This document shows, one piece after another, positions 1-64,000 of a DNA stretch of 64,000 nucleotides; the stretch's first letter is position 1, and the number at the start of each line of letters is the position of its first letter. Source of the DNA: Nitratireductor mangrovi (GTDB taxonomy: Bacteria > Pseudomonadota > Alphaproteobacteria > Rhizobiales > Rhizobiaceae); NCBI RefSeq assembly GCF_007922615.2, contig NZ_CP042301.2, forward strand, positions 1,426,001 through 1,490,000. The letters run 5' to 3'. The translations under genes were made by a program, and so were the position numbers. The notes below the pieces were generated by a model, which did no database searches, was not told the DNA's origin, and worked only from the letters and a program-made list of their open reading frames with translations.

Positions 1-242
1 CCGACAATGTCGATCGCGTCCGCCGGTGCGGCGACCGGCAGCATCTTGGCCCGCATGGTCGCGACCGCGCCGGAAATCTCGGCCACCGTCTCGCCGCGCA
101 CCCGCATGGCCATGAGGAATCCGCCGATCTGGGCCGGCGTCGCCTCGCCGGACATGACCACCTCGAAGGCCGCGCGCGCCTCCTCGAAAGAGAGCGGCGT
201 CCCGGTCGCGACCTTGGCGATATGGGGCTTGAAGTCGCTCAT
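1..242 (-). CDS. trpD: Anthranilate phosphoribosyltransferase, N-terminal part (cut by window edge)
   Basis: TrpD transfers a phosphoribosyl group from PRPP to anthranilate in tryptophan synthesis. Only the first 80 codons are present, starting at the ATG complementary to 240-242. The visible part is the helical N-terminal domain typical of TrpD ([20 protein letters not shown], then [16 protein letters not shown]) and stops at DIVG, just before the expected phosphoribosyl-binding glycine loop. The gene lies 8 bases downstream of the ppiD stop on the same strand, so the two are probably cotranscribed, an order common in Rhizobiales. The rest of the gene is outside the window. Confidence 0.9.
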
Positions 243-250
243 GGCCGCCG

Positions 251-2140
251 TCAGAAGCTCAGTGCCTGGCGTATGGCGGCCTCGTTGATGGTGACCTCGT
301 ATTCGTTGCGCAGCTTGCCGACCAGCTGGTCGAGCAGATCGTCGGCAAGACCGGAGCGGAAGGCCTGCTGGTTCTCGGGCGCGATCGATTCGGCGCTGGC
401 GCCGGCGGGTTCGAAGGCTTCGGTGACCTTGAACACGATCTGGCCGTCACCCGTCGGCGTCGCCGTGGTACCGGTCCCTTGCGGCGCGACGCCGTAGACC
501 GCCGCCACGCCGGCGCGGCCGAGATCGGCGTCGTCGGCGCCACGGCGCACGCCGCGCTTGGTCTGCTTTTCAAGTTCCAGTTCCGCCGCGACATCGTCGA
601 GCGAAGCGCCGTCCTCGACCCGTTTGCGCAGTTCCTCGGCCTTCGCCGACAGCCGCGTATCACGCTCGGCTTCGGTCCAGTCGGCCATCACCTCTTCGCG
701 TACCTCCTCGAGGCTGCGTTCGCGGCCTGGTGTTACCTTGTCGACCTCGTAGAACACGAACCCGCTGGCGCCGATCGAGATCGGCGGGTTCTCGACGCCG
801 GCCTCGGTCTCGAATGACTGGCGCAAAAGTTCCTTGGATTCCGGCAGGTCCTTGAGGATGGTACCGTCCGGCGTCTGGCCGGTCCTGTCGACGGCCTCGA
901 CCGTCACCACCTTGAGGCCGAGCTTTTCGGCCGCTTCCTGCATGGTGGCGCCGGAGGCGCGTGCGTCCTCGTAGCTGTCGTGGACGTCGAACAGCACCGC
1001 GCCCGCTTCGTTGAGCGCGAGCTCCATTCGGATCTCTTCGGCAACCTCCTCGAGCGGCTTCACGGTTTCCGGCGTGATCTCCGTGACCCTGAGGATGACC
1101 GGGCCGAAGGCGCCGTCAACGATGCCGCTGATCTCGTTCCGGGCCAGCGAGAAGGCGGCGTCGGCGACGGCATCGTCCGGCACCGCGGATTTCGCCAGCG
1201 TTCCGAGCTCCACGTCAGACATGGTCTTGCCTTCGGCGGCGACCGTCTCCTCGAAGGTCGCCCCGCCACGGATGCGGTCGAGCGCGATCTGCGCTGCGTC
1301 CCGGTTGGCGAACACCAGCTGTTCGATCGCGCGCCGCTCGGCGGTGGTGTAGTCGTCGATGTTGGCCTCGTAGTCCTCACGCACCTGGGCGTCGGAGATG
1401 GCGCGCGGATCGGCGATGTCCGTCGGTTCCAGCTTCACATAGGAGATGGTGCGATATTCCGGGGCATCGTAGCGCACCTTATTGTCATCGAACCAAGCCT
1501 TGAGCGCCTCTTCGGACGGCGGCTCGATCGGCTCGACAAGGGCAGGGGGCAGGACGAGGAAATCGACGGTGCGGTCTTCGCCCTGATAGAGCGCGACGGC
1601 GTGCAGGAAGGTGTCTGGGATCGCCATGCCGTCGGACACGGCCTCGACGATCTGCTGGCGTATCGCGACCTGCTCGCGGTTCCGCAGATAATCTTCCGGC
1701 CGCATGCCGATCTGCCGCAGCACGAACTCGAACTGCTGCCGGTCGAAACTGCCGTCGGGCCCGTGGAACGCCGGATCTTCCGAGGTCAGGGCAGCGAGGC
1801 GGTCCTTTGAGACGCCAAGTCCCATCTTGCGCGCCTGTTCGTCCAGCACCGCGCCGGCGACAAGCTGGGTAAGCACCTGGCCGTCGACGCCGAGCGCGAT
1901 CGCCTGCTCGCGCGTGATGCGCTGGCCGAAGCGCTGCGACAGCACGGATATCTGGCGGTCGTAGGCCAGCCGGTAGTCGAGCGCCGAAACCGTGGTCTCG
2001 CCGGCGGAGATCACCGTGTTGCCGCCGATCCCATTGGCGATCTGGCCGGAAATGCCCCACACGGCGAAGCTGAGCACCAGTAGCAGGAGCAGGAGCTTCG
2101 CGACCCATGTGCCGGCGGCCGAGCGCAGAGAATTGAGCAT
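251..2140 (-). CDS. ppiD: Membrane-anchored periplasmic chaperone / peptidyl-prolyl isomerase PpiD (SurA-N family)
   Basis: This 629-residue protein has the PpiD layout. A short cytoplasmic N-terminus is followed by one membrane segment at about residues 12-32 (leucine-rich, ending AVWGISGQ). A SurA-like N-terminal chaperone domain runs to about residue 170, and a parvulin-like domain lies near residues 260-365 ([13 protein letters not shown]). The C-terminal half is a further periplasmic extension. PpiD sits at the SecYEG exit and helps newly translocated proteins fold; alphaproteobacterial parvulin domains are often weakly catalytic, so a holdase role is as likely as isomerase activity. The start ATG is the first in frame and directly precedes the anchor. 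It reads into trpD and is divergent from tpiA. Confidence 0.9.
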
Positions 2141-2292
2141 CTAATTTCCCAGTGCTTCGCGCACCGAGGAAGGTGCGGCGTTTCCTGAGCCGATGCAAAT
2201 AACGCCCTTCGGAACCGGTGTCGATTGCTTTATGGGCCGAATTTGCTAGGGAAGCCCGACGTTTCGGTCCTGATCCGCGAGGCCTGCCGCCC

Positions 2293-3060
2293 ATGACCAA
2301 AGGAATTCGGCCGCTCGTTGCCGGCAACTGGAAAATGCACGGCACGGCCGCCTCGCTGGGCGAGTTGCGGCAGATCGCCAACGGGTTCCTGCATGGCCTC
2401 GACGCCGACACCGAAGCACTGATCTGCGTGCCGGCGACGCTGGTTTCGCGGGCGCGCGAGGTGGTCGCCAGGTCGCCGGTGCGGCTCGGCGGTCAGGACT
2501 GCCACGCCAGGGCCAGCGGGGCGCATACCGGCGACATTTCCGCCGAAATGCTCAAGGATGCCGGGGCCTCGCACGTCATCGTCGGCCACTCCGAGCGGCG
2601 GACCGATCATGCTGAGAGTGACGCGGATGTGTGCGCCAAGGCGGAAGCAGCGTGGCTTGCCGGCCTGGTCGCGATCGTCTGCGTCGGCGAAACCCAGGCC
2701 GAACGCGAGGGCGGCCGCACGCTCGACGTCCTGTCGCGGCAGATCGCCGGCTCGGTGCCGGCCGGCGCGGAAGCCGCCAACACGATCATCGCCTACGAGC
2801 CGGTCTGGGCGATCGGAACCGGCCTGACGCCGACCGTTGCCGACGTGGCAGAGGCCCACGCGCATATCCGCGCCGAGCTTGGCAGGAAGGCGGGAGCGAA
2901 GCACGCAGCGTCGATGCGCATTCTTTATGGAGGGTCGGTCAAGCCGGCCAACGCCGCCGAACTGATGGCTATCGACAATGTGGACGGCGCGCTCGTCGGC
3001 GGGGCGAGCCTGAAGGCAGCCGATTTCCTCGCCATTGCCGAGGCCTACCGCGAAATCTGA
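2293..3060 (+). CDS. tpiA: Triosephosphate isomerase
   Basis: TpiA interconverts dihydroxyacetone phosphate and glyceraldehyde 3-phosphate in glycolysis and gluconeogenesis. The 255-residue product carries all catalytic residues: Lys14 in GNWKMHG, His99 in GHSERR and Glu169 in [10 protein letters not shown] (the loop-6 region), plus the C-terminal phosphate-binding YGGSVKPAN. The frame is open further upstream, but the internal ATG at 2293 puts the NWK motif at its usual distance from the N-terminus, so it was chosen. The gene is divergent from ppiD and is followed after about 155 bases by secG on the same strand. Confidence 0.97.
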
Positions 3061-3215
3061 CGCCACTGGCTCCGCTGCGTTTGAAATCGGCGCGCCCGGC
3101 CTCCATATCGGCCCCATTGGCGCGCTATGGCGAAAGGCTTGGAATGGCCGCAAAAGCCGTGTAAGGAGCCGCGTCCTCGAACAGGCGAACCGCCCGAACT
3201 CAGCGGAACCACATC

Positions 3216-3602
3216 ATGCAAACCGTCCTCATCGTCGTTCACCTGATGATCGTGCTCGCGCTCGTCGGCGTCGTGCTGCTGCAGCGCTCCGAGGGCGGTG
3301 GTCTCGGCATCGGCGGCGGTTCCGGCTTCATGACCGCGCGCGGCGCGGCGAACGCCCTGACGCGGGCGACCGCGATCCTGGCGGCGGCGTTTTTCGCCAC
3401 CTCGCTGGCGCTTTCGATCCTCGCCCGCTACGGCGAACAGCCGATCGACATTCTCGACCGGCTGCCGCCGCAGGCCGAGCAGGATGGCGGTGGTGGCGGC
3501 CAGGGCGTGCTGGACCAGCTTGGCGGCAACGACATCCCGGCGGCGCCGGCCGACAATGGCGGCCAGGCGTCGGGCGAACCCGCGGTTCCGGACGCCGAGT
3601 AA
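3216..3602 (+). CDS. secG: Preprotein translocase subunit SecG
   Basis: SecG is the small accessory subunit of the SecYEG inner-membrane channel. The 128-residue product has two membrane helices (about residues 3-21 and 50-72) separated by a glycine-rich cytoplasmic loop with the typical LLQRSEGGGLG...GF signature. A low-complexity hydrophilic C-terminal tail rich in Gly, Pro, Ala and Gln is common in alphaproteobacterial SecG. In Rhizobiales it typically lies between tpiA and pyrG, as it does here. Confidence 0.93.
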   Translation: MQTVLIVVHLMIVLALVGVVLLQRSEGGGLGIGGGSGFMTARGAANALTRATAILAAAFFATSLALSILARYGEQPIDILDRLPPQAEQDGGGGGQGVLDQLGGNDIPAAPADNGGQASGEPAVPDAE

Positions 3603-3784
3603 CAGCCAACCTGCGGCAAGTGCCTGCCACGGAAGCCGATTTCGCGCATTTGCGTTGAATTGCCTCGTCACCATTCAACGCGTTGCGGCTTGAGCGAATG
3701 CCGCGAGTGCGGGTATGATTGCACCTGTCGGCAGCGCGTTCGCGTCGCCACGACACCGGTTTTGGCAGCCAGCAGGTTCGAACG

Positions 3785-4639
3785 ATGGCAACGAGAGCTC
3801 TTCTTGGCTTCGCGCTCGGCGCGGTGATGACCTTCCTTTACTCCTTCGGCGTCGCGCAGGCCGAATCGGATTTCCGACCGTCCAAGTGGAAGGAACTCGG
3901 CATCGGTGAGAACAATACGCCGAAGCGTACTGCCGCCCCGGTTGCGAAGAAGCGGGTGACCGCGACCGAGCGGTCGGCGAAGAAGGACACGCTGCCGACA
4001 GCATCGGTTTCCGAAGTCGTGGCAAACGGCAACAATGGCGAATTGCGCAGCCATGGCGGCAACGGTGGTGGCGACGTGTTCGGTTCGCTGTTCGGCGGCA
4101 AGCGCTCGAGCCTGCTGCCGCAGACGCGGGCGCTCGACGAAAAGCTCGAGAAGCAGGGCGGCAAGTTCAAGGTCAAGTCGGACTTCGAACCGCAGTCGGT
4201 CTCCTATTCCGGCTACAAGCGCGGCACCATCGTGATCGATACGCGCGCCCGCTACCTCTACCTTGTCGAATCGGGCAGCTCGGCGCGCCGCTATGCCATC
4301 GCGGTCGGGCGCGAGGGGCTGGAATTCAAGGGCAAGGCGACGATCGGCGACAAGCAGGAATGGCCACGCTGGATTCCCACCCAGGCGATGCAGAAGCGCG
4401 AGCCGAAGAAATACGGCCAGTACAAGGACGGCATGCCCGGCGGACCCGACAATCCGCTCGGCGCGCGGGCGCTCTATCTCTACCAGGGCAAGACCGACAC
4501 CCATGTGCGCATCCACGGCACCAACCAGCCGCAAACGGTGGGCACCAATTCATCCAATGGCTGCTTCCGCATGGTCAATGACCACGTGATGGACCTCTAC
4601 AGCCGCGTACCGGTGGGCGCGCCGGTGATCGTGCTTTAA
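3785..4639 (+). CDS. L,D-transpeptidase (YkuD family), exported
   Basis: This 284-residue protein has an N-terminal signal peptide ending near AQA/ES (residue 26), a basic low-complexity linker, and a C-terminal YkuD domain. The catalytic motif is complete: His244 in HGTN and Cys260 in SNGCFRM. L,D-transpeptidases form 3-3 peptidoglycan cross-links or attach proteins to the wall in the periplasm; Rhizobiales encode many paralogues and rely on them for polar growth. The ATG at 3785 was chosen because the signal peptide begins there; the 22 residues read upstream are not signal-like. It stands alone between secG and pyrG. The specific role is unknown. Confidence 0.88.
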   Translation: MATRALLGFALGAVMTFLYSFGVAQAESDFRPSKWKELGIGENNTPKRTAAPVAKKRVTATERSAKKDTLPTASVSEVVANGNNGELRSHGGNGGGDVFGSLFGGKRSSLLPQTRALDEKLEKQGGKFKVKSDFEPQSVSYSGYKRGTIVIDTRARYLYLVESGSSARRYAIAVGREGLEFKGKATIGDKQEWPRWIPTQAMQKREPKKYGQYKDGMPGGPDNPLGARALYLYQGKTDTHVRIHGTNQPQTVGTNSSNGCFRMVNDHVMDLYSRVPVGAPVIVL

Positions 4640-4666
4640 TTCCAATCATTTGGACGTTGCGAGACC

Positions 4667-4685
4667 GGCCGGCCTCCGGCCGGCC
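4667..4685. terminator. GC-only stem-loop after the L,D-transpeptidase gene
   Basis: Two copies of GGCCGGCC flank a TCC loop, giving a perfect 8-bp stem 27 bases after the stop codon of the transpeptidase gene and about 90 bases before pyrG. No run of T follows, so it may be a weak or Rho-assisted terminator or an mRNA 3'-end stabiliser. Each arm is itself a palindrome. Confidence 0.4.
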
Positions 4686-4764
4686 CGTGGGCGTTTGCCA
4701 ACGGGGACGGGAAAACGTCGGGGGGCGGGATTTTTTAGTGGCGGAATCAGCGGCACCACGCTAA

Positions 4765-6405
<1,641 letters not shown>

Positions 6406-6502
6406 CAGCCGATCTGGCTTTGCGCGGCGTTCGCTACTAGACTTTCCGCGGGGTGTACGAGGGCGGCTGCCCTGCCAGCCTGCCGCGGAGGGGATGCCTG
6501 CA

Positions 6503-7678
6503 ATGAGCGACAGCTATACGGAAGTGACACGGCGTTCGTGGTTTTCGCGGATCCGGAGTTCCTTTGGCGGGATCGTCTTCGGCATCCTGCTGGTCTTGTT
6601 CATGATCGTCGCCCTGTTCTGGAACGAGGGCAGGGCGGTCCAGACCGCGCGCTCTCTGGCCGAAGGGGCGGGCATCGTGGTCTCCGTTCCCGCCGAACTG
6701 ATCGATGCCGCGAACGAAGGCGAACTGGTTCATGTCACCGGCCCGGTCACGACCGAAGAGAATCCCGCTGATCTTGCCTTCGGCATCACCGCCGAAGGGG
6801 TGAGACTCGAGCGTGCGGTCGAGATGTATCAATGGAAACAGAACGCCAGCTCCGAAACGAAGAAGGAGCTCGGTGGCGGCGAAGAGACGGTCACCACCTA
6901 CACCTATGAGCGCGCGTGGTCGTCGCAGCCCATCGATTCGGCGAGTTTCAAGCAGCCGGACGGGCACCGGAACCCGCCGATGCGTTATCGCAGCGAGGAT
7001 TTTCAGGTCAACGCGGCCAAGCTCGGCGCGTTCGACCTCGACGGCCAGGTGCTGAGCCGCATCGGTGGCGCGCGGGACGTGCCGATCACGCCCGGGCTGC
7101 TGCCGTCGATCCGCGGCAGCTTCACCGGCCCCGAACCGATCGGGGTCGCGGATGGCCGGATCTATCTTGGCGCCAATCCATCCTCCCCGGCGATCGGCGA
7201 CTACAGGATCGCCTATGCACTGGTGCCGCTGGGCACGATCAGCCTCGTCGCGCGGCAGACCGGTTCGACCTTCGCGCCTTACCAGACAGAAGCCGGAGAC
7301 CGGTTGCTGATGGTCGAGAGCGGCGCCGTACCGGCCGACCAGATGTTCGCGGACGCGATCAGCGGCAACAAGGTTTTGACATGGGTTCTGCGCGCCGTCG
7401 GGCTGATGCTGCTGATGGTCGGCTTTTCACTGATGATGGGCCCGATCGGCGTCATCGCCGATGTCATCCCGTTCCTGGGCAACATCGTGCGTATGGGCAC
7501 CGGCGCGCTCGCCTTCGTGCTGGCGGTGGTGGTCGGCACGGCCACAATCGCGGTCGCCTGGTTCTGGTACCGGCCGCTGCTTTCGATCGCACTGATCGTG
7601 GGCGGCTTGGCCATCACCTGGCTGGTCGGCTACCTAGGCAAACGGCGGCAGGCGCCGGCGGACGCGAAACCGGCTTGA
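6503..7678 (+). CDS. TMEM43-like membrane protein
   Basis: The 391-residue product has a single N-terminal membrane helix (about residues 22-40), a large extracytoplasmic domain, and three or four closely spaced C-terminal helices (about residues 290-385). This is the arrangement of the TMEM43 (LUMA) family, whose human member is an inner nuclear membrane protein. Bacterial homologues exist but their function is unknown. The start at 6503 was chosen because a GGAGG sits 11 bases upstream and the protein then begins with a short hydrophilic segment before the first helix; an ATG at 6494 is possible but too close to that site. Family assignment is by architecture and sequence style, so moderately sure. 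Confidence 0.68.
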   Translation: MSDSYTEVTRRSWFSRIRSSFGGIVFGILLVLFMIVALFWNEGRAVQTARSLAEGAGIVVSVPAELIDAANEGELVHVTGPVTTEENPADLAFGITAEGVRLERAVEMYQWKQNASSETKKELGGGEETVTTYTYERAWSSQPIDSASFKQPDGHRNPPMRYRSEDFQVNAAKLGAFDLDGQVLSRIGGARDVPITPGLLPSIRGSFTGPEPIGVADGRIYLGANPSSPAIGDYRIAYALVPLGTISLVARQTGSTFAPYQTEAGDRLLMVESGAVPADQMFADAISGNKVLTWVLRAVGLMLLMVGFSLMMGPIGVIADVIPFLGNIVRMGTGALAFVLAVVVGTATIAVAWFWYRPLLSIALIVGGLAITWLVGYLGKRRQAPADAKPA

Positions 7679-7684
7679 GCCGGT

Positions 7685-8644
7685 TCAGGGTCGCCTGATC
7701 GCCAGCGCGCGGCTGCCACCGTTGCGCGACGACGTCTTTGGCATGTAGGTCGCGACCAGGTCCGCCATGTGCGCGTTGCGCTGCGTGGCCGAGCTTTCGC
7801 CCATCACCACGGCGATCAACCGCCGTCCGTCGCGGCTGACCGAGGTCGCCAGGTTGAAGCCGGAGGCGCGGGTGTAGCCGGTCTTGATGCCGTCGGCGCC
7901 GCGCACCGTCTCCAGCACCTTGTTGTGACCATTGATCGTCCGGCCGCGGAAGGTGAATTTCGTCTGCGAGAAATAGGGATAATAGCCGGGGAAGCGGCTG
8001 CGCAGCGCCATGCTCAGCCGCGCCATGTCGCGCGCGGTCGTGCGCTGGCTCGAATCGGGCAGCCCCGAGGCGTTGCGGAATACCGTGCTGACCATGCCGA
8101 GCTGGCGCGCCTTCGCTGTCATCATCTGCGCAAATTGCGCTTCGCTGCCGCCAAGATGTTCGGCGACGGCGGTCGCCACGTCATTGGCCGACTTCACGGC
8201 CAGCGCCCGGATCGCGGTATCGACATCGATCGACTGGCCCGCCTTGAAGCCGAGCTTGGATGGCGGACGGCTGGCCGCATAGGGAGAGAAGGTGATCTGC
8301 GAGGAGCGGCTCAGACGCCCGTCCTCCAGGGCTTCGAACAGCAGGTAGAGCGTCATCATCTTGGTGAGCGAGGCGGGGTAGCGCGGTGAATCGGCGTTGC
8401 GCGCGAACAGCACCTCGCCGCTGTAACCGTCCATGACGATGGCCGCGTACTTGGACGATGCCGCTGCCTTGGAGGTCGGGGCCGCGCTGCGCAGCGTCTC
8501 CGATGTCGAGCAGGCAGTAACGGCGACAGCCAGGAACAGGCATAGAAAAAAGCGCGCCGCTGCCGCGAGACCTGTGCCGATCATGTGGCGCCGCGGCACC
8601 CAACCGCCTGCCAGTGGCCATCCTTGTGTCCGAAGAGAAACCAT
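7685..8644 (-). CDS. D-alanyl-D-alanine carboxypeptidase (penicillin-binding, S11 family), probable lipoprotein
   Basis: The three active-site motifs of serine DD-peptidases are present in order: SxxK at Ser92-Lys95 (SLTK), SxN at Ser152-Asn154 (SAN) and KTG at 254-256. The enzyme trims the terminal D-alanine from peptidoglycan stem peptides in the periplasm. A hydrophobic segment ends in VTAC at Cys45, a good lipobox, suggesting lipid anchoring in place of the usual C-terminal amphipathic anchor. The start at 8644 is the first ATG; an internal ATG at 8584 would shorten the N-terminus to a more normal signal peptide, and neither has a strong ribosome site. It is convergent with the TMEM43-like gene. 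Confidence 0.87.
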   Translation of the reverse strand: MVSLRTQGWPLAGGWVPRRHMIGTGLAAAARFFLCLFLAVAVTACSTSETLRSAAPTSKAAASSKYAAIVMDGYSGEVLFARNADSPRYPASLTKMMTLYLLFEALEDGRLSRSSQITFSPYAASRPPSKLGFKAGQSIDVDTAIRALAVKSANDVATAVAEHLGGSEAQFAQMMTAKARQLGMVSTVFRNASGLPDSSQRTTARDMARLSMALRSRFPGYYPYFSQTKFTFRGRTINGHNKVLETVRGADGIKTGYTRASGFNLATSVSRDGRRLIAVVMGESSATQRNAHMADLVATYMPKTSSRNGGSRALAIRRP

Positions 8645-8869
8645 GCCCCGCGCCGCCCTTTCTTGCCCCTAGCTTCGCCGCGAATTGCACAACGAACTTT
8701 CGCGAGGCTATCGCCGTCGCGCCGGAATGCAATATCCGGCACGGCAATTCGGCGAAACGGGGCCTGTTTCGAGGGCGAAAGCAGGCGGCCGCTTTTGCCG
8801 GCGCGCAGCAGGATGCGGCCGGCACCTGTACGGCTTGCACCGCGCTCCGACTTCGGGCAGATGGGCGTC

Positions 8870-9751
8870 ATGACGGAAACAGCAGCCAGAGCATTCGATC
8901 ACCTTGTGCTGCCCGCCGCGAGCCTCGACACGGCGCGCGACCGCCTGACCGCGCTCGGCTTTACGGTCGCGCCGACCGGCGTTCACCCGTTCGGGACGCA
9001 GAATTGCTGCATCTACTTCGCGGACGGAACCTTTCTCGAGCCGCTGGCGGTCGGCGATGCGACACAGCGCGATGCCGCGATTGCGGATGGCAACGTCTTC
9101 GTCAAGCGGGACAATGATTTCCGTGCCGCGCAAGGCGATGACGGCTTTTCGGCCATCGTTTTCGGCAGCAGGGATGCGGCCGCGGACCATGCCGGCTACG
9201 TGGCCGATCACCTCTCGGCGGGGGAGATGCTGTCATTCTCGCGGCCGTTCGTCGATACCAGCGGGAAGGAAGACACGGCGAGTTTCAGGCTCGCCTTCGC
9301 AGTGGCCCCATCGCTTCCCGCGCGCTTCTTCTTCGCCTGCGAACGGATGAATGCGCCTGCGGTCGACCGGTCCGCACTCGAGCGCCACGAGAACGGCGCG
9401 ACCCGCCTCCTGGGGGTGACGGTCGTCAGCGGCGACCCGGCCGCGACCGCTGCCGAGATCGCGCAAATCGCCGGCGCTGAGGCCGACAGCGAGGGTGATT
9501 CCCATCAGGTCTCGCTGCCCAATGGATGCATCGACATCCTCGACCGCAAAACCTATGCAGGACGGTTCGGGATCGATCCGGCGATCGACGGCGCCGGCTT
9601 TGTGCTGGTTTCCGTCGGCGTCGACGACGTGAAGGCGGTGAAGGCGCTTCTGCCGATGCGGGGTATCTCGTCCCGCCTCGTCGGCGGCGGCCTTCTGGTT
9701 CCGGCGGCACCCGGCCAGGGGGCGGCGTTTTTCTTCGAGGAAACCGAATGA
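8870..9751 (+). CDS. VOC / glyoxalase-like domain protein
   Basis: The 293-residue product opens with [23 protein letters not shown], the typical first strand and helix of vicinal-oxygen-chelate proteins, and continues with a [10 protein letters not shown] segment as in the glyoxalase-like Pfam group. A second weaker repeat may start near residue 170. Substrate and metal are unknown. The ATG at 8870 directly precedes the domain; an ATG 9 bases upstream is also possible. Its stop codon overlaps the kdsA start (ATGA), so the two are translationally coupled. Confidence 0.75.
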
Positions 9752-10581
9752 GTTCTCCCAACGCCACCGTGACGGTCGGCGAGGCGGTGTTCGGCAACGA
9801 CAGGCCGCTGACGCTGATCGCCGGCCCCTGCCAGCTCGAGAGCCGCCAGCACGCTTTCGACATGGCGAGCGCGCTCAAGGAACTGACAGCTCGGCTGGGT
9901 ATCGGCCTCGTCTACAAGTCCAGCTTCGACAAGGCCAACCGCACGTCGCTGAGCAGCACCCGCGGCGCCGGCCTCGATGCAGCGCTGCCGATCTTTGCCG
10001 ATCTGCGCTCCGAACTCGGCCTTCCGATACTGACCGACGTTCACACCGAAGAACAATGCGCGGTCGTGGCGGAAGTGGTCGACGTCTTGCAGATCCCGGC
10101 ATTTCTGAGCCGGCAGACCGACCTTTTGATCGCGGCGGCGAAGACAGGCAGGGTCGTCAACGTCAAGAAGGGCCAGTTTCTGGCGCCCTGGGACATGAAG
10201 AACGTCGTCGCCAAGGTGACGGGTTCGGGCAATGCCAACGTACTGGTCACCGAGCGCGGTGCGTCCTTCGGCTACAACACGCTTGTTTCCGACATGCGCG
10301 CCTTGCCGATCATGGCCGACATCGGCGCTCCGGTCATCTTCGACGCCACCCATTCGGTCCAGCAGCCGGGCGGGCAGGGGGCGACGTCGGGCGGCGAGCG
10401 GCGCTTCGTGGAGACGCTGGCGCGGGCGGCGGTCGCCGTCGGCGTGGCCGGAGTGTTCATCGAGACGCATGACGATCCCGACAATTCGACCTCGTCGGAC
10501 GGCCCCAACATGGTGCCGCTGAAGGACATGCCGGCGCTGCTGGAACGCCTGATCGCGCTCGACCGGGTGGCAAAGGGCTGA
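9748..10581 (+). CDS. kdsA: 3-deoxy-D-manno-octulosonate 8-phosphate synthase (Kdo-8-P synthase), metal-type
   Basis: KdsA condenses phosphoenolpyruvate with arabinose 5-phosphate to give Kdo-8-phosphate for lipopolysaccharide. The 277-residue protein has the family pattern AGPCQLES, the KANRTS and [15 protein letters not shown] segments, and [11 protein letters not shown]. Metal-dependent enzymes have Cys at the position where the E. coli enzyme has Asn. Here it is Cys28, with His202, Glu239 and Asp251 as plausible further ligands, so this is predicted to be a metallo-KdsA. The start overlaps the stop of the preceding VOC gene by 4 bases. Confidence 0.96.
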
Positions 10582-10665
10582 GCCGGCGAAGGAAATCACC
10601 GCTCGACCTGCCTTGAGCTTGCCTTTTGCCGCCTCTAGGCTGCCTTCCTTACCAAGGAGGCAGTC

Positions 10666-10869
10666 ATGACAGTCGCACGCGTCACCGAGATCACCGCATC
10701 CTCTGAAAAGAGCTTCGACGACGCGGTCGAAAAGGGCATTGCGCGGGCCGTGAAGACGCTCAAACACGTCACCGGCGCCTGGGTCCAGGAGCAGAAGATC
10801 GTCGTCGAGGACGGCAAGATCTCCGCCTATCGCGTCAACATGAAGGTGACCTTCATCCTCAAGGACTGA
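10666..10869 (+). CDS. Dodecin (small flavin-binding protein)
   Basis: This 67-residue protein matches the dodecin fold in length and pattern: VARVTEITASSEKSFDDAV at the N-terminus, the flavin-stacking Trp in TGAWVQEQK, and a C-terminal strand with YRVNMKVTF. Dodecins form hollow dodecamers that bind riboflavin, FMN or FAD and are thought to buffer free flavin. A near-perfect AAGGAGG lies 7-8 bases before the ATG. It appears to be a single-gene unit, convergent with the hydrolase gene that follows. Confidence 0.93.
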   Translation: MTVARVTEITASSEKSFDDAVEKGIARAVKTLKHVTGAWVQEQKIVVEDGKISAYRVNMKVTFILKD

Positions 10870-10893
10870 CCTACGTCAGCCGCACGGCGAGCG

Positions 10894-11691
10894 TTATCGA
10901 CTAAATGCGTTCTTCAGGAAGGCCGCGTAGCGGCGCCGGCTGTCAGCGGTGGCGGCAGGGTTGCCTGCTACCGTCTTCGCGCCGCCGACACCCGCGATCG
11001 TCTGACGGCCGAGTCCTGGCAGATCGAACGAATGGTGGGTCTTTTCGTAGATGACGATCCGGGCCCCGCGGGTGCCTGACAGTGGTTTCAGCCTCGAACA
11101 GCGCTCGACCGGCGTCCAGTCATCGGAACGGCCAGCCAGGATGAGCACGGGAACGGCAAAATCAGAACGGCCGCTAGCGCCATAGCCGCCGGCGCACCAC
11201 GGATAGTAGGCGACGGTCGCCGCGAAGGGCTGCGACTTCCGCGACGCGATCGCGAGCGCCACCGAGCCGCCAAAGCTCTGGCCCAGAAAGGCGAGCGAGG
11301 CGGCTTCGATGCGTGGGAGCGCCGCCAGCGCATTGGCGGCGTCAAACGCATCGCGTACCGCCCTCTCGACCATTCCGCCGAGGCGGCCGGCATCGGCGCA
11401 GATCGAACTGAGTCCGCGCGGTCCGAGGACGTCGAGAATGCCGGTCGCGTAACCTCGGGCATTGAGGGCTTTCGCGTGGGCGCGCAGACCGCGCGCCACC
11501 AGTGGCGGAGTATTGCCGGCGCAGCCGGGCAGCAGGATCACGGCCGGGAACGGCCCGGCGCCCGGCGGATGGCTGACATCCATCCGCCAGGTCGCTCCGG
11601 AAAGACGCTCCGCTCCGGTGGCGAACGCGGTCGAGGTGGCAATCGTCGCCGCAATCAGGGCGGCGCGAAGGATGATGGCAAGGCGATCCAT
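10894..11691 (-). CDS. Exported dienelactone hydrolase-like alpha/beta hydrolase
   Basis: The 265-residue product starts with a signal peptide (about residues 1-27, ending ATGAERL) and folds as an alpha/beta hydrolase. The nucleophile is Ser139 in GQSFGG, the acid is Asp190 or Asp191 in GRSDDWTP, and the base is His219 or His220 in KTHHSFD. The LLPGCAGN motif forms the oxyanion region. It resembles the dienelactone hydrolase family, but secreted members have varied, mostly untested substrates. It is convergent with dodecin, and a possible 37-residue small protein gene lies upstream on the same strand. Confidence 0.82.
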   Translation of the reverse strand: MDRLAIILRAALIAATIATSTAFATGAERLSGATWRMDVSHPPGAGPFPAVILLPGCAGNTPPLVARGLRAHAKALNARGYATGILDVLGPRGLSSICADAGRLGGMVERAVRDAFDAANALAALPRIEAASLAFLGQSFGGSVALAIASRKSQPFAATVAYYPWCAGGYGASGRSDFAVPVLILAGRSDDWTPVERCSRLKPLSGTRGARIVIYEKTHHSFDLPGLGRQTIAGVGGAKTVAGNPAATADSRRRYAAFLKNAFSR

Positions 11692-11741
11692 GCGGCTACC
11701 CTACACGACGACGGGTCCGCCGGCAGCCGCATGGGACGCCG

Positions 11742-11855
11742 TCAGTGGGAAGCCGTCAGGTACATTGTGGATGAGCCGCCTTGCGGCCCGTCGACGGATG
11801 TCAGGAACGCGGCGGCGATCAGGAACAGGCTGATGATGCCGGCCAGATGGGTCAT
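11742..11855 (-). CDS. Possible 37-residue small membrane or exported protein
   Basis: An open frame of 37 codons starts at the ATG complementary to 11853-11855 and ends with TGA at 11742-11744. It has a TAGGAG ribosome site (complement of 11863-11868) spaced 7 bases from the ATG, the main reason to believe it. The product begins MTHLAGIISLFLIAAAFLTS, one hydrophobic segment, then a short Gly/Ser-rich tail. It could be a small membrane protein or a short exported peptide. I recognise no family. It lies upstream of the exported hydrolase on the same strand, 50 bases away, so the two could share a transcript. Confidence 0.45.
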   Translation of the reverse strand: MTHLAGIISLFLIAAAFLTSVDGPQGGSSTMYLTASH

Positions 11856-12020
11856 GGCGAAACTCCTAGTGTTTCGCCCCTCGCAAATCGGAATCTACAT
11901 GTGATCGCGCCCTCTGTCGTGAATCGCCGATTCAATAACGGTGTCGCCGGTTTTCGCATCGTGAATCCTTTCGCCACATCTTCGCCACAGCTAGGATGGC
12001 CGCTCCGAACGGAGGACAGG

Positions 12021-13013
12021 ATGACGAGCGCTGATTTCCCGGTCTTCGATCTGGCAGCCTATGAGCGAGCGCCCACCGACAAGCGTCGCGCGCTGGGCGA
12101 GGAGGTCGATGCGATCTGCCGTACGACCGGTTTCCTGGCGGTGAGCGGGCACGGGGTCGCACAAACGGTGATCGACGATGCCTGGAACGCAGCACACGCC
12201 TTCTTCCACCTCGCCGCCGAGGACAAGGCCAAGGCGCGGGCGCCCTATGCCGGCTATCCCTATGGCTATCTCGGCCCCGAATCGGAAGCGCTGGCCAAGT
12301 CGCGCAACGAGGACAGCCCACCAGACCTGAAAGAAAGCTTCAATGGCGGGCCGGCGTCGGTACCAGAAGGGTTGACCGACGAGGATGCGCTCGCCTTCTG
12401 CTACGCGGCGACGATCTGGCCGGAGCGGCCGGTAGGCTTTCGCGAGGCGTGGCAGGCCTACTATGCCGAGATGGAGGATCTGGCTGCACGCATCATGCGT
12501 GTGTTCGCCACCGCGCTGAAGCTGCCGGAGGATTATTTCGAGGCGGCGATCAGCCGGCCGATCAGCGCGTTGAGAGCGCTGAACTATCCCGAGCAGGCAA
12601 TCGCGCCAAAGCCCGGCCAGTTGCGGGCGGGCGCGCATACCGATTATGGCAGCCTGACGATCCTGTTGCCACAGGCCGGCTCCGGCGGGCTGGAAATCCG
12701 CGATCCCAGCGGCGAATGGCGTCCGGTGCCGCCGGTGCCCGGTGCTTTCATCATCAATATCGGCGACCTTATGGCGCTGTGGACGAACGACCGCTGGGTC
12801 TCAACCTTGCATCGCGTGGTGAACCCGCCGCCTGGTCCTTCGGGTTCGACGCGACGCCAGTCCTTTGCGTTTTTCCACCAGCCCAACTGGGACCAGGAGA
12901 TCGCCTGCATCCCGTCCTGCCTCGAACCGGGCGCGGAACCCAGATACGAGCCAGTGCTTTCGGGTCCCTATCTGATGTCGAAGTTCCGGTCGACCGTGGC
13001 GCCAGCGGCCTGA
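12021..13013 (+). CDS. 2-oxoglutarate/Fe(II) oxygenase, isopenicillin N synthase-like
   Basis: The 330-residue protein has the two domains of this family: an N-terminal DIOX_N segment (FPVFDLAAYER...RTTGFLAVSGHGV) and the C-terminal double-stranded beta helix. The Fe(II) facial triad is His206-x-Asp208 (HTDYGS) with distal His264 (STLHRV). The co-substrate carboxylate is likely held by Arg279-x-Ser281 (RRQS). The substrate cannot be told from sequence. The ATG at 12021 follows a GGAGG at 12011. It stands alone just upstream of eno, about 130 bases away. Confidence 0.88.
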   Translation: MTSADFPVFDLAAYERAPTDKRRALGEEVDAICRTTGFLAVSGHGVAQTVIDDAWNAAHAFFHLAAEDKAKARAPYAGYPYGYLGPESEALAKSRNEDSPPDLKESFNGGPASVPEGLTDEDALAFCYAATIWPERPVGFREAWQAYYAEMEDLAARIMRVFATALKLPEDYFEAAISRPISALRALNYPEQAIAPKPGQLRAGAHTDYGSLTILLPQAGSGGLEIRDPSGEWRPVPPVPGAFIINIGDLMALWTNDRWVSTLHRVVNPPPGPSGSTRRQSFAFFHQPNWDQEIACIPSCLEPGAEPRYEPVLSGPYLMSKFRSTVAPAA

Positions 13014-14417
<1,404 letters not shown>

Positions 14418-14493
14418 GCGGCATTCGCGCATACCCGTAACCGGACGTTAAGCACGTCGCGGGCAAGGTGGCCGGGAAAGGAATCTCCCGGCA

Positions 14494-14820
14494 ATGTGGA
14501 CGCGTCAGTACAAGAAGCGCAACGGCGGCAAGTTCATCGTCCCGGTGCTGGCGGCGCTGTTCCTGACCTATTTCGGCTTCCATGCCTTCCACGGCGAGTT
14601 CGGCATCTACTCGAAATACCGCCTCGAGACACGCACGGTCGAGATGCTCGCCCGGCTCGAGGACAAGCGCGCCGAACGCCTTGAACTGGAGCGGCGCGTG
14701 CAGTTGCTGCACAACGGCACGCTGGAACGGGACATGCTCGACGAGCAGGCGCGGCGGGCGCTAAATCTGTCGGCGCCGGACGAACTCACCATCATGCGCC
14801 CGTTCGACGTCAACAATTAA
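14494..14820 (+). CDS. ftsB: Septum formation initiator, FtsB/DivIC-like
   Basis: This 108-residue protein has one membrane helix (about residues 17-35) followed by a short periplasmic coiled coil (about residues 45-75, rich in Arg, Glu and Leu). A conserved end contains LERDMLDEQARRALNLSAPDE, as in FtsB/DivIC proteins, which bridge FtsL and FtsQ in the divisome. A GGAAAGGAA stretch precedes the ATG. It lies between eno and the pyruvate dehydrogenase genes, as in many alphaproteobacteria. Confidence 0.85.
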   Translation: MWTRQYKKRNGGKFIVPVLAALFLTYFGFHAFHGEFGIYSKYRLETRTVEMLARLEDKRAERLELERRVQLLHNGTLERDMLDEQARRALNLSAPDELTIMRPFDVNN

Positions 14821-14837
14821 CTCATATCAAGTTAATT
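14815..14837. repeat. Inverted repeat at the end of ftsB
   Basis: AATTAAC at 14815-14821 and GTTAATT at 14831-14837 form perfect 7-bp arms around 9 bases, spanning the ftsB stop codon. The stretch is strikingly A/T-rich for this genome. It could be an operator or promoter element for pdhA, 165 bases downstream. Function not determined. Confidence 0.35.
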
Positions 14838-14876
14838 CAGCATAAGCCGAACAATAAGAACGGTTTAGCCGCATGC

Positions 14877-14902
14877 CAGCCATGCGTTTTTCCGCATGGC
14901 TG
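14877..14902. terminator. Strong stem-loop in the ftsB-pdhA interval
   Basis: CAGCCATGCG (14877-14886) and CGCATGGCTG (14893-14902) form a perfect 10-bp stem with a 6-base T-rich loop. It lies 57 bases after ftsB and 100 bases before pdhA. No T run follows the stem, so it could be an ftsB terminator of the Rho-assisted type or a structured element in the pdhA leader. Confidence 0.5.
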
Positions 14903-15002
14903 AAACCGCCAGCCCATGCTAGCCTTCCTGGAACAACTGGGAGGAGGCCAGTCTGTCATCCTCCCGCCTTGTCCGCAAAGAGACGCATACAGGGAGTGAT
15001 GC

Positions 15003-16061
15003 ATGAGCGCGGCGCCGAAACGCACCAAACGCCCGTCCGCCAAGACCAAGGCCGAAGCCGAGATCGCCGCGGTCGCCGCGATCAAGACCCCCAAGCCTGC
15101 CAATCTCACCAAGGAAGAAGAGCTTGCCGCCTATCGCGGCATGCTGCTGATCCGCCGTTTCGAGGAAAAGGCCGGCCAGCTCTACGGCATGGGTTTCATC
15201 GGCGGCTTCTGCCACCTCTATATCGGTCAGGAGGCTGTCGTCACCGGGCTCAAGATGGCCATGGAGGACGGCGACCAGATGATCACGGCCTACCGAGATC
15301 ACGGCCACATGCTTGCCATGGACATGTCGCCGCGCGGGGTGATGGCCGAACTCACCGGCCGCCGCGGGGGCTACTCCAAGGGCAAGGGCGGCTCCATGCA
15401 CATGTTCTCCAAGGAAAAGAATTTTTACGGCGGTCACGGCATCGTCGGTGCCCAGGTGTCGCTCGGCACCGGGCTCGCCTTTGCCAACCAGTATCGCGAG
15501 AACAAGTTTGTCTCGCTCACCTTCTTCGGGGACGGCGCCGCCAATCAGGGGCAGGTCTACGAGAGCTTCAACATGGCCTCGCTGTGGAAGCTTCCGGTGA
15601 TCTACGTCATCGAGAACAACCGCTATGCCATGGGCACGTCGGTGGCGCGCTCCTCCGCCGAGACCGATTTCTCCCACCGCGGCATCTCCTTCAAGATCCC
15701 CGGCATCCAGGTCGACGGCATGGACGTGCGCGCCGTCAAGTCGGCCGGCGAGATGGCGCTGGCGCATTGCCGCGACGGAAAGGGGCCGATCATCCTCGAA
15801 ATGATGACCTACCGCTATCGCGGCCATTCGATGTCGGATCCGGCGAAATACCGCTCGAAGGACGAGGTGCAGAAGATGCGTTCAGAGCATGACCCGATCG
15901 AGCAGGTCAAGGCGCGCATGGTCGAGAAGGGCTGGGCCAGCGAGGACGAACTGAAGGCGATCGACAAGGAGGTGCGCGACATCGTTGCCGACGCGGCCGA
16001 GTTCGCGCAGACCGATCCCGAGCCGGACGTGTCCGAGCTCTATACCGACATCGTGCTCTGA
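15003..16061 (+). CDS. pdhA: Pyruvate dehydrogenase E1 component, alpha subunit
   Basis: PdhA and PdhB together form the thiamine diphosphate-dependent E1 enzyme that decarboxylates pyruvate and acetylates lipoyl groups. The 352-residue protein has the thiamine-binding motif from Gly176-Asp177-Gly178 to Asn205-Asn206 and the phosphorylation-loop-like [15 protein letters not shown] segment of E1-alpha. The N-terminal 30 residues are basic and Lys/Thr-rich, as in other rhizobial PdhA. It is the first gene of the operon pdhA-pdhB-uma2-pdhC and follows a leader with a stem-loop. Confidence 0.97.
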
Positions 16062-16074
16062 GGGAGGGACGGAC

Positions 16075-17481
16075 ATGCCGATCGAAATCCTCATGCCCGC
16101 CCTTTCGCCGACGATGGAGGAGGGCAATCTGGCCAAATGGGTCAAGAAGGAAGGCGACAAGGTCACCGCCGGCGACGTGATCGCCGAGATCGAGACCGAC
16201 AAGGCGACGATGGAGGTCGAGGCTGTCGACGAGGGCACGCTGGGCAAGATCCTGATCGAGGAAGGCACCGAGGGCGTCAAGGTCAACACGCCGATCGCCG
16301 TGCTGCTGGAGGAAGGCGAAAGTGCCGACGATATCGGCAAGGCGGCCGGGTCCGCCCAGAAAGCCAGCAATGAAGGAGAGAGCGGCCAGGCCGCATCCGG
16401 CGATGCGGTCGCCGACATGGACGAGCGCCGCGTGCCCGCCGAAGGCAAGGTGCATCCGGAGCCGATGAAGCCGGACATTTCCTCCGATCCCGATATTCCC
16501 GAAGGCACCGAAATGGTGCCGACGACGGTGCGCGAGGCGTTGCGCGATGCCATGGCCGAGGAGATGCGCCGCGACGGTGACGTTTTCGTCATGGGCGAGG
16601 AGGTTGCCGAATACCAGGGCGCCTACAAGATCACGCAAGGGCTGTTGCAGGAATTCGGCGCCAAGCGCGTCGTCGACACGCCGATCACCGAACACGGCTT
16701 TGCCGGCGTCGGGGTCGGCGCTGCAATGGCCGGGCTGAAACCGATCGTGGAGTTCATGACCTTCAACTTCGCCATGCAGGCGATCGACCAGATCATCAAC
16801 TCCGCCGCCAAGACGCTCTACATGTCGGGCGGCCAGATGGGGGCGCCGATCGTCTTCCGCGGTCCGAACGGCGCCGCGGCGCGCGTCGCTGCCCAGCACA
16901 GCCAGGACTATGCAGCCTGGTACAGCCACGTGCCGGGGCTTAAGGTGGTGCAGCCCTACACGGCCGCCGACGCCAAGGGGTTGCTCAAGGCGGCGATCCG
17001 CGACCCGAACCCGGTCATCTTCCTCGAGAACGAAATCCTCTACGGCCAGACCTTCGACGTGCCGAAGCTCGATGACTTCGTGCTGCCGATCGGCAAGGCG
17101 CGCGTGCACCGGCAGGGCAGCGACGCCACCATCGTCTCCTTCGGCATCGGCATGACCTATGCCGTCAAGGCGGCGGAGGAGCTGGCGGGCGAGGTGATCG
17201 ATCTGAGGAGCATCCGCCCGATGGACCTCGATACGGTGATTGCTTCGGTGAAGAAGACCAACCGGCTGGTGACGGTGGAAGAGGGCTTCCCGCAGTCTTC
17301 GGTCGGCGACCACATCGCCAGCCAGGTGATGCAGCGCGCCTTCGACTGGCTCGATGCGCCGGTGGTCACGATTTGCGGCAAGGACGTGCCGATGCCCTAC
17401 GCGGCCAATCTCGAGAAGCTGGCGCTGCCGAGCGTCGCCGAGGTTGTCGCGGCGGTGAAGGCGGTGAGCTACAAAGGCTGA
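16075..17481 (+). CDS. pdhB: Pyruvate dehydrogenase E1 component, beta subunit with N-terminal lipoyl domain
   Basis: The 468-residue product is longer than a plain E1-beta because it begins with a complete lipoyl domain (residues 1-80) carrying Lys43 in the ETDKATMEV hairpin. A Glu/Ala/Ser-rich linker (about residues 85-140) leads to the E1-beta domain (from about residue 145, [15 protein letters not shown]). Such lipoylated E1-beta subunits are known from alphaproteobacteria. The start at 16075 follows GGAGGGACGGAC, 13 bases after pdhA. Its lipoyl-coding DNA is nearly identical to that of pdhC. Confidence 0.97.
16169..16223 (+). repeat. Direct repeat, copy 1 (lipoyl domain of pdhB)
   Basis: These 55 bases are identical to 18227-18281 in pdhC. 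They encode the lipoyl hairpin around the modified lysine. After one mismatch, another 11 bases are also identical. The lipoyl-domain flanks differ much more, so this may reflect gene conversion, or strong codon and protein constraint. Confidence 0.85.
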
Positions 17482-17517
17482 AGACGTTCGCGAGAGGTTG
17501 CTTCAGGAACACCGAGC

Positions 17518-18132
17518 ATGGCCGAGACTGACAGACGCCCAGCGACATATGCCGATCTGGAGGCCGTCCCGGAGAATCTGGTTGCGGAACTCATTGACGG
17601 GGCATTGCTCACGCATCCGCGACCGTCGCGCCGCCATGTGGCGGCCGCCAGTTCGTTGGGCGATGAACTCGTCGGGCCTTTCCAGAAAGGACGGGGCGGC
17701 CCCGGAGGTTGGGTGATCCTGGACGAACCGGAGGTTCGCATCGGCAGCGATGTCGTGGTGCCCGACCTTGCCGGCTGGCGTCGCGAGCGGCTGACTGATC
17801 ATCCGGAAACGAGCTATTTCACGGTCGTCCCGGACTGGATCTGCGAAGTCTTGTCTGGTTCGACCGAACTTCGCGACCGTACGCTGAAAATGCGGATATA
17901 CGGAATGGCCGGCATCGCCCACCTGTGGTTGGTAGATCCCCGACTTCAGATACTTGAAGCGTTTGAGAACGTTGGCGGACGGTGGACGAAGGTCGGCGAC
18001 TGGAACTCTGCCGACGCCGTCCGCGCGCCTCCCTTCGATGCCATCGCCTTCTCGCTTGCCGACCTTTGGCCGCTCGACCCGCCGCTCGGCATGAACGAAG
18101 ACCCTACGCCCTATTACGCCGGAGACCGATAG
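17518..18132 (+). CDS. Uma2 family (DUF820) putative PD-(D/E)XK nuclease inside the pdh operon
   Basis: The 204-residue protein shows the Uma2 pattern: Glu24 and Asp27 in ELIDG, His40 in SRRH, Pro82-Asp83 (VVVPDLAG), Glu110 in ICEVLS and Lys124 in DRTLKMRIY. These are the presumed nuclease-fold active-site residues. Uma2 proteins are widespread, often multi-copy and mobile, and their cellular role is unknown. It sits between pdhB and pdhC: the start is 37 bases after pdhB, and its TAG stop is directly followed by the pdhC ATG with no spacer, so it is very probably cotranscribed and coupled. A role in pyruvate dehydrogenase is not implied by the sequence. Confidence 0.85.
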   Translation: MAETDRRPATYADLEAVPENLVAELIDGALLTHPRPSRRHVAAASSLGDELVGPFQKGRGGPGGWVILDEPEVRIGSDVVVPDLAGWRRERLTDHPETSYFTVVPDWICEVLSGSTELRDRTLKMRIYGMAGIAHLWLVDPRLQILEAFENVGGRWTKVGDWNSADAVRAPPFDAIAFSLADLWPLDPPLGMNEDPTPYYAGDR

Positions 18133-19518
18133 ATGCCGATCAACATCACCATGCCGGCCCTTTCGCCCACCATGGAGGAAGGCAACCTCGCCAAGTGGCT
18201 GGTCAAGGAGGGCGACAGCGTCGCGCCCGGCGACGTGATCGCCGAGATCGAGACCGACAAGGCGACGATGGAGGTCGAGGCCGTCGACGAGGGTACGGTG
18301 GCAAAGATCGTGGTGCCGGCCGGCACCGAGGGCGTGAAGGTCAACGCGCTGATCGCCGTGCTTGCCGCCGAGGGCGAGGATGCCGCCGACGCCGCCAAGG
18401 CGTCCGGCGATGGCGGCGGCAACGGTGCCGCGAAGGCGCAGGACAAGGCGCAGCCGGCCAAGGAAACGGCCGCCCCGCAGCCGCCGGCCGATGCGGGCGC
18501 CAGCGCGAAGGAGGCGGCCGCGAAGTCGGCCATCCCCGACGACGTCAAGGCCGGTCCGGCGCCGACGAAGAACGGCGAGCGCGTCTTCGCCTCGCCGCTG
18601 GCGCGCCGCATCGCCCAGAACGAAGGCGTCGATCTCGCCTCGGTGAAGGGGTCCGGCCCGCATGGACGCATCGTCAAGGCCGACGTCGAGGCGGCGGCCT
18701 CGGGCGGCGCCAAGGCCGCACCGGCGGAGGCGAAGGCCGCCGCACAGCCGGCACCTGCGCCGAAGCCGATGTCGGACGACGCGGTGCTGAAACTGTTCGA
18801 GGAAGGTTCCTACGAACTCGTGCCGCATGACAACATGCGCAAGACGATCGCCCGGCGGCTGGTCGAGGCGAAGTCAACCATCCCGCATTTCTACCTCACC
18901 ATCGACTGCGACATCGATGCGCTGCTGGCGCTGAGGAAGCAACTGAACGACGCCGCGCCGGTGACCAAGACCGAAAAGGGCGAGCAGCCGGCCTACAAGC
19001 TTTCGGTCAACGACATGATCATCAAGGCGATGGCGCTGGCGCTGAAGGCGGTGCCGGAGGCGAATGTGTCGTGGACAGACGCCAACATGGTCAAGCACGC
19101 CCATGCCGATGTCGGCGTCGCGGTCTCGATCCCGGGCGGGCTGATCACGCCGATCATCCGCCGCGCCGAGGAAAAGACGCTGTCGACGATTTCCAACGAG
19201 ATGAAGGACCTGGCGGGGCGCGCCCGCAACCGCAAGCTGAAGCCGGAGGAATACCAGGGCGGCACCACCGCCGTCTCCAATCTCGGCATGTTCGGCATCA
19301 AGGACTTTTCGGCCGTCATCAACCCGCCGCACGCCACCATCCTCGCCGTCGGCACGGGCGAGCAGCGTGCGGTGGTGAAGGATGGCGAGGTGAAGGTTGC
19401 AACGCTGATGTCGGTGACGCTTTCGACCGATCACCGCGCTGTCGACGGGGCGCTCGGAGCCGAACTGCTCGCCGCGTTCAAGGGTTTTGTCGAAAATCCG
19501 ATGTCGATGCTGGTCTAG
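18133..19518 (+). CDS. pdhC: Pyruvate dehydrogenase E2, dihydrolipoyl acetyltransferase
   Basis: The 461-residue protein has the E2 order. A lipoyl domain (residues 1-80, Lys43 in ETDKATMEV) is followed by an Ala/Pro/Lys linker and the peripheral subunit-binding domain (about residues 151-186, [15 protein letters not shown]). A second linker leads to the catalytic core with His434 and Asp438 in DHRAVDG. The core transfers acetyl groups from lipoate to CoA and builds the complex scaffold. It starts at the base after the Uma2 stop, so it depends on coupled translation or read-through from that gene. Confidence 0.97.
18227..18281 (+). repeat. Direct repeat, copy 2 (lipoyl domain of pdhC)
   Basis: This is the second copy of the 55-base perfect repeat described at 16169-16223, about 2.06 kb downstream and in the same reading frame and position of the lipoyl domain. 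Confidence 0.85.
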
Positions 19519-19533
19519 GGCCGGGTCGCGGCC

Positions 19534-20172
19534 ATGAAGACCATCCTCTGCTACGGCGATTCGCTGACCTGGGGCTACAACCCGGAAGGGCCGTCGCGCC
19601 ACGCGCCGGCCGACCGCTGGCCGGATTTCCTGCAGGCAGCACTCGGCGAGCGGGTCCGGGTGATCGCGGAGGGGCTGAACGGCCGCACCACCGCCTTTGA
19701 CGATCATCTCGGTTCCGCCGACCGCAACGGCGCCCGCATTCTGCCGACGCTGCTCACCACGCATGCGCCGCTCGACCTGATCATCATCATGCTCGGCGCC
19801 AACGACATGAAGCCTTTCGTCTGCGGCCAGGCGATCGGCGCCAAGCAGGGCATGGAGCGGCTGGTGGCCATCGTGCGCGGCCATTCCTATCCGCTCGACG
19901 AAGCGGCGCCGGAGGTGCTGGTGGTCGCACCGCCGCCGCTCTGCGAGACCGCCGATCCGGACTTTGCCGCGATGTTTGCCGGCGGCCTTGCGCAGTCGCG
20001 CATGCTGGCCAGCTTTTATGCCGATCTGGCCGACGTGAACGGCTGCGGCTTCTTCGATGCCGGCTCGGTGGCGGAGACATCGCCCGCCGACGGCGTCCAT
20101 CTCGATGCCGAAAACACCCGGGCCATCGGCCGTGGGCTGGAACCGGTCGTTCGCATGATGCTGGGGCTTTGA
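19534..20172 (+). CDS. SGNH/GDSL-family hydrolase (esterase-like)
   Basis: The 212-residue protein has the SGNH blocks: Ser10 in YGDSLTWG, the block II glycine in EGLNGRTT, Asn in MLGANDMK, and Asp186-His189 in DGVH. There is no signal peptide, so it should act in the cytoplasm on an ester or thioester. Close relatives are often called arylesterases. It lies 15 bases after pdhC and 61 bases before lpdA, on the same strand, so it is carried within the pyruvate dehydrogenase gene cluster. Whether it has a role there is unknown. Confidence 0.87.
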   Translation: MKTILCYGDSLTWGYNPEGPSRHAPADRWPDFLQAALGERVRVIAEGLNGRTTAFDDHLGSADRNGARILPTLLTTHAPLDLIIIMLGANDMKPFVCGQAIGAKQGMERLVAIVRGHSYPLDEAAPEVLVVAPPPLCETADPDFAAMFAGGLAQSRMLASFYADLADVNGCGFFDAGSVAETSPADGVHLDAENTRAIGRGLEPVVRMMLGL

Positions 20173-20233
20173 TCCTCTCGCGGAGAAAAGTCCCGGGCGC
20201 GGCGATGCGGCCAGCAAAGAAACAGGAGCAAAC

Positions 20234-21679
20234 ATGTCCGACAGCTACGACGTGATCATCATCGGCGGGGGGCCGGGCGGCTACGTGACCGCGGTGCGTT
20301 CCGCGCAGTTGGGCTTCAAGACCGCACTGGTCGAGCGCGAGCACCTGGGCGGCATCTGCTCCAACTGGGGCTGCATCCCGACCAAGGCGCTGCTGCGCTC
20401 GGCCGAAGTCCTGCATTTCGGCGAACATGCCGCCGATTACGGGCTGAAGCTCGACGGCAAGATCGCGGCCGACATCAAGGCCGTGGTCGAGCGTTCGCGC
20501 GGGGTCGCCGGCCGCATGAACAACGGCGTCGGCTTCCTGATGAAAAAGAACAAGGTCGACGTCATCTGGGGCGAGGCGAAGGTCGCCAAGCCGGGCGAGG
20601 TCGTCGTTTCCAAGCCAGCCAAGAAGGCGATGCAGCCGCAGCATCCGGCGCCGAAGAACACGAAGGGCGAGGGCACCTACAAGGCCAAGCACATCATCGT
20701 GGCGACCGGCGCGCGGCCGCGCGCGCTGCCCGGCATGGAGCCGGACGGCGAACTGATCTGGACATATTTCGAGGCGATGGTGCCGAAGGAACTGCCGAAA
20801 TCGCTGATCGTGGTCGGCTCCGGCGCGATCGGCATCGAGTTCGCGAGCTTCTACCGCACGCTCGGCGTCGAGGTGACGGTGGTCGAGGTGATGCCGACCA
20901 TCCTGCCGGTGGAGGACGCCGAGATCTCCGGCCTGGCGAAAAAGCGCTTTGAGAAACAGGGCATGAAATTCCTGCTCGAGGCCAAGGTGGTCAAGGTCGA
21001 CAAGGCCAAAGGTTCGGTCACTGCCCATGTCGAACTGAAGGGCGGCAAGGTCGAGAAAATCACCGCCGACAGGATGATTTCGGCCGTCGGGGTCGTCGGC
21101 AATGTCGAGAACCTCGGGCTGGAGGCGCTGGGTGTGAAGACCGAGCGCGGCACGATCGTCATCGACGAGTGGTGCCGCACCAGCGTCGACGGCATCTATG
21201 CCATCGGCGATGTCGCCGGGCCGCCGATGCTCGCCCACAAGGCAGAGCATGAGGGGGTGATCTGCGTCGAAAAGATCGCCGGCAAGAAGGGCGTGCACCC
21301 GCTCGACAAGGGGCTGGTGCCGGGCTGCACCTATTGCCATCCGCAGGTCGCGTCGGTCGGACTGACCGAGGCGAAGGCGAAGGAGGCGGGGCGCGACATC
21401 CGCGTCGGGCGCTTCCCGTTCGTCGCAAACGGCAAGGCGGTGGCGCTCGGCGAGGATCAGGGGCTGGTCAAGACCATCTTCGACAAGAAGACCGGCGAGC
21501 TGCTGGGTGCGCACATGATCGGCGCCGAGGTGACCGAACTGATCCAGGGTTTTGTCGTCGCGATGAACCTGGAGACGACCGAGGAGGAACTGATGCACAC
21601 CATCTTCCCGCATCCCACCCTGTCGGAAATGATGAAGGAAAGCGTGCTCGACGCCTACGGTCAGGCGCTCAACGCATAG
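20234..21679 (+). CDS. lpdA: Dihydrolipoyl dehydrogenase (E3)
   Basis: E3 reoxidises dihydrolipoyl groups with FAD and NAD+. The 481-residue protein has the N-terminal FAD motif GGGPGG, the redox disulfide Cys42/Cys47 in ICSNWGCIPTK, the NAD motif GSGAIGIE and the C-terminal His460-Glu465 dyad (HPTLSE). A lysine- and proline-rich insertion near residues 118-142 (AKKAMQPQHPAPKN) precedes the IIVATGARP strand and is typical of one alphaproteobacterial E3 group. It is the last enzyme gene of the cluster, with lipA 84 bases downstream. Confidence 0.96.
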   Translation: MSDSYDVIIIGGGPGGYVTAVRSAQLGFKTALVEREHLGGICSNWGCIPTKALLRSAEVLHFGEHAADYGLKLDGKIAADIKAVVERSRGVAGRMNNGVGFLMKKNKVDVIWGEAKVAKPGEVVVSKPAKKAMQPQHPAPKNTKGEGTYKAKHIIVATGARPRALPGMEPDGELIWTYFEAMVPKELPKSLIVVGSGAIGIEFASFYRTLGVEVTVVEVMPTILPVEDAEISGLAKKRFEKQGMKFLLEAKVVKVDKAKGSVTAHVELKGGKVEKITADRMISAVGVVGNVENLGLEALGVKTERGTIVIDEWCRTSVDGIYAIGDVAGPPMLAHKAEHEGVICVEKIAGKKGVHPLDKGLVPGCTYCHPQVASVGLTEAKAKEAGRDIRVGRFPFVANGKAVALGEDQGLVKTIFDKKTGELLGAHMIGAEVTELIQGFVVAMNLETTEEELMHTIFPHPTLSEMMKESVLDAYGQALNA

Positions 21680-21763
21680 CAGGGTGCCATTCCGCGGCCT
21701 GTTTACGGACCGCGAGATGGCCTATATGCGAGGGAAAGCCGCTAAGGCCCGAAACGGAGAGAC

Positions 21764-22735
21764 ATGGTCACAGTCATCGACACCGTCGCCAACCGGCCTC
21801 GCCCGCGCCACCCGGAAAAGGCGCATCGCCCCGACCAGGAGGTGTTGCGCAAGCCTGACTGGATCCGCGTCAGGGCGCCGACCTCGCGCGGCTATCAGGA
21901 AACCCGCGAGATCGTGCGCACCAACAAGCTGGTCACCGTGTGCGAGGAGGCCGGGTGCCCGAATATCGGCGAATGCTGGGACAAGAAGCACGCCTCGTTC
22001 CTGATCATGGGCGAAATCTGCACCCGCGCCTGCGCCTTCTGCAATGTCACGACCGGGCTGCCGAACGCGCTCGACCGGGAAGAGCCCGACCACGTGGCCT
22101 CGGCCGTTCGCCAGATGGGGCTCAACCACGTCGTCGTCACGTCGGTCGACCGCGACGACCTGAAGGATGGCGGCGCGCGCCACTTCGCCGACGTCATTCG
22201 CGCTATCCGCGAGCAATCGCCGGAGACCACGATCGAGGTGCTGACGCCGGACTTCCTGCGCAAGGACGGCGCACTGGAGATCGTCGTGGAGGCGAAGCCC
22301 GATGTCTTCAACCACAATCTGGAGACGGTGCCGTCGCACTATCTCACGGTGCGGCCCGGCGCGCGCTACTTCCACTCCATCCGGCTGTTGCAGCGGGTGA
22401 AGGAGCTCGACCCGACCATGTTCACCAAGTCTGGGATCATGGTGGGGCTTGGGGAGGAGCGCAACGAGGTGCTGCAGCTGATGGACGATCTGAGGACGGC
22501 GGACGTCGATTTCCTCACCATCGGCCAGTATCTGCAGCCGACGAAAAAGCACCATCCGGTAAAGAAGTTCGTCACTCCGGACGAGTTCAAATCCTATGAG
22601 ACGGTCGCCTACGCCAAGGGCTTCCTCCTGGTGTCTGCGAGCCCGCTGACGCGCTCCTCGCACCATGCAGGCGAGGACTTCGCCCGCCTGCGCGATGCGC
22701 GCGAGGCGCATCTGGCGAAGACGGCCACCGCGTAG
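21764..22735 (+). CDS. lipA: Lipoyl synthase
   Basis: LipA inserts two sulfurs into protein-bound octanoyl groups to make lipoyl cofactors. The 323-residue protein has both iron-sulfur motifs: the auxiliary cluster Cys60, Cys65 and Cys71 ([12 protein letters not shown]) and the radical SAM cluster Cys86, Cys90 and Cys93 (CTRACAFC). The C-terminal RSS motif ([11 protein letters not shown]) that binds the auxiliary cluster serine is present. Its place directly after the pyruvate dehydrogenase genes fits, because PdhB and PdhC both need lipoylation. Confidence 0.97.
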
Positions 22736-22741
22736 GCCGCC

Positions 22742-23212
22742 ATGCCCAAATACGAGACGGTCCGAAACGTCGCACATGCGCCGGACGAGATGTTCGCGCT
22801 GGTCGCCGACATCGAGCGCTACCCGGAGTTCGTCCCGATGTGTGAGGCGCTTGCGGTGCGTTCGCGAAAGGAGGGCCACGGCGTCGTTCTGTCGGTCGCG
22901 GACATGACCGTCGGCTACAAGGCGATCCGCGAGACCTTCACCAGCCAGGTGATCGCGCGCAAGAGCGACCACGCCATCAACGTCAAATATCTCGACGGTC
23001 CGTTCCGTTTCCTCGACAATCGCTGGCGTTTCGAGCCCGACGGCCGCGGCGGCACCGACATCCATTTCTACATTAATTACGAGTTCAAGAGCCGCATCCT
23101 CGGCGCCATGATGGGGGCGATGTTCGACCGCGCCTTCCGCATGTTCGCCTCGGCTTTCGAAAAGCGCGCCGACGAGGTCTACGGCGCGCCGAACCGCGCC
23201 ACGGCCACGTAA
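22742..23212 (+). CDS. Coq10/RatA family START-domain protein
   Basis: The 156-residue protein matches the polyketide cyclase/START group with the family opening FALVADIERYPEFVPMC and the ending EFKSRILGAMMGAMFDRAFRMFASAFEKRA. Members include mitochondrial COQ10, which binds ubiquinone and supports respiration, and E. coli RatA, described as blocking 70S assembly. In alphaproteobacteria a ubiquinone-binding role is the more natural reading. It starts 6 bases after lipA, so it is almost certainly cotranscribed. No antitoxin-like partner is next to it, which speaks against a toxin role. Confidence 0.85.
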   Translation: MPKYETVRNVAHAPDEMFALVADIERYPEFVPMCEALAVRSRKEGHGVVLSVADMTVGYKAIRETFTSQVIARKSDHAINVKYLDGPFRFLDNRWRFEPDGRGGTDIHFYINYEFKSRILGAMMGAMFDRAFRMFASAFEKRADEVYGAPNRATAT

Positions 23213-23269
23213 AAGCCGGGTTAACCCCCCGCGCGTTACCTTGGCCGCCTCGCGGTCAGGGAGAACATC

Positions 23270-25513
23270 ATGACGACCATCGACAGGGTCGCCACGGAGC
23301 GGAGTTCGCCGGCGGTGCGCCTTGCGTTGCCGGTCTTTGCACTGACGCTGTCACTCAGCGCCTTCCTGCTTTTTTCCGTCCAGCCGTTCTTCGCCAAGAT
23401 GGTGCTGCCGCGGCTTGGCGGTTCGCCCGGCGTCTGGTCGGTGGCGATGGTCTTTTTCCAGGGTGTTCTCCTGCTGGGTTACGGCTATGCGCACCTGCTG
23501 ACCAGCCGCCTCGGCCTGCGTGCCGCGGCTCTCCTCCATGCCGTTGTGCTCGCCGCAGCCTTCCTGTTCCTGCCGATAGCCATTCCTGCCGGCTGGGAAA
23601 CGCCGCCCGAGACCGGCCAGTCGCTCTGGCTGCTCGGCCTGTTCGGCGTTTCCGTCGGCCTGCCGTTCTTCGCCGTTTCGGCCAATGCGCCGCTCTTGCA
23701 GGCCTGGTTTGCCCGCACCGGCCATCCGCACGCGGCAGACCCGTATTTCCTCTACGGTGCCAGCAATCTCGGGTCGTTTGCTTCGCTGATCCTGTTCATC
23801 ATCTTTTTCGAACCGCTTTTCACGCTATCGCTGCAATCGGCCATGTGGGCCGCGGGATTTGCCCTGTTGGCGGCGATGATCGTCGGCGCGGCAATGCTCG
23901 TGATTTCCGTCGAGGCACCGGTTGAGAACGGGCCGGAGAACCAGACGGGAGGCGAAATGAGCGGCTCGATCGGAGAGACCGCGCGCTGGATCCTGTTCGC
24001 CTTCATCCCCTCCGGCCTTCTGGTTGCGGTCACTGCGCACATTTCGGTCGATGTGGCCGCCGCACCCTTCCTCTGGGTGGCCCCGCTGGCGCTCTTCCTC
24101 CTGACCTTCGTGCTCGCCTTCGCGCGGCGGCCGATCTTCACCATAAGGCGACTGGGCTCCGTCCTGCCGTTCGCGGCGACCGCCGCCCTGATCGCCATCT
24201 ATGCGCATTCGATGGTCCCGATCTGGATCGCGCTTTGTATCCATCTCGCGTTCTTCTTCATCGCGGCGCTGTTCTGCCACAGCCTGCTGGTGGCGCGCCG
24301 GCCGCCGGCTGCGCGTCTGACGGCGTTCTACCTGTGGATGTCGTTCGGCGGTGTGCTGGGCGGCATCTTTGCGTCGCTGATCGCGCCGATCGCCTTCGAA
24401 TGGGTGGCCGAGTATGTGCTGCTTATCCTCCTGGTCATGGTGATCGGACCGCGCATCGCGGCGCGGCCCGCGGGCGAGATCGCGACCTTCGTTGCAACGG
24501 GCGCCGTTCTGGGCGCCATGATCCTGACCGGGGCACAGTTCGAAGCGCTGGAACGGTTCTTCAGCGGCGGTGCGCTTGCCGCAGTCCTGATCGGCTTCGC
24601 GTTCGCGGCACTGGTGATCGGCATCTTCCAGCCAGCCGCCCGACTGATCATGCTGATACCGGTGATCCCGCTTGCCTTCCTGCAAAGTCATGCCTCGGGC
24701 GAACTCTTCCAGGAGCGCTCCTTCTTCGGCGTCGTGCGCGTCAGCGACACGGCGGACGGGCGCTTTCGGCTCATGCGCCACGGCACCACCATCCACGGGG
24801 CGATGGCCCTTTCGAACTCCGGCGACCGGCCCGAACCGTTGACCTACTACCATTCCTCCGGCGGGATCGCAGCCGCCATCCATGCAATGCAGCGGCGCCG
24901 GGGCGGCGCCATGGATCAGGTCGGGGCGATCGGGCTCGGCACCGGCAGCGCCTTCTGCCACCGCGCGCCGGGCGAAACCTGGACCGGCTTCGAGATCGAC
25001 CGCAGCGTCGTGGATGCGGCGGTCGACAAGGGCCTGTTCTCCTTCATGCCGTCCTGCGCGCCGGATGCCCCGATGATCGTCGGCGATGCACGGATCACGC
25101 TCGCCGGCGAACCGGACCACCGCTACGACCTGCTTCTGGTCGACGCTTTTTCTTCCGACTCGATCCCGGTTCATCTCATGACCCGGGAGGCGATCGCGCT
25201 CTATCTGTCGAAGGTCGTCGCCGACGGCGTTGTCGTCATGCATATCTCGAACCGCCATCTGGAACTGGGCAGCGTGCTGGCGGCGATCGCCCGGGACGAG
25301 GGGTTGGCGATCCGCACTGGCCATTTCACGCCGGACGCGGCTGACGCCGAGCGCCACGTGGCGAAGTCCCGCGTGGCGGTGATTGCGCGCGAGGCCGCGC
25401 ATTTCGGGCCAATGCTCGACGATCCGCGCTGGACGGTGCCGGAGGCGGGAACAACGCGCGCCTGGACTGACGACTACTCGAACATCATCTCGGCGATGAT
25501 GCGAAAGAAATAG
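23270..25513 (+). CDS. Polytopic membrane protein fused to a spermidine synthase-like methyltransferase-fold domain
   Basis: The 747-residue product has about 12 hydrophobic segments in the first 470 residues, then a soluble domain with the aminopropyltransferase/SAM-binding fold. Visible motifs are the glycine loop at 555-559 (GLGTG), an acidic end of strand 2 (FEIDRSVV), and Asp625 in LLVDAFSSDSIP with following HLMTREAI. The fusion occurs in many proteobacteria and is annotated as a fused MFS/spermidine synthase, but its substrate is not established. No classical speE or S-adenosylmethionine decarboxylase gene is nearby. It stands between the Coq10-like gene and the minus-strand pncC. Confidence 0.85.
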   Translation: MTTIDRVATERSSPAVRLALPVFALTLSLSAFLLFSVQPFFAKMVLPRLGGSPGVWSVAMVFFQGVLLLGYGYAHLLTSRLGLRAAALLHAVVLAAAFLFLPIAIPAGWETPPETGQSLWLLGLFGVSVGLPFFAVSANAPLLQAWFARTGHPHAADPYFLYGASNLGSFASLILFIIFFEPLFTLSLQSAMWAAGFALLAAMIVGAAMLVISVEAPVENGPENQTGGEMSGSIGETARWILFAFIPSGLLVAVTAHISVDVAAAPFLWVAPLALFLLTFVLAFARRPIFTIRRLGSVLPFAATAALIAIYAHSMVPIWIALCIHLAFFFIAALFCHSLLVARRPPAARLTAFYLWMSFGGVLGGIFASLIAPIAFEWVAEYVLLILLVMVIGPRIAARPAGEIATFVATGAVLGAMILTGAQFEALERFFSGGALAAVLIGFAFAALVIGIFQPAARLIMLIPVIPLAFLQSHASGELFQERSFFGVVRVSDTADGRFRLMRHGTTIHGAMALSNSGDRPEPLTYYHSSGGIAAAIHAMQRRRGGAMDQVGAIGLGTGSAFCHRAPGETWTGFEIDRSVVDAAVDKGLFSFMPSCAPDAPMIVGDARITLAGEPDHRYDLLLVDAFSSDSIPVHLMTREAIALYLSKVVADGVVVMHISNRHLELGSVLAAIARDEGLAIRTGHFTPDAADAERHVAKSRVAVIAREAAHFGPMLDDPRWTVPEAGTTRAWTDDYSNIISAMMRKK

Positions 25514-25538
25514 GCGGTCGACGGCGGCCGAAGCGCAT

Positions 25539-26033
25539 TCAACGCTCGCGTTCGGCTTCCTCGAGGAGTAGTCGAAGCGCAAGGTCGCGCGCCTCCCGCC
25601 TGACCGGATCACGGCCGAGATCACCGAAACGGCGCTGATGCGCGGCGACGTTGCCGTTGCGCCGCGCGACGGCGAACCAGACCAGCCCGACGGGTTTTTC
25701 GGCAGAGCCACCGCCGGGCCCGGCAATGCCCGTCACCGACACGGCTATATCCGCCCGCGAATGATCGAGTGCGCCCACCGCCATCTCGCGCGCCGTTTCG
25801 CCGGATACCGCACCATGCCGGGCCAGAGTCTGCAGATCGACGCCCAGCATCTCCACCTTGGCCTCGTTGGAATAGGTGACGAAGCCGCGCTCGACCACGA
25901 CGGAGGAGCCGGCGATGTCGGTCAGCGCCGCCGCGACCATGCCACCGGTGCAGGATTCAGCCGTGGCGACCATGAGGCCGCGGCTCTCGCAGGCCGCCAG
26001 GACCGCCCGGGCGAGATCGTCATGCGTCGTCAT
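25539..26033 (-). CDS. pncC: CinA-like amidohydrolase domain protein (NMN deamidase PncC)
   Basis: The 164-residue protein corresponds to the C-terminal CinA domain alone, as in E. coli PncC, which converts nicotinamide mononucleotide to nicotinate mononucleotide in pyridine-nucleotide recycling. Motifs are the catalytic serine region ATAESCTGG (Ser27), FVTYSNEAK (residues 51-59) and [12 protein letters not shown]. It overlaps the end of ispDF by 4 bases on the same strand, so it is translated from the same message. This ispDF-cinA pairing is common in Rhizobiales. Confidence 0.88.
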
Positions 26034-27235
26034 GACAGGCTGCCCGGATAAACCACCGTCGCCGTCGCGATCGCGGCAATGCCTTCACCGCGGCCCAGAA
26101 AGCCGAGCTTTTCGTTGGTCGTTGCCTTGACCGAGACGCGGTGTTCCTCGATGCCGAGGGCGGCGGCGAGGGCCGCGACCATCGCCGGCCGGTGCGGGCC
26201 GATCTTCGGCGCTTCGCAGATCAGCGTGACGTCGGCATTGGCGATGCGACCGCCTTTCTCGCGGACAATCGTTGCGGCATGCGCGGCGAACTTCGAGGAA
26301 GCAGCACCTTTCCATTGCGGGTCGGATGGCGGAAAGTGCGTGCCGATGTCGCCGGCGCCGCAGGTCGCCAGAAGCGCGTCGGTAAGCGCATGCAGGCCGA
26401 CATCGGCATCTGAATGGCCAACGAGCGCCTTGTCGTGCGGGATGTCGACACCGCACAGCGTGACATGGTCGCCGGGTCCGAGCGCGTGCACGTCGTAGCC
26501 GTTGCCGGTGCGCACGTCAGGCCACGCCGATGCATTCATGCGCAGCTTTTCGTCCGCCATAACGATCTCCCGTGCGAAGGTCAGCTTGATGTTGTCGGGC
26601 TCGCCCTCGACGATGCGCACGGTAAGGCCGGCCCACTCGGCGATGGCCGAATCGTCGGTGAAGTCGTCGCGGCCTTCAGCAGCCGCTTGGCGATGCGCAG
26701 CGAGGATGGCGGCAAACGGAAAGCCCTGCGGCGTCTGCGCGGCATGAAGGCCATTGCGCGGAACGGTCGCTGACACGATGCCGCCATTGCCCGCCTTCTT
26801 GAGCGTATCGGCAATGGCTAGCGCGGGCAGTGCGCCGGTATCGGCAGTGACAGCCGCTGCGACCCGCGCAATGAGGCCCTCCGACACGAAGGGCCGGACG
26901 CCATCATGGATCAGCACCGCGCCTGGCGCGGAGGGTTTGAGAGCCTTAAGCGCCCGCAAGGTCGAGGCCTGCCGCGTCGCGCCGCCATGGACGATGACGA
27001 CGTCCGGGGGCAGGTCGCAAACGGCGGTGCGGAACAGCTCCTCGTCTTCGGGATGGATGGCGACGACCAGCCTGCCGACGAGGGGATGCGCTAAAAACGC
27101 GGTGATGGTATGAGCCAGCACGGCGCGTCCGCCGATGGAGCGATATTGCTTCGGCCCGTCGCGCTGGCCTGCGCGTTCGCCGCGGCCTGCCGCGACGATG
27201 ACGGCGGCGATCGTTCCCTTCTCGCGCGTGGACAT
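26030..27235 (-). CDS. ispDF: Bifunctional IspD/IspF of the non-mevalonate isoprenoid pathway
   Basis: The 401-residue fusion catalyses two separate steps of isopentenyl diphosphate synthesis. The N-terminal cytidylyltransferase IspD (residues 1 to about 235) has AAGRGERAG and the HDGVRPF motif. The C-terminal MECDP synthase IspF (from about residue 240) has Asp248 and His250 in GNGYDVHAL and [18 protein letters not shown], ending with the conserved [16 protein letters not shown]. Such fusions are typical of alphaproteobacteria. It is divergent from dusB. Confidence 0.97.
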
Positions 27236-27386
27236 GGGCCTTTTCCGTATCAGTCGCGCTGGATTAGCGAGGCTGCCGGGGGAAGGCCAGAAGTTTATCC
27301 GGCGTGCAGTCCGGATGCTGGATTCCGCATTGCAACATCGTCCGTCAATGGCTAAGGATTAAGCAGCATGAGATTGTGCGCGGAAA

Positions 27387-28424
27387 ATGTGCATGGCAGT
27401 TCTTGACGATCTGGCTCAGCCCTTGCGGGTCGGCGGGGTCGAAATTCGCAACCGGGTGTTTCTGGCGCCGCTCTCGGGCATCACCGACAGCGCCTTTCGC
27501 AGCCGCGCCTTCCGCCACGGTGCGGGCATGGTGGTCTCCGAGATGATTGCCAGCGGCGAGCTTGCACGCGGGCGTGGCGACACCAGGCGGCGACTGCTGT
27601 GGGCCGACGAAACGCCGCGCGTGGTTCAGCTGACCGGCCGCGAGGCGCGCTGGATTGCCGAGGGCGCGCGGATCGCGGCGGGCGAGGGCGCCGACATCGT
27701 CGACATCAACATGGGCTGCCCGGCCAAGAAGGTGACCGGCGGCTATTGCGGGTCGGCACTGATGCTCGATCTGGACCTTGCCGAATCGCTGATCGCGGCG
27801 GCAGCCGAAGCCGTTTCGGTTCCGGTCACCGTGAAGATGCGGCTCGGCTGGGACGAAAGCGCTTTGCTGGCGCCCGAGCTGGCGCGCCGGGCCGAGGCCG
27901 CCGGTGCGCGGATGGTGACGGTGCATGGGCGCACCCGCTGCCAGTTCTACAAGGGGCAGGCAGACTGGCGCGCCATCCGGCGGGTTAAGGAGGCCGTGTC
28001 GATCCCGGTGATCGCCAATGGCGACATCAAGACGGAGGACGACGCGGTCGCGGTCCTGCAAGCCTCCGGCGCGGATGCGGTCATGGTCGGGCGCGCCCAT
28101 TGCGGTGCGCCGTGGATCGCCGGCGCCATCGCCGCCCGTGCCGCGGGCACGGTCGCGCCGGGCATACCAAGTTCGCCGGAAGAGATCGCGGACTATGTGG
28201 TCGACCATTATCGCGACATGCTGTCCCTTTATGGCGTGACGACCGGCGTGCGCCATGCCCGGAAACATCTGGGCTGGTATCTCGACCGGCACGCTCAAGC
28301 GCTCGAACAGGCGGATCGCCACGCGATCATGACCGGCACCGATCCCGGGCAGGTCGCCGCCGCGCTACGTGCCGCCTTCATTCTGCAAGGCGACGCCATG
28401 CCCGGCCTGAGGAGCGCCGCATGA
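27387..28424 (+). CDS. dusB: tRNA dihydrouridine synthase (NifR3/DusB family)
   Basis: This 345-residue FMN-dependent enzyme reduces uridines in tRNA D-loops. Family landmarks are [13 protein letters not shown] near the N-terminus, [34 protein letters not shown] and the FMN phosphate site IANGDI...[10 protein letters not shown]. As in most alphaproteobacteria it is the first gene of the nitrogen-regulation operon (the historical name nifR3), and its stop overlaps the ntrB start (ATGA). The start at 27387 is the earlier of two nearby ATGs, 6 bases apart. Confidence 0.95.
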
Positions 28425-29563
28425 CGACAGCGACGCTTTCCCCGCCGCAGGTGTCGCTGGCCGAGGTAGTGCTGAACACCATCCGCCACCCCGTCATCAT
28501 GCTCGACGCGGACGACCGCATTTCCTTCGCGAATGCCGACGCCGAGGACTTTTTCCGTTCCAGCGCCGTCATGCTGGCGCGCAACACGCTCGGCCATTTC
28601 GTGCCGTTCGGCAGCCCGCTGCTGACACTCGTCGAACAGGTGCGCGAGCGCCAGTCGCCGGTCAACGAATACCGGGTCGATATCTCTTCGCCGCGCCTTG
28701 GCGGCGACAAGCTGGTCGATATCCTCGTCGCCCCGGTGCCGGAGCTTCCGGGCTCCGTGGTGGTGATGTTCCAGGAACGCTCGATGGCCGACAAGATCGA
28801 TCGCCAGATGACGCATCGCGGCGCGGCACGCTCGGTCACGGGGCTGGCGGCGATGCTTGCCCACGAGATCAAGAACCCGCTCTCCGGTATTCGCGGCGCC
28901 GCCCAGCTTCTGGAATCGAGTGCATCAGACGAGGATCGGGCGCTGACCCGGCTAATCACCGACGAAACCGACCGCATCGTGGCGCTGGTCGACCGCATGG
29001 AGGTCTTCTCGGACGAACGCCCGATCGCCCGCGAGGCCGTCAACATCCATGTCGTGCTCGACCACGTGAAGGCGATCGCCCGCAACGGCTTCGCGAACAA
29101 GGTCCGTATCCTCGAGGACTACGATCCGTCGCTGCCGCCGGTCTACGGCAACCGCGACCAGTTGGTCCAGGTGTTCCTCAACCTGGTCAAGAACGCCGCC
29201 GAGGCCGTCGGGCCGGATACCGGCGGCGAGATCACCTTGTCGACGGCGTTCAGGCCCGGCATCAGGCTCGCCGTTCCCGGCACCCGCGACCGCGTCTCGT
29301 TGCCGCTGGAATTCTGCGTCCACGACAACGGCCCCGGCGTGCCCGACGACATCCTGCCGATCCTGTTCGATCCCTTCATCACCAGCAAGACGAACGGCTC
29401 CGGCCTTGGCCTGGCTCTGGTCGCGAAGATCGTCGGCGAGCATGGCGGCGTCATCGAATGCGATTCCTCCCCGCGTGGCACCACGTTCCGCATCCTGATG
29501 CCGGCCTGGAAGGAAAGCGGCAGTCGGCGCGGCGACCAAACCCCGGAAAGAGACGATCGATGA
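28421..29563 (+). CDS. ntrB: Nitrogen regulation sensor histidine kinase NtrB
   Basis: NtrB phosphorylates NtrC when nitrogen is limiting and is controlled by PII proteins. The 380-residue soluble kinase has an N-terminal PAS domain (about residues 12-120), the dimerisation H-box with His148 in [11 protein letters not shown], and an ATPase domain with [17 protein letters not shown] and GSGLGLALV. It lacks membrane helices, as expected for NtrB. Both ends overlap neighbours by 4 bases (dusB stop, ntrC start). Confidence 0.96.
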
Positions 29564-31017
29564 GCCACGGCAGCATTCTTGTTGCAGACGACGACGCCGC
29601 AATCCGCACCGTGCTGAACCAGGCATTGTCGCGCGTCGGCCACGACGTGCGCGTGACGTCAAACGCGGCGACGCTGTGGCGTTGGGTGGCGGCGGGCGAG
29701 GGCGATCTGGTGATCACCGATGTGGTCATGCCCGACGAGAACGCCTTCGACATGCTGCCGCGCATCAAGAAGGCGCGGCCGCAATTGCCGGTCATCGTCA
29801 TGAGTGCGCAGAATACCTTCATGACGGCGATCCGGGCCTCCGAAAAGGGCGCCTACGAATACCTGCCCAAGCCGTTCGATCTCACCGAACTGCTGGGCAT
29901 CGTCAACCGCGCCCTGTCGGAGCCGAAACAGCCGGCAGCCGAACAGCGTAGCGACGACCAGCCCGAATCGATGCCACTGGTCGGCCGCTCGGCAGCCATG
30001 CAGGACATCTACCGCATGCTGGCGCGCATGATGCAGACCGACCTGACGGTCATGATCAGCGGCGAATCCGGCACCGGCAAGGAACTGGTCGCCCGCGCGC
30101 TGCATGAATATGGCCGCCGCCGCAACGGCCCCTTCGTTGCCATCAACATGGCTGCGATCCCGCGCGACCTGATCGAATCGGAACTGTTCGGGCACGAGAA
30201 GGGCGCCTTCACCGGTGCCCAGCACCGCTCGACCGGACGCTTCGAGCAGGCCGAGGGCGGCACGCTGTTTCTCGACGAGATCGGCGACATGCCGATGGAG
30301 GCGCAGACCCGGCTTCTGCGCGTGCTGCAGCAGGGCGAATACACGACCGTCGGCGGCCGCACCCCGATCAAGACCGATGTGCGCATCGTCGCCGCCACCA
30401 ACAAGGATTTGCGCACCCTGATCAATCAGGGCCTGTTCCGCGAGGACCTGTTCTATCGCCTTAACGTAGTGCCGCTTCGCCTGCCGCCGCTGCGCGAGCG
30501 CGCCGAGGACGTACCCGACCTCGTGCGGCATTTTTTTGCCGCGGCCGAGAAGGAAGGCCTGCAGGCCAAGCGCGTCGTCCCGGCGGGGCTCGACGCCATG
30601 AAACGCTATTCGTGGCCGGGCAATGTGCGCGAACTGGAAAACCTGGTGCGGCGGCTGGCCGCGCTCTACCCGCAGGAAGAGATCACCGCCGAGATCATCG
30701 ACGCCGAATTGAGCGGCGCGGCGCGGCCCGAGGCCGGACAGACGCAGGCGATGCTGCCCGACAACATCACAATCGGCCAGGCGGTCGAGCACTATCTCCA
30801 GCGCTATTTCACATCCTATGGCGACGAGCTGCCACCGGCCGGGCTCTACCAGCGCATCCTGGCCGAGGTCGAATATCCGCTGGTCTTGGCGTCAATGACG
30901 GCCACGCGCGGCAACCAGATCCGGGCAGCCGAACTGCTGGGCCTCAACCGCAACACCCTGCGCAAGAAGATCCGCGAATTGGGCATCAACGTCTACCGCA
31001 CCGCACGCGGCGGCTGA
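29560..31017 (+). CDS. ntrC: Nitrogen regulation response regulator NtrC (sigma-54 activator)
   Basis: The 485-residue regulator has a receiver domain with Asp54 (ITDVVMPDE), an AAA+ domain with Walker A GESGTGKE, the sigma-54 contact motif GAFTGA at 215-220 and [10 protein letters not shown], and a C-terminal Fis-type HTH ([20 protein letters not shown]). It should activate sigma-54 promoters for nitrogen assimilation. The start at 29560 overlaps the ntrB stop (ATGA); the open frame upstream has no other good start. Confidence 0.97.
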
Positions 31018-31075
31018 GCGCCCGAAAAATCCACGACTGCCGCGATTTTGTTGCAGAATCGCCACATTGTGTTGC

Positions 31076-33397
31076 ATGAGTGCCACGGCGACTGCGTGGC
31101 AGGAAATGACGACTCAGACCGAACTCATGCGGGCCGGCGACGTGATCGGCCCCGCCTCGCCGGAGGGGCGCAGGCTGCTGGCGTTGCCGGGCATCATCGC
31201 CGTCGTGGCGGCACTGATCTGCGCGGCCGTTTCGTTTTCGATCCTGGTCGGTCTCGGACCGATCCTGCCGACCCGCCAGGTCACGCTGACGCTGATTGCC
31301 GTCAACGTCACGCTCATCCTGGCGCTGATCGCGCTGATCGGCCGCGAGGTGCACCGCATCATCGTGGCGCGCCGGCACGGCAAGGCCGCTTCGCGGCTGC
31401 ACGTGCGCATCGTCGCGCTGTTCTCGCTGATCGCAGCCGTTCCGGCGCTCGCGGTCGCCATCATCGCGTCGATCACGCTCGACATCGGGCTCGATCGCTG
31501 GTTCGAGATCAAGACCAAGGCGATCGTGAGTTCGTCGCTGTCGATCGCCGAGGCATACGTCCAGGAGAATGCGCGCAACCTGCAGGGCACGGCGTTGTCG
31601 ATGGCGGTGACGCTCGACCAGAACAGGGCCCTCTACAGCCTCGACCGCACAGGCTTCCAGCAACTCATGACGCAGCAGGCGGTAGGCCGCGGACTGGCCC
31701 ACGCCGCCCTGATCCGGAACGACGGCAGCGTCATCATCCAGGCCGACACGCGCGCCGAGTTTGCGATGCCGGAACCGCCCGCAGGCGCCGTCAAGGATGC
31801 GGCCGACGGCGATCCGGTGCTGATCGAGCCGCGCACCCGCAATATCGTCGGTTCCATCATCCGGCTGGCGGAGATCGATGACAGCTATCTTTATACGATC
31901 CGGCTTGTCGATCCGGAGGTGATCCGGGCGCGCCAGATCGTCCAGGCCAACGCCGGCGATTATCGCGAACTGGAGGAAAGCCGCACCTCCGTCCAGTTCG
32001 CCTTCGCCCTGGTCTATCTCGGGCTGACGCTGATCATCGTGCTTTCCGCGATCTGGACCGGCATCGCCGTCGCCGACCGGCTGGTGCGACCGATCCGGCA
32101 GCTGATCGGCGCGGCGGACGAGGTCTCGACCGGCAATCTCGATGTCTCGGTGCCCGTGCGCAGTTCGGATGGCGACGTCGCCTCGCTCGGGGACACCTTC
32201 AACAAGATGCTGGGACAGCTGAAGTCGCAGCGCAACGAACTGATCTCGGCCAAGGACCAGATCGACGAACGGCGCCGCTTCTCCGAAGCGGTGCTGGCAA
32301 GCGTGACTGCCGGGGTCATCGGCGTCGACCCGGATGGCGTCATCACCATCGTCAACCGGTCCGCCGAGACCATGCTCCATGTCAGAGCATCGAAGGCGCT
32401 CGGCGACAGGCTGAGTTCGGTGCTGCCACATATCGGCCGGGTTTTCGAGATCGCGCGCGGGTCCGGCCGGCCGGTCTATCGTGAACAGGTGACGTTCTTC
32501 CGTGCCGGCGCGGAACGTACCTTCAACGTCCAGGTGACGATCGAGGAAGGCGAAAAGACGCAGGAAAGCCCGGCCTATGTCGTCACGATTGACGACATCA
32601 CCGACCTGATGCAGGCGCAGCGCTCTTCTGCCTGGGCCGACGTGGCGCGCCGCATCGCGCACGAGATCAAGAACCCGCTGACGCCGATCCAGCTGTCGGC
32701 CGAGCGCATTCGCCGCCGCTACGGCAAGGTGATCACCGAGGACCGCGAGGTCTTCGACCAGTGCACGGACACCATCATCCGCCAGGTCGGCGACATCGGC
32801 CGCATGGTCGACGAGTTTTCGGCATTCGCTCGCATGCCGAAGCCGACCATGGAGGTTACCGATCTGCGCGATTCCCTGCGCGAGGCGGTGTTCCTGGTCG
32901 AGGTCAGCCGGGCCGAGATCGGTTTCGAGCACAAGCTAGGCAAGGAGCCGCTCACCGGCAGCTTCGATACCCGTCTGATGAGCCAGGCCTTCGGCAATCT
33001 GGTCAAGAACGCCGCCGAGGCGATCGAATCCGACAGCGAGCGTGGCGATCTGCCGGGCGCGGTGCGCATCACCGCGGCAAAGGCCGGCAAATGGATCACC
33101 GTGGATGTGGTCGACAACGGCAAGGGGCTGCCGCGCGAGAACCGGCAGCGACTGCTCGAGCCCTACATGACCACCCGTGAAAAGGGCACCGGGCTCGGGC
33201 TCGCCATCGTCCGCAAGATCATCGAGGACCATGGCGGCCGGCTCGAACTGCACGATGCGCCGGCCGATTTTTTCGACGGCCGCGGCGCCCTGATCAGGGT
33301 ATTCCTGCCGGCGCTCGAGGGCAACGGGGCGGAAGAAACGACGGCGTCTGGCGACAGCGTCGACAGCGAAAAGAAGAAGGTCCGAAATGGCGTCTGA
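31076..33397 (+). CDS. ntrY: Membrane sensor histidine kinase NtrY
   Basis: The product of about 773 residues has two membrane helices in the first 100 residues, a periplasmic or membrane-linked sensor stretch and a third helix near residue 325. HAMP, PAS, H-box (His529 in [12 protein letters not shown]) and ATPase domains follow ([19 protein letters not shown]). NtrY pairs with NtrX in nitrogen, redox or envelope signalling. The start is uncertain: ATG 31076 or ATG 31106, the latter with CAGGAA just upstream. It follows ntrC after 58 bases and overlaps ntrX by 11 bases. Confidence 0.95.
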   Translation: MSATATAWQEMTTQTELMRAGDVIGPASPEGRRLLALPGIIAVVAALICAAVSFSILVGLGPILPTRQVTLTLIAVNVTLILALIALIGREVHRIIVARRHGKAASRLHVRIVALFSLIAAVPALAVAIIASITLDIGLDRWFEIKTKAIVSSSLSIAEAYVQENARNLQGTALSMAVTLDQNRALYSLDRTGFQQLMTQQAVGRGLAHAALIRNDGSVIIQADTRAEFAMPEPPAGAVKDAADGDPVLIEPRTRNIVGSIIRLAEIDDSYLYTIRLVDPEVIRARQIVQANAGDYRELEESRTSVQFAFALVYLGLTLIIVLSAIWTGIAVADRLVRPIRQLIGAADEVSTGNLDVSVPVRSSDGDVASLGDTFNKMLGQLKSQRNELISAKDQIDERRRFSEAVLASVTAGVIGVDPDGVITIVNRSAETMLHVRASKALGDRLSSVLPHIGRVFEIARGSGRPVYREQVTFFRAGAERTFNVQVTIEEGEKTQESPAYVVTIDDITDLMQAQRSSAWADVARRIAHEIKNPLTPIQLSAERIRRRYGKVITEDREVFDQCTDTIIRQVGDIGRMVDEFSAFARMPKPTMEVTDLRDSLREAVFLVEVSRAEIGFEHKLGKEPLTGSFDTRLMSQAFGNLVKNAAEAIESDSERGDLPGAVRITAAKAGKWITVDVVDNGKGLPRENRQRLLEPYMTTREKGTGLGLAIVRKIIEDHGGRLELHDAPADFFDGRGALIRVFLPALEGNGAEETTASGDSVDSEKKKVRNGV

Positions 33398-34748
33398 CAT
33401 CCTGGTCGTCGACGACGAGGAAGATATCCGCGAACTCGTCGCCGGCATTCTCGACGATGAGGGCCACCAGGCCCGCACCGCGCACGACAGCGACAGCGCG
33501 CTGGCGGCGATCGCCGACCGCGTGCCGTCGCTGATCTTCCTCGATATCTGGCTGCAGGGTTCGCGCCTCGACGGGCTGGCCCTGCTCGACGAGATCAAGA
33601 CGATCCATCCGCAGATGCCGGTGGTGATGATCTCCGGCCACGGCACTATCGAGACCGCGGTGTCGGCGATCAAGCGCGGCGCCTACGATTTCATCGAGAA
33701 GCCGTTCAAGGCGGACCGGCTCATCCTGATCTGCGAACGCGCTCTCGAGACGCTGAAGCTGCGCCGCGAGGTCAGCGACCTGAAGAAGCGCACCGCCGAC
33801 ACGTTCGACCTGATCGGCATGTCGGCGCCGATGAACCAGCTCCGCCACGCCATCGAACGAATCGGACCGACCAACAGCCGCGTCATGGTGATGGGGCCGT
33901 CCGGTTCGGGCAAGGAGTCGGTGGCCCGCGCCATCCACGCCATGTCGGTGCGCAAGGAGGGACCGTTCGTTTCGCTGAACGCCGCGACCATCACACCGGA
34001 GCGCATGGAGATCGAGCTGTTCGGCACCGAGCCGAACGGGGCGGAGCGCAAGGTCGGTGCGCTTGAGGAAGCACATGGCGGCACGCTCTACATCGACGAG
34101 ATCGCCGACATGCCGCGCGAGACGCAGAACAAGATCCTGCGTGTGCTGGTCGAGCAGCAGTTCGAGCGCGTGGGCGGCGCCAAGCGGGTCAAGGTCGACG
34201 TGCGTATCATCTCCTCGACCGCCCAAAACCTGGAGGCGATGATCGCCGAGGGCCGGTTCCGGGAAGACCTCTACCACCGTTTGGCGGTCGTTCCGGTGAT
34301 CGTGCCGGCCCTTTCGGAGCGGCGCGAGGACATTCCCTATCTCGTCGACCATTTCATGAAGCAGATGGCGCGCCAGTCCGGAATCAAGTCGCGCCGGGTC
34401 GGCGACGACGTGCTGGCGGTCCTGCAGGCGCACAACTGGCCCGGCAATGTCCGGCAATTGCGCAACAATGTCGAGCGCCTGATGATTCTGGCCCGCGGCG
34501 ACGATGCCGAGGCGCCGATCACCGCCGATCTTCTGCCGGCCGAGATCGGCGACGTGATGCCACGCGCGCCGAACCAGTCGGATCAGCACATCCTTGCGCT
34601 GCCGCTGCGCGAGGCGCGCGAGCATTTCGAGAAGGAATATCTGATCGCCCAGATCAACCGATTTGGCGGCAACATCTCGCGCACGGCCGAGTTCATTGGT
34701 ATGGAACGTTCCGCATTGCACCGGAAACTGAAGTCTCTCGGTGTGTGA
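33387..34748 (+). CDS. ntrX: Response regulator NtrX, AAA+ type without the GAFTGA loop
   Basis: The 453-residue protein has a receiver domain (Asp53 in IFLDIWLQG), an AAA+ domain (Walker A GPSGSGKES, Walker B-like LYIDEIADMP) and a C-terminal Fis-type HTH (GNISRTAEFIGMERSALHRKL). Where NtrC has GAFTGA, NtrX reads NGAERKVGA (from residue 217), so the sigma-54 contact motif is missing. Alphaproteobacterial NtrX proteins commonly lack it and are thought to act at other promoters or as repressors. It is cotranscribed with ntrY. Confidence 0.96.
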   Translation: MASDILVVDDEEDIRELVAGILDDEGHQARTAHDSDSALAAIADRVPSLIFLDIWLQGSRLDGLALLDEIKTIHPQMPVVMISGHGTIETAVSAIKRGAYDFIEKPFKADRLILICERALETLKLRREVSDLKKRTADTFDLIGMSAPMNQLRHAIERIGPTNSRVMVMGPSGSGKESVARAIHAMSVRKEGPFVSLNAATITPERMEIELFGTEPNGAERKVGALEEAHGGTLYIDEIADMPRETQNKILRVLVEQQFERVGGAKRVKVDVRIISSTAQNLEAMIAEGRFREDLYHRLAVVPVIVPALSERREDIPYLVDHFMKQMARQSGIKSRRVGDDVLAVLQAHNWPGNVRQLRNNVERLMILARGDDAEAPITADLLPAEIGDVMPRAPNQSDQHILALPLREAREHFEKEYLIAQINRFGGNISRTAEFIGMERSALHRKLKSLGV

Positions 34749-34766
34749 GGCGGAGACGGACAGACC

Positions 34767-36143
34767 ATGCGGGTAATCATCTGCGGCGCAGGCCAGGTCG
34801 GCTATGGCATCGCCGAGCGGCTCGCGGCCGAGCGCAACGACGTTTCGGTGATCGACACCTCGCCGGAACTGGTGCGCACCATCCGCGACCAACTCGACGT
34901 GCGCGGCTTTGTCGGCCATGGCGCCCATCCCGACGTGCTGGAAATGGCCGGCGCCCAGCAGGCCGACATGTTCATCGCGGTGACCCTTTATGACGAGGTC
35001 AACATGACCGCGTGCCAGGTTGCCCATTCGATCTTCAACATCCCGACCAAGATCGCCCGCATCCGCGCCCAGTCCTACCTCCTGCCGCACTACCAGAACC
35101 TGTTCTCGCGCGAGCACCTGCCGATCGATGTCATCATCTCGCCCGAAATCGAGGTCGGGGAAATGGTGCTGCGCCGGATCGCGTTGCCTGGCGCTACCGA
35201 TGTCGTGCGTTTCGCGGACGACAAGGTCGCGATGGTGGCGATCGAGTGCCAGGAGGAATGCCCGGTCATCAACACGCCGCTGTCGCAGCTCTCCGAGCTT
35301 TTCCCGGACCTTCCCTCGACCGTGGTCGGCGTATCGCGCAATGGCCGCCTGTTCATTCCGCATTCCGCCGATCAGCTCGTTGCGGGCGACCTTGCCTATG
35401 TGGTGACGACCAAGGACCAGGTGCGCCGCACGCTCGGTCTGTTCGGCCATGAGGAGGTCGAGGCGATGCGCATCGTCGTGGCCGGCGGCGGCAATATCGG
35501 GCTTTATGTCGCCAAGGCGCTCGAGGCGCGGCAGTCGCGCGCCAAGGTCAAGATTATCGAGGACACCCGCGAGCGCGCGGTCGCCATTGCCGACAAGCTG
35601 CGTCGCACCGTCGTGCTCAACGGCAGCGCGCTCGACCAGAAGGTGCTTCTGGAGGCCGACATCCAGGACGCCGACCTGATGGTGGCGCTGACCAACAACG
35701 ACCAGGTCAACATCCTGTCGAGCGTCATGGCCAAGCGGCTCGGCTGCAAGTCGAACTTGGCGCTGATCAACAACCCGACCTATCAGGACTTCACCCGCAC
35801 GCTTGGCATCGACGCTCATGTCAATCCGCGCACGGTGACGATCTCGCGTGTCCTCCAGCATGTGCGCCGCGGCCGCATCCGGGCCGTGCACAGCGTGCAG
35901 CGCGGTGCGGCCGAGATCATCGAGGCCGAGGCGCTGGAAACCTCACCGCTGGTGGGCTCGCCGCTGCGTGACCTCGACTTGCCGGACGGGATGCGGCTCG
36001 GCATCGTCTATCGTGATGGCGCTGCCATCAAGCCGGACGGGGCCTTCGTCATCCGCCCCGGCGACCGCATCGTGATCTTCGCGCTCGCCAATGCCGTGCG
36101 GCAGGTTGAGCAGATGTTCCGCGTCAGTCTCGAATATTTCTGA
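34767..36143 (+). CDS. trkA: Trk potassium uptake regulatory subunit TrkA
   Basis: TrkA is the peripheral NAD(H)/ATP-binding gating subunit of Trk/Ktr potassium channels. The 458-residue protein is a tandem repeat of two RCK units. Each has a Rossmann nucleotide motif (CGAGQVGYGIAERL near residue 5 and VAGGGNIGLYVAKAL near residue 236) followed by a TrkA_C domain. It starts 18 bases after ntrX, the usual alphaproteobacterial order. No trkH/trkG pore gene is in the window. Confidence 0.95.
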   Translation: MRVIICGAGQVGYGIAERLAAERNDVSVIDTSPELVRTIRDQLDVRGFVGHGAHPDVLEMAGAQQADMFIAVTLYDEVNMTACQVAHSIFNIPTKIARIRAQSYLLPHYQNLFSREHLPIDVIISPEIEVGEMVLRRIALPGATDVVRFADDKVAMVAIECQEECPVINTPLSQLSELFPDLPSTVVGVSRNGRLFIPHSADQLVAGDLAYVVTTKDQVRRTLGLFGHEEVEAMRIVVAGGGNIGLYVAKALEARQSRAKVKIIEDTRERAVAIADKLRRTVVLNGSALDQKVLLEADIQDADLMVALTNNDQVNILSSVMAKRLGCKSNLALINNPTYQDFTRTLGIDAHVNPRTVTISRVLQHVRRGRIRAVHSVQRGAAEIIEAEALETSPLVGSPLRDLDLPDGMRLGIVYRDGAAIKPDGAFVIRPGDRIVIFALANAVRQVEQMFRVSLEYF

Positions 36144-36177
36144 CAACCAGCGCCCGCCGAACGCCAGAGGGGACCCC

Positions 36178-37041
36178 ATGCCGCGCATTTCCTATGTCAA
36201 CGGCCGCTACCAGCGCCATGCCGAGGCGATGGTGCATATGGAGGATCGCGGCTACCAGTTCGCCGACGGCGTCTACGAGGTCTGCGAGGTCGCGCGCGGC
36301 CACATCATGGACATGACGCGCCATCTCGATCGCCTCGATCGTTCGCTGGGCGAGCTGCAGATCGACTGGCCGGTCGAACGCAATGTGCTCCGATTGATCA
36401 TGCGTGAGGTCGTCAGGCGTAATCGTGTCCGCGACGGTCTGGTCTATCTGCAGGTCACGCGTGGTGTCGCCCCCCGCGACCATGTCTTCCCGTCGACCGC
36501 CATCAGGCCGGCCCTTGTCGTGACGGCGAAACGTTCCGACCCGGCAGCTGCGCGCCGCAAGGCCGAGACCGGGATCTCCGTCATCACCGTGCCGGAGAAT
36601 CGTTGGGACCGGGTCGACATCAAGACCGTCGGGCTTTTGCCGAACGTGCTGGCACGTCAGCAGGCCAAGGATGCCGGCGCCCAGGAAGCATGGTTCGTCG
36701 ACGGTGACGGAATGGTCAAGGAAGGGGCCGCGACCAATGCCTGGATCGTCACCAAGGACGGGCGCCTCGTGACCCGACCGGCCGATTTCGGCATCCTGCG
36801 CGGCATCACGAGGGCGACCGTTTTCGATGTGGCGAAAAAGCTCGGCTACGAGATCGAGGAACGTCCCTTCAGTGTCGAAGAAGCCAAGAAAGCCCGCGAA
36901 TCCTTCATTACGGCGGCGACGACGGTCGTGATGCCGGTCGTCATGATAGACGGCGACACAGTGGCCAACGGCCACCCGGGCAGCATTACCCTTTCCCTGA
37001 GGGCGGCATTTTTTGACGTTGCGGAAAAATGCCAAGCCTGA
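36178..37041 (+). CDS. dat: D-amino acid aminotransferase (class IV PLP fold)
   Basis: The 287-residue protein belongs to PLP fold type IV, shared by D-alanine, branched-chain and aminodeoxychorismate enzymes. The PLP lysine is Lys149 in DIKTVGLLPNVLA, and EGAATNAWIV and GILRGITRATV bind the cofactor phosphate. The opening RISYVNGRYQRHAEAMVHMED and the VYEV motif fit D-amino acid transaminases, which supply D-alanine or D-glutamate for the wall. AGAGGGG precedes the ATG. It lies between trkA and hfq as in other Rhizobiales. Confidence 0.9.
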   Translation: MPRISYVNGRYQRHAEAMVHMEDRGYQFADGVYEVCEVARGHIMDMTRHLDRLDRSLGELQIDWPVERNVLRLIMREVVRRNRVRDGLVYLQVTRGVAPRDHVFPSTAIRPALVVTAKRSDPAAARRKAETGISVITVPENRWDRVDIKTVGLLPNVLARQQAKDAGAQEAWFVDGDGMVKEGAATNAWIVTKDGRLVTRPADFGILRGITRATVFDVAKKLGYEIEERPFSVEEAKKARESFITAATTVVMPVVMIDGDTVANGHPGSITLSLRAAFFDVAEKCQA

Positions 37042-37173
37042 TAACCGCTAGGATAGAATACCTTACGCTCGGGGTGTGTCTGTTTCGGCGGCGGGCATGT
37101 GCGTGTTTCGGACCTCGATGTCCGGACTCGACGCCGTAACAGCGGAGAACGGGGAACGGCGGAAGAAAGAAAA

Positions 37174-37422
37174 ATGGCGGAACGTTCGCAGAATCTTCAG
37201 GACCTGTTCCTGAACACAGTTCGCAAGAGCAAGAATCCTCTCACAATCTTTCTGATCAACGGCGTGAAGCTGACAGGTGTCGTCACATCGTTCGACAATT
37301 TCTGTGTGCTGTTGCGACGAGACGGCCACTCTCAGCTTGTCTACAAGCATGCCATTTCCACCATCATGCCGAGCCAGCCGGTGCAGATGTTCGATGGTGA
37401 CGACAATGGCCGGGATGGCTGA
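37174..37422 (+). CDS. hfq: RNA chaperone Hfq
   Basis: This 82-residue Sm-like protein forms a hexamer that pairs small RNAs with target mRNAs. The Sm1 segment ([20 protein letters not shown], then [13 protein letters not shown]) and the Sm2 motif YKHAIS are intact, and the C-terminal tail is short, as usual in alphaproteobacteria. The start at 37174 gives the canonical [10 protein letters not shown]. The message is probably shared with hflX, which follows with no gap. Confidence 0.97.
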
Positions 37423-38808
37423 TTGGACACAATAAATCCGGCCGGGCGGCGGGATGGGGCGACGAAAACGGCGGCTGACGGCGCGCCGGCTGATGCTACG
37501 CGCGCGGCCGTGGTCGTGCCGGTACTCCCCAACCGCGCCCGCGAAACCGGCTCGGAAGACAGGACCCGCCCGCGCCTCGAGCGGACACCCGACGCCCGCT
37601 TTGCAGAGGCGGTCGGGCTCGCCCAGGCCATCGACCTTGCGCCCGTCTACACCGAGATCGTCACCGTCAACGATCCGCGACCGGCGACGTTGCTCGGTGC
37701 CGGCAAGGTCGAGGAACTGGCTGGCAAAATTGCCGAGACCGGCGCCACGCTTGCCATCATCGACCATCCGCTGACCCCGGTGCAACAGCGCAATCTCGAG
37801 CGCGCGCTCAACGCCAAGGTGCTCGACCGCACCGGGCTGATCCTCGAGATCTTCGGCCGCCGCGCCCGCACCAAGGAAGGCGCGCTGCAGGTTGAACTTG
37901 CCCATCTGAACTACCAGCGCGGCCGGTTGGTTCGGAGCTGGACCCACCTTGAACGCCAGCGCGGCGGCGCCGGTTTCCTCGGCGGGCCGGGCGAGACGCA
38001 GATCGAGGCCGACCGCCGGCTGTTGCAGGACAAGATCACCAAGCTCAAGCGTGAGCTGGAGACGGTGAGGCGAACGCGCGAACTGCACCGCTCGAAGCGC
38101 AAGAAGGTGCCGTTTCCGGTGGTCGCCATCGTCGGCTACACCAACGCCGGTAAATCGACGCTGTTCAACAGGCTGACGGGTGCCGGCGTGCTCGCCGAAG
38201 ACATGCTGTTCGCGACCCTCGACCCGACCTTGCGGCGGGTTCGGCTGCCGCGCGGCACGATCGTGATCCTGTCCGACACGGTGGGTTTCATCTCCGACCT
38301 GCCGACACATCTCGTGGCCGCGTTCCGGGCGACGCTGGAGGAGGTGATCGAGGCCGATCTCGTGATCCATCTGCGCGATATCTCCGATCCCGACGCGGCG
38401 GCCCAGGCGGAGGATGTGGAGCGAATCCTTGCCGACCTCGGCGTGGAAACCACCGATGATCGCCGCGTGCTGGAGGTCTGGAACAAGATCGACCAGCTTG
38501 ACGTCCAGACGCGCGAGCGCATGCTCGCGGCGCACGGCGGGCCCGAGGATCATCACCCGGTCGCCATCTCCGCCGCTTCGGGGGAGGGGATGCCGCTTCT
38601 GCTCGAGGTCATCGAAAACCGCGTTTCCGGCGCGCTCACCGATCTGCGCGTCACCCTGTCGGCTGACGAAATGCGGCTGATCGACTGGCTCTACCGCAAT
38701 GCCGAGGTGCTCGACCGCGAGGACCGCGAGGATGGCGGCGCGGCCCTCGAAGTACGCATGACGGAAACCGCGCGTGACGAATTCGCGCGCCGCCGGGCGA
38801 CGGGATAG
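37423..38808 (+). CDS. hflX: Ribosome-associated GTPase HflX
   Basis: HflX binds 50S and stalled 70S ribosomes and helps split or rescue them under stress. The 461-residue protein has the N-terminal HflX domain (LLGAGKVEELA, GRRARTKEGALQVELAHL, GGPGETQIE) and a G domain with G1 at 238-245 (GYTNAGKS), G3 in DTVGFISDLP and NKID. The start is probably the TTG directly after the hfq stop, which implies translational coupling; no better in-frame start with a ribosome site was seen. Its stop abuts the convergent mazG stop. Confidence 0.94.
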   Translation: MDTINPAGRRDGATKTAADGAPADATRAAVVVPVLPNRARETGSEDRTRPRLERTPDARFAEAVGLAQAIDLAPVYTEIVTVNDPRPATLLGAGKVEELAGKIAETGATLAIIDHPLTPVQQRNLERALNAKVLDRTGLILEIFGRRARTKEGALQVELAHLNYQRGRLVRSWTHLERQRGGAGFLGGPGETQIEADRRLLQDKITKLKRELETVRRTRELHRSKRKKVPFPVVAIVGYTNAGKSTLFNRLTGAGVLAEDMLFATLDPTLRRVRLPRGTIVILSDTVGFISDLPTHLVAAFRATLEEVIEADLVIHLRDISDPDAAAQAEDVERILADLGVETTDDRRVLEVWNKIDQLDVQTRERMLAAHGGPEDHHPVAISAASGEGMPLLLEVIENRVSGALTDLRVTLSADEMRLIDWLYRNAEVLDREDREDGGAALEVRMTETARDEFARRRATG

Positions 38809-39633
38809 CTATTCGGCAGCCTTGGCGGCCTGCCAGAGGTTTTCCATGTCGTCGAGCGAGGCCTCGTCGAGGCTGCGGCCCTGATCGGCAAGCGCCTTTT
38901 CGACCTGGTGAAACCGGCGCCGGAACTTGTCGTTGGTGCCGCGCAGCGCGGTTTCGGCATCCGTGCCGATATGGCGTCCGAAATTGACCAATGCGAACAG
39001 CACGTCGCCGAACTCGTCCATGGCCGCCTTTTTGTCGCTTTCGCGCAGGGCGGTGCGCAGTTCGTCGATCTCCTCGGCGATCTTGTCGAGGATCGGGCCT
39101 GGATCCTGCCAGTCGAAGCCGACCCGGGCGGCCTTTTCCTGCAGCTTCAGGGCGCGGGTGAGGGCAGGCAAGGCAAGGGGAACGCCGTCGAGATAGCCGT
39201 TGCCATGGTCTTCCGCCGGATCGCCGCGTTCGAGGCGGTCAGCGCGCCTTTCGGCCTTTTCCTCTGCCTTGATCTTTTCCCACATGCCTTTCGCCATGCC
39301 CGCCGCGCGGGCGTCCTCGTCGCCGAAGACATGCGGGTGGCGACGGATCATCTTGCGGGTGATCGCCTCGACCACATCGCCGAAGGAGAAGGCAGCGGCC
39401 TCCTCGGCCATGCGGGAATGGAAGACCACCTGCAGCAAAAGGTCACCGAGCTCGTCCCTGAGGTCGGCCAGATCGTTGCGGGAGATGGCGTCGGCAACCT
39501 CATAGGCCTCTTCGAGCGTGTAGGGCGCGATCGTGGAAAAGTCCTGCTCGAGATCCCACGGGCAGCCGCTGCCGGGTGTCCGGAGCGCGGCCATGATCTC
39601 GATCAGACGCGAAATGTCCTTGGAAGGGTGCAT
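38809..39633 (-). CDS. mazG: Nucleoside triphosphate pyrophosphohydrolase MazG
   Basis: MazG hydrolyses (d)NTPs to monophosphates and affects house-cleaning and ppGpp levels. The 274-residue protein has two MazG folds with metal-binding acidic motifs: EEAYEVADAI...DELGD in the first and EEIDEL...DEFGDVLF in the second. The opening CPWDLEQDFSTIAPYTLEEAYEV is diagnostic. The ATG at 39633 was chosen because AAGG lies 8 bases upstream and it begins at the family N-terminus. It is exactly convergent with hflX with no base between the stop codons. Confidence 0.95.
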   Translation of the reverse strand: MHPSKDISRLIEIMAALRTPGSGCPWDLEQDFSTIAPYTLEEAYEVADAISRNDLADLRDELGDLLLQVVFHSRMAEEAAAFSFGDVVEAITRKMIRRHPHVFGDEDARAAGMAKGMWEKIKAEEKAERRADRLERGDPAEDHGNGYLDGVPLALPALTRALKLQEKAARVGFDWQDPGPILDKIAEEIDELRTALRESDKKAAMDEFGDVLFALVNFGRHIGTDAETALRGTNDKFRRRFHQVEKALADQGRSLDEASLDDMENLWQAAKAAE

Positions 39634-39717
39634 GGAGGCGACCTTAGCGCGGCTTGCCAGCACCGCCATCGCCGTGCGTTGCCTTGCCCGAGATTTCCAC
39701 AGGACGAGAGACGCCGC

Positions 39718-40218
39718 CTACTCTTCGCCCTGCCCGTTGTGGCTGATCCCGCTGCGAACCTTCTCCATCAACCGCAGGAACTCGGCCCGTTCCTCGGCGC
39801 TGAGATTGCCGCCGATGAGCCGGTCGCTGTCCTGTACCGCCGGCACGGCCAGATCGAGCACCTCGCGTCCGCGTTCGGTGATCCAGATGGTCTTGATGCG
39901 GCGGTCGGTCGGCAGCGGCCGCCGTTCCAGCAGCCCGTCGCGCTCAAGCCGGTCGATCATCGGCACCAGGGTCGACTTGTCGAGACCGCGGGCGCGCGCG
40001 AGCAGGCTCTGGCGCGATCCCGGGTTGCGGTCGACGATCATCATAAGGGCAAATTGCTGCGGCGTGATGCCAAACGCCATTAGCCCCTGCTCGACGATCC
40101 GGAAGGTGGCCAGATAGGTCACACGAATCTGACGGCCGAGAAGCTCCGGCAGGAAGCCCTGGTCAAGCTCGTCGCTCACATTGGCCGCGCCAGCCATGTC
40201 GCTCGTTTCGTTCAGCAC
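39718..40218 (-). CDS. MarR-family transcriptional regulator (divergent from an unknown membrane protein gene)
   Basis: The product of about 166 residues has the MarR winged helix-turn-helix: a helix with ITPQQFALMMIVDRNPG, recognition region ARGLDKSTLVPMIDRLERDGLL and wing DRRIKTIWITERG. MarR repressors usually bind a palindrome near their own promoter and let go when a small aromatic ligand binds. The start is uncertain: GTG at 40218 has GAGG upstream; ATG 40197 and TTG 40242 are alternatives. It is divergent from the membrane protein gene at 40455, with a 12-bp imperfect palindrome between them. Confidence 0.88.
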   Translation of the reverse strand: MLNETSDMAGAANVSDELDQGFLPELLGRQIRVTYLATFRIVEQGLMAFGITPQQFALMMIVDRNPGSRQSLLARARGLDKSTLVPMIDRLERDGLLERRPLPTDRRIKTIWITERGREVLDLAVPAVQDSDRLIGGNLSAEERAEFLRLMEKVRSGISHNGQGEE

Positions 40219-40253
40219 ATCGCGCCTCGGCGTGAGTCCCAATAGTCGAGTGT

Positions 40254-40267
40254 CTGGATATACAGTT
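40254..40267. promoter_or_regulatory. Palindrome in the marR / membrane-protein divergent region (possible operator)
   Basis: CTGGATATACAG (40254-40265) is a palindrome with one mismatched pair. The complementary strand over 40254-40267 reads AACTGTATATCCAG, sharing the TGTATA core and 8 of 14 positions with the ATTTGTATACTAAT site at 58454. It lies between two divergent starts, where a MarR operator would be expected. Weak evidence alone. Confidence 0.35.
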
Positions 40268-40443
40268 TCCCGGATGGGAGCTATCCATTATTTAGCAAAT
40301 GCTTTCGTTGCTGAAAGATGCTGCCGTGAAATTTTGGCGCTGGAGCAACGGCTGGGCGGGGCAGAGGCCCGTCTATTACGCATTTTTCCGCGCGGGTTTT
40401 TGCCAGCATGGCGAACATGCCATACCTGATGCCGACCTTCGCG

Positions 40444-40449
40444 AAGGAG
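40444..40449 (+). promoter_or_regulatory. Ribosome binding site that fixes a GTG start
   Basis: AAGGAG lies 5 bases before GTG 40455 and decides the start of the following membrane protein; the frame is open further upstream, but that stretch is hydrophilic and has no such site. Confidence 0.7.
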
Positions 40450-40454
40450 CGGGA

Positions 40455-41888
40455 GTGACAAGTTCCGGGCGAAAACGGTGGTTTCGGGCGACCGGTGGCC
40501 TGGCAGGGCTCCTGTTGGCAGTGCCGGCGCTCGCGCATGTCTCCGATCGCGGCTATGTGCTGCTCTTGCCGACGGGGTACTATCTGTTCGGCGGGGCCGT
40601 CGCCGTCGCCCTCAGTTTCGCCATTCTGGCATTCACGCCGCCAAGCCCGCTCGACCGGCTTGCGCGCCTGCGCTTGCGGGCTCTTGTCCTGCCCGTCGAC
40701 GGGCGGTTTCTCGGCAGCACAATCTCGTTTCTGGTTCTCGCCAGCCTGCTGGCCGCGGGGCTTGGCGGCAGCCGCGACCCGCTGTCAAACCCGCTGCCGC
40801 TGGTGTTCTGGACGTTCGTCTGGATCGGCATGCTTCTGGTGCAGGGCGTGGTCGGCGACCTCTGGCGCTGGCTCAACCCCTGGTACGCGCCGTGGCGGCT
40901 GGCGACGCGGCTGATTGGACGAGGGGCGGAAGGGGGCTTGTTTGCGTATCCACGCGCTGCGGGGCGATGGCCGGCCTTTGCCGCCTTTGGCGCTTTTGTC
41001 TGGTTCGAACTGGTCTATGTCGCGCCGGCCGATCCGGAGGCGCTCGCCACCGCAATGATCGCCTATTGGCTCTATTCGCTTGCCGGCATGATCGCCTTCG
41101 GCTTCCGCGCATGGTGCCGCAACGGCGAGTTCCTGACCTTGCTCTTCACCATCGTCGCGCAGATGGGTATCGCCGTTTTCAGGACGACGGGCAAAGGCCG
41201 CACGCTGGTCCGGTTCAGGCTGCCGGGCGCCGGCCTCGTGCTCGCGCCGTCACTCGCGGCAAGCGGAACGGCGTTCCTGCTGCTCACGCTGAGTTCGATC
41301 TCCTTCGACAGCCTGATGCGGACCTTCTTCTGGCTGGGACTGTCGGGGATCAACCCGCTCGAGTTTCCGGGCCGCTCGGCCGTTGTCATGCCCAACAGCC
41401 TCGGCGCGGCAGGGGCGTTCCTTCTGTTGTGGCTGCTGTTTGTGCTCTGCGTGCGCCTAGGTGAATGGCTGGCCGAATGCAGACAGGGTGGCGCCGGCGC
41501 TGCCGGCCGTCTTGTCTGGTCGCTGATGCCGATCGTGCTCGGCTACCACTATTCGCACCATCTGCCGGCGCTGCTTGTCGACGGCCAGTACGCGCTGGCG
41601 GCGATCTCCGATCCATTCGCACGTGGCTGGAACCTCTTCGGCACGGCGGGCCTCTATGTCTCGGCCGCCGTCACCGCCGGCGCCGAAATGGCATGGGTCA
41701 TGTGGAACATCCAGTCGGCGGCGATCATCGGCGGGCATCTGCTCGCGGTCGCGGCGAGCCATGTCGTCGCGTGGCGAATGCACGGTTCGACGGCCCGCGC
41801 CGCGCGAAGCCAAATCCCGCTGGCGATCCTGATGGTCGCCTATACCGGGTTCGGGCTGTGGCTGTTGTCGACCCCGACCGGATACTGA
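40455..41888 (+). CDS. Polytopic membrane protein of unknown function
   Basis: The product (about 477 residues, GTG start) has an N-terminal signal-like segment followed by about 11 further hydrophobic stretches. Notable polar residues are HVSDRGYVLLLPTGYY near the N-terminus, VVGDLWRWLNPWYAPW near residue 140, and GYHYSHHLPAL near residue 360. The His/Tyr cluster in the last one would be unusual in a simple transporter and could bind metal or heme. I do not recognise the family with certainty; from memory, proteins of this style have been labelled as membrane fenitrothion hydrolases, which I could not check. It lies between a divergent MarR and the ABC importer. Confidence 0.75.
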   Translation: MTSSGRKRWFRATGGLAGLLLAVPALAHVSDRGYVLLLPTGYYLFGGAVAVALSFAILAFTPPSPLDRLARLRLRALVLPVDGRFLGSTISFLVLASLLAAGLGGSRDPLSNPLPLVFWTFVWIGMLLVQGVVGDLWRWLNPWYAPWRLATRLIGRGAEGGLFAYPRAAGRWPAFAAFGAFVWFELVYVAPADPEALATAMIAYWLYSLAGMIAFGFRAWCRNGEFLTLLFTIVAQMGIAVFRTTGKGRTLVRFRLPGAGLVLAPSLAASGTAFLLLTLSSISFDSLMRTFFWLGLSGINPLEFPGRSAVVMPNSLGAAGAFLLLWLLFVLCVRLGEWLAECRQGGAGAAGRLVWSLMPIVLGYHYSHHLPALLVDGQYALAAISDPFARGWNLFGTAGLYVSAAVTAGAEMAWVMWNIQSAAIIGGHLLAVAASHVVAWRMHGSTARAARSQIPLAILMVAYTGFGLWLLSTPTGY

Positions 41889-41949
41889 ACCGGCCGAATT
41901 CCTTCCGCTGGGGCAGTTTCTGTTGCCATGCCGGAAGTTTGGTGATTTA

Positions 41950-41963
41950 GTTTGTACACAAGC
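41950..41963. promoter_or_regulatory. Palindrome upstream of the ABC importer (candidate MarR operator)
   Basis: GTTTGTACACAAGC has TTGT/ACAA arms around two bases, and the outer G/C also pair. It lies 75 bases before the binding-protein start. Its TTTGTAyAC core matches the stronger sites at 47480 and 58454 (9 of 14 positions with 58454). Confidence 0.45.
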
Positions 41964-42037
41964 AATTTTTCGCGCCCACGGCACGATCGGTTGCAAGCGC
42001 CTTCTTCGGTCGAAACCAAAATCTTCGGGGAACAGCC

Positions 42038-43345
42038 ATGACTGAGAATCGCAATAAAACCAATATTTTGAGCCGGACCTTGGACCGCCGCACGGCCCTC
42101 AAGGGGCTGGGCGCGACTGCGGCTGGCCTGGCCGTCGGACCAGGCTTTGTCCGGTACGCGCAGGCGCAATCGTCCGAGCCGATCCGCATCGGCTTCCAGG
42201 CGCACCGCACCGGCATTGGCGCCGCCTATGGCCGCTGGTACGAGCGCACGACCACAGCCGCCGCCAAGCTGATCAACGACGCTGGCGGCATCAACGGCCG
42301 CCCGCTCGAAATCGTCACAGAGGATGATGGTACCGACCCCAAGCGCGGCGCCGAGGTGGTGGAAAAGTTCGCCAACCAGCACAAGGTCGACGTCGTTTTC
42401 GGCACGCTCTTCAGCCACGTCGTCGTCGGCTCGGCGCCGACCGCCGGTGAACTCAAGATCCCGTATTACGTGGTCAGCGAGGGCTATCACGTCGCGTCGG
42501 GCAAGCTGAACCGCTACGTGTTCCAGCCCGGTATCACCGACGTGAAGGCGCAGGTGTCGTCGATGGCGCCCTGGGTATCGTCCAATCTCGGCAAGAAGGT
42601 CACCATGATCTTCCCCGACTACGCCTTCGGGCATGACCATCGCGACTTCTTCACCGCGGCGATGCAGGCGCAGGGCGGCGAGGTCATCCAGCATGTGCCG
42701 ATCCCGCCGACGGAGAGCTCGTTCACACGCTATCTGCCGCAGATCCCGTCCGAGACCGAGGTGCTCTACCACGTCATGGTCGGGCCGGGCGTGCTGACAT
42801 TCGTCAAGGAACTCGGCGAATTCTATGGCGGCGGCGGTCCCAAGCTGTTCGGCTTCATCGATTCGCTCGAAGCGGTCGACATCGCCAGCCCCGGGCTTGA
42901 GTTCCTCGAGGGCAGCCATTTCTGGGAGGGCATGCCGCGCTATCTCCAGCCCGACGCGCCGGACTACGTGAAGGCCTATCGCGACGCCGTCGGCATCGAC
43001 GACAACGGCGCCTCGAAGGAAGACGGCAAGGACGTCTCGACGGCCGCGCACATGTTCGGTTGCTGGGAAACGCTCTACGTCATCAAGGCGGCGATGGAGT
43101 CCGCCGGTTACCAGGGGCCGGACGACCGTGCCAAGCTGGTCGAGGCGACCGAGGCGATGACCGAATTCGCCGCCGGCCCCGAGCACCCGCAGGGCGACAA
43201 GAAGTTCAACGGCAAGATCCACCAGTGCTTCGGCCACCAGAACATCTCGCAGGTCGCCGATGGCAGGCTGAACGTCGTGCATACCACCTCGATCGAGGAC
43301 GGCATGTACGAGCCGGAGGCCGACTACACCACCCAGTCGCTCTGA
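42038..43345 (+). CDS. Periplasmic binding protein of a LIV/HAAT-type ABC importer, probable Tat substrate
   Basis: The 435-residue protein carries a long signal with twin arginines at 17-18 (DRRTALKG) and a likely cut after AQA near residue 43. The mature part starts PIRIGFQAHRTGIGAAYGRW and has the type I periplasmic fold typical of branched-chain amino acid, amide and urea receptors, with NDAGGINGRPLEIVTEDDGTD as the family signature. Substrate cannot be read from sequence. It heads the cluster of two permeases and two ATPases and is separated from them by a strong stem-loop. Context points to an N-heterocyclic or amide ligand. Confidence 0.9.
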   Translation: MTENRNKTNILSRTLDRRTALKGLGATAAGLAVGPGFVRYAQAQSSEPIRIGFQAHRTGIGAAYGRWYERTTTAAAKLINDAGGINGRPLEIVTEDDGTDPKRGAEVVEKFANQHKVDVVFGTLFSHVVVGSAPTAGELKIPYYVVSEGYHVASGKLNRYVFQPGITDVKAQVSSMAPWVSSNLGKKVTMIFPDYAFGHDHRDFFTAAMQAQGGEVIQHVPIPPTESSFTRYLPQIPSETEVLYHVMVGPGVLTFVKELGEFYGGGGPKLFGFIDSLEAVDIASPGLEFLEGSHFWEGMPRYLQPDAPDYVKAYRDAVGIDDNGASKEDGKDVSTAAHMFGCWETLYVIKAAMESAGYQGPDDRAKLVEATEAMTEFAAGPEHPQGDKKFNGKIHQCFGHQNISQVADGRLNVVHTTSIEDGMYEPEADYTTQSL

Positions 43346-43353
43346 TCGCATCG

Positions 43354-43384
43354 CGCCGGCCGCCCCTGGCGGGGAAGGCCGGCG
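43354..43384. terminator. Large stem-loop between the binding-protein and permease genes
   Basis: CGCCGGCC (43354-43361) pairs with GGCCGGCG (43377-43384), and the interior CCCC and GGGG around TGGC extend the stem. It begins 8 bases after the stop of the binding-protein gene. Such elements commonly protect the upstream transcript and reduce read-through, so that binding protein exceeds permease. Confidence 0.6.
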
Positions 43385-43479
43385 CCGCCGTTTGGCGGCT
43401 GCAATAGTCCTGCCTGCATATCGAACCGGATCGTCCCGCGCCATTGCCCCGGCCCGGGAAGCGTGAGAGCCACGACTGA

Positions 43480-44361
43480 ATGGGTTTCGGACCACACCTG
43501 CTTCTGGCCTCCCTGGAAGGCCTCGTCACCGCCGCGGTGCTGTCGCTGACCGCGCTCGGCCTGTCGCTGGTGTTTGGCGTCATGCGCGTCGTCAACGTCG
43601 CCCATGGCGAGTTTTTCATGCTGGGCGCCGTGCTCGCCTGGTTCTTTTCGACGTTGGTCACGGGCCACCCGGCCGTCGGCTTCCTTTTGGCGCTGGTGCT
43701 GTCGCCGCTGGTGGTCGGGCTGGTCGCACTCATTTGCGAGCGGCTCGTTCTGCGCCGCCTTTCCTACGACCCGGAGGCGACGATCGTTGCCACCATCGGT
43801 ATGCTGTACATCATCCAGCAACTGGCACTGACCTTCTATGGTCCAGAGGCTCGGCCGGTGCTGGCGCCGTTCAACTTTCGTGTCGCGCTGCCCTGGTTCG
43901 GCTATTCCGGTTACAAGCTCGCCGTCATCGCGGCCTCGATCGTGCTGATGGGAATGACATGGTTCGTGCTGACGCGCACGCGCATCGGTCTCGTCATGCG
44001 CGCCACGCAGTTCGACCGCGAGACGGCGCAGAATTTCGGCATCCCCGTCGACCGGGTCTATGCGATCGTTTTCGCGCTCGGCGCGATGCTTGCTGCGGTC
44101 GCCGCCGTGCTGATCGTGCCGATCCAGCAGGCGCATTACCTGATGGGGCTCGACCCGCTGCTCCTGTCCTTCATCGTCGTCATCATCGGCGGGCTCGGTT
44201 CACTGCGCGGAACCGTGCTCGCCGCCGTATTGATCGGGCTCTCGGACGGCATCATCTCGGTGTTCTTTTCGCCGACGTTGGCCAAGATGATCGCCACCCT
44301 GCTGGTGGCGCTGGTGCTCGTCTTCCGCCCGCAAGGCCTGTTCGGCACGGTGGCGCGCTGA
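43480..44361 (+). CDS. ABC importer permease, LivH type
   Basis: This 293-residue inner-membrane protein has about eight hydrophobic helices and the LivH pattern: an N-terminal half with LSLVFGVMRVVNVAHGEFFMLGA, the cytoplasmic coupling region TRTRIGLVMRATQFDRETAQNFGI, and IIGGLGSLRGTVLAAVLIGL at the C-terminus. It pairs with the LivM-like permease that starts at its last stop base (TGATG). The likely role is the translocation channel for the ligand of the binding protein at 42038. Confidence 0.93.
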   Translation: MGFGPHLLLASLEGLVTAAVLSLTALGLSLVFGVMRVVNVAHGEFFMLGAVLAWFFSTLVTGHPAVGFLLALVLSPLVVGLVALICERLVLRRLSYDPEATIVATIGMLYIIQQLALTFYGPEARPVLAPFNFRVALPWFGYSGYKLAVIAASIVLMGMTWFVLTRTRIGLVMRATQFDRETAQNFGIPVDRVYAIVFALGAMLAAVAAVLIVPIQQAHYLMGLDPLLLSFIVVIIGGLGSLRGTVLAAVLIGLSDGIISVFFSPTLAKMIATLLVALVLVFRPQGLFGTVAR

Positions 44362-45323
44362 TGGGGCGGGGTAGCGCATCAAGGGTGCTGGCGCTGCATC
44401 TGGCGGTGCTGGCCGTGCTTGTCGCACTGTATTTCGTTCTGCCCGATTACCACCGTGGCATCGTTCCGCGCGTTCTGGTGCTGGCGGTGTTCGCCGCCGG
44501 CTACAACATCCTTTTCGGCTATACCGGGCTCCTGAGCCTCGGCCATGCCATGTTTTTCGCCGCCGGCATCTACGGCGCCGGCATGCCGGCATATTACCTC
44601 GACTGGGGTGTTTTGCCGGCCTTCGCTGCTGGAATCGCCTCGGGCGCCGTGCTGGCGCTGGTGGTCGGCTTCCTGGCGCTCAGGACCAGCGGCGTCGCCT
44701 TCATGATAGTTACCATGATGTTTTCGCAGGTCTTCTATCTGACGACGCTCTATTTCACGACCTGGACGCGCGGCGAGGAAGGTCTTGTGATCGGGCAGCA
44801 ACTCAGGCAGTTCGTGATCGGTGGCACGATCGTCGACCTGACCGACCCGGCAACGCGCTATTTCGCCGCCGTCATCCTGTTCGGCGTCGTGCTGTTTGCC
44901 AGCCTTGCCGTGGCCCGCGCACCTTTCGGCCGTGTCCTGATCGCGATCCGCGAGAACGAGGAACGCGTGCGCATGCTGGGCTACGACGTGTTCCTCAACA
45001 AGCTCGCGGCCGTGGTCATTTCCGGCGTCTTCTGCGCGGCGGCGGGTGCCGCCTACGCGCTTTTGTTCGGCTATGTCGGTTCGACCTTTGCCTCGATCCA
45101 GTATTCGATCCTGCCGCTGCTCTGGGTGCTGCTCGGCGGCGCGGCGACGACACTCGGGCCGCTCATCGGCACAGTCTTCATGTTTTATGTCGTCGACATC
45201 ACCTCCGGCTACACCTCGGCCTACCTGCTGATCGTCGGCATAGCGTTGATCCTGCTGGTGCTTTTCTTTCCCAAGGGGTTCCTGGGCACTGTCCGCGAAA
45301 GGTGGCTGCGATGGCTGCCGTGA
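44361..45323 (+). CDS. ABC importer permease, LivM type
   Basis: The 320-residue polytopic protein has the LivM hallmarks [20 protein letters not shown] and the coupling loop [26 protein letters not shown]. It shares one base with the LivH-like stop and overlaps the start of the ATPase gene by 13 bases, so the importer genes are translated in series. There is no fused ATPase domain. Confidence 0.93.
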
Positions 45324-46072
45324 ACCCGCTGCTCGTCACCAGAGGGTTGTCGCGCTCATTTGGCGGCCTGCGTGCTGTCGACGATGTCGATTTCTCGCTG
45401 CAGGAAGGTGAAATCCGGGCCGTGATCGGCCCCAACGGTGCCGGCAAGACCACCTTCGTCAGCCTGGTCTGCGGGCGGATCGCGCCCAGTGCCGGCAGCG
45501 TGTCTTTCGACGGTCGCGACGTGACCCGGCTTCCCGCGCACCGGCGCGTGAAGCGGGGCATCGCCTATACCTTTCAGATCACCTCGATCTTCGCCAATCT
45601 CAGCGTCTTCGACAATGTTGCCCTTTCGGTGCAACGGCGCCTGATCGATCATGCCGAGCGTGGGGGGAGCCGTTTTTCAGCCGCCGATCTGAGGCACGGC
45701 GTCGAGGAGGCGCTGCAACGGGTCGGCCTTCATGAACGCGCCGACCAGCCGGCCGGCAAGCTGGCCTATGGCCATCAGCGACTGCTGGAGGTGGCGATGG
45801 GGCTGGCGCTCGCCCCGAGGCTGCTTATCCTCGACGAGCCGACACAGGGGCTCTCCGACGCCGAAATAGAAAGCTTCATCAAGCTGGTACGCGAGATCGC
45901 GCAATCGGCCACCGTGCTTCTGATCGAACACAACATGCCGGTGGTCATGGCCCTTGCCGGTCGTATCACGGTCATGAACGCCGGTGCGATCCTCGCCGAA
46001 GGCACGCCCGACGAAATCCGGACCAACAGCGCCGTCCAGCATGCCTATCTGGGAACTGCGCAAGATGGCTGA
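45311..46072 (+). CDS. ABC importer ATPase, LivG type
   Basis: The 253-residue nucleotide-binding subunit has Walker [11 protein letters not shown]-loop region [14 protein letters not shown], a degenerate signature [15 protein letters not shown] as is normal for LivG proteins, Walker [12 protein letters not shown] and the H-loop HNMPVV. AAAGG 8 bases upstream supports the ATG at 45311, which lies inside the livM-like gene; a GTG at 45302 is an alternative. It works with the LivF-like ATPase. Confidence 0.93.
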
Positions 46073-46772
46073 CGCGCTTTCCGTCAATCAGATCAATTGC
46101 TTCTATGGCGATGTGCAGGTCCTGCGAGACTTCGATCTGACATTGCGCAAGGGCGAAGTGCTCTGCCTGCTCGGCCGCAACGGGGCCGGCAAGACCACGA
46201 TGCTGAAGGCGATCATGGGCCTTGTGCCGGTGCGCTCGGGCACGATCATGCTGGGTGAAACCGACCTGGCACGCCTCGCCGCCCACGACATCCCGCGCAA
46301 GGGCGTCGCCTATGTGCCGCAGGGCCGGCGGCTGTTTTCTGAACTCAGCGTCGCAGAAAATCTCGATATCGGGCTGATGGCGCGCGCCAAGGGCGTGTCA
46401 ACGCGCGAGGCGGTGCTGGAACTCTTCCCGGTGCTGCGCGAGCGCTTGCGCCAGCGCTCCGGTACGCTCTCCGGTGGCGAACAGCAGATGCTCGCCATGG
46501 CGCGGGCACTGTGCGTCGAGCCGGAGGTGCTCCTGCTCGACGAACCGACCGAGGGGCTGATGCCGTCGATGATCGCGCGCATCCGCGAGGCGGTTGCCGA
46601 ATTGCGCAGTCGCGGCGTCTCGACCATCCTGGTCGAGCAGCGGGTCGATGCGGTGCTGCCGATCGCCGACCGCGTCGCCTTCATCGAAAACGGCGTCAAC
46701 CGCGATGTTGTCGGCGTGGAAAAGCTGCGCGCCGACCCGGCACTGGTCCATCATTACGTCGGCGTCGGCTGA
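46065..46772 (+). CDS. ABC importer ATPase, LivF type
   Basis: The 235-residue ATPase has Walker A GRNGAGKTT, the LivF-typical GVAYVPQGRRLFSELSV, signature LSGGEQQMLAMARAL, Walker B VLLLDEPTEGL and an EQR motif where LivG has the H-loop HNM. It overlaps the LivG-like gene by 8 bases and completes the importer. The minus-strand nicotinamidase gene ends 18 bases after it. Confidence 0.93.
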   Translation: MADALSVNQINCFYGDVQVLRDFDLTLRKGEVLCLLGRNGAGKTTMLKAIMGLVPVRSGTIMLGETDLARLAAHDIPRKGVAYVPQGRRLFSELSVAENLDIGLMARAKGVSTREAVLELFPVLRERLRQRSGTLSGGEQQMLAMARALCVEPEVLLLDEPTEGLMPSMIARIREAVAELRSRGVSTILVEQRVDAVLPIADRVAFIENGVNRDVVGVEKLRADPALVHHYVGVG

Positions 46773-46789
46773 GACCCCGAGACATTAGC

Positions 46790-47389
46790 TCAGGCGAGCC
46801 GCACGCCGGCATCCTTCATCATGCTGGTCATCGCGGCGAGCGAGCCGCCGAGGTCGATCGCGCGGCATGCGTCCATCACCACCGTGACCGAAAAGCCTTC
46901 ACGGGCGGCGTCGAGCGCCGAATAGGCGACGCAGAAATCCGTCGCCAGCCCGACCATGGTGAGGTCGGAAAGGCTGCGCTCGCGCAGATAGCCGGCGAGG
47001 CCGGTCGGGGTCTCGTGATCGTTCTCGAAGTATGCCGAATAGCTGTCGATTTTCCGCCGAAAACCCTTACGAACCACGAGTTCCGCCTTGGTCCATTCGA
47101 GCTTTTCGTGAAATTCGGCGCCTCTCGAACCCTGAATGCAATGGTCCGGCCACAGGGTCTGCTCGCCATAGGGCATGGTCACCGTCTCGAACGGGTTCTT
47201 GCCCTCATGCTCGGAGGCGAAGCTCGAATGGCCGGCGGGGTGCCAGTCCTGGGTGAGGATCACGTGTTCGTGCTCGACAATCAGTCGGTTGACCAAGGGC
47301 ACGATCTCGTCGCCGCCGGCAACCGCCAGCGCACCGCCGGGACAGAAATCGTTCTGAAGATCGATCACGATCAGGGCTTTGTCGGCCAT
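46790..47389 (-). CDS. pncA: Nicotinamidase (isochorismatase-fold)
   Basis: PncA hydrolyses nicotinamide to nicotinate and ammonia. The 199-residue protein has the catalytic triad Asp10 (VIDLQNDFCPGG), Lys108 (VVRKGF) and Cys153 (ATDFCV), and metal ligands Asp48, His50 and His83 (TQDWHPAGH, WPDHC), which mark true nicotinamidases within the fold. It could serve ordinary NAD salvage. However, it is divergent from the molybdenum-hydroxylase operon across 125 bases holding a candidate operator, which suggests it feeds nicotinate into degradation. Confidence 0.94.
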   Translation of the reverse strand: MADKALIVIDLQNDFCPGGALAVAGGDEIVPLVNRLIVEHEHVILTQDWHPAGHSSFASEHEGKNPFETVTMPYGEQTLWPDHCIQGSRGAEFHEKLEWTKAELVVRKGFRRKIDSYSAYFENDHETPTGLAGYLRERSLSDLTMVGLATDFCVAYSALDAAREGFSVTVVMDACRAIDLGGSLAAMTSMMKDAGVRLA

Positions 47390-47476
47390 CCGTCTCCCCT
47401 CGGGTTTTTTGTCGGTCGGGTGCTTTTGGCGACCATGGACAGACGCGTCGGCTTTGACAAGTGGCGGCGTCCTGAT

Positions 47477-47496
47477 ATCATTTGCATACGAATGAT
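47477..47496. promoter_or_regulatory. Palindrome between pncA and the molybdenum-hydroxylase operon (candidate MarR operator)
   Basis: These 20 bases have ATCATT/AATGAT arms around an imperfect core. The central 14 bases (47480-47493, ATTTGCATACGAAT) match the site at 58454-58467 at 12 of 14 positions. It lies about 20 bases before the FAD-subunit start and about 90 bases before pncA, so a bound repressor could block one or both. Confidence 0.6.
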
Positions 47497-47514
47497 TTCG
47501 TGACGCCGGTCACA

Positions 47515-48405
47515 ATGACAAGAGAAGCCGGCAGCGTGTTGGGAACGGCCACCTTGGCGCACTACGCACGACCGCGGGAACTGCAGGAGGCGCTCGATCT
47601 GCTGTCGGCCGATCGCTGGCGGGTGCTTGCCGGCGGCACCGACTTCTATCCGGCCCAGGGCGCTCGGCCGATCCGCGAAAATATCCTTGATATCAATGGA
47701 TTGCGCGAACTTCGTCACTTTGCCGAGACGGACCGGCATGTAGTCTTCGGTGCCAGGACGACCTGGACCGACATCATGCGCCGGCACCTGCCGACATCTT
47801 TCGACGCGCTCAAACTCGCCGCGCGCGAGGTCGGCTCGATCCAGATCCAGAACGCCGGCACCGTTGCCGGCAATCTCTGCAATGCGTCGCCCGCGGCCGA
47901 CGGCGTGCCGCCGCTATTGGCACTCGACGCCGAGGTAGAACTGCGCTCGCTGGATGGCGTCCGGCATGTGCCGCTCGCCGATTTCATCCAGGGCAACCGC
48001 AAGACGTCTCTGGCGCCAGACGAACTGATGACGGCCATCCGCATCCCGAAGGCTTCGACCGGTGGCCGCTCGAGCTTCGTCAAGCTTGGGGCCCGGCGCT
48101 ATCTGGTGATCTCGATCGCCATGGTCGCGGTCCGCGTCGAGATCGGGGAGGGCGGCCTGGTCGAGAATATCGCGATTGCCGTCGGGTCCTGCTCAGCCGT
48201 GGCACAACGGATGACGACGTTGGAACAGGCCCTTCGCGGCCGGAGTTTGGCGGCAATCGACATCACGCCGAACCTGATGCCGGAACTCGACCCGATCGAC
48301 GACGTGCGCGGCAGTGCCGAATACCGGCGGCTGGCCGCAGCCGAAATCGTTGACCGCGCGATCGCGATGGCAACCGACCCCACCGCAAGGGGGCTCGCCG
48401 CATGA
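47515..48405 (+). CDS. Molybdenum hydroxylase FAD-binding subunit (CoxM/XdhB-like)
   Basis: The 296-residue medium subunit passes electrons from the 2Fe-2S clusters to FAD. It has the two FAD motifs of the family, AGGTDFYP (39-46) and NAGTVAGN (113-120) followed by LCNASPAADG, and the C-terminal CO_deh_flav_C segment. The start is uncertain: no good ribosome site precedes ATG 47515, and GTG 47500 or GTG 47538 are possible. The stop overlaps the next start (ATGA). First gene of the operon of six coupled genes. Confidence 0.92.
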   Translation: MTREAGSVLGTATLAHYARPRELQEALDLLSADRWRVLAGGTDFYPAQGARPIRENILDINGLRELRHFAETDRHVVFGARTTWTDIMRRHLPTSFDALKLAAREVGSIQIQNAGTVAGNLCNASPAADGVPPLLALDAEVELRSLDGVRHVPLADFIQGNRKTSLAPDELMTAIRIPKASTGGRSSFVKLGARRYLVISIAMVAVRVEIGEGGLVENIAIAVGSCSAVAQRMTTLEQALRGRSLAAIDITPNLMPELDPIDDVRGSAEYRRLAAAEIVDRAIAMATDPTARGLAA

Positions 48406-51152
48406 GCCTGCCGGTCGAGAACATCGCCTTCGATCTCAACGGCGAGCGCGTCTCGGTGACCGCTCCGCCGGTGACGCGGCTTTCCAACCTCTTGCGCGAC
48501 CATCTGGGCCGCACCGGCACCAAGGTCGGCTGCGATGCGGGCGACTGCGGCGCTTGCACCGTGCTCCTTGATGACGAGCCGGTTTGCGCCTGCCTCGTGC
48601 CGGCCGCCAGTGCGGCGGGTGCGAAGGTGCGAACCGTTGAAGGGCTGGGCAACGGGGCGCTCTCGGCCGTGCAGGACTCGTTCCTTCGGCATGGCGCCGC
48701 GCAGTGCGGCATCTGCACACCCGGTTTCCTCGTAGCCGCCACGGCGCTGCTCGAACGCAACCCTGTACCGAGCGAGGCCGAAGTCATGGACGCGCTTGGC
48801 GGCGTGCTGTGCCGCTGTACCGGCTATCGCAAGATCGTCGCGGCTGTAATGAACGCGCATCTGCCGGATCGCGGCCACAACAACCCGCCTGCCAACGGAC
48901 ACGCGGTCGGCATGCCGGTCGTCCGGCTTGACGGCGTGCCAAAGGTCACCGGCCGCGACCTTTTCGGCGCCGACGAACGGCCGGCCGAAGCGCTTTCCGT
49001 GCTGGTTGTGCGCTCGCCACACTGGCACGCGGCGTTTTCGTTCGGCGATCTCGAAGCGTTCGTTGGCCAACATCCGGGTGTGGTTGCCGTTTTTACAGCC
49101 GCCGACATTCCCGGGAAGAATTGCTTCGGCGTCATTCCCCCCTTCGCCGACCAGCCGGCGCTGGCGGAAGGCCGGGCGCGCTTTCGCGGCGAGGCGGTGG
49201 CGCTCATTGCCGGCGAACGCGATGCCATCGCGGCACTCGACATTGCGGACTTTCCGATCGAATGGCGTGAACTGCCGCATGTTCTCGAACTCGGCGCAGC
49301 GCTGGCTGCGGGCCAGAGGCCGGTCCACGACAGCCGCCCAGGCAATGTCCTGACCCAGGGTCTTGTCGAATGCGGCGAGCCGGAGGCGGCCCTGGCTGCC
49401 TCTCACCTCACCGTGACCGGCGCGATCGAGACGGCCTATGTGGAACATGCCTATATCGAACCGGAAGCCGGCTATGCCTTTCTCGACGGGGATATTCTCG
49501 TGATCAAGGCCTGCACGCAGGCGCCCTACATGGACCGCGACGACACGGCGGCGGTGCTTGGCCTGCCGCCGGAGAAGGTGCGCATCGTGCCGACAGCGAC
49601 CGGAGGCGGTTTCGGCTCCAAGCTCGACGTCTCGCTGCAGCCGCTGATCGGGCTGGTGGCCCTGAAGACCGGACGCCCGGCGGCATTGGCATACACACGC
49701 TCGGAATCGATGGCCTCGACCACCAAGCGACACCCGGCGTCGATGCGGGCGACGATCGGCGCCGACCGCGACGGCAACATCACCGGAATGATTTTTTCGG
49801 GTGATTTCAACACCGGCGCCTACGCCAGTTGGGGACCGACGGTAGCCAATCGTGTACCGGTCCATGCCTCCGGACCCTACGTCACGCCGAACTACCGCGC
49901 GGTCGGTCGCGCGATCCACACCAATGGGCCTGTCTCCGGCGCCTTTCGCGGTTTTGGTGTGCCGCAGGCGACGATCATGCAGGAAACGCTCTATGACGAA
50001 CTGGCCGGCAAGTTCGGCATCGATCGCCTCGAATTTCGGCTGAGGAACGCATTGCGTGACGGGTCAAACACCACCGCCGGCCAGCTTCTCGCCGAGGGTG
50101 TCGGCATTGCCGCGTGCCTGGAAACGCTGTCGCCGCATTGGCGTCGCGCCTGTGCCGACGCGGCAAGCGCCAATGCGACAGCCAACGGCTCGCCGCTGCG
50201 CAGAGGCGTCGGCATTGCCTCGTGCTGGTATGGCTGCGGCAACACTTCACTGCCGAACCCGTCGACCATCAGGGTCGGGATTTCGGTAAGCGGCGAGGTC
50301 GTCCTGCATCAGGGCGCCGTCGATATCGGGCAGGGCTCCAATACGGTGATTGCCCAGATCTGCGCCGACGCGCTCGGGCTGCCGCTGGCCGATTTCCGGC
50401 TGGTAGGCGGCGACACGGCCATCACGCCTGACGCCGGCAAGACGTCCGCATCGCGCCAGACCTTCGTCACCGGCAAGGCGGCCGAGAAGGCAGGGCGGGC
50501 GCTGCGAGAGAATATCCTGCGCTTCGCCAATGTCTCGGCCGGCGCATCGATCGCCATCGAAGGAGGGGCGATCGTCGTGACGGAAGGCGGTGAGCGGCGG
50601 CGGATCGAGCTGGCCAAGCTGCCTGTCGACGAACGCGGATACGTCTTTTCAGCTGAGGAAACCTACGACCCGCCGACCGCGCCGCTCGACGAAAAAGGGC
50701 AGGGGATCCCCTATGCGGTCTATGGCTACGGCGCACAGATCGTCGAACTCGAGGTCGACTGCCGCCTCGGCACGGTGAAGCTCTTGAAGATCACCGCCGC
50801 GCACGATGTGGGTCGCGCCATCAACCCGCAACTTGCCGAGGGCCAGATCGAGGGCGGCATCGCGCAAGGGATCGGCATGGCCTTGATGGAGGAATACGTT
50901 CCCGGTCGCACCGAAAATTTGCATGACTACCTGATCCCGACCATCGGCGACGTGCCGGAGATCGAAACCATCCTGGTCGAGGTTGCCGATCCCGAGGGGC
51001 CATTCGGCGCAAAGGGGCTGGGCGAACACGTGCTGATCCCGACCGCGCCGGCGATCCTCAACGCCATCCGAGACGCGACAGGCGTGCTGGTTACGAAGGT
51101 TCCGGCGACGCCGAGCCGGGTGCTGGCGGCGATCCGGGAGGCCGGCCGGTGA
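48402..51152 (+). CDS. Molybdenum hydroxylase, fused 2Fe-2S and molybdopterin subunit
   Basis: This 916-residue protein joins what are usually two subunits. Residues 1-165 form the iron-sulfur subunit, with a ferredoxin-type cluster (Cys44, Cys49, Cys52, Cys64) and an alpha-helical cluster (Cys102, Cys105, Cys137, Cys139). From about residue 170 it is the molybdopterin subunit, with GGGFGSK from 401, GAFRGFGVPQ and the base-catalyst Glu875 in AKGLGEHV. The CO dehydrogenase loop AYRCSFR is absent, so this is a hydroxylase of an aromatic N-heterocycle or aldehyde, not a CO oxidase. With an Hnr-like gene next, hydroxylation of nicotinate at C6 is the leading guess; xanthine-type substrates remain possible. 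Confidence 0.92.
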   Translation: MSLPVENIAFDLNGERVSVTAPPVTRLSNLLRDHLGRTGTKVGCDAGDCGACTVLLDDEPVCACLVPAASAAGAKVRTVEGLGNGALSAVQDSFLRHGAAQCGICTPGFLVAATALLERNPVPSEAEVMDALGGVLCRCTGYRKIVAAVMNAHLPDRGHNNPPANGHAVGMPVVRLDGVPKVTGRDLFGADERPAEALSVLVVRSPHWHAAFSFGDLEAFVGQHPGVVAVFTAADIPGKNCFGVIPPFADQPALAEGRARFRGEAVALIAGERDAIAALDIADFPIEWRELPHVLELGAALAAGQRPVHDSRPGNVLTQGLVECGEPEAALAASHLTVTGAIETAYVEHAYIEPEAGYAFLDGDILVIKACTQAPYMDRDDTAAVLGLPPEKVRIVPTATGGGFGSKLDVSLQPLIGLVALKTGRPAALAYTRSESMASTTKRHPASMRATIGADRDGNITGMIFSGDFNTGAYASWGPTVANRVPVHASGPYVTPNYRAVGRAIHTNGPVSGAFRGFGVPQATIMQETLYDELAGKFGIDRLEFRLRNALRDGSNTTAGQLLAEGVGIAACLETLSPHWRRACADAASANATANGSPLRRGVGIASCWYGCGNTSLPNPSTIRVGISVSGEVVLHQGAVDIGQGSNTVIAQICADALGLPLADFRLVGGDTAITPDAGKTSASRQTFVTGKAAEKAGRALRENILRFANVSAGASIAIEGGAIVVTEGGERRRIELAKLPVDERGYVFSAEETYDPPTAPLDEKGQGIPYAVYGYGAQIVELEVDCRLGTVKLLKITAAHDVGRAINPQLAEGQIEGGIAQGIGMALMEEYVPGRTENLHDYLIPTIGDVPEIETILVEVADPEGPFGAKGLGEHVLIPTAPAILNAIRDATGVLVTKVPATPSRVLAAIREAGR

Positions 51153-52681
51153 GCGAGCTTTCGGAACGCTTCGAGCCGTCGACCGCCAAACCGGACACAG
51201 GCGGTGAAAAGGTTCGTTGCGATGCGTGCCCGGTCATGTGTTACATCGCCGAGGGGCGGACCGGCGCCTGCGACCGTTACGCCAATCAGGCGGGCCGCAT
51301 CGTGCGCACCGACCCGCTGACCATCCTGCATCATGCCGAGGAGCGCGGCGGCGAGGTGGTGCCGTTCCTCGACGGTACGGAGGATTGGGACGGGAACCTC
51401 GTCAATACCGGCCGCCGCTTCGTCACCGCGATCGGCGCAGGCACCACCTATCCCGACTACAAGCCGGCGCCGTTCATCATCAGCCAGGAAGTCGAGGGCG
51501 TCGATCTCGTCACCGTGGTGACGGAGGGCATCTTCTCCTATTGCGGCGTCAAGGTGAAGATCGACACCGACCGCCATCTCGGCCCGGAGACGGCGACAGT
51601 GCGCGCCAATGGCGAGGCGGTCGGCCATGTCACGACGGCCGAATACGGCTCGCAGATGCTGTCACTGGGAGGCGTGCGTCATTTGACCGGCGGCTCCAAG
51701 GCGGAAGGGCGGGTCACCTGCGACACGCTGATGACGCTTTGCAACCGGCAGCCGATCGAACTGAAAATCGACGATGGCGCCACGGTGATCGTGGAGGCCG
51801 GCAAGGCGCCGGTGATCGACGGCAAGCAGGAATACCGCATGCGTGTCGGTTGCGGCTCGGCGACGATCGGAATGTTCGCCACCCAGTGGCGCGACCTCGT
51901 CGACGAAGTGGTCGTCGTCGACGATCACATCACCGGGGTCGTCTCGGAACACCAGGCCGGCAAGGTGCTCGGCTGGGAGGATACCGGCATCAAGATCGTC
52001 GGCCGGCGTTCCACGCCCGGGCGCTATTTCAAGGTCTCCGAGCCCGGTCTCGGCTGGGGCGGCACGACGATTTCCGATCCGCTCGAAATCCTGGGACCCT
52101 TCAACGCCAAAAAGGGCGCCCGCGAAGGCCTGTCGCTGCTGATGGTGTCGACCACCGGCGAGCAGTTCGGCTACTACGAGCTCGACCACGACCTCAAGCC
52201 GGTTGAGAAGCCGTTCCCGGAACGCCTCAGAAAATCGGTCGAACTCATTGAAGATAATTGCGAACCGGCCCTCTGTACTGTGCTTTTCATGGGCGGTGCG
52301 GGCGGCTCGCTGCGGGCCGGCGTCACCGAGAACCCGGTGAACCTCACCCGCTCCGTGCAGGGGTTGAAGACTTACGTCACCTGCGGCGGGGCGCCGGTCT
52401 ATGTCTGGCCCGGCGGCGGCATCACCATCATGGTCGACGTGACGCGGACGCCTGACAACGCCTTTGGTTACGTGCCGACGCCGGCGCTGGTGGCGCCCAT
52501 CGAGTTCACCTTGCGCCGCGACGATTATGTCCGGCTAGGCGGCTATGAGGCCGAAATCAGGACCGTCGAGGATATCGTCGCAAGGGGCGGAGAGTATCTT
52601 AACGAACGTGCGGGCGCGGCAGCGCCGGCAGGCAATGAGTGGCCGCCGTTGCAGCAGCTTCGCCGGGATCGCGGCCGATGA
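51149..52681 (+). CDS. 6-hydroxynicotinate reductase-like iron-sulfur protein
   Basis: This 510-residue protein resembles those annotated as 6-hydroxynicotinate reductase (Hnr; EC 1.3.7.1), the ferredoxin-dependent enzyme of Eubacterium barkeri that reduces 6-hydroxynicotinate to 1,4,5,6-tetrahydro-6-oxonicotinate. Visible features are an N-terminal Cys24-x2-Cys27-x3-Cys31-x9-Cys41 motif that could hold a 4Fe-4S cluster, and a long domain with glycine-rich loops such as LFMGGAGGSLRAGVTENPVNL. The start is GTG 51149 overlapping the upstream stop (GTGA), and its own stop overlaps the next start (ATGA). The assignment is from memory of the family; activity in an aerobic rhizobial strain is inferred. 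Confidence 0.75.
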   Translation: MSELSERFEPSTAKPDTGGEKVRCDACPVMCYIAEGRTGACDRYANQAGRIVRTDPLTILHHAEERGGEVVPFLDGTEDWDGNLVNTGRRFVTAIGAGTTYPDYKPAPFIISQEVEGVDLVTVVTEGIFSYCGVKVKIDTDRHLGPETATVRANGEAVGHVTTAEYGSQMLSLGGVRHLTGGSKAEGRVTCDTLMTLCNRQPIELKIDDGATVIVEAGKAPVIDGKQEYRMRVGCGSATIGMFATQWRDLVDEVVVVDDHITGVVSEHQAGKVLGWEDTGIKIVGRRSTPGRYFKVSEPGLGWGGTTISDPLEILGPFNAKKGAREGLSLLMVSTTGEQFGYYELDHDLKPVEKPFPERLRKSVELIEDNCEPALCTVLFMGGAGGSLRAGVTENPVNLTRSVQGLKTYVTCGGAPVYVWPGGGITIMVDVTRTPDNAFGYVPTPALVAPIEFTLRRDDYVRLGGYEAEIRTVEDIVARGGEYLNERAGAAAPAGNEWPPLQQLRRDRGR

Positions 52682-53556
52682 ACGGGCCGCAGATCGCCTG
52701 GCTGGCCGACGGAAAGCGGCTGCATTTGAACCATGGGCCGATCGATCTGATCATGCGGGCGTTCGGCCCGGTGGAGGAAGTCGACGCGGCCTACCGACAG
52801 GCTGCCAGGCGCTTCAGGACCATTCTCGGCGAACTTGTCGGGGAACTCGGCGAGTTACGCCGACCGGTGCAACCCGTCGTGCGGATCTTCAGCGGGTCCA
52901 CGGCGCGTCGCATGGAGGCTGCGGCCTGCCGTCACGCGTCGCGGTTCGTCACGCCAATGGCGGCGGTGGCCGGCGCCGTCGCCGACGAAATGCTCGCGGC
53001 GTTGGTCGAGGGCCGAACGCTCGAACGTGCTTTTGTCAACAATGGTGGCGATATCGCAATCCACCTGGCGCCTGGTGAGGCGCTCGACCTTGCCATTGCC
53101 GGCACCGGCCACGGCATTTCGGACCGCGTTCGCGTTGCCGCGAACGAGCCGGTGCGCGGCATCGCCACTTCGGGCTGGCGCGGCCGCAGCCACTCCCTGG
53201 GCATCGCCGACGCCGTGACGGTGCTGGCCCGGGACGCGGCGTCCGCCGACGTCGCGGCAACGCTGATCGCCAACGCAGTCGACCTGCCCGGACACCCCGC
53301 CATCAGCCGCAGGCCGGCCCGTGAGCTGGCACCCGACAGCGATCTCGGCGAGCGGCTGGTGACGACCGGCGTCGGGGACTTGACCGCTACCGATGCTAAC
53401 GAAGCGCTGGAGCGCGGGCGGGATGTGGCCGAAGACTTTCGCCGCAGGGGCCTGATCGTTTCGGCAGCGCTTTTCCTGGCCGGTGAGGCGCGCCTGTGTG
53501 GAGAGCTTGCCGACCTGCCGATCCGCTTCTTGCAAGAGGAACTGCTTCATGCCTGA
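52678..53556 (+). CDS. UPF0280 family protein (ApbE-like fold suspected)
   Basis: The 292-residue protein fits the UPF0280 family, whose function is unknown. Landmarks are the RHASRFVTPMAAVAGAVADEML segment, AFVNNGGDIAIHL, the GIATSGWRGRSHSLGIADAVTVLA stretch and NAVDLPGHP. The NNGGD and ATSG...H...GIADAVTV patterns recall ApbE flavin transferases, where equivalents bind FAD and metal, so a flavin-handling role is a reasonable but untested guess. It overlaps the Hnr-like stop by 4 bases and the next gene by 8 bases, which ties it to the same pathway. The open frame continues upstream, but ATG 52678 is the coupled start. Confidence 0.8.
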   Translation: MNGPQIAWLADGKRLHLNHGPIDLIMRAFGPVEEVDAAYRQAARRFRTILGELVGELGELRRPVQPVVRIFSGSTARRMEAAACRHASRFVTPMAAVAGAVADEMLAALVEGRTLERAFVNNGGDIAIHLAPGEALDLAIAGTGHGISDRVRVAANEPVRGIATSGWRGRSHSLGIADAVTVLARDAASADVAATLIANAVDLPGHPAISRRPARELAPDSDLGERLVTTGVGDLTATDANEALERGRDVAEDFRRRGLIVSAALFLAGEARLCGELADLPIRFLQEELLHA

Positions 53557-54133
53557 TTTCGCGATCCGCAAGATTGCGGTGTTCGCCGAGGAGATTTTCC
53601 ATGATGGCGGCAAGCCCGCCGCCGAGCCGCGCCGCAGGGCCGCGGCAATGGCGCTGGTGAAGAACCCCTTCGCCGGCGGCTACGCCGCCGAACTGGAAGC
53701 CGCGATGGATGACCTGAAGCCGCTTGGAGCGACGCTAACCGAACGGCTGATTGCCGCACTGGGCGGCGACCTTGGCGCGATCGACGGCTACGGCAAGGGC
53801 GCCATTGTAGGCAGCGCCGGCGAGATCGAGCACGGCGCCCTGTGGCATGTTCCCGGCGGCTATGCGATGCGCGAGCGGCTGCCGAAGTCGAAGGCGATCG
53901 TGCCCTCGGCAATGAAGGTCGGCGCGTTCGGCTCGAGCCTCGACGTGCCGCTCGGCCATACCAACGCCGCCTATGTGCGCAGCCATTTCGACGCCATCAC
54001 CGTGTCGGCACCGGATGGCCCGCGTCCGGACGAGATCCTGTTCTGCCTGGCGATGAGTTGCGGCCCGCGCATCCACGCCCGCATGGGCGGGCTTTCGGCA
54101 GGCGACGTCAAGGGCGAGGACGGGCTCAGATGA
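53549..54133 (+). CDS. 'Amino acid synthesis' family protein (DUF1185-like)
   Basis: The 194-residue protein starts FAIRKIAVFAEEIFHDGG and contains RRAAAMALVKNPFAG, then a cluster of glycines (GYGKGAIVGSAGEIEHGAL), PSAMKVGAFGSSLDVPLGH and SAPDGPRPDEILFCLAMSCGPR. This is the pattern of the Pfam family named AA_synth, whose name reflects an old proposal and whose reaction is unknown. Members often sit beside UPF0280 genes, as here. No cofactor motif is obvious; the conserved Lys, His and Glu residues suggest a ring-amide enzyme rather than a regulator. A ring hydrolase or isomerase role in this pathway is possible but speculative. Confidence 0.78.
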   Translation: MPDFAIRKIAVFAEEIFHDGGKPAAEPRRRAAAMALVKNPFAGGYAAELEAAMDDLKPLGATLTERLIAALGGDLGAIDGYGKGAIVGSAGEIEHGALWHVPGGYAMRERLPKSKAIVPSAMKVGAFGSSLDVPLGHTNAAYVRSHFDAITVSAPDGPRPDEILFCLAMSCGPRIHARMGGLSAGDVKGEDGLR

Positions 54134-54588
54134 GCGCGCCCACCAAACCGGTGGTGGTGACCATGGAAAGCGGCGATCCCGAGGAGTATCGCCTTCAGGA
54201 TCAGATCGGATTTGCCTTGCGCAAAGCCAACCAGCGCCACCTGTCGATCTTCGGTGTGCGTATCGGCGACATGACGCCGCCGCAGTTTGCAGCGCTGGCG
54301 AAATTGCACGAGGTCGGCGAAACCTCGCAGAACCAGCTCGGCAGTCTGGTCGCCATGGACGCGGCAACCATCAAGGGCGTGATCGACCGCCTGAAGGCGA
54401 GGGGGCTCGTCGAACTCAACGGCCATAAGGAGGATCGCCGGCGTCTGGTCGTCAACCTGACCGCAGCCGGCCGGGCAAAAATTGCCGAACTGCTGCCGCT
54501 GGCCGCCGAAATCAGCGAGGAGACGCTGGCCCCGCTGACCGCGCGAGAACGCGCAACACTGCTCAGACTGCTGGCGAAATTATCCTGA
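54130..54588 (+). CDS. MarR-family regulator, last gene of the hydroxylase/reductase operon
   Basis: The 152-residue protein has the MarR fold: MTPPQFAALAKLHEVGETSQNQLGSLVAMDAATIKGVIDRLKARGL covers the HTH, and DRRRLVVNLTAAGR is the wing. MarR proteins of N-heterocycle pathways commonly repress until the hydroxylated intermediate binds. Its start overlaps the preceding stop (ATGA), so it is made with the pathway enzymes and would give autoregulation. It is the best candidate to bind the palindromes at 47480 and 58454. It ends 20 bases from the convergent hyuB stop. Confidence 0.92.
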   Translation: MSAPTKPVVVTMESGDPEEYRLQDQIGFALRKANQRHLSIFGVRIGDMTPPQFAALAKLHEVGETSQNQLGSLVAMDAATIKGVIDRLKARGLVELNGHKEDRRRLVVNLTAAGRAKIAELLPLAAEISEETLAPLTARERATLLRLLAKLS

Positions 54589-54608
54589 CGCCGGTCGTTT
54601 GAGGCGGG

Positions 54609-56297
54609 TCAATCCGCTGTGCCAAACTTTTCGCGTGCGTCCTCTTGCGAATAATACCCCAGTTCCACATCGCGCCGGACCAGCGCCGGGTCACGCTGGC
54701 GCGGGTCGCCGTAGCCGCCGCCACCCGGCGTGCCGACGCTGACGCGGTCGCCGGGCTTCAGCGGGATGTCCTGCTCCTTGGACAGGTGTTTCGGTACATA
54801 GGCGGCGCCGTCGCGCCACACGGTGACGGTGTTGACGCCACCATCGGCGCCGCCGAGCACGCCCTGGGGGCCGAAACGGCCATGGTCCATGACGAAGGAG
54901 GCGCGCGCCTCGCCGCGCAGCAGCTCGACCTCGTAGGCGAGCCCGAAACCGCCGCGATGCTTGCCCGCGCCGCCGGAGCCCTCACGCAGTGCGTAGTGGC
55001 GATAAAGGATCGGAAAGGCCTGCTCCATCACCTCGATCGGCGGCGACTTGGAGATGCCGATTGTCGAGCAGCCATTCGAAAGTCCATCATGATCGGCGTT
55101 GCCGCCATAGCCGCCGCCCGAGATCTGGTACATGACGAAGCCGCGTCCGCGCGCCGGGTCGTGGCCGCCGAGCGCGAAATTGCCGGATGAGCCGGCAGGC
55201 GCAGCCGTCACCTTTTCCGGCAGCGCCTGTACCAGGGCGGCGAACACTGACTCCGCGATGCGTTGCGACACCTCCGCCGCGCAGCCCGAGACCGGGCGCG
55301 GGTAATGTGCGTCGAGGAAAGTGCCTTCCGGCCTCCTGATCTCCAGCGGCTCGAAAGCGCCGGCGCTCAAGGGCACGTCCGGGAAGATGTGGCGCATGGC
55401 GAGATAGACCGAGGAGATCGTGGTGGCGAGCACGCTGTTCATCGGCCCCGCGCAGGGCGGGCTCGAGCCGGTGAAGTCGAACACCAGCCGGTCGCCGGTC
55501 TTTTCCACCGCAAGCGCGATGGTGAGCGGCGCGTCGACGACACCGTCGGAATCGACATAGGCCTCGGAGCGGTAGGTACCGTCTGGAATTTCGGCGATAC
55601 GCACCCGCATCTGTTCGGCCGCACGACGGCGCAGCTCGGCAATCGCCTCGACGATGGTTTCGTCGCCATAGCGGTCGAGCAGGGCGACCAGCCGGTCCTC
55701 GCCGACCATCAGCGCGGCCGCCTGCGCCTTGATGTCGCCGATGCGCTGGTCGGCGACGCGGATGTTGGAGGCGATGATGGCGTGAATTTCGGGGTCAAGT
55801 TCGCCGCGCTTGAAGAGCTTGACCGGCGGCAGCCGCAAGCCTTCCTGCTCGACCGCCGTGGCAGAAGCGGAAAAGCCGCCCGGCACGGCGCCGCCGATGT
55901 CGGGCCAATGGCCAGTATTCGACAGCCAGCAAAAAATCTTGCCGTGACGCCAGACCGGCCTGGCAAAACGCACATCCATCAGGTGGGTGCCGCCGAGATA
56001 GGGATCGTTGACGATGTAGATATCGCCTTGCTCGGGCGGCAGGCAGCGACCATCGCGGATCATCTCGATCAAGGTGCGAGTGGAATGTTCCATGACGCCA
56101 ACGAAGACCGGCAGGCCGCCCAAACCCTGGGCGATGAGCGAGCCGTCCTCCGCCGAATAGATGCCGTCCGAGCGGTCGTTGGCTTCGGCGATCACCGGGG
56201 AGAAGGCGGCGCGCGAGAATGTCAGGTCCATCTCGTCGCAGACCTGCTGCAGGGCGGCTTGAATGACGGTGAGGGTGATCGGATCGAGTTCGCGCAT
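54609..56297 (-). CDS. hyuB: Hydantoinase B / oxoprolinase family subunit
   Basis: The 562-residue protein is a complete HyuB: start MRELDPITLTVIQAALQQVCDEM, IVNDPYLGGTHLMDVRF, HWPDIGG, and the glycine-rich C-terminal end with GGGGYGDPRQRDP. HyuB partners HyuA in ATP-dependent hydrolysis of cyclic amides such as hydantoins and 5-oxoproline. The start ATG is 3 bases after the hyuA stop. It is convergent with the MarR gene, so the two operons face each other. A lactam intermediate of the N-heterocycle pathway is a possible substrate. Confidence 0.92.
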   Translation of the reverse strand: MRELDPITLTVIQAALQQVCDEMDLTFSRAAFSPVIAEANDRSDGIYSAEDGSLIAQGLGGLPVFVGVMEHSTRTLIEMIRDGRCLPPEQGDIYIVNDPYLGGTHLMDVRFARPVWRHGKIFCWLSNTGHWPDIGGAVPGGFSASATAVEQEGLRLPPVKLFKRGELDPEIHAIIASNIRVADQRIGDIKAQAAALMVGEDRLVALLDRYGDETIVEAIAELRRRAAEQMRVRIAEIPDGTYRSEAYVDSDGVVDAPLTIALAVEKTGDRLVFDFTGSSPPCAGPMNSVLATTISSVYLAMRHIFPDVPLSAGAFEPLEIRRPEGTFLDAHYPRPVSGCAAEVSQRIAESVFAALVQALPEKVTAAPAGSSGNFALGGHDPARGRGFVMYQISGGGYGGNADHDGLSNGCSTIGISKSPPIEVMEQAFPILYRHYALREGSGGAGKHRGGFGLAYEVELLRGEARASFVMDHGRFGPQGVLGGADGGVNTVTVWRDGAAYVPKHLSKEQDIPLKPGDRVSVGTPGGGGYGDPRQRDPALVRRDVELGYYSQEDAREKFGTAD

Positions 56298-56300
56298 GGC

Positions 56301-58373
56301 TCAGTGCCTGACCACTTCGATAATCAGATTTCCGTCACGGTCGGCGCACGCCCTGTCGCCGGGCTCCAGAACGGTGGTCGCGTCCATCTGTTCGACGATG
56401 GCCGGTCCCGCGATTTCGACGTCCAGGGGCAGGCGCTCGCGCGCGTAGACCGGAGTGTCGTGCCATGTGCCGGCAAACCAGACCGGGCGGGTTTCGGTCT
56501 TCGCGTCGTCAAGCCTGTCGGCGCGCCCGGCCGGGTCAATCAATCTCGACAAGTCGAGATCGGCACGCACGCCGATCACAGAGGTGTTGAGGTTCACGAG
56601 ATTGGCGCGGATCTCCGGCAACCTGACCTTGAAGCGGGCGAAGTAGGCCGCTTCAAAAAGCCCCTGCAAGGTCGCGCGGTCGACCTCAGCCGAGGGCAGG
56701 GCGACGTTCAGGAGATGGGTCTGGCCGATGAACTGCATATCGGCGGAATGGATGATATCGACCCGCTCGGGCCGCACGACCTCGGCGTCGATCTGAGCCA
56801 TGCCCTCATCGGCCTGCTGCTTAAGGACCGCGTGGACCTCTTCCATGTCGACACTGGCAACCGGCCGGTTGAGAGTCCTGACGAAATCGTGCCTCAGATC
56901 GGCGACGATGCAGCCGAGCGCATTGGTGATGCCGGGCCGTGCCGGCACGATGACGCGTGGAATGCCGAGTTCGCGGGCGAGTGCCGCCGCGTGCAACGGG
57001 CCGGCGCCGCCGAAGGCGAACAGCGAAAAGTCGCGCGGGTCGTGGCCCTTGGCGACCGAAACCATGCGGATCGCGCCGGCCATCTTGACGTTGCCGATGC
57101 GCAGTACGGCGCCGGCGGCCCCGGTCGCGTCAAGCCCGAGCTTTTCGCCGAGTTTTGCGGCAAAGATCGCCCGCACCCGGTCGATGTCGGCGGCTCCTTC
57201 GACCGAGAGCAGCTTTTTGGCGTTCAACCGGCCGAGGAGCAGGTTCGCGTCCGACACCGTCGGTTCCTCGCCGCCCCGGCCGTAGCATATCGGACCGGGC
57301 ACGGCGCCGGCGCTCTGCGGGCCGATCTCCAGGAGGCCGGCATCGTTGACGCGCGCGATCGAACCGCCGCCGGCGCCGACGGTGTGGACGTCGACCATCG
57401 GCACGTGGATCGGCATGGCGTATTCGATCTCGATCTCGTTGGAGACCGCCGGCTGGCCGTCGCGGATCAGGGCGACGTCGGTGGAGGTGCCGCCCATGTC
57501 GTAGGTAACAACGTTGGCGAAGCCGGCCCGGCGCGCCGTATAGGCCGCAGCCATGACGCCGGAGGCCGGCCCCGACATCACCGTCTTGGCCGCCTCGCGC
57601 GTCACCTTGCCGGCGGAGATCATGCCGCCATTACCGTTCATGACCAGGAACTCGCGCTCGTAGCCGCGGCGGCGTAGTTCGTCGCGCAAACGCAAGACGT
57701 AGCGTTCCAGGATCGGTTGCACGGAGGCATTGACCGCAGCCGTCACGCCCCGTTCGAACTCCCGCGCCTCCGACAGCAGCGAGTGGCCGGTGGTGATGTG
57801 ATCGTTGGGCCATGTCTCGGCCGCGATTTCGGCCGCGCGCAGCTCGTGGGCCGGATTGGCGTAGGCATGCAGGAAATGAATCACCAGAGACTCGCAGCCG
57901 CGCGACAGGAGATCGGCCACCGCCGCGCGCACCTCGTCCTCGTCCAGGTTCTCGCGCACCGCGCCCGAGGCTTCCATGCGCTGCGTCACCTCGACACGCA
58001 GATCGCGTGCGATCACCGGCACGAAGCGCCCGGTCATGCCGTAAGGCTGTGGCCGGGTGCGGCGGCCGAGTTCGATCACGTCGCGGAAGCCGCGTGTGGT
58101 GATCATGCCGGTGCGCGCGAGGCGCCGTTCCAGCACGGCGTTGGTGGTGGTCGTGGTGCCATGTACGATGAGGTCGATCCCGGCAATCGGGAAACCGGTT
58201 TGTGTCAACGCGTTGAGCACGCCACTGGCCTGATTGTCGCTCGTCGTCGGCGTCTTCGCCAGAAGCACCTTGCCGTCGCTGCCTCCGTCGACGAGGATCA
58301 GGTCGGTGAATGTCCCACCGACATCGATGCCCGCGACCGTTCCTTTCAGCGTGGCGGCGTTTTTCTCGTTCAT
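56301..58373 (-). CDS. hyuA: Hydantoinase A / oxoprolinase family subunit (ATP-binding)
   Basis: The 690-residue protein has the ASKHA-type ATPase motifs of HyuA: AGIDVGGTFTDLILVD at the N-terminus, HGTTTTTNAVLER, and YDMGGTSTDVALIRDG, GAGGGSIA and AFGGAGPLHA further on. It forms the ATP-using half of a hydantoinase/oxoprolinase with HyuB. The ATG at 58373 was chosen over the longer open frame because it begins just before the first ATPase strand. About 80 bases upstream is the strongest copy of the candidate operator, shared with the divergent fpr gene. Confidence 0.93.
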   Translation of the reverse strand: MNEKNAATLKGTVAGIDVGGTFTDLILVDGGSDGKVLLAKTPTTSDNQASGVLNALTQTGFPIAGIDLIVHGTTTTTNAVLERRLARTGMITTRGFRDVIELGRRTRPQPYGMTGRFVPVIARDLRVEVTQRMEASGAVRENLDEDEVRAAVADLLSRGCESLVIHFLHAYANPAHELRAAEIAAETWPNDHITTGHSLLSEAREFERGVTAAVNASVQPILERYVLRLRDELRRRGYEREFLVMNGNGGMISAGKVTREAAKTVMSGPASGVMAAAYTARRAGFANVVTYDMGGTSTDVALIRDGQPAVSNEIEIEYAMPIHVPMVDVHTVGAGGGSIARVNDAGLLEIGPQSAGAVPGPICYGRGGEEPTVSDANLLLGRLNAKKLLSVEGAADIDRVRAIFAAKLGEKLGLDATGAAGAVLRIGNVKMAGAIRMVSVAKGHDPRDFSLFAFGGAGPLHAAALARELGIPRVIVPARPGITNALGCIVADLRHDFVRTLNRPVASVDMEEVHAVLKQQADEGMAQIDAEVVRPERVDIIHSADMQFIGQTHLLNVALPSAEVDRATLQGLFEAAYFARFKVRLPEIRANLVNLNTSVIGVRADLDLSRLIDPAGRADRLDDAKTETRPVWFAGTWHDTPVYARERLPLDVEIAGPAIVEQMDATTVLEPGDRACADRDGNLIIEVVRH

Positions 58374-58453
58374 GCCGGATTTCCGAAACGCTCGACTACC
58401 GATCGGCAGCAATTTGGAATGGCTCTCTAGGGTCGCACCTTGACCCGATATTC

Positions 58454-58467
58454 ATTTGTATACTAAT
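58454..58467. promoter_or_regulatory. Palindrome between hyuA and fpr (candidate MarR operator, best copy)
   Basis: ATTTGTATACTAAT is a 14-bp palindrome with one mismatched pair and a perfect GTATAC centre. It lies about 80 bases before hyuA and about 120 bases before fpr. It matches 47480-47493 at 12 of 14 positions. The surrounding stretch is much more A/T-rich than the genome average here, as expected of promoter DNA. Confidence 0.6.
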
Positions 58468-58588
58468 AAATTTCGCGAGCAAGGGACGTCCGTCGGGATT
58501 CTGTTTCGTCGCCGTGCCCCGCCACTGAAATCCGTAGATCGGCCCGGCCGGGGCCGCCATGGCAATCTCCCGCAAAGGTGAAAAACGG

Positions 58589-59416
58589 ATGACGAACGTC
58601 GCCGCCAACACGAACGAGATCGGCCGCAAGCAGGACTTCCCGATTCCTGCCGGTGTCCATGCCGAAAGGGTCGTTTCGGTGAAGCATTACACCGACCGGC
58701 TTTTCTCGTTCCGCATCACCCGGCCGCAAAGTTTTCGCTTCCGCTCCGGCGAGTTCGTGATGATCGGCCTGCCGAATGCCGAAAAGCCGGTGTTCCGCGC
58801 CTATTCGATCGCCAGCCCGGCCTGGGACGAAGAGCTCGAGTTCTATTCGATCAAGGTGCCGAACGGCCCCTTGACCTCAGAACTGCAGAAGATCGCGCCC
58901 GGAGACACGGTGCTGTTGCGGCAGAAGTCGACCGGAACGCTTGTCAACGACGCGCTGAGCCCGGCCAAGCGGCTCTACATGATCGCGACCGGCACCGGGA
59001 TAGCACCCTTCGCCAGCCTGATCCGCGATCCCGACACCTATGACAAGTTCGACGAGATCGTGCTAACCAATACCTGCCGCGACGTTGCCGAATTGCATTA
59101 TGGCAACGAGCTGATCGAGGCGCTGCGCGCCGACCCGCTGATCGGCGAACTGGTGGCTGAGCGCGTTCGTTATTATCCGACCACGACGCGCGAAGATTCG
59201 CCGGTCAAGAACCGCATCACGACACTGATCGAGAGCGGCCAGCTTTTCTCCGACCTCGGCGTCGAACCGCTCGACGCGGCCCATGACCGGGTCATGATCT
59301 GCGGCTCGCTGGACATGATCCGCGACGTCAAGGAACTGGTGGAGAAGGCGGGCCTCGCCGAAGGCTCGAATGCGGCGCCGGCCGACTTCGTCGTCGAACG
59401 CGCCTTCGTGGGCTGA
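58589..59416 (+). CDS. fpr: Ferredoxin-NADP(+) reductase
   Basis: The 275-residue flavoprotein exchanges electrons between NADPH and ferredoxin or flavodoxin. It has the FAD motif RAYSIASP and YSIKVPNGPLTSEL, the NADP region MIATGTGIAPFASLIRDP and TNTCRDVAELHY, and a C-terminal FVVERAFVG tail typical of bacterial Fpr. ATG 58589 follows AAAGGTG 7-8 bases upstream; the frame is open to 58559. Such genes are housekeeping in Rhizobiales, but this one is divergent from hyuA across a candidate operator and could supply reduced ferredoxin to the Hnr-like enzyme. Confidence 0.94.
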   Translation: MTNVAANTNEIGRKQDFPIPAGVHAERVVSVKHYTDRLFSFRITRPQSFRFRSGEFVMIGLPNAEKPVFRAYSIASPAWDEELEFYSIKVPNGPLTSELQKIAPGDTVLLRQKSTGTLVNDALSPAKRLYMIATGTGIAPFASLIRDPDTYDKFDEIVLTNTCRDVAELHYGNELIEALRADPLIGELVAERVRYYPTTTREDSPVKNRITTLIESGQLFSDLGVEPLDAAHDRVMICGSLDMIRDVKELVEKAGLAEGSNAAPADFVVERAFVG

Positions 59417-59423
59417 GCCGGCC

Positions 59424-59439
59424 GGGAGCGACCGCTCCC
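59424..59439. terminator. Stem-loop after fpr
   Basis: GGGAGC (59424-59429) and GCTCCC (59434-59439) form a perfect 6-bp stem with a 4-base loop, 7 bases after the fpr stop. No T run follows, so termination would be Rho-assisted or the element protects the transcript end. Confidence 0.45.
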
Positions 59440-59903
59440 GCAAGGCGAATTGCCGGCGCGCTGAGGCAGCTTCGGCGGACGCTATCGTCCGCCCGCTCGG
59501 CCGCGGACACCCGCATCATCTCTCACTTCTCGTGCGGGAAAATCGCCTTAGTCTAGGGTGGCCCCCTGCCCATGCCTCGTCCACGGGCAGGGGAGTAGAC
59601 CGCGAGACCCGGACGTTGCCAGATCGCGTGGGAGATACGCTTCCGGGAATCGCGATCCACGCTACAATGTGTCACCGAAGGATGACCGACCCGGTATTCC
59701 GCGATCACGTATGTTTGCCGGCGGCGGAAACATGTTTTGCGCCCGAACGACACCGATCGCGCAACCTGCGCGCTTTGTTATGGCCGGTGAGGCACGTTTC
59801 AGGCGAGATCGGGAAAAATTCCGGTGAGCGAACAGTCGCCGCTGGCGACGCGATGGGCTCGTTCAGGCGACGTGGTATGGCGGTGGCGCCATCGCGACGT
59901 TGG
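59440..59903. other. Stretch without a recognisable gene between fpr and the acyltransferase
   Basis: About 460 bases hold no frame with a family signature, credible ribosome site or consistent codon use; the longest one begins inside fpr in another frame and gives an Arg/Ser-rich low-complexity product. Composition is mixed and shifts towards lower G+C. It may be the decayed edge of a foreign segment that includes the acyltransferase. I found no copy of the tRNA-Lys 3' end here. Confidence 0.5.
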
Positions 59904-61889
59904 CTAGCGCTCGTTACCGGCCGCGTCGGTAGCCAGTAGTTCCAGGAATTTGTCGGACAATGACGCGGCGGACGTGGCCGTCAAATGGTCGGTATCGCGA
60001 TAGAGTATCTTCTCTCCAATCGCGACCCAGCAAAGATGCGGTCCGCATAGCGCATCCGTCAGATCAATCTGCGCGAAAAGGGGGCTTTTCATAGTCGGGC
60101 TAGTCATCCCGGCCAGCGCTTCCTCCCGGGGACGGTGGCAGGCGGACCACGCGTCCTGACTGAGGCAATCCTTGAACCTCGGGTACATTTTTGGCGTGTC
60201 CCTCAATTCGATCACGCTTATGCCTGCGTCAGTCAACACCCTTGTTGTCTGCCGAAACCCTTCTTGCCACAGCAATTCGGCACGCGAACGGGTAGCCGGG
60301 TGGCGCCCGGCCTGATCGTAGATCCAACCATAGTAGCGCGTTGAGTTCGTGAGGATCACCAAGGCGGGTGGATCGTTGACAAGTTGCTCCAAGCGCTGTC
60401 GCCGCCAGACATTGCATTGCTCGTATACAGAACGCTTCGCGGGATACCAGATGGTCACCTCCGGAGTCGGGCAACCGGTTTTTGTCCAAGCGTTCACTTC
60501 CCAGCCCGCCTCCGTTCCCGCCTTCACTATGGCGGCGAACCACTGGGCGGCGTGGCTGTCGCCGAAGAGGACAACGCGCGGTCCGCCAAGATCGCCAAAC
60601 CGGCAGTCCGGCTGTGCGATATCTTCGTAGTGAACGTGACAGCCATTGTGGTAGTTCGGCCCATGATCGGCTGAAGCCTTAGCAATCATCGCCCTGATTG
60701 CGGGATCGGAACGGCCCGGAAGCAGTTTTGCACCGTATGAAGCGGTAACAACTATAAGTACGCCCGCCGCAGCCGCGGCGCACATTTGCGGATGGCCCAG
60801 CGTGGTCGCGGACATCCGATGGGCAGGCCGCTCAACGAAGAAATAGGCGATTGACGCTAGCAAGGCTGTCGCCACCAGACCTGCGACCAAAGCCATGGCA
60901 CCAGAGGCTGTCGGCCACAGGCTGGCGAGCGTGACCCAAACCGGCCAATGCCAGAGGTAGATGCTGTAAGACATGTCTCCGATCGACACCATGGCCGGCA
61001 TGGCGAGAACGCGCCTTGGAGCCGAAGCGTATCCACCGGCATCAAGGCCAAGAATGAGAGCTGCGGTTCCTAAGCTTGGCGCGAGCGCCAGCCAACCGGG
61101 ATAAGGCAGTGCATCGTTAAGCAGGAAAATACTTGCCAAGACGCTCAATGAACCGAGCAATGAACAGATGCGCCGAACAAACGATGGCAAGAGAGTGCGC
61201 TGATCGAAGAGGCCCCCGACAAGTCCACCGATCGCGAGCTGCCATGCCCGGTACTGGGGAAGAAAGAATGCCTCGGGTTGACTGCGTTCCATCACGATGG
61301 TGGCGCCAATAAAGGATGCCAGTGCAACGAGAAGCAGGAGCGTTAGAACAGTAGCGCGCGCATTTCTACCCGACAGCACGGCTGACAGCGCCACCAAAAC
61401 CGGAAGGACAAGATAAAACTGTTCCTCAACGGCCAGTGACCAATAGTGAAGCAAGGGGCTTGGCGGAGCGTCGAGGTGAAAGTAGTCAACCGTCTGCTGC
61501 GCAAAATGGAAATTCGCAAAGAACGCCGCCGCCGAGAACGCATCACCCGCGATGGTTGGCAGGCGATAGGATGGCAACAGAAACGCCGATACTGCCAGCA
61601 CCGAGATGACGACCAAAAGCCCATTGGGAAGCAGGCGCTTAGCCCGATGGCTCCAGAAACGAAGGAAGCGAACCCGCCCGTCTTGCTCGATGTCACGCAG
61701 CAGCAGTCGCGTGATGAAAAAGCCCGAGATTACGAAAAAAATATCGACACCAACAAAGCCGCCGGAAATGCCCGGAACCCCGAAGTGATAGGCTACGACC
61801 GCAAGCACGGCTACGGCGCGCAAGCCCTGGAAGTCGGCGCGTCGATGGCTGGTGGCCCTGGCCTCGTCGAGTGAAAGATCAGTTGCCAT
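59904..61889 (-). CDS. OafA/YrhL-type acyltransferase with C-terminal SGNH domain
   Basis: The 661-residue protein has an acyltransferase-3 membrane domain (about 10 helices, residues 20 to about 375) opening with FQGLRAVAVLAVVAYHFGVPG, the catalytic-type GGFVGVDIFFVISGF and RAKRLLP. A periplasmic SGNH domain follows, with FGDSHAAQW and DTDHLT. Such proteins O-acetylate lipopolysaccharide O-antigen, exopolysaccharide or peptidoglycan. The gene is visibly lower in G+C than its neighbours and sits on the 3' side of tRNA-Lys, next to a gene-free stretch, so it may be a transferred insert. No polysaccharide genes adjoin it. Confidence 0.93.
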   Translation of the reverse strand: MATDLSLDEARATSHRRADFQGLRAVAVLAVVAYHFGVPGISGGFVGVDIFFVISGFFITRLLLRDIEQDGRVRFLRFWSHRAKRLLPNGLLVVISVLAVSAFLLPSYRLPTIAGDAFSAAAFFANFHFAQQTVDYFHLDAPPSPLLHYWSLAVEEQFYLVLPVLVALSAVLSGRNARATVLTLLLLVALASFIGATIVMERSQPEAFFLPQYRAWQLAIGGLVGGLFDQRTLLPSFVRRICSLLGSLSVLASIFLLNDALPYPGWLALAPSLGTAALILGLDAGGYASAPRRVLAMPAMVSIGDMSYSIYLWHWPVWVTLASLWPTASGAMALVAGLVATALLASIAYFFVERPAHRMSATTLGHPQMCAAAAAGVLIVVTASYGAKLLPGRSDPAIRAMIAKASADHGPNYHNGCHVHYEDIAQPDCRFGDLGGPRVVLFGDSHAAQWFAAIVKAGTEAGWEVNAWTKTGCPTPEVTIWYPAKRSVYEQCNVWRRQRLEQLVNDPPALVILTNSTRYYGWIYDQAGRHPATRSRAELLWQEGFRQTTRVLTDAGISVIELRDTPKMYPRFKDCLSQDAWSACHRPREEALAGMTSPTMKSPLFAQIDLTDALCGPHLCWVAIGEKILYRDTDHLTATSAASLSDKFLELLATDAAGNER

Positions 61890-62119
61890 CGTTGCTGAGC
61901 GAAGTATTGAGTGGTAGTTGCCTATGAACGGAGCCGCCTTGGATAAGGCTTGGCTAAGCGCGTTGCAATGCGCTCGCTCCTAGTATTTCCGGCGCCGAGC
62001 CGAAGAAACGCATCTATCCATGCCGATTATGTTACACGTCGGATGGCTACCGTTTCGTCACGTGCCTACTGCCGCAAATGTCGCGCCTACCGAAACAAAG
62101 CATTTTCGATCGCGTGGCT

Positions 62120-62195
62120 TGGTGAGCGCGCAGGGGCTCGAACCCTGGACCTACTGATTAAAAGTCAGTTGCTCTACCAACTGAGCTACGCGCTC
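62120..62195 (-). tRNA. tRNA-Lys (anticodon UUU)
   Basis: The complementary strand folds into a complete 76-base cloverleaf. The acceptor stem is GAGCGCG/CGCGCTC, the D arm GCTC/GAGC, the anticodon arm ACTGA/TCAGT with loop CTTTTAA (anticodon TTT), and the T arm CAGGG/CCCTG with TTCGAGC. The encoded discriminator A is followed by CCA. Its 3' end faces the acyltransferase segment. Confidence 0.97.
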
Positions 62196-62414
62196 CCGCG
62201 GGGCAGGCCCCGAAGTGCGGCGGAAAATAGGGAGGCCGGCCCGAACGGTCAACCTGAAAAGCGATGACACCGCGCCGCTGTGCCCGCGTCTCTCGATGGG
62301 CGGTCACGACCGGGACAATTCGCGCACCTAAGGGTGATTGGCAGTTGTGGCGCGGCGGGGTTATAGGCCGCACGAGCCATCGGCCGCAGGCCGGTGCATG
62401 GCAGCAGGAAACGA

Positions 62415-63164
62415 ATGGCGATCGACGTCGGATATGCGAGCGCGGTCGGGGCAGGGGCGTTGTCGTTCCTGTCACCCTGCGTACTGCCGCTGGTGCCACC
62501 CTATCTGTGCTATATGGCCGGCGTCTCGGTCGACGACTTCCGGCGCGACCACAGCACCACGCCCGTGGCGACCCGCACGCGGGCCGCGCTGCTTTCGGCC
62601 GCGGTCTTTTTTGTGCTCGGCTTTTCGACCGTCTTCGTCGCGCTCGGCGCCGGTGCGTCGACCATCGGCGGGGTACTGCGCGCCTGGCAGCAGGAGCTTG
62701 CCATCGTCGCCGGGGTACTGATCGTCATCATGGGGCTCAACTTTCTCGGCGTGTTGCGCATCCCGTTGCTGTCACGCGAGGCCCGCTTCCAGACCGGTGG
62801 CGGACAGACCGGGCTGCTTCCCGCCTATCTGATGGGGCTTGCCTTCGCCTTCGGCTGGACGCCTTGCATCGGGCCGGTGCTCGGCCCGATCCTGACCCTG
62901 GCGGGTGGCCGCGAGACGGTCGGCGAGGGGGCGGCGCTGCTCCTTGCCTATTCGCTCGGCCTTGGCATTCCCTTCCTGATCGCGGCCTTTTTTTCGGGCG
63001 CCTTCATGCGGTTCCTGGCGCGCTTCCGGGTGCATCTCGGACGCGTGGAGAAGATAATGGGTGGCTTACTGGTCATTGCCGGCATCCTGTTCCTGACCGG
63101 CGGTATCCAGGCCGCCTCATACTGGTTGCTCGAAACCTTTCCGGCACTCGGCATGCTTGGATAA
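62415..63164 (+). CDS. ccdA: Cytochrome c biogenesis protein CcdA (DsbD-like transmembrane domain)
   Basis: The 249-residue protein has six hydrophobic helices and the CcdA/DsbD pattern, with Cys in FLSPCVLPLVPPYLCYMAG and Cys in GWTPCIGPVLGPIL, which carry electrons from thioredoxin across the membrane. It supplies reductant for cytochrome c assembly or other periplasmic thiol proteins. AGGAA precedes the ATG at 62415; the frame is open slightly further upstream. It lies between tRNA-Lys and glmU. Confidence 0.93.
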   Translation: MAIDVGYASAVGAGALSFLSPCVLPLVPPYLCYMAGVSVDDFRRDHSTTPVATRTRAALLSAAVFFVLGFSTVFVALGAGASTIGGVLRAWQQELAIVAGVLIVIMGLNFLGVLRIPLLSREARFQTGGGQTGLLPAYLMGLAFAFGWTPCIGPVLGPILTLAGGRETVGEGAALLLAYSLGLGIPFLIAAFFSGAFMRFLARFRVHLGRVEKIMGGLLVIAGILFLTGGIQAASYWLLETFPALGMLG

Positions 63165-63263
63165 GTGCCCGCACACCGGTGCGGATTGGATTGCGTCGCC
63201 GGCAGTGCTAGGTGATCCCACCAGAACCGACGAGATTTCCCGAAAGCCCGACGGAACCCATTG

Positions 63264-64000
63264 ATGAGCGAACGCACCTGCCTGTCCATCATTCTCGCCG
63301 CCGGCGAAGGCACGCGCATGAGAAGCGCACTGCCCAAGGTGCTGCATCCGATTGCCGGCCTGCCCATGGTCGCGCATGTGCTGAAGGCGGCGCGCTCGGC
63401 CGGCAGCGGCCAGCTGGCGGTCGTCGTTGGCCATGGCGCCGACAAGGTCGCGGACGAGGTCAAGCGCGCGAGCGGCGACGTCGAGACGTTCGTGCAGGCC
63501 GAGAGGCTGGGCACCGCGCATGCCGTGCTTGCGGCTCGCGAGGCGATCGCGCGCGGTTTCGACGAGATTCTGGTCATGTTCGGCGACACGCCGCTGATCG
63601 AAGCCGACGCGCTGGCGCGCGCGCGCGACGGTCTGGCCGACGGTGCGGCTGTTGTTGTCATGGGTTTCCGGACCGACAACCCGACCGGCTATGGCCGCCT
63701 GATCGAAAAGAACGGGCACCTGACCGACATTCGCGAGGAACGCGACTGCTCCGACAAGGAGCGCCGCATCACCTTCTGCAATGGCGGCCTGATGGCGATC
63801 GACGGCCGGCAGGCGCTGGCGCTGCTCGATGCCGTCGGCAACGATAACGCCAAGGGCGAATTCTATCTGACCGACATCGTCGGCATCGCGCACCGGCAGG
63901 GCCTGCGGGTCGTTGCCACGGAGGTAGCATTCGAGAACGTGCTTGGCATCAACAACCGTGCGGAACTCGCCGAGGCGGAGGCGATCTGGCAGGCTCGCCG
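63264..64000 (+). CDS. glmU: Bifunctional GlmU, N-terminal part (cut by window edge)
   Basis: GlmU acetylates glucosamine 1-phosphate and makes UDP-N-acetylglucosamine, precursor of peptidoglycan and lipopolysaccharide. About 245 codons are present, all within the N-terminal uridylyltransferase domain: [20 protein letters not shown] (nucleotide-binding loop), [24 protein letters not shown] and EFYLTDI. The left-handed beta-helix acetyltransferase domain lies outside the window. The ATG at 63264 gives the canonical N-terminus. Confidence 0.96.

Follow-up and report, generated by a model that had tools for sequence, protein, structure and literature searches.

The locus raises the question of which ring compound its genes degrade, and of how that ring is opened when the genome contains no relative, at E ≤ 1e-40, of enamidase, the third enzyme of the reductive nicotinate cluster. 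The earlier note had already stated that enamidase is not in the window (the whole stretch of DNA that was analysed, 64,000 nucleotides). The cluster probably encodes a catabolic regulon for nicotinamide and nicotinate of the reductive type, which runs through 1,4,5,6-tetrahydro-6-oxonicotinate (THON), with the enamidase replaced by an unrelated ATP-dependent lactamase.

The ten genes named in the earlier note are intact open reading frames, located where it had placed them or a few codons away (Table 1). From the FAD subunit to MarR, every start codon overlaps the stop codon of the preceding gene. For the FAD subunit itself, the ATG at 47515 is a likelier start than the listed TTG at 47482, because a palindromic box overlaps the latter. 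The importer genes are nearest to models of urea and branched-chain amino acid importers, each below its cut-off, and the Fpr-like protein scores 135 bits against NF008178 (NCBIfam cut-off 390). The genome contains one Hnr, one DUF1185 and one HyuA match at E ≤ 1e-180 (HyuA query 56301-58370, first Met left out). The comparison of Hnr neighbourhoods that the earlier note had proposed shows that the gene order recurs in most of the 80 loci fetched with Hnr, as far as the contigs extend, which is more than chance. The label "rhizobial" holds in the taxonomic sense only; the nearest Hnr relatives are from Nitratireductor, Aquibium and Mesorhizobium.

Table 1. Features of the locus in window coordinates.
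Feature	Position	Strand	Basis, predicted role or remark
LIV/urea-type ABC importer	42038-46772	+	Many close relatives have it adjoining the hnr operon
Importer substrate-binding protein	42038-43345	+	
Importer permeases	43480-44361 and 44361-45323	+	
Importer ATPases	45311-46072 and 46062-46772	+	
PncA nicotinamidase	46790-47389	-	NCBIfam NF008623
Palindromic box ATTTGCATACGAAT	47480-47493		Between pncA and moFAD; 2 mismatches to ATTTGTATACAAAT
FAD subunit, XDH-type Mo hydroxylase	47482-48405 (TTG start, as listed)	+	PF00941, PF03450
Fused 2Fe-2S/molybdopterin subunit	48402-51152	+	Pfam; predicted nicotinate 6-hydroxylase
Hnr-like 6-hydroxynicotinate reductase	51149-52681	+	NCBI names of close relatives
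UPF0280-type protein, ApbE flavin-transferase fold	52678-53556	+	NCBIfam PRK04334.1-2; predicted Hnr maturation partner
DUF1185 (PF06684) protein	53549-54133	+	Predicted role at or just past ring opening
MarR regulator, BpsR-like	54130-54588	+	
HyuB, metal-site subunit of predicted ATP-dependent lactamase	54609-56297	-	
HyuA, ATPase subunit of predicted ATP-dependent lactamase	56301-58373	-	
Palindromic box ATTTGTATACTAAT	58454-58467		Between hyuA and fpr; 1 mismatch
Ferredoxin-NADP reductase-like (Fpr-like) protein	58559-59416	+	PF00175, PF00970; predicted Hnr electron supply

Nicotinate is the best-supported substrate. PncA passes the NCBIfam equivalog cut-off (NF008623, 216 bits against 174), and the best PDB relative of the Mo domain is nicotinate dehydrogenase of Eubacterium barkeri (3hrd_A, 253 bits; next 156). 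By sequence, the Mo-dependent nicotinate hydroxylase of a reductive nicotinate cluster is present. The Hnr-like protein reaches the cut-off of no Pfam family; it is assigned as a 6-hydroxynicotinate reductase homolog through the name that NCBI gives to its close relatives, rather than by comparison with the E. barkeri protein. Nine cysteines are invariant in all 58 rows of its alignment and a tenth (C376) is present in 54; of the 80 sequences, 77 were usable after removal of those with less than 85% coverage or with stops, and 57 remained after thinning at 93% identity, to which the window copy was added.

The pncA gene and the hydroxylase operon have an operator-like box in common. In the window, the box has two matches at up to three mismatches (0.20 expected). 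At up to two mismatches, it occurs 53 times in 80 related loci, 49 of these in the 250 bp that precede cluster genes. For control palindromes, the median was 0 and the maximum 6. As the box was derived from the two sites in the window, it is the relatives that test it, and these are kin. In relatives, the box occupies the same places, between pncA and moFAD and between hyuA and fpr, and it also accompanies an unlinked hyuA-fpr pair in 6/6 genomes of one genus. In the wider set, it precedes hyuA in just 5/25 loci and ena in 5/22, and hyuA in one of five further fetched loci; none was found before livK (0/19 and 0/12 loci), all at up to two mismatches, within 250 or 300 bp upstream and for loci with the gene start inside the fetched stretch. 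The two locus sets (L002-L081 and L091-L179) have genera in common. The shared box strengthens the term regulon used in the earlier note.

HyuAB most likely takes the enamidase step. Among 75 Hnr-positive genomes, 42 have only Ena, 26 only HyuA, three both and four neither (Fisher p 8e-13, uncorrected for relatedness); a further 17 Hnr-positive genomes divide into nine with Ena and eight with HyuA, with none in the other two classes. HyuA of the window's kind is present in 29/75 Hnr-positive and 1/222 Hnr-negative genomes. The ortholog cut-offs (at least 60% identity for Ena and 57% for HyuA) were chosen after the score gaps had been seen (821 and 757 bits on either side for HyuA), and HyuA at 51-54% in four genomes (G035, G059, G144 and G221) was scored as absent. 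Three of the four genomes with neither enzyme belong to one genus, whose HyuA, at just 51-52%, is of a sort also found in Hnr-negative genomes. Other lineages have hyuAB and either hnr or the hydroxylase genes together in a single run. The Hnr tree (89 rows from 92 Hnr-positive genomes, without the Hnr fragments of G121 and G165 and the split Hnr of G310) requires at least four swaps between the two states. Three independent, well-supported pairs have different HyuA states; a mean of 2.8 of these show the opposite difference in Ena, and in no pair do both differ in the same direction. Seven pairs have different Ena states, with a HyuA difference in only about 2.5 of them and no such difference in the remaining 4.5. 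For these data, the sign test gives p 0.25, with significance out of reach.

The motifs of both subunits match caprolactamase and are those of an ATP-dependent lactamase. HyuA has the ASKHA phosphate and adenosine motifs DVGGT16, DMGGT291 and GAVPGP355 in all rows covering them (19-20 and 28-29), and HyuB has an Asp-His-Asp-His metal site, with H105, D108 and H130 in 18/18 and 26/26 rows and the first Asp at D41 (20/20) or D44 (19/20), the CapB alignment fitting either. Scores against the NCBIfam CapA and CapB equivalogs, 508.5 and 315.7 bits, are far below the cut-off of 1000.

The UPF0280-type protein, named after its annotated relatives, scores 380 bits against PRK04334.1-2 (NCBIfam cut-off 290) and follows Hnr closely: across 297 genomes, both are present in 73, Hnr alone in two and UPF0280 alone in one, and the two genes adjoin in 17/17 further loci. 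It probably serves Hnr, most likely through loading or attaching its flavin. The predicted model has the ApbE fold, and the whole fold, a GGD motif and the Ser and Asp (Ser165 and Asp191, each in 56/56 rows; 55 of 69 thinned rows plus the window) resemble the ApbE/Ftp flavin transferases (PMC12052999). Unlike these, UPF0280 lacks the His of the Ser-His-Asp catalytic residues: the stretch read contains no invariant His in the 56 rows (R170 is invariant and position 172 variable). The canonical acceptor motif D-x-x-[ST]-G-A-[ST] is found in none of the Hnr rows (0/58 and 0/89); a longer motif, D-H-I-T-G-x-x-[ST], has 88 occurrences across the 89 rows of the tree. Both departures favor another Hnr-dedicated factor, such as an Fe-S or folding helper, a flavin pyrophosphatase or a reductase subunit, to which we give an even chance; this bears on one part of the proposed pathway, not on all of it.

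A different alternative leaves the nicotinate pathway unchanged and assigns THON opening to an enzyme other than HyuAB, such as DUF1185 or an amidohydrolase encoded away from the cluster, with HyuAB acting on a side or later lactam. The DUF1185 protein (PF06684, 222.5 bits, Pfam cut-off 27) lies within the cluster, its family is found in 37/40 Hnr-positive and 8/40 Hnr-negative genomes, and elsewhere its genes often adjoin enamidase-like genes (87 hits counted, one fragment of a split gene in G118 dropped); the one genus with three Hnr genomes lacking both enamidase and close HyuA also fits this explanation. However, DUF1185 occurs in 41/50 loci of genomes where enamidase is present, the enamidase of E. 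barkeri opens and deaminates THON alone, and HyuA of the window's kind goes with Hnr and seldom occurs together with enamidase. We regard another opener as unlikely.

It is more doubtful still that the cluster applies the same chemistry to another N-heterocycle, be it a hydroxypyridine, a lactam-forming alkaloid or a pyridine carboxylate other than nicotinate. This family of Mo hydroxylases takes many substrates, and the regulator leaves some room. MarR is close to BpsR, a 6-hydroxynicotinate sensor, its best PDB match however being another regulator, 2nnn. Of the four ligand residues reported for BpsR of Bordetella (PMC6837509; PDB 6pco, 6pcp), three (Tyr, Arg and one His) are kept in MarR as Y20, R31 and H37, and the other His is replaced by F28. 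The position-37 His is conserved in 34/34 Ena-type loci and in the window's own clade; other HyuAB-type lineages have Ala instead at 17 loci, and Asn at three loci and two plasmid loci (58 MarR proteins counted, the window copy L001 included). Because of this replacement, those lineages above all may sense or degrade something else. PncA is also present in clusters with the replaced His (L110, L157 and L158). Against another substrate for the window stand PncA in the same regulon, the Mo domain by far most similar to nicotinate dehydrogenase, the retained ligand residues, and a gene set that matches the nicotinate cluster described for Azorhizobium and strain SG-6C. The Mo-domain similarity, the BpsR-like MarR, the box at pncA and the agreement with published clusters thus uphold the nicotinate-type pathway proposed in the earlier note.

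From the genes observed and their order, their co-occurrence and near mutual exclusion, the shared box, the motifs and the modeled UPF0280 fold, we infer the reactions, their substrates and the binding of MarR to the box. The importer would take in a pyridine compound, PncA would convert nicotinamide to nicotinate, and the XDH-type hydroxylase would yield 6-hydroxynicotinate, which Hnr, with electrons via the Fpr-like reductase and a flavin loaded or attached by UPF0280, would reduce to THON. HyuA would phosphorylate, and so activate, the THON lactam for hydrolysis by HyuB to a ring-opened enamine or 2-formylglutarate. DUF1185 may act at the ring-opening stage, in enamine deamination or formylglutarate decarboxylation. 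MarR would repress both transcription units via the shared palindrome until 6-hydroxynicotinate or a closely related compound releases it.

The outline of the pathway is old; at stake are the ring opener of many enamidase-less species and the functions of UPF0280 and DUF1185, uncharacterized families with solved structures, to each of which the comparison gives a testable candidate role. A role for HyuAB would make more precise the annotation of such pairs as hydantoinase, oxoprolinase or acetophenone carboxylase, and the comparison points to the exchange of unrelated enzymes, step by step, within one pathway. A bolder combination, somewhat unlikely as a whole, would be that a metal amidohydrolase (enamidase) and an unrelated ATP-driven two-subunit lactamase are swapped by lineage under one operator, that UPF0280 is a new cytosolic flavin-transferase branch whose target site in Hnr is non-canonical, with D-H-I-T-G-x-x-[ST] as the candidate, and that DUF1185 is an enzyme for the ring-opened product.

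Nicotinate fermentation by E. barkeri, reportedly described by Alhapel in 2006, differs in that the window's genome lacks enamidase, the genes scanned included none of a methyleneglutarate branch, and the Fe-S and Mo parts, fused in the window, are separate chains in E. barkeri. Genomes of family f32 in our sample, which may be Bradyrhizobium, have a NicAB-type hydroxylase where the window has the XDH type. The likeness to E. barkeri lies in the nicotinate dehydrogenase relative and in Hnr, the latter by its name and the 42% identity of the SG-6C homolog (Shettigar 2012, PMC3511419). That paper describes a nicotinate cluster in Azorhizobium caulinodans, Bradyrhizobium japonicum, R. palustris HaA2 and strain SG-6C that is said to contain the first three steps, and therefore the ring-opening step. 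Because this cluster type was published in 2012, the locus is less new than the earlier note supposed. The window's gene set fits that description for Azorhizobium and the Bradyrhizobiaceae in its nicotinate hydroxylation genes, Hnr, two conserved unknown proteins, ABC importer and THON route, and differs in having HyuAB and no enamidase. With the caprolactamase CapAB of Pseudomonas jessenii (PMC8453981; PDB 6yra), HyuAB shares the ATP motifs of the A subunit, the metal site of the B subunit and the cyclic-amide hydrolysis family; it differs in its predicted substrate, a six-membered enamide lactam.

The analysis confirmed the ten named genes described in the earlier note, and likewise the importer of five genes: all are intact and follow the stated order. 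From the FAD subunit through the MarR gene, every start overlaps the preceding stop. In the host genome, a single contig of 4.86 Mb, the 6-hydroxynicotinate reductase-like protein (Hnr) and DUF1185 are each single copy, HyuA has one match at E <= 1e-180, and no enamidase relative was detected at E <= 1e-40. Named species genomes were searched with Hnr and the best 80 of at least 592 loci were retained; most of these 80 repeat the order importer, pncA, hydroxylase, hnr, UPF0280, DUF1185, marR, often followed by hyuBA and the ferredoxin-NADP reductase-like gene fpr, and the remoter ones lack pncA or have marR placed elsewhere. Hnr is also found in 26 plasmid records (Sulfitobacter, Rhizobium, Neorhizobium and others), five of which were examined with annotation. 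The housekeeping genes of the window point to core chromosome and not to a mobile island.

Features located in the window and in related loci
Feature	Location	Strand	Description
Housekeeping and sensor genes	window 251-33397		genes scanned: peptidyl-prolyl isomerase, CTP synthase, enolase, 2-oxoacid dehydrogenase E2, flavin disulfide reductase; two sensor kinases, one NtrY-like
747-aa protein	window 23270-25513		fused MFS/spermidine-synthase-like region (NCBIfam NF037959, 49 bits, cut-off 40)
Second MarR-type regulator	window 39718-40242	-	near importer
529-aa ORF	window 40299-41888		membrane-protein-like, no Pfam match
ATG of moFAD (Mo-hydroxylase FAD subunit gene)	window 47515		likelier start
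DUF1185 subfamily reference	L085 17129-17713
ThDP enzyme of G059	L145 3829-5469	-	adjoins Hnr operon; acetolactate-synthase/benzoylformate-decarboxylase-like

On the plasmid locus L085 the Hnr cluster includes a true enamidase, which scores 376 bits against PDB 2VUN, and the 29 kb examined there contain no HyuAB. A 297-genome sample of the order has 75 Hnr-positive members, and all of these were searched with this enamidase and the window HyuA, presence being set at >= 60% and >= 57% identity, respectively. Enamidase alone occurs in 42 genomes, HyuA alone in 26, both in three (G089, G189, G224) and neither in four (G029, G059, G144, G221), the last three of which have a HyuA of 51–52%; by genus, 21 are enamidase only, nine HyuA only and four other. 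The 17 further Hnr-positive genomes of a 397-genome phylum sample divide into nine with enamidase only and eight with HyuA only, with none having both or neither. Among 222 Hnr-negative genomes, HyuA was found in one (G167) and enamidase in seven, all of family f15. On an 89-row Hnr tree, the enamidase and HyuA states change at least four times. For HyuA, three independent pairs with good support show a difference; on average 2.8 of them are opposite in enamidase and none go the same way. For enamidase, seven pairs show a difference, with 2.5 opposite in HyuA and 4.5 without a HyuA difference; the sign test (p 0.25) is not significant because the independent pairs are too few.

The two kinds of hydroxylase, XDH-type and NicAB-type, each occur with either ring opener, and the hydroxylation and ring-opening steps therefore seem to exchange separately. 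The 89 loci comprise 20 XDH with enamidase, 28 XDH with HyuAB, 16 NicAB with enamidase, one NicAB with HyuAB (a pairing also seen on plasmids L083 and L084), three XDH with both openers, three with neither and 18 in which no hydroxylase was seen. Among genomes with neither enamidase nor a close HyuAB, G059 has a ThDP enzyme that could catalyze a later decarboxylation step. As a side observation, the f15 genomes G090, G118, G203, G220, G252, G277 and G290 contain enamidase orthologs (65–70% identity) without Hnr; in G118 and G277, the two that were examined, tandem DUF1185 genes lie close by. The pair is a candidate enamide/lactam module outside the nicotinate pathway.

The proposed substrate of the ring opener, 1,4,5,6-tetrahydro-6-oxonicotinate, is a six-membered lactam. 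HyuA scores higher with N-methylhydantoinase (468 bits) and caprolactamase 6yra (372) than with carboxylases (at most 314), and the best match of HyuB is again 6yra (269 bits). The ATP and metal motifs demonstrated for caprolactamase in the available part of PMC8453981 are kept in HyuAB, and a published ATP-dependent system splits valerolactams, which are six-membered lactams (PMC11033972, in part).

DUF1185 was found in 37 of 40 Hnr-positive versus 8 of 40 Hnr-negative genomes (80 of the 297 tested). Its gene lies within 2 kb of UPF0280 in 46 of 87 matches; of the other 41, 15 have an enamidase-like gene at most 10 kb away and 26 do not. Six are only 36–84 bp from an enamidase-like gene, and such neighbors also occur in Hnr-negative genomes. 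The subfamily of the L085 protein is present in 41/50 enamidase-type and 0/32 Hyu-type loci, and that of the window in 27/50 and 30/32. From these neighbors and the subfamily split, the association of DUF1185 with the ring opener is no weaker than its association with Hnr. DUF1185 has a fold resembling that of Bacillus chorismate mutase, and its His/Arg/Glu cavity is conserved (PMC2954203, in part); our guess, from chemistry, is an enamine deaminase or formylglutarate decarboxylase. In G004, G018, G167 and G221, a distant enamidase-like gene (38–44% identity) directly adjoins DUF1185 (gap 36–59 bp) and perhaps acts on another lactam.

The Mo domain (fused subunit residues 169–575) scores 253 bits against 3hrd_A, the E. 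barkeri nicotinate dehydrogenase, and 156 against the next chain. The window MarR scores 90 bits against BpsR and 131 against regulator 2nnn. The 6-hydroxynicotinate ligands of BpsR, Tyr15, His23, Arg26 and His32 (PMC6837509, in part), align with Y20, F28, R31 and H37. Y20 and R31 are invariant in 58/58 loci, a count that includes the window's own copy, and in 74/74 loci; H37 is kept in 58/58 and 52/74. The 22 losses are 17 Ala and three Asn in HyuAB-type loci, one of the Ala loci belonging to a genome that also has enamidase, and two Asn in HyuAB-bearing plasmid loci. The histidine is kept in 34/34 enamidase-type loci and in the window's clade, and pncA is still present in the fetched stretch of three loci with changed H37 (L110, L157, L158).

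A palindrome derived from the window itself, ATTTGTATACAAAT, matches twice in the 64 kb at <= 3 mismatches against an expectation of 0.20, and each divergent promoter region holds one of the two sites; no site was found upstream of the second MarR-type gene in that scan. It overlaps the listed TTG start of moFAD, making the ATG the likelier start. In the relatives L002–L081 (1.46 Mb, <= 2 mismatches), 49 of 53 matches fall in the 250 bp that precede a cluster gene: pncA (31/43), moFAD (27/49), hyuA (14/19), fpr (15/18), marR (2/57), hnr (1/79) and the importer substrate-binding gene livK (0/19); among 60 control palindromes matched in composition, the median count was 0 and the highest 6. In one genus with hyuAB-fpr on another contig or ~70–100 kb away, the box lies between fpr and hyuA in 6/6 genomes; five further fetched hyuA loci have it in one. 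The wider 89 loci gave 33 matches (controls at most 3), upstream of hyuA (5/25), ena (5/22), fpr (5/11), pncA (8/15) and moFAD (7/49), and this rarity suggests that the motif has probably drifted. We infer that MarR binds the box. Relatives of the 529-aa ORF (36–75% identity) adjoin the importer in many fetched clusters, and it may be part of uptake.

Both pathway and cluster type were already known, as indicated in the available part of Shettigar 2012 (PMC3511419; references therein include Kitts 1989, Kitts 1992 and Alhapel 2006) for Azorhizobium, Bradyrhizobium, Rhodopseudomonas and strain SG-6C. The cluster described there encodes the first three steps together with a putative ABC importer for nicotinate and two conserved proteins of unknown function. 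Sequence comparisons give good support to the present gene set being a new variant of this known nicotinate pathway, one that yields three testable gene-function predictions.
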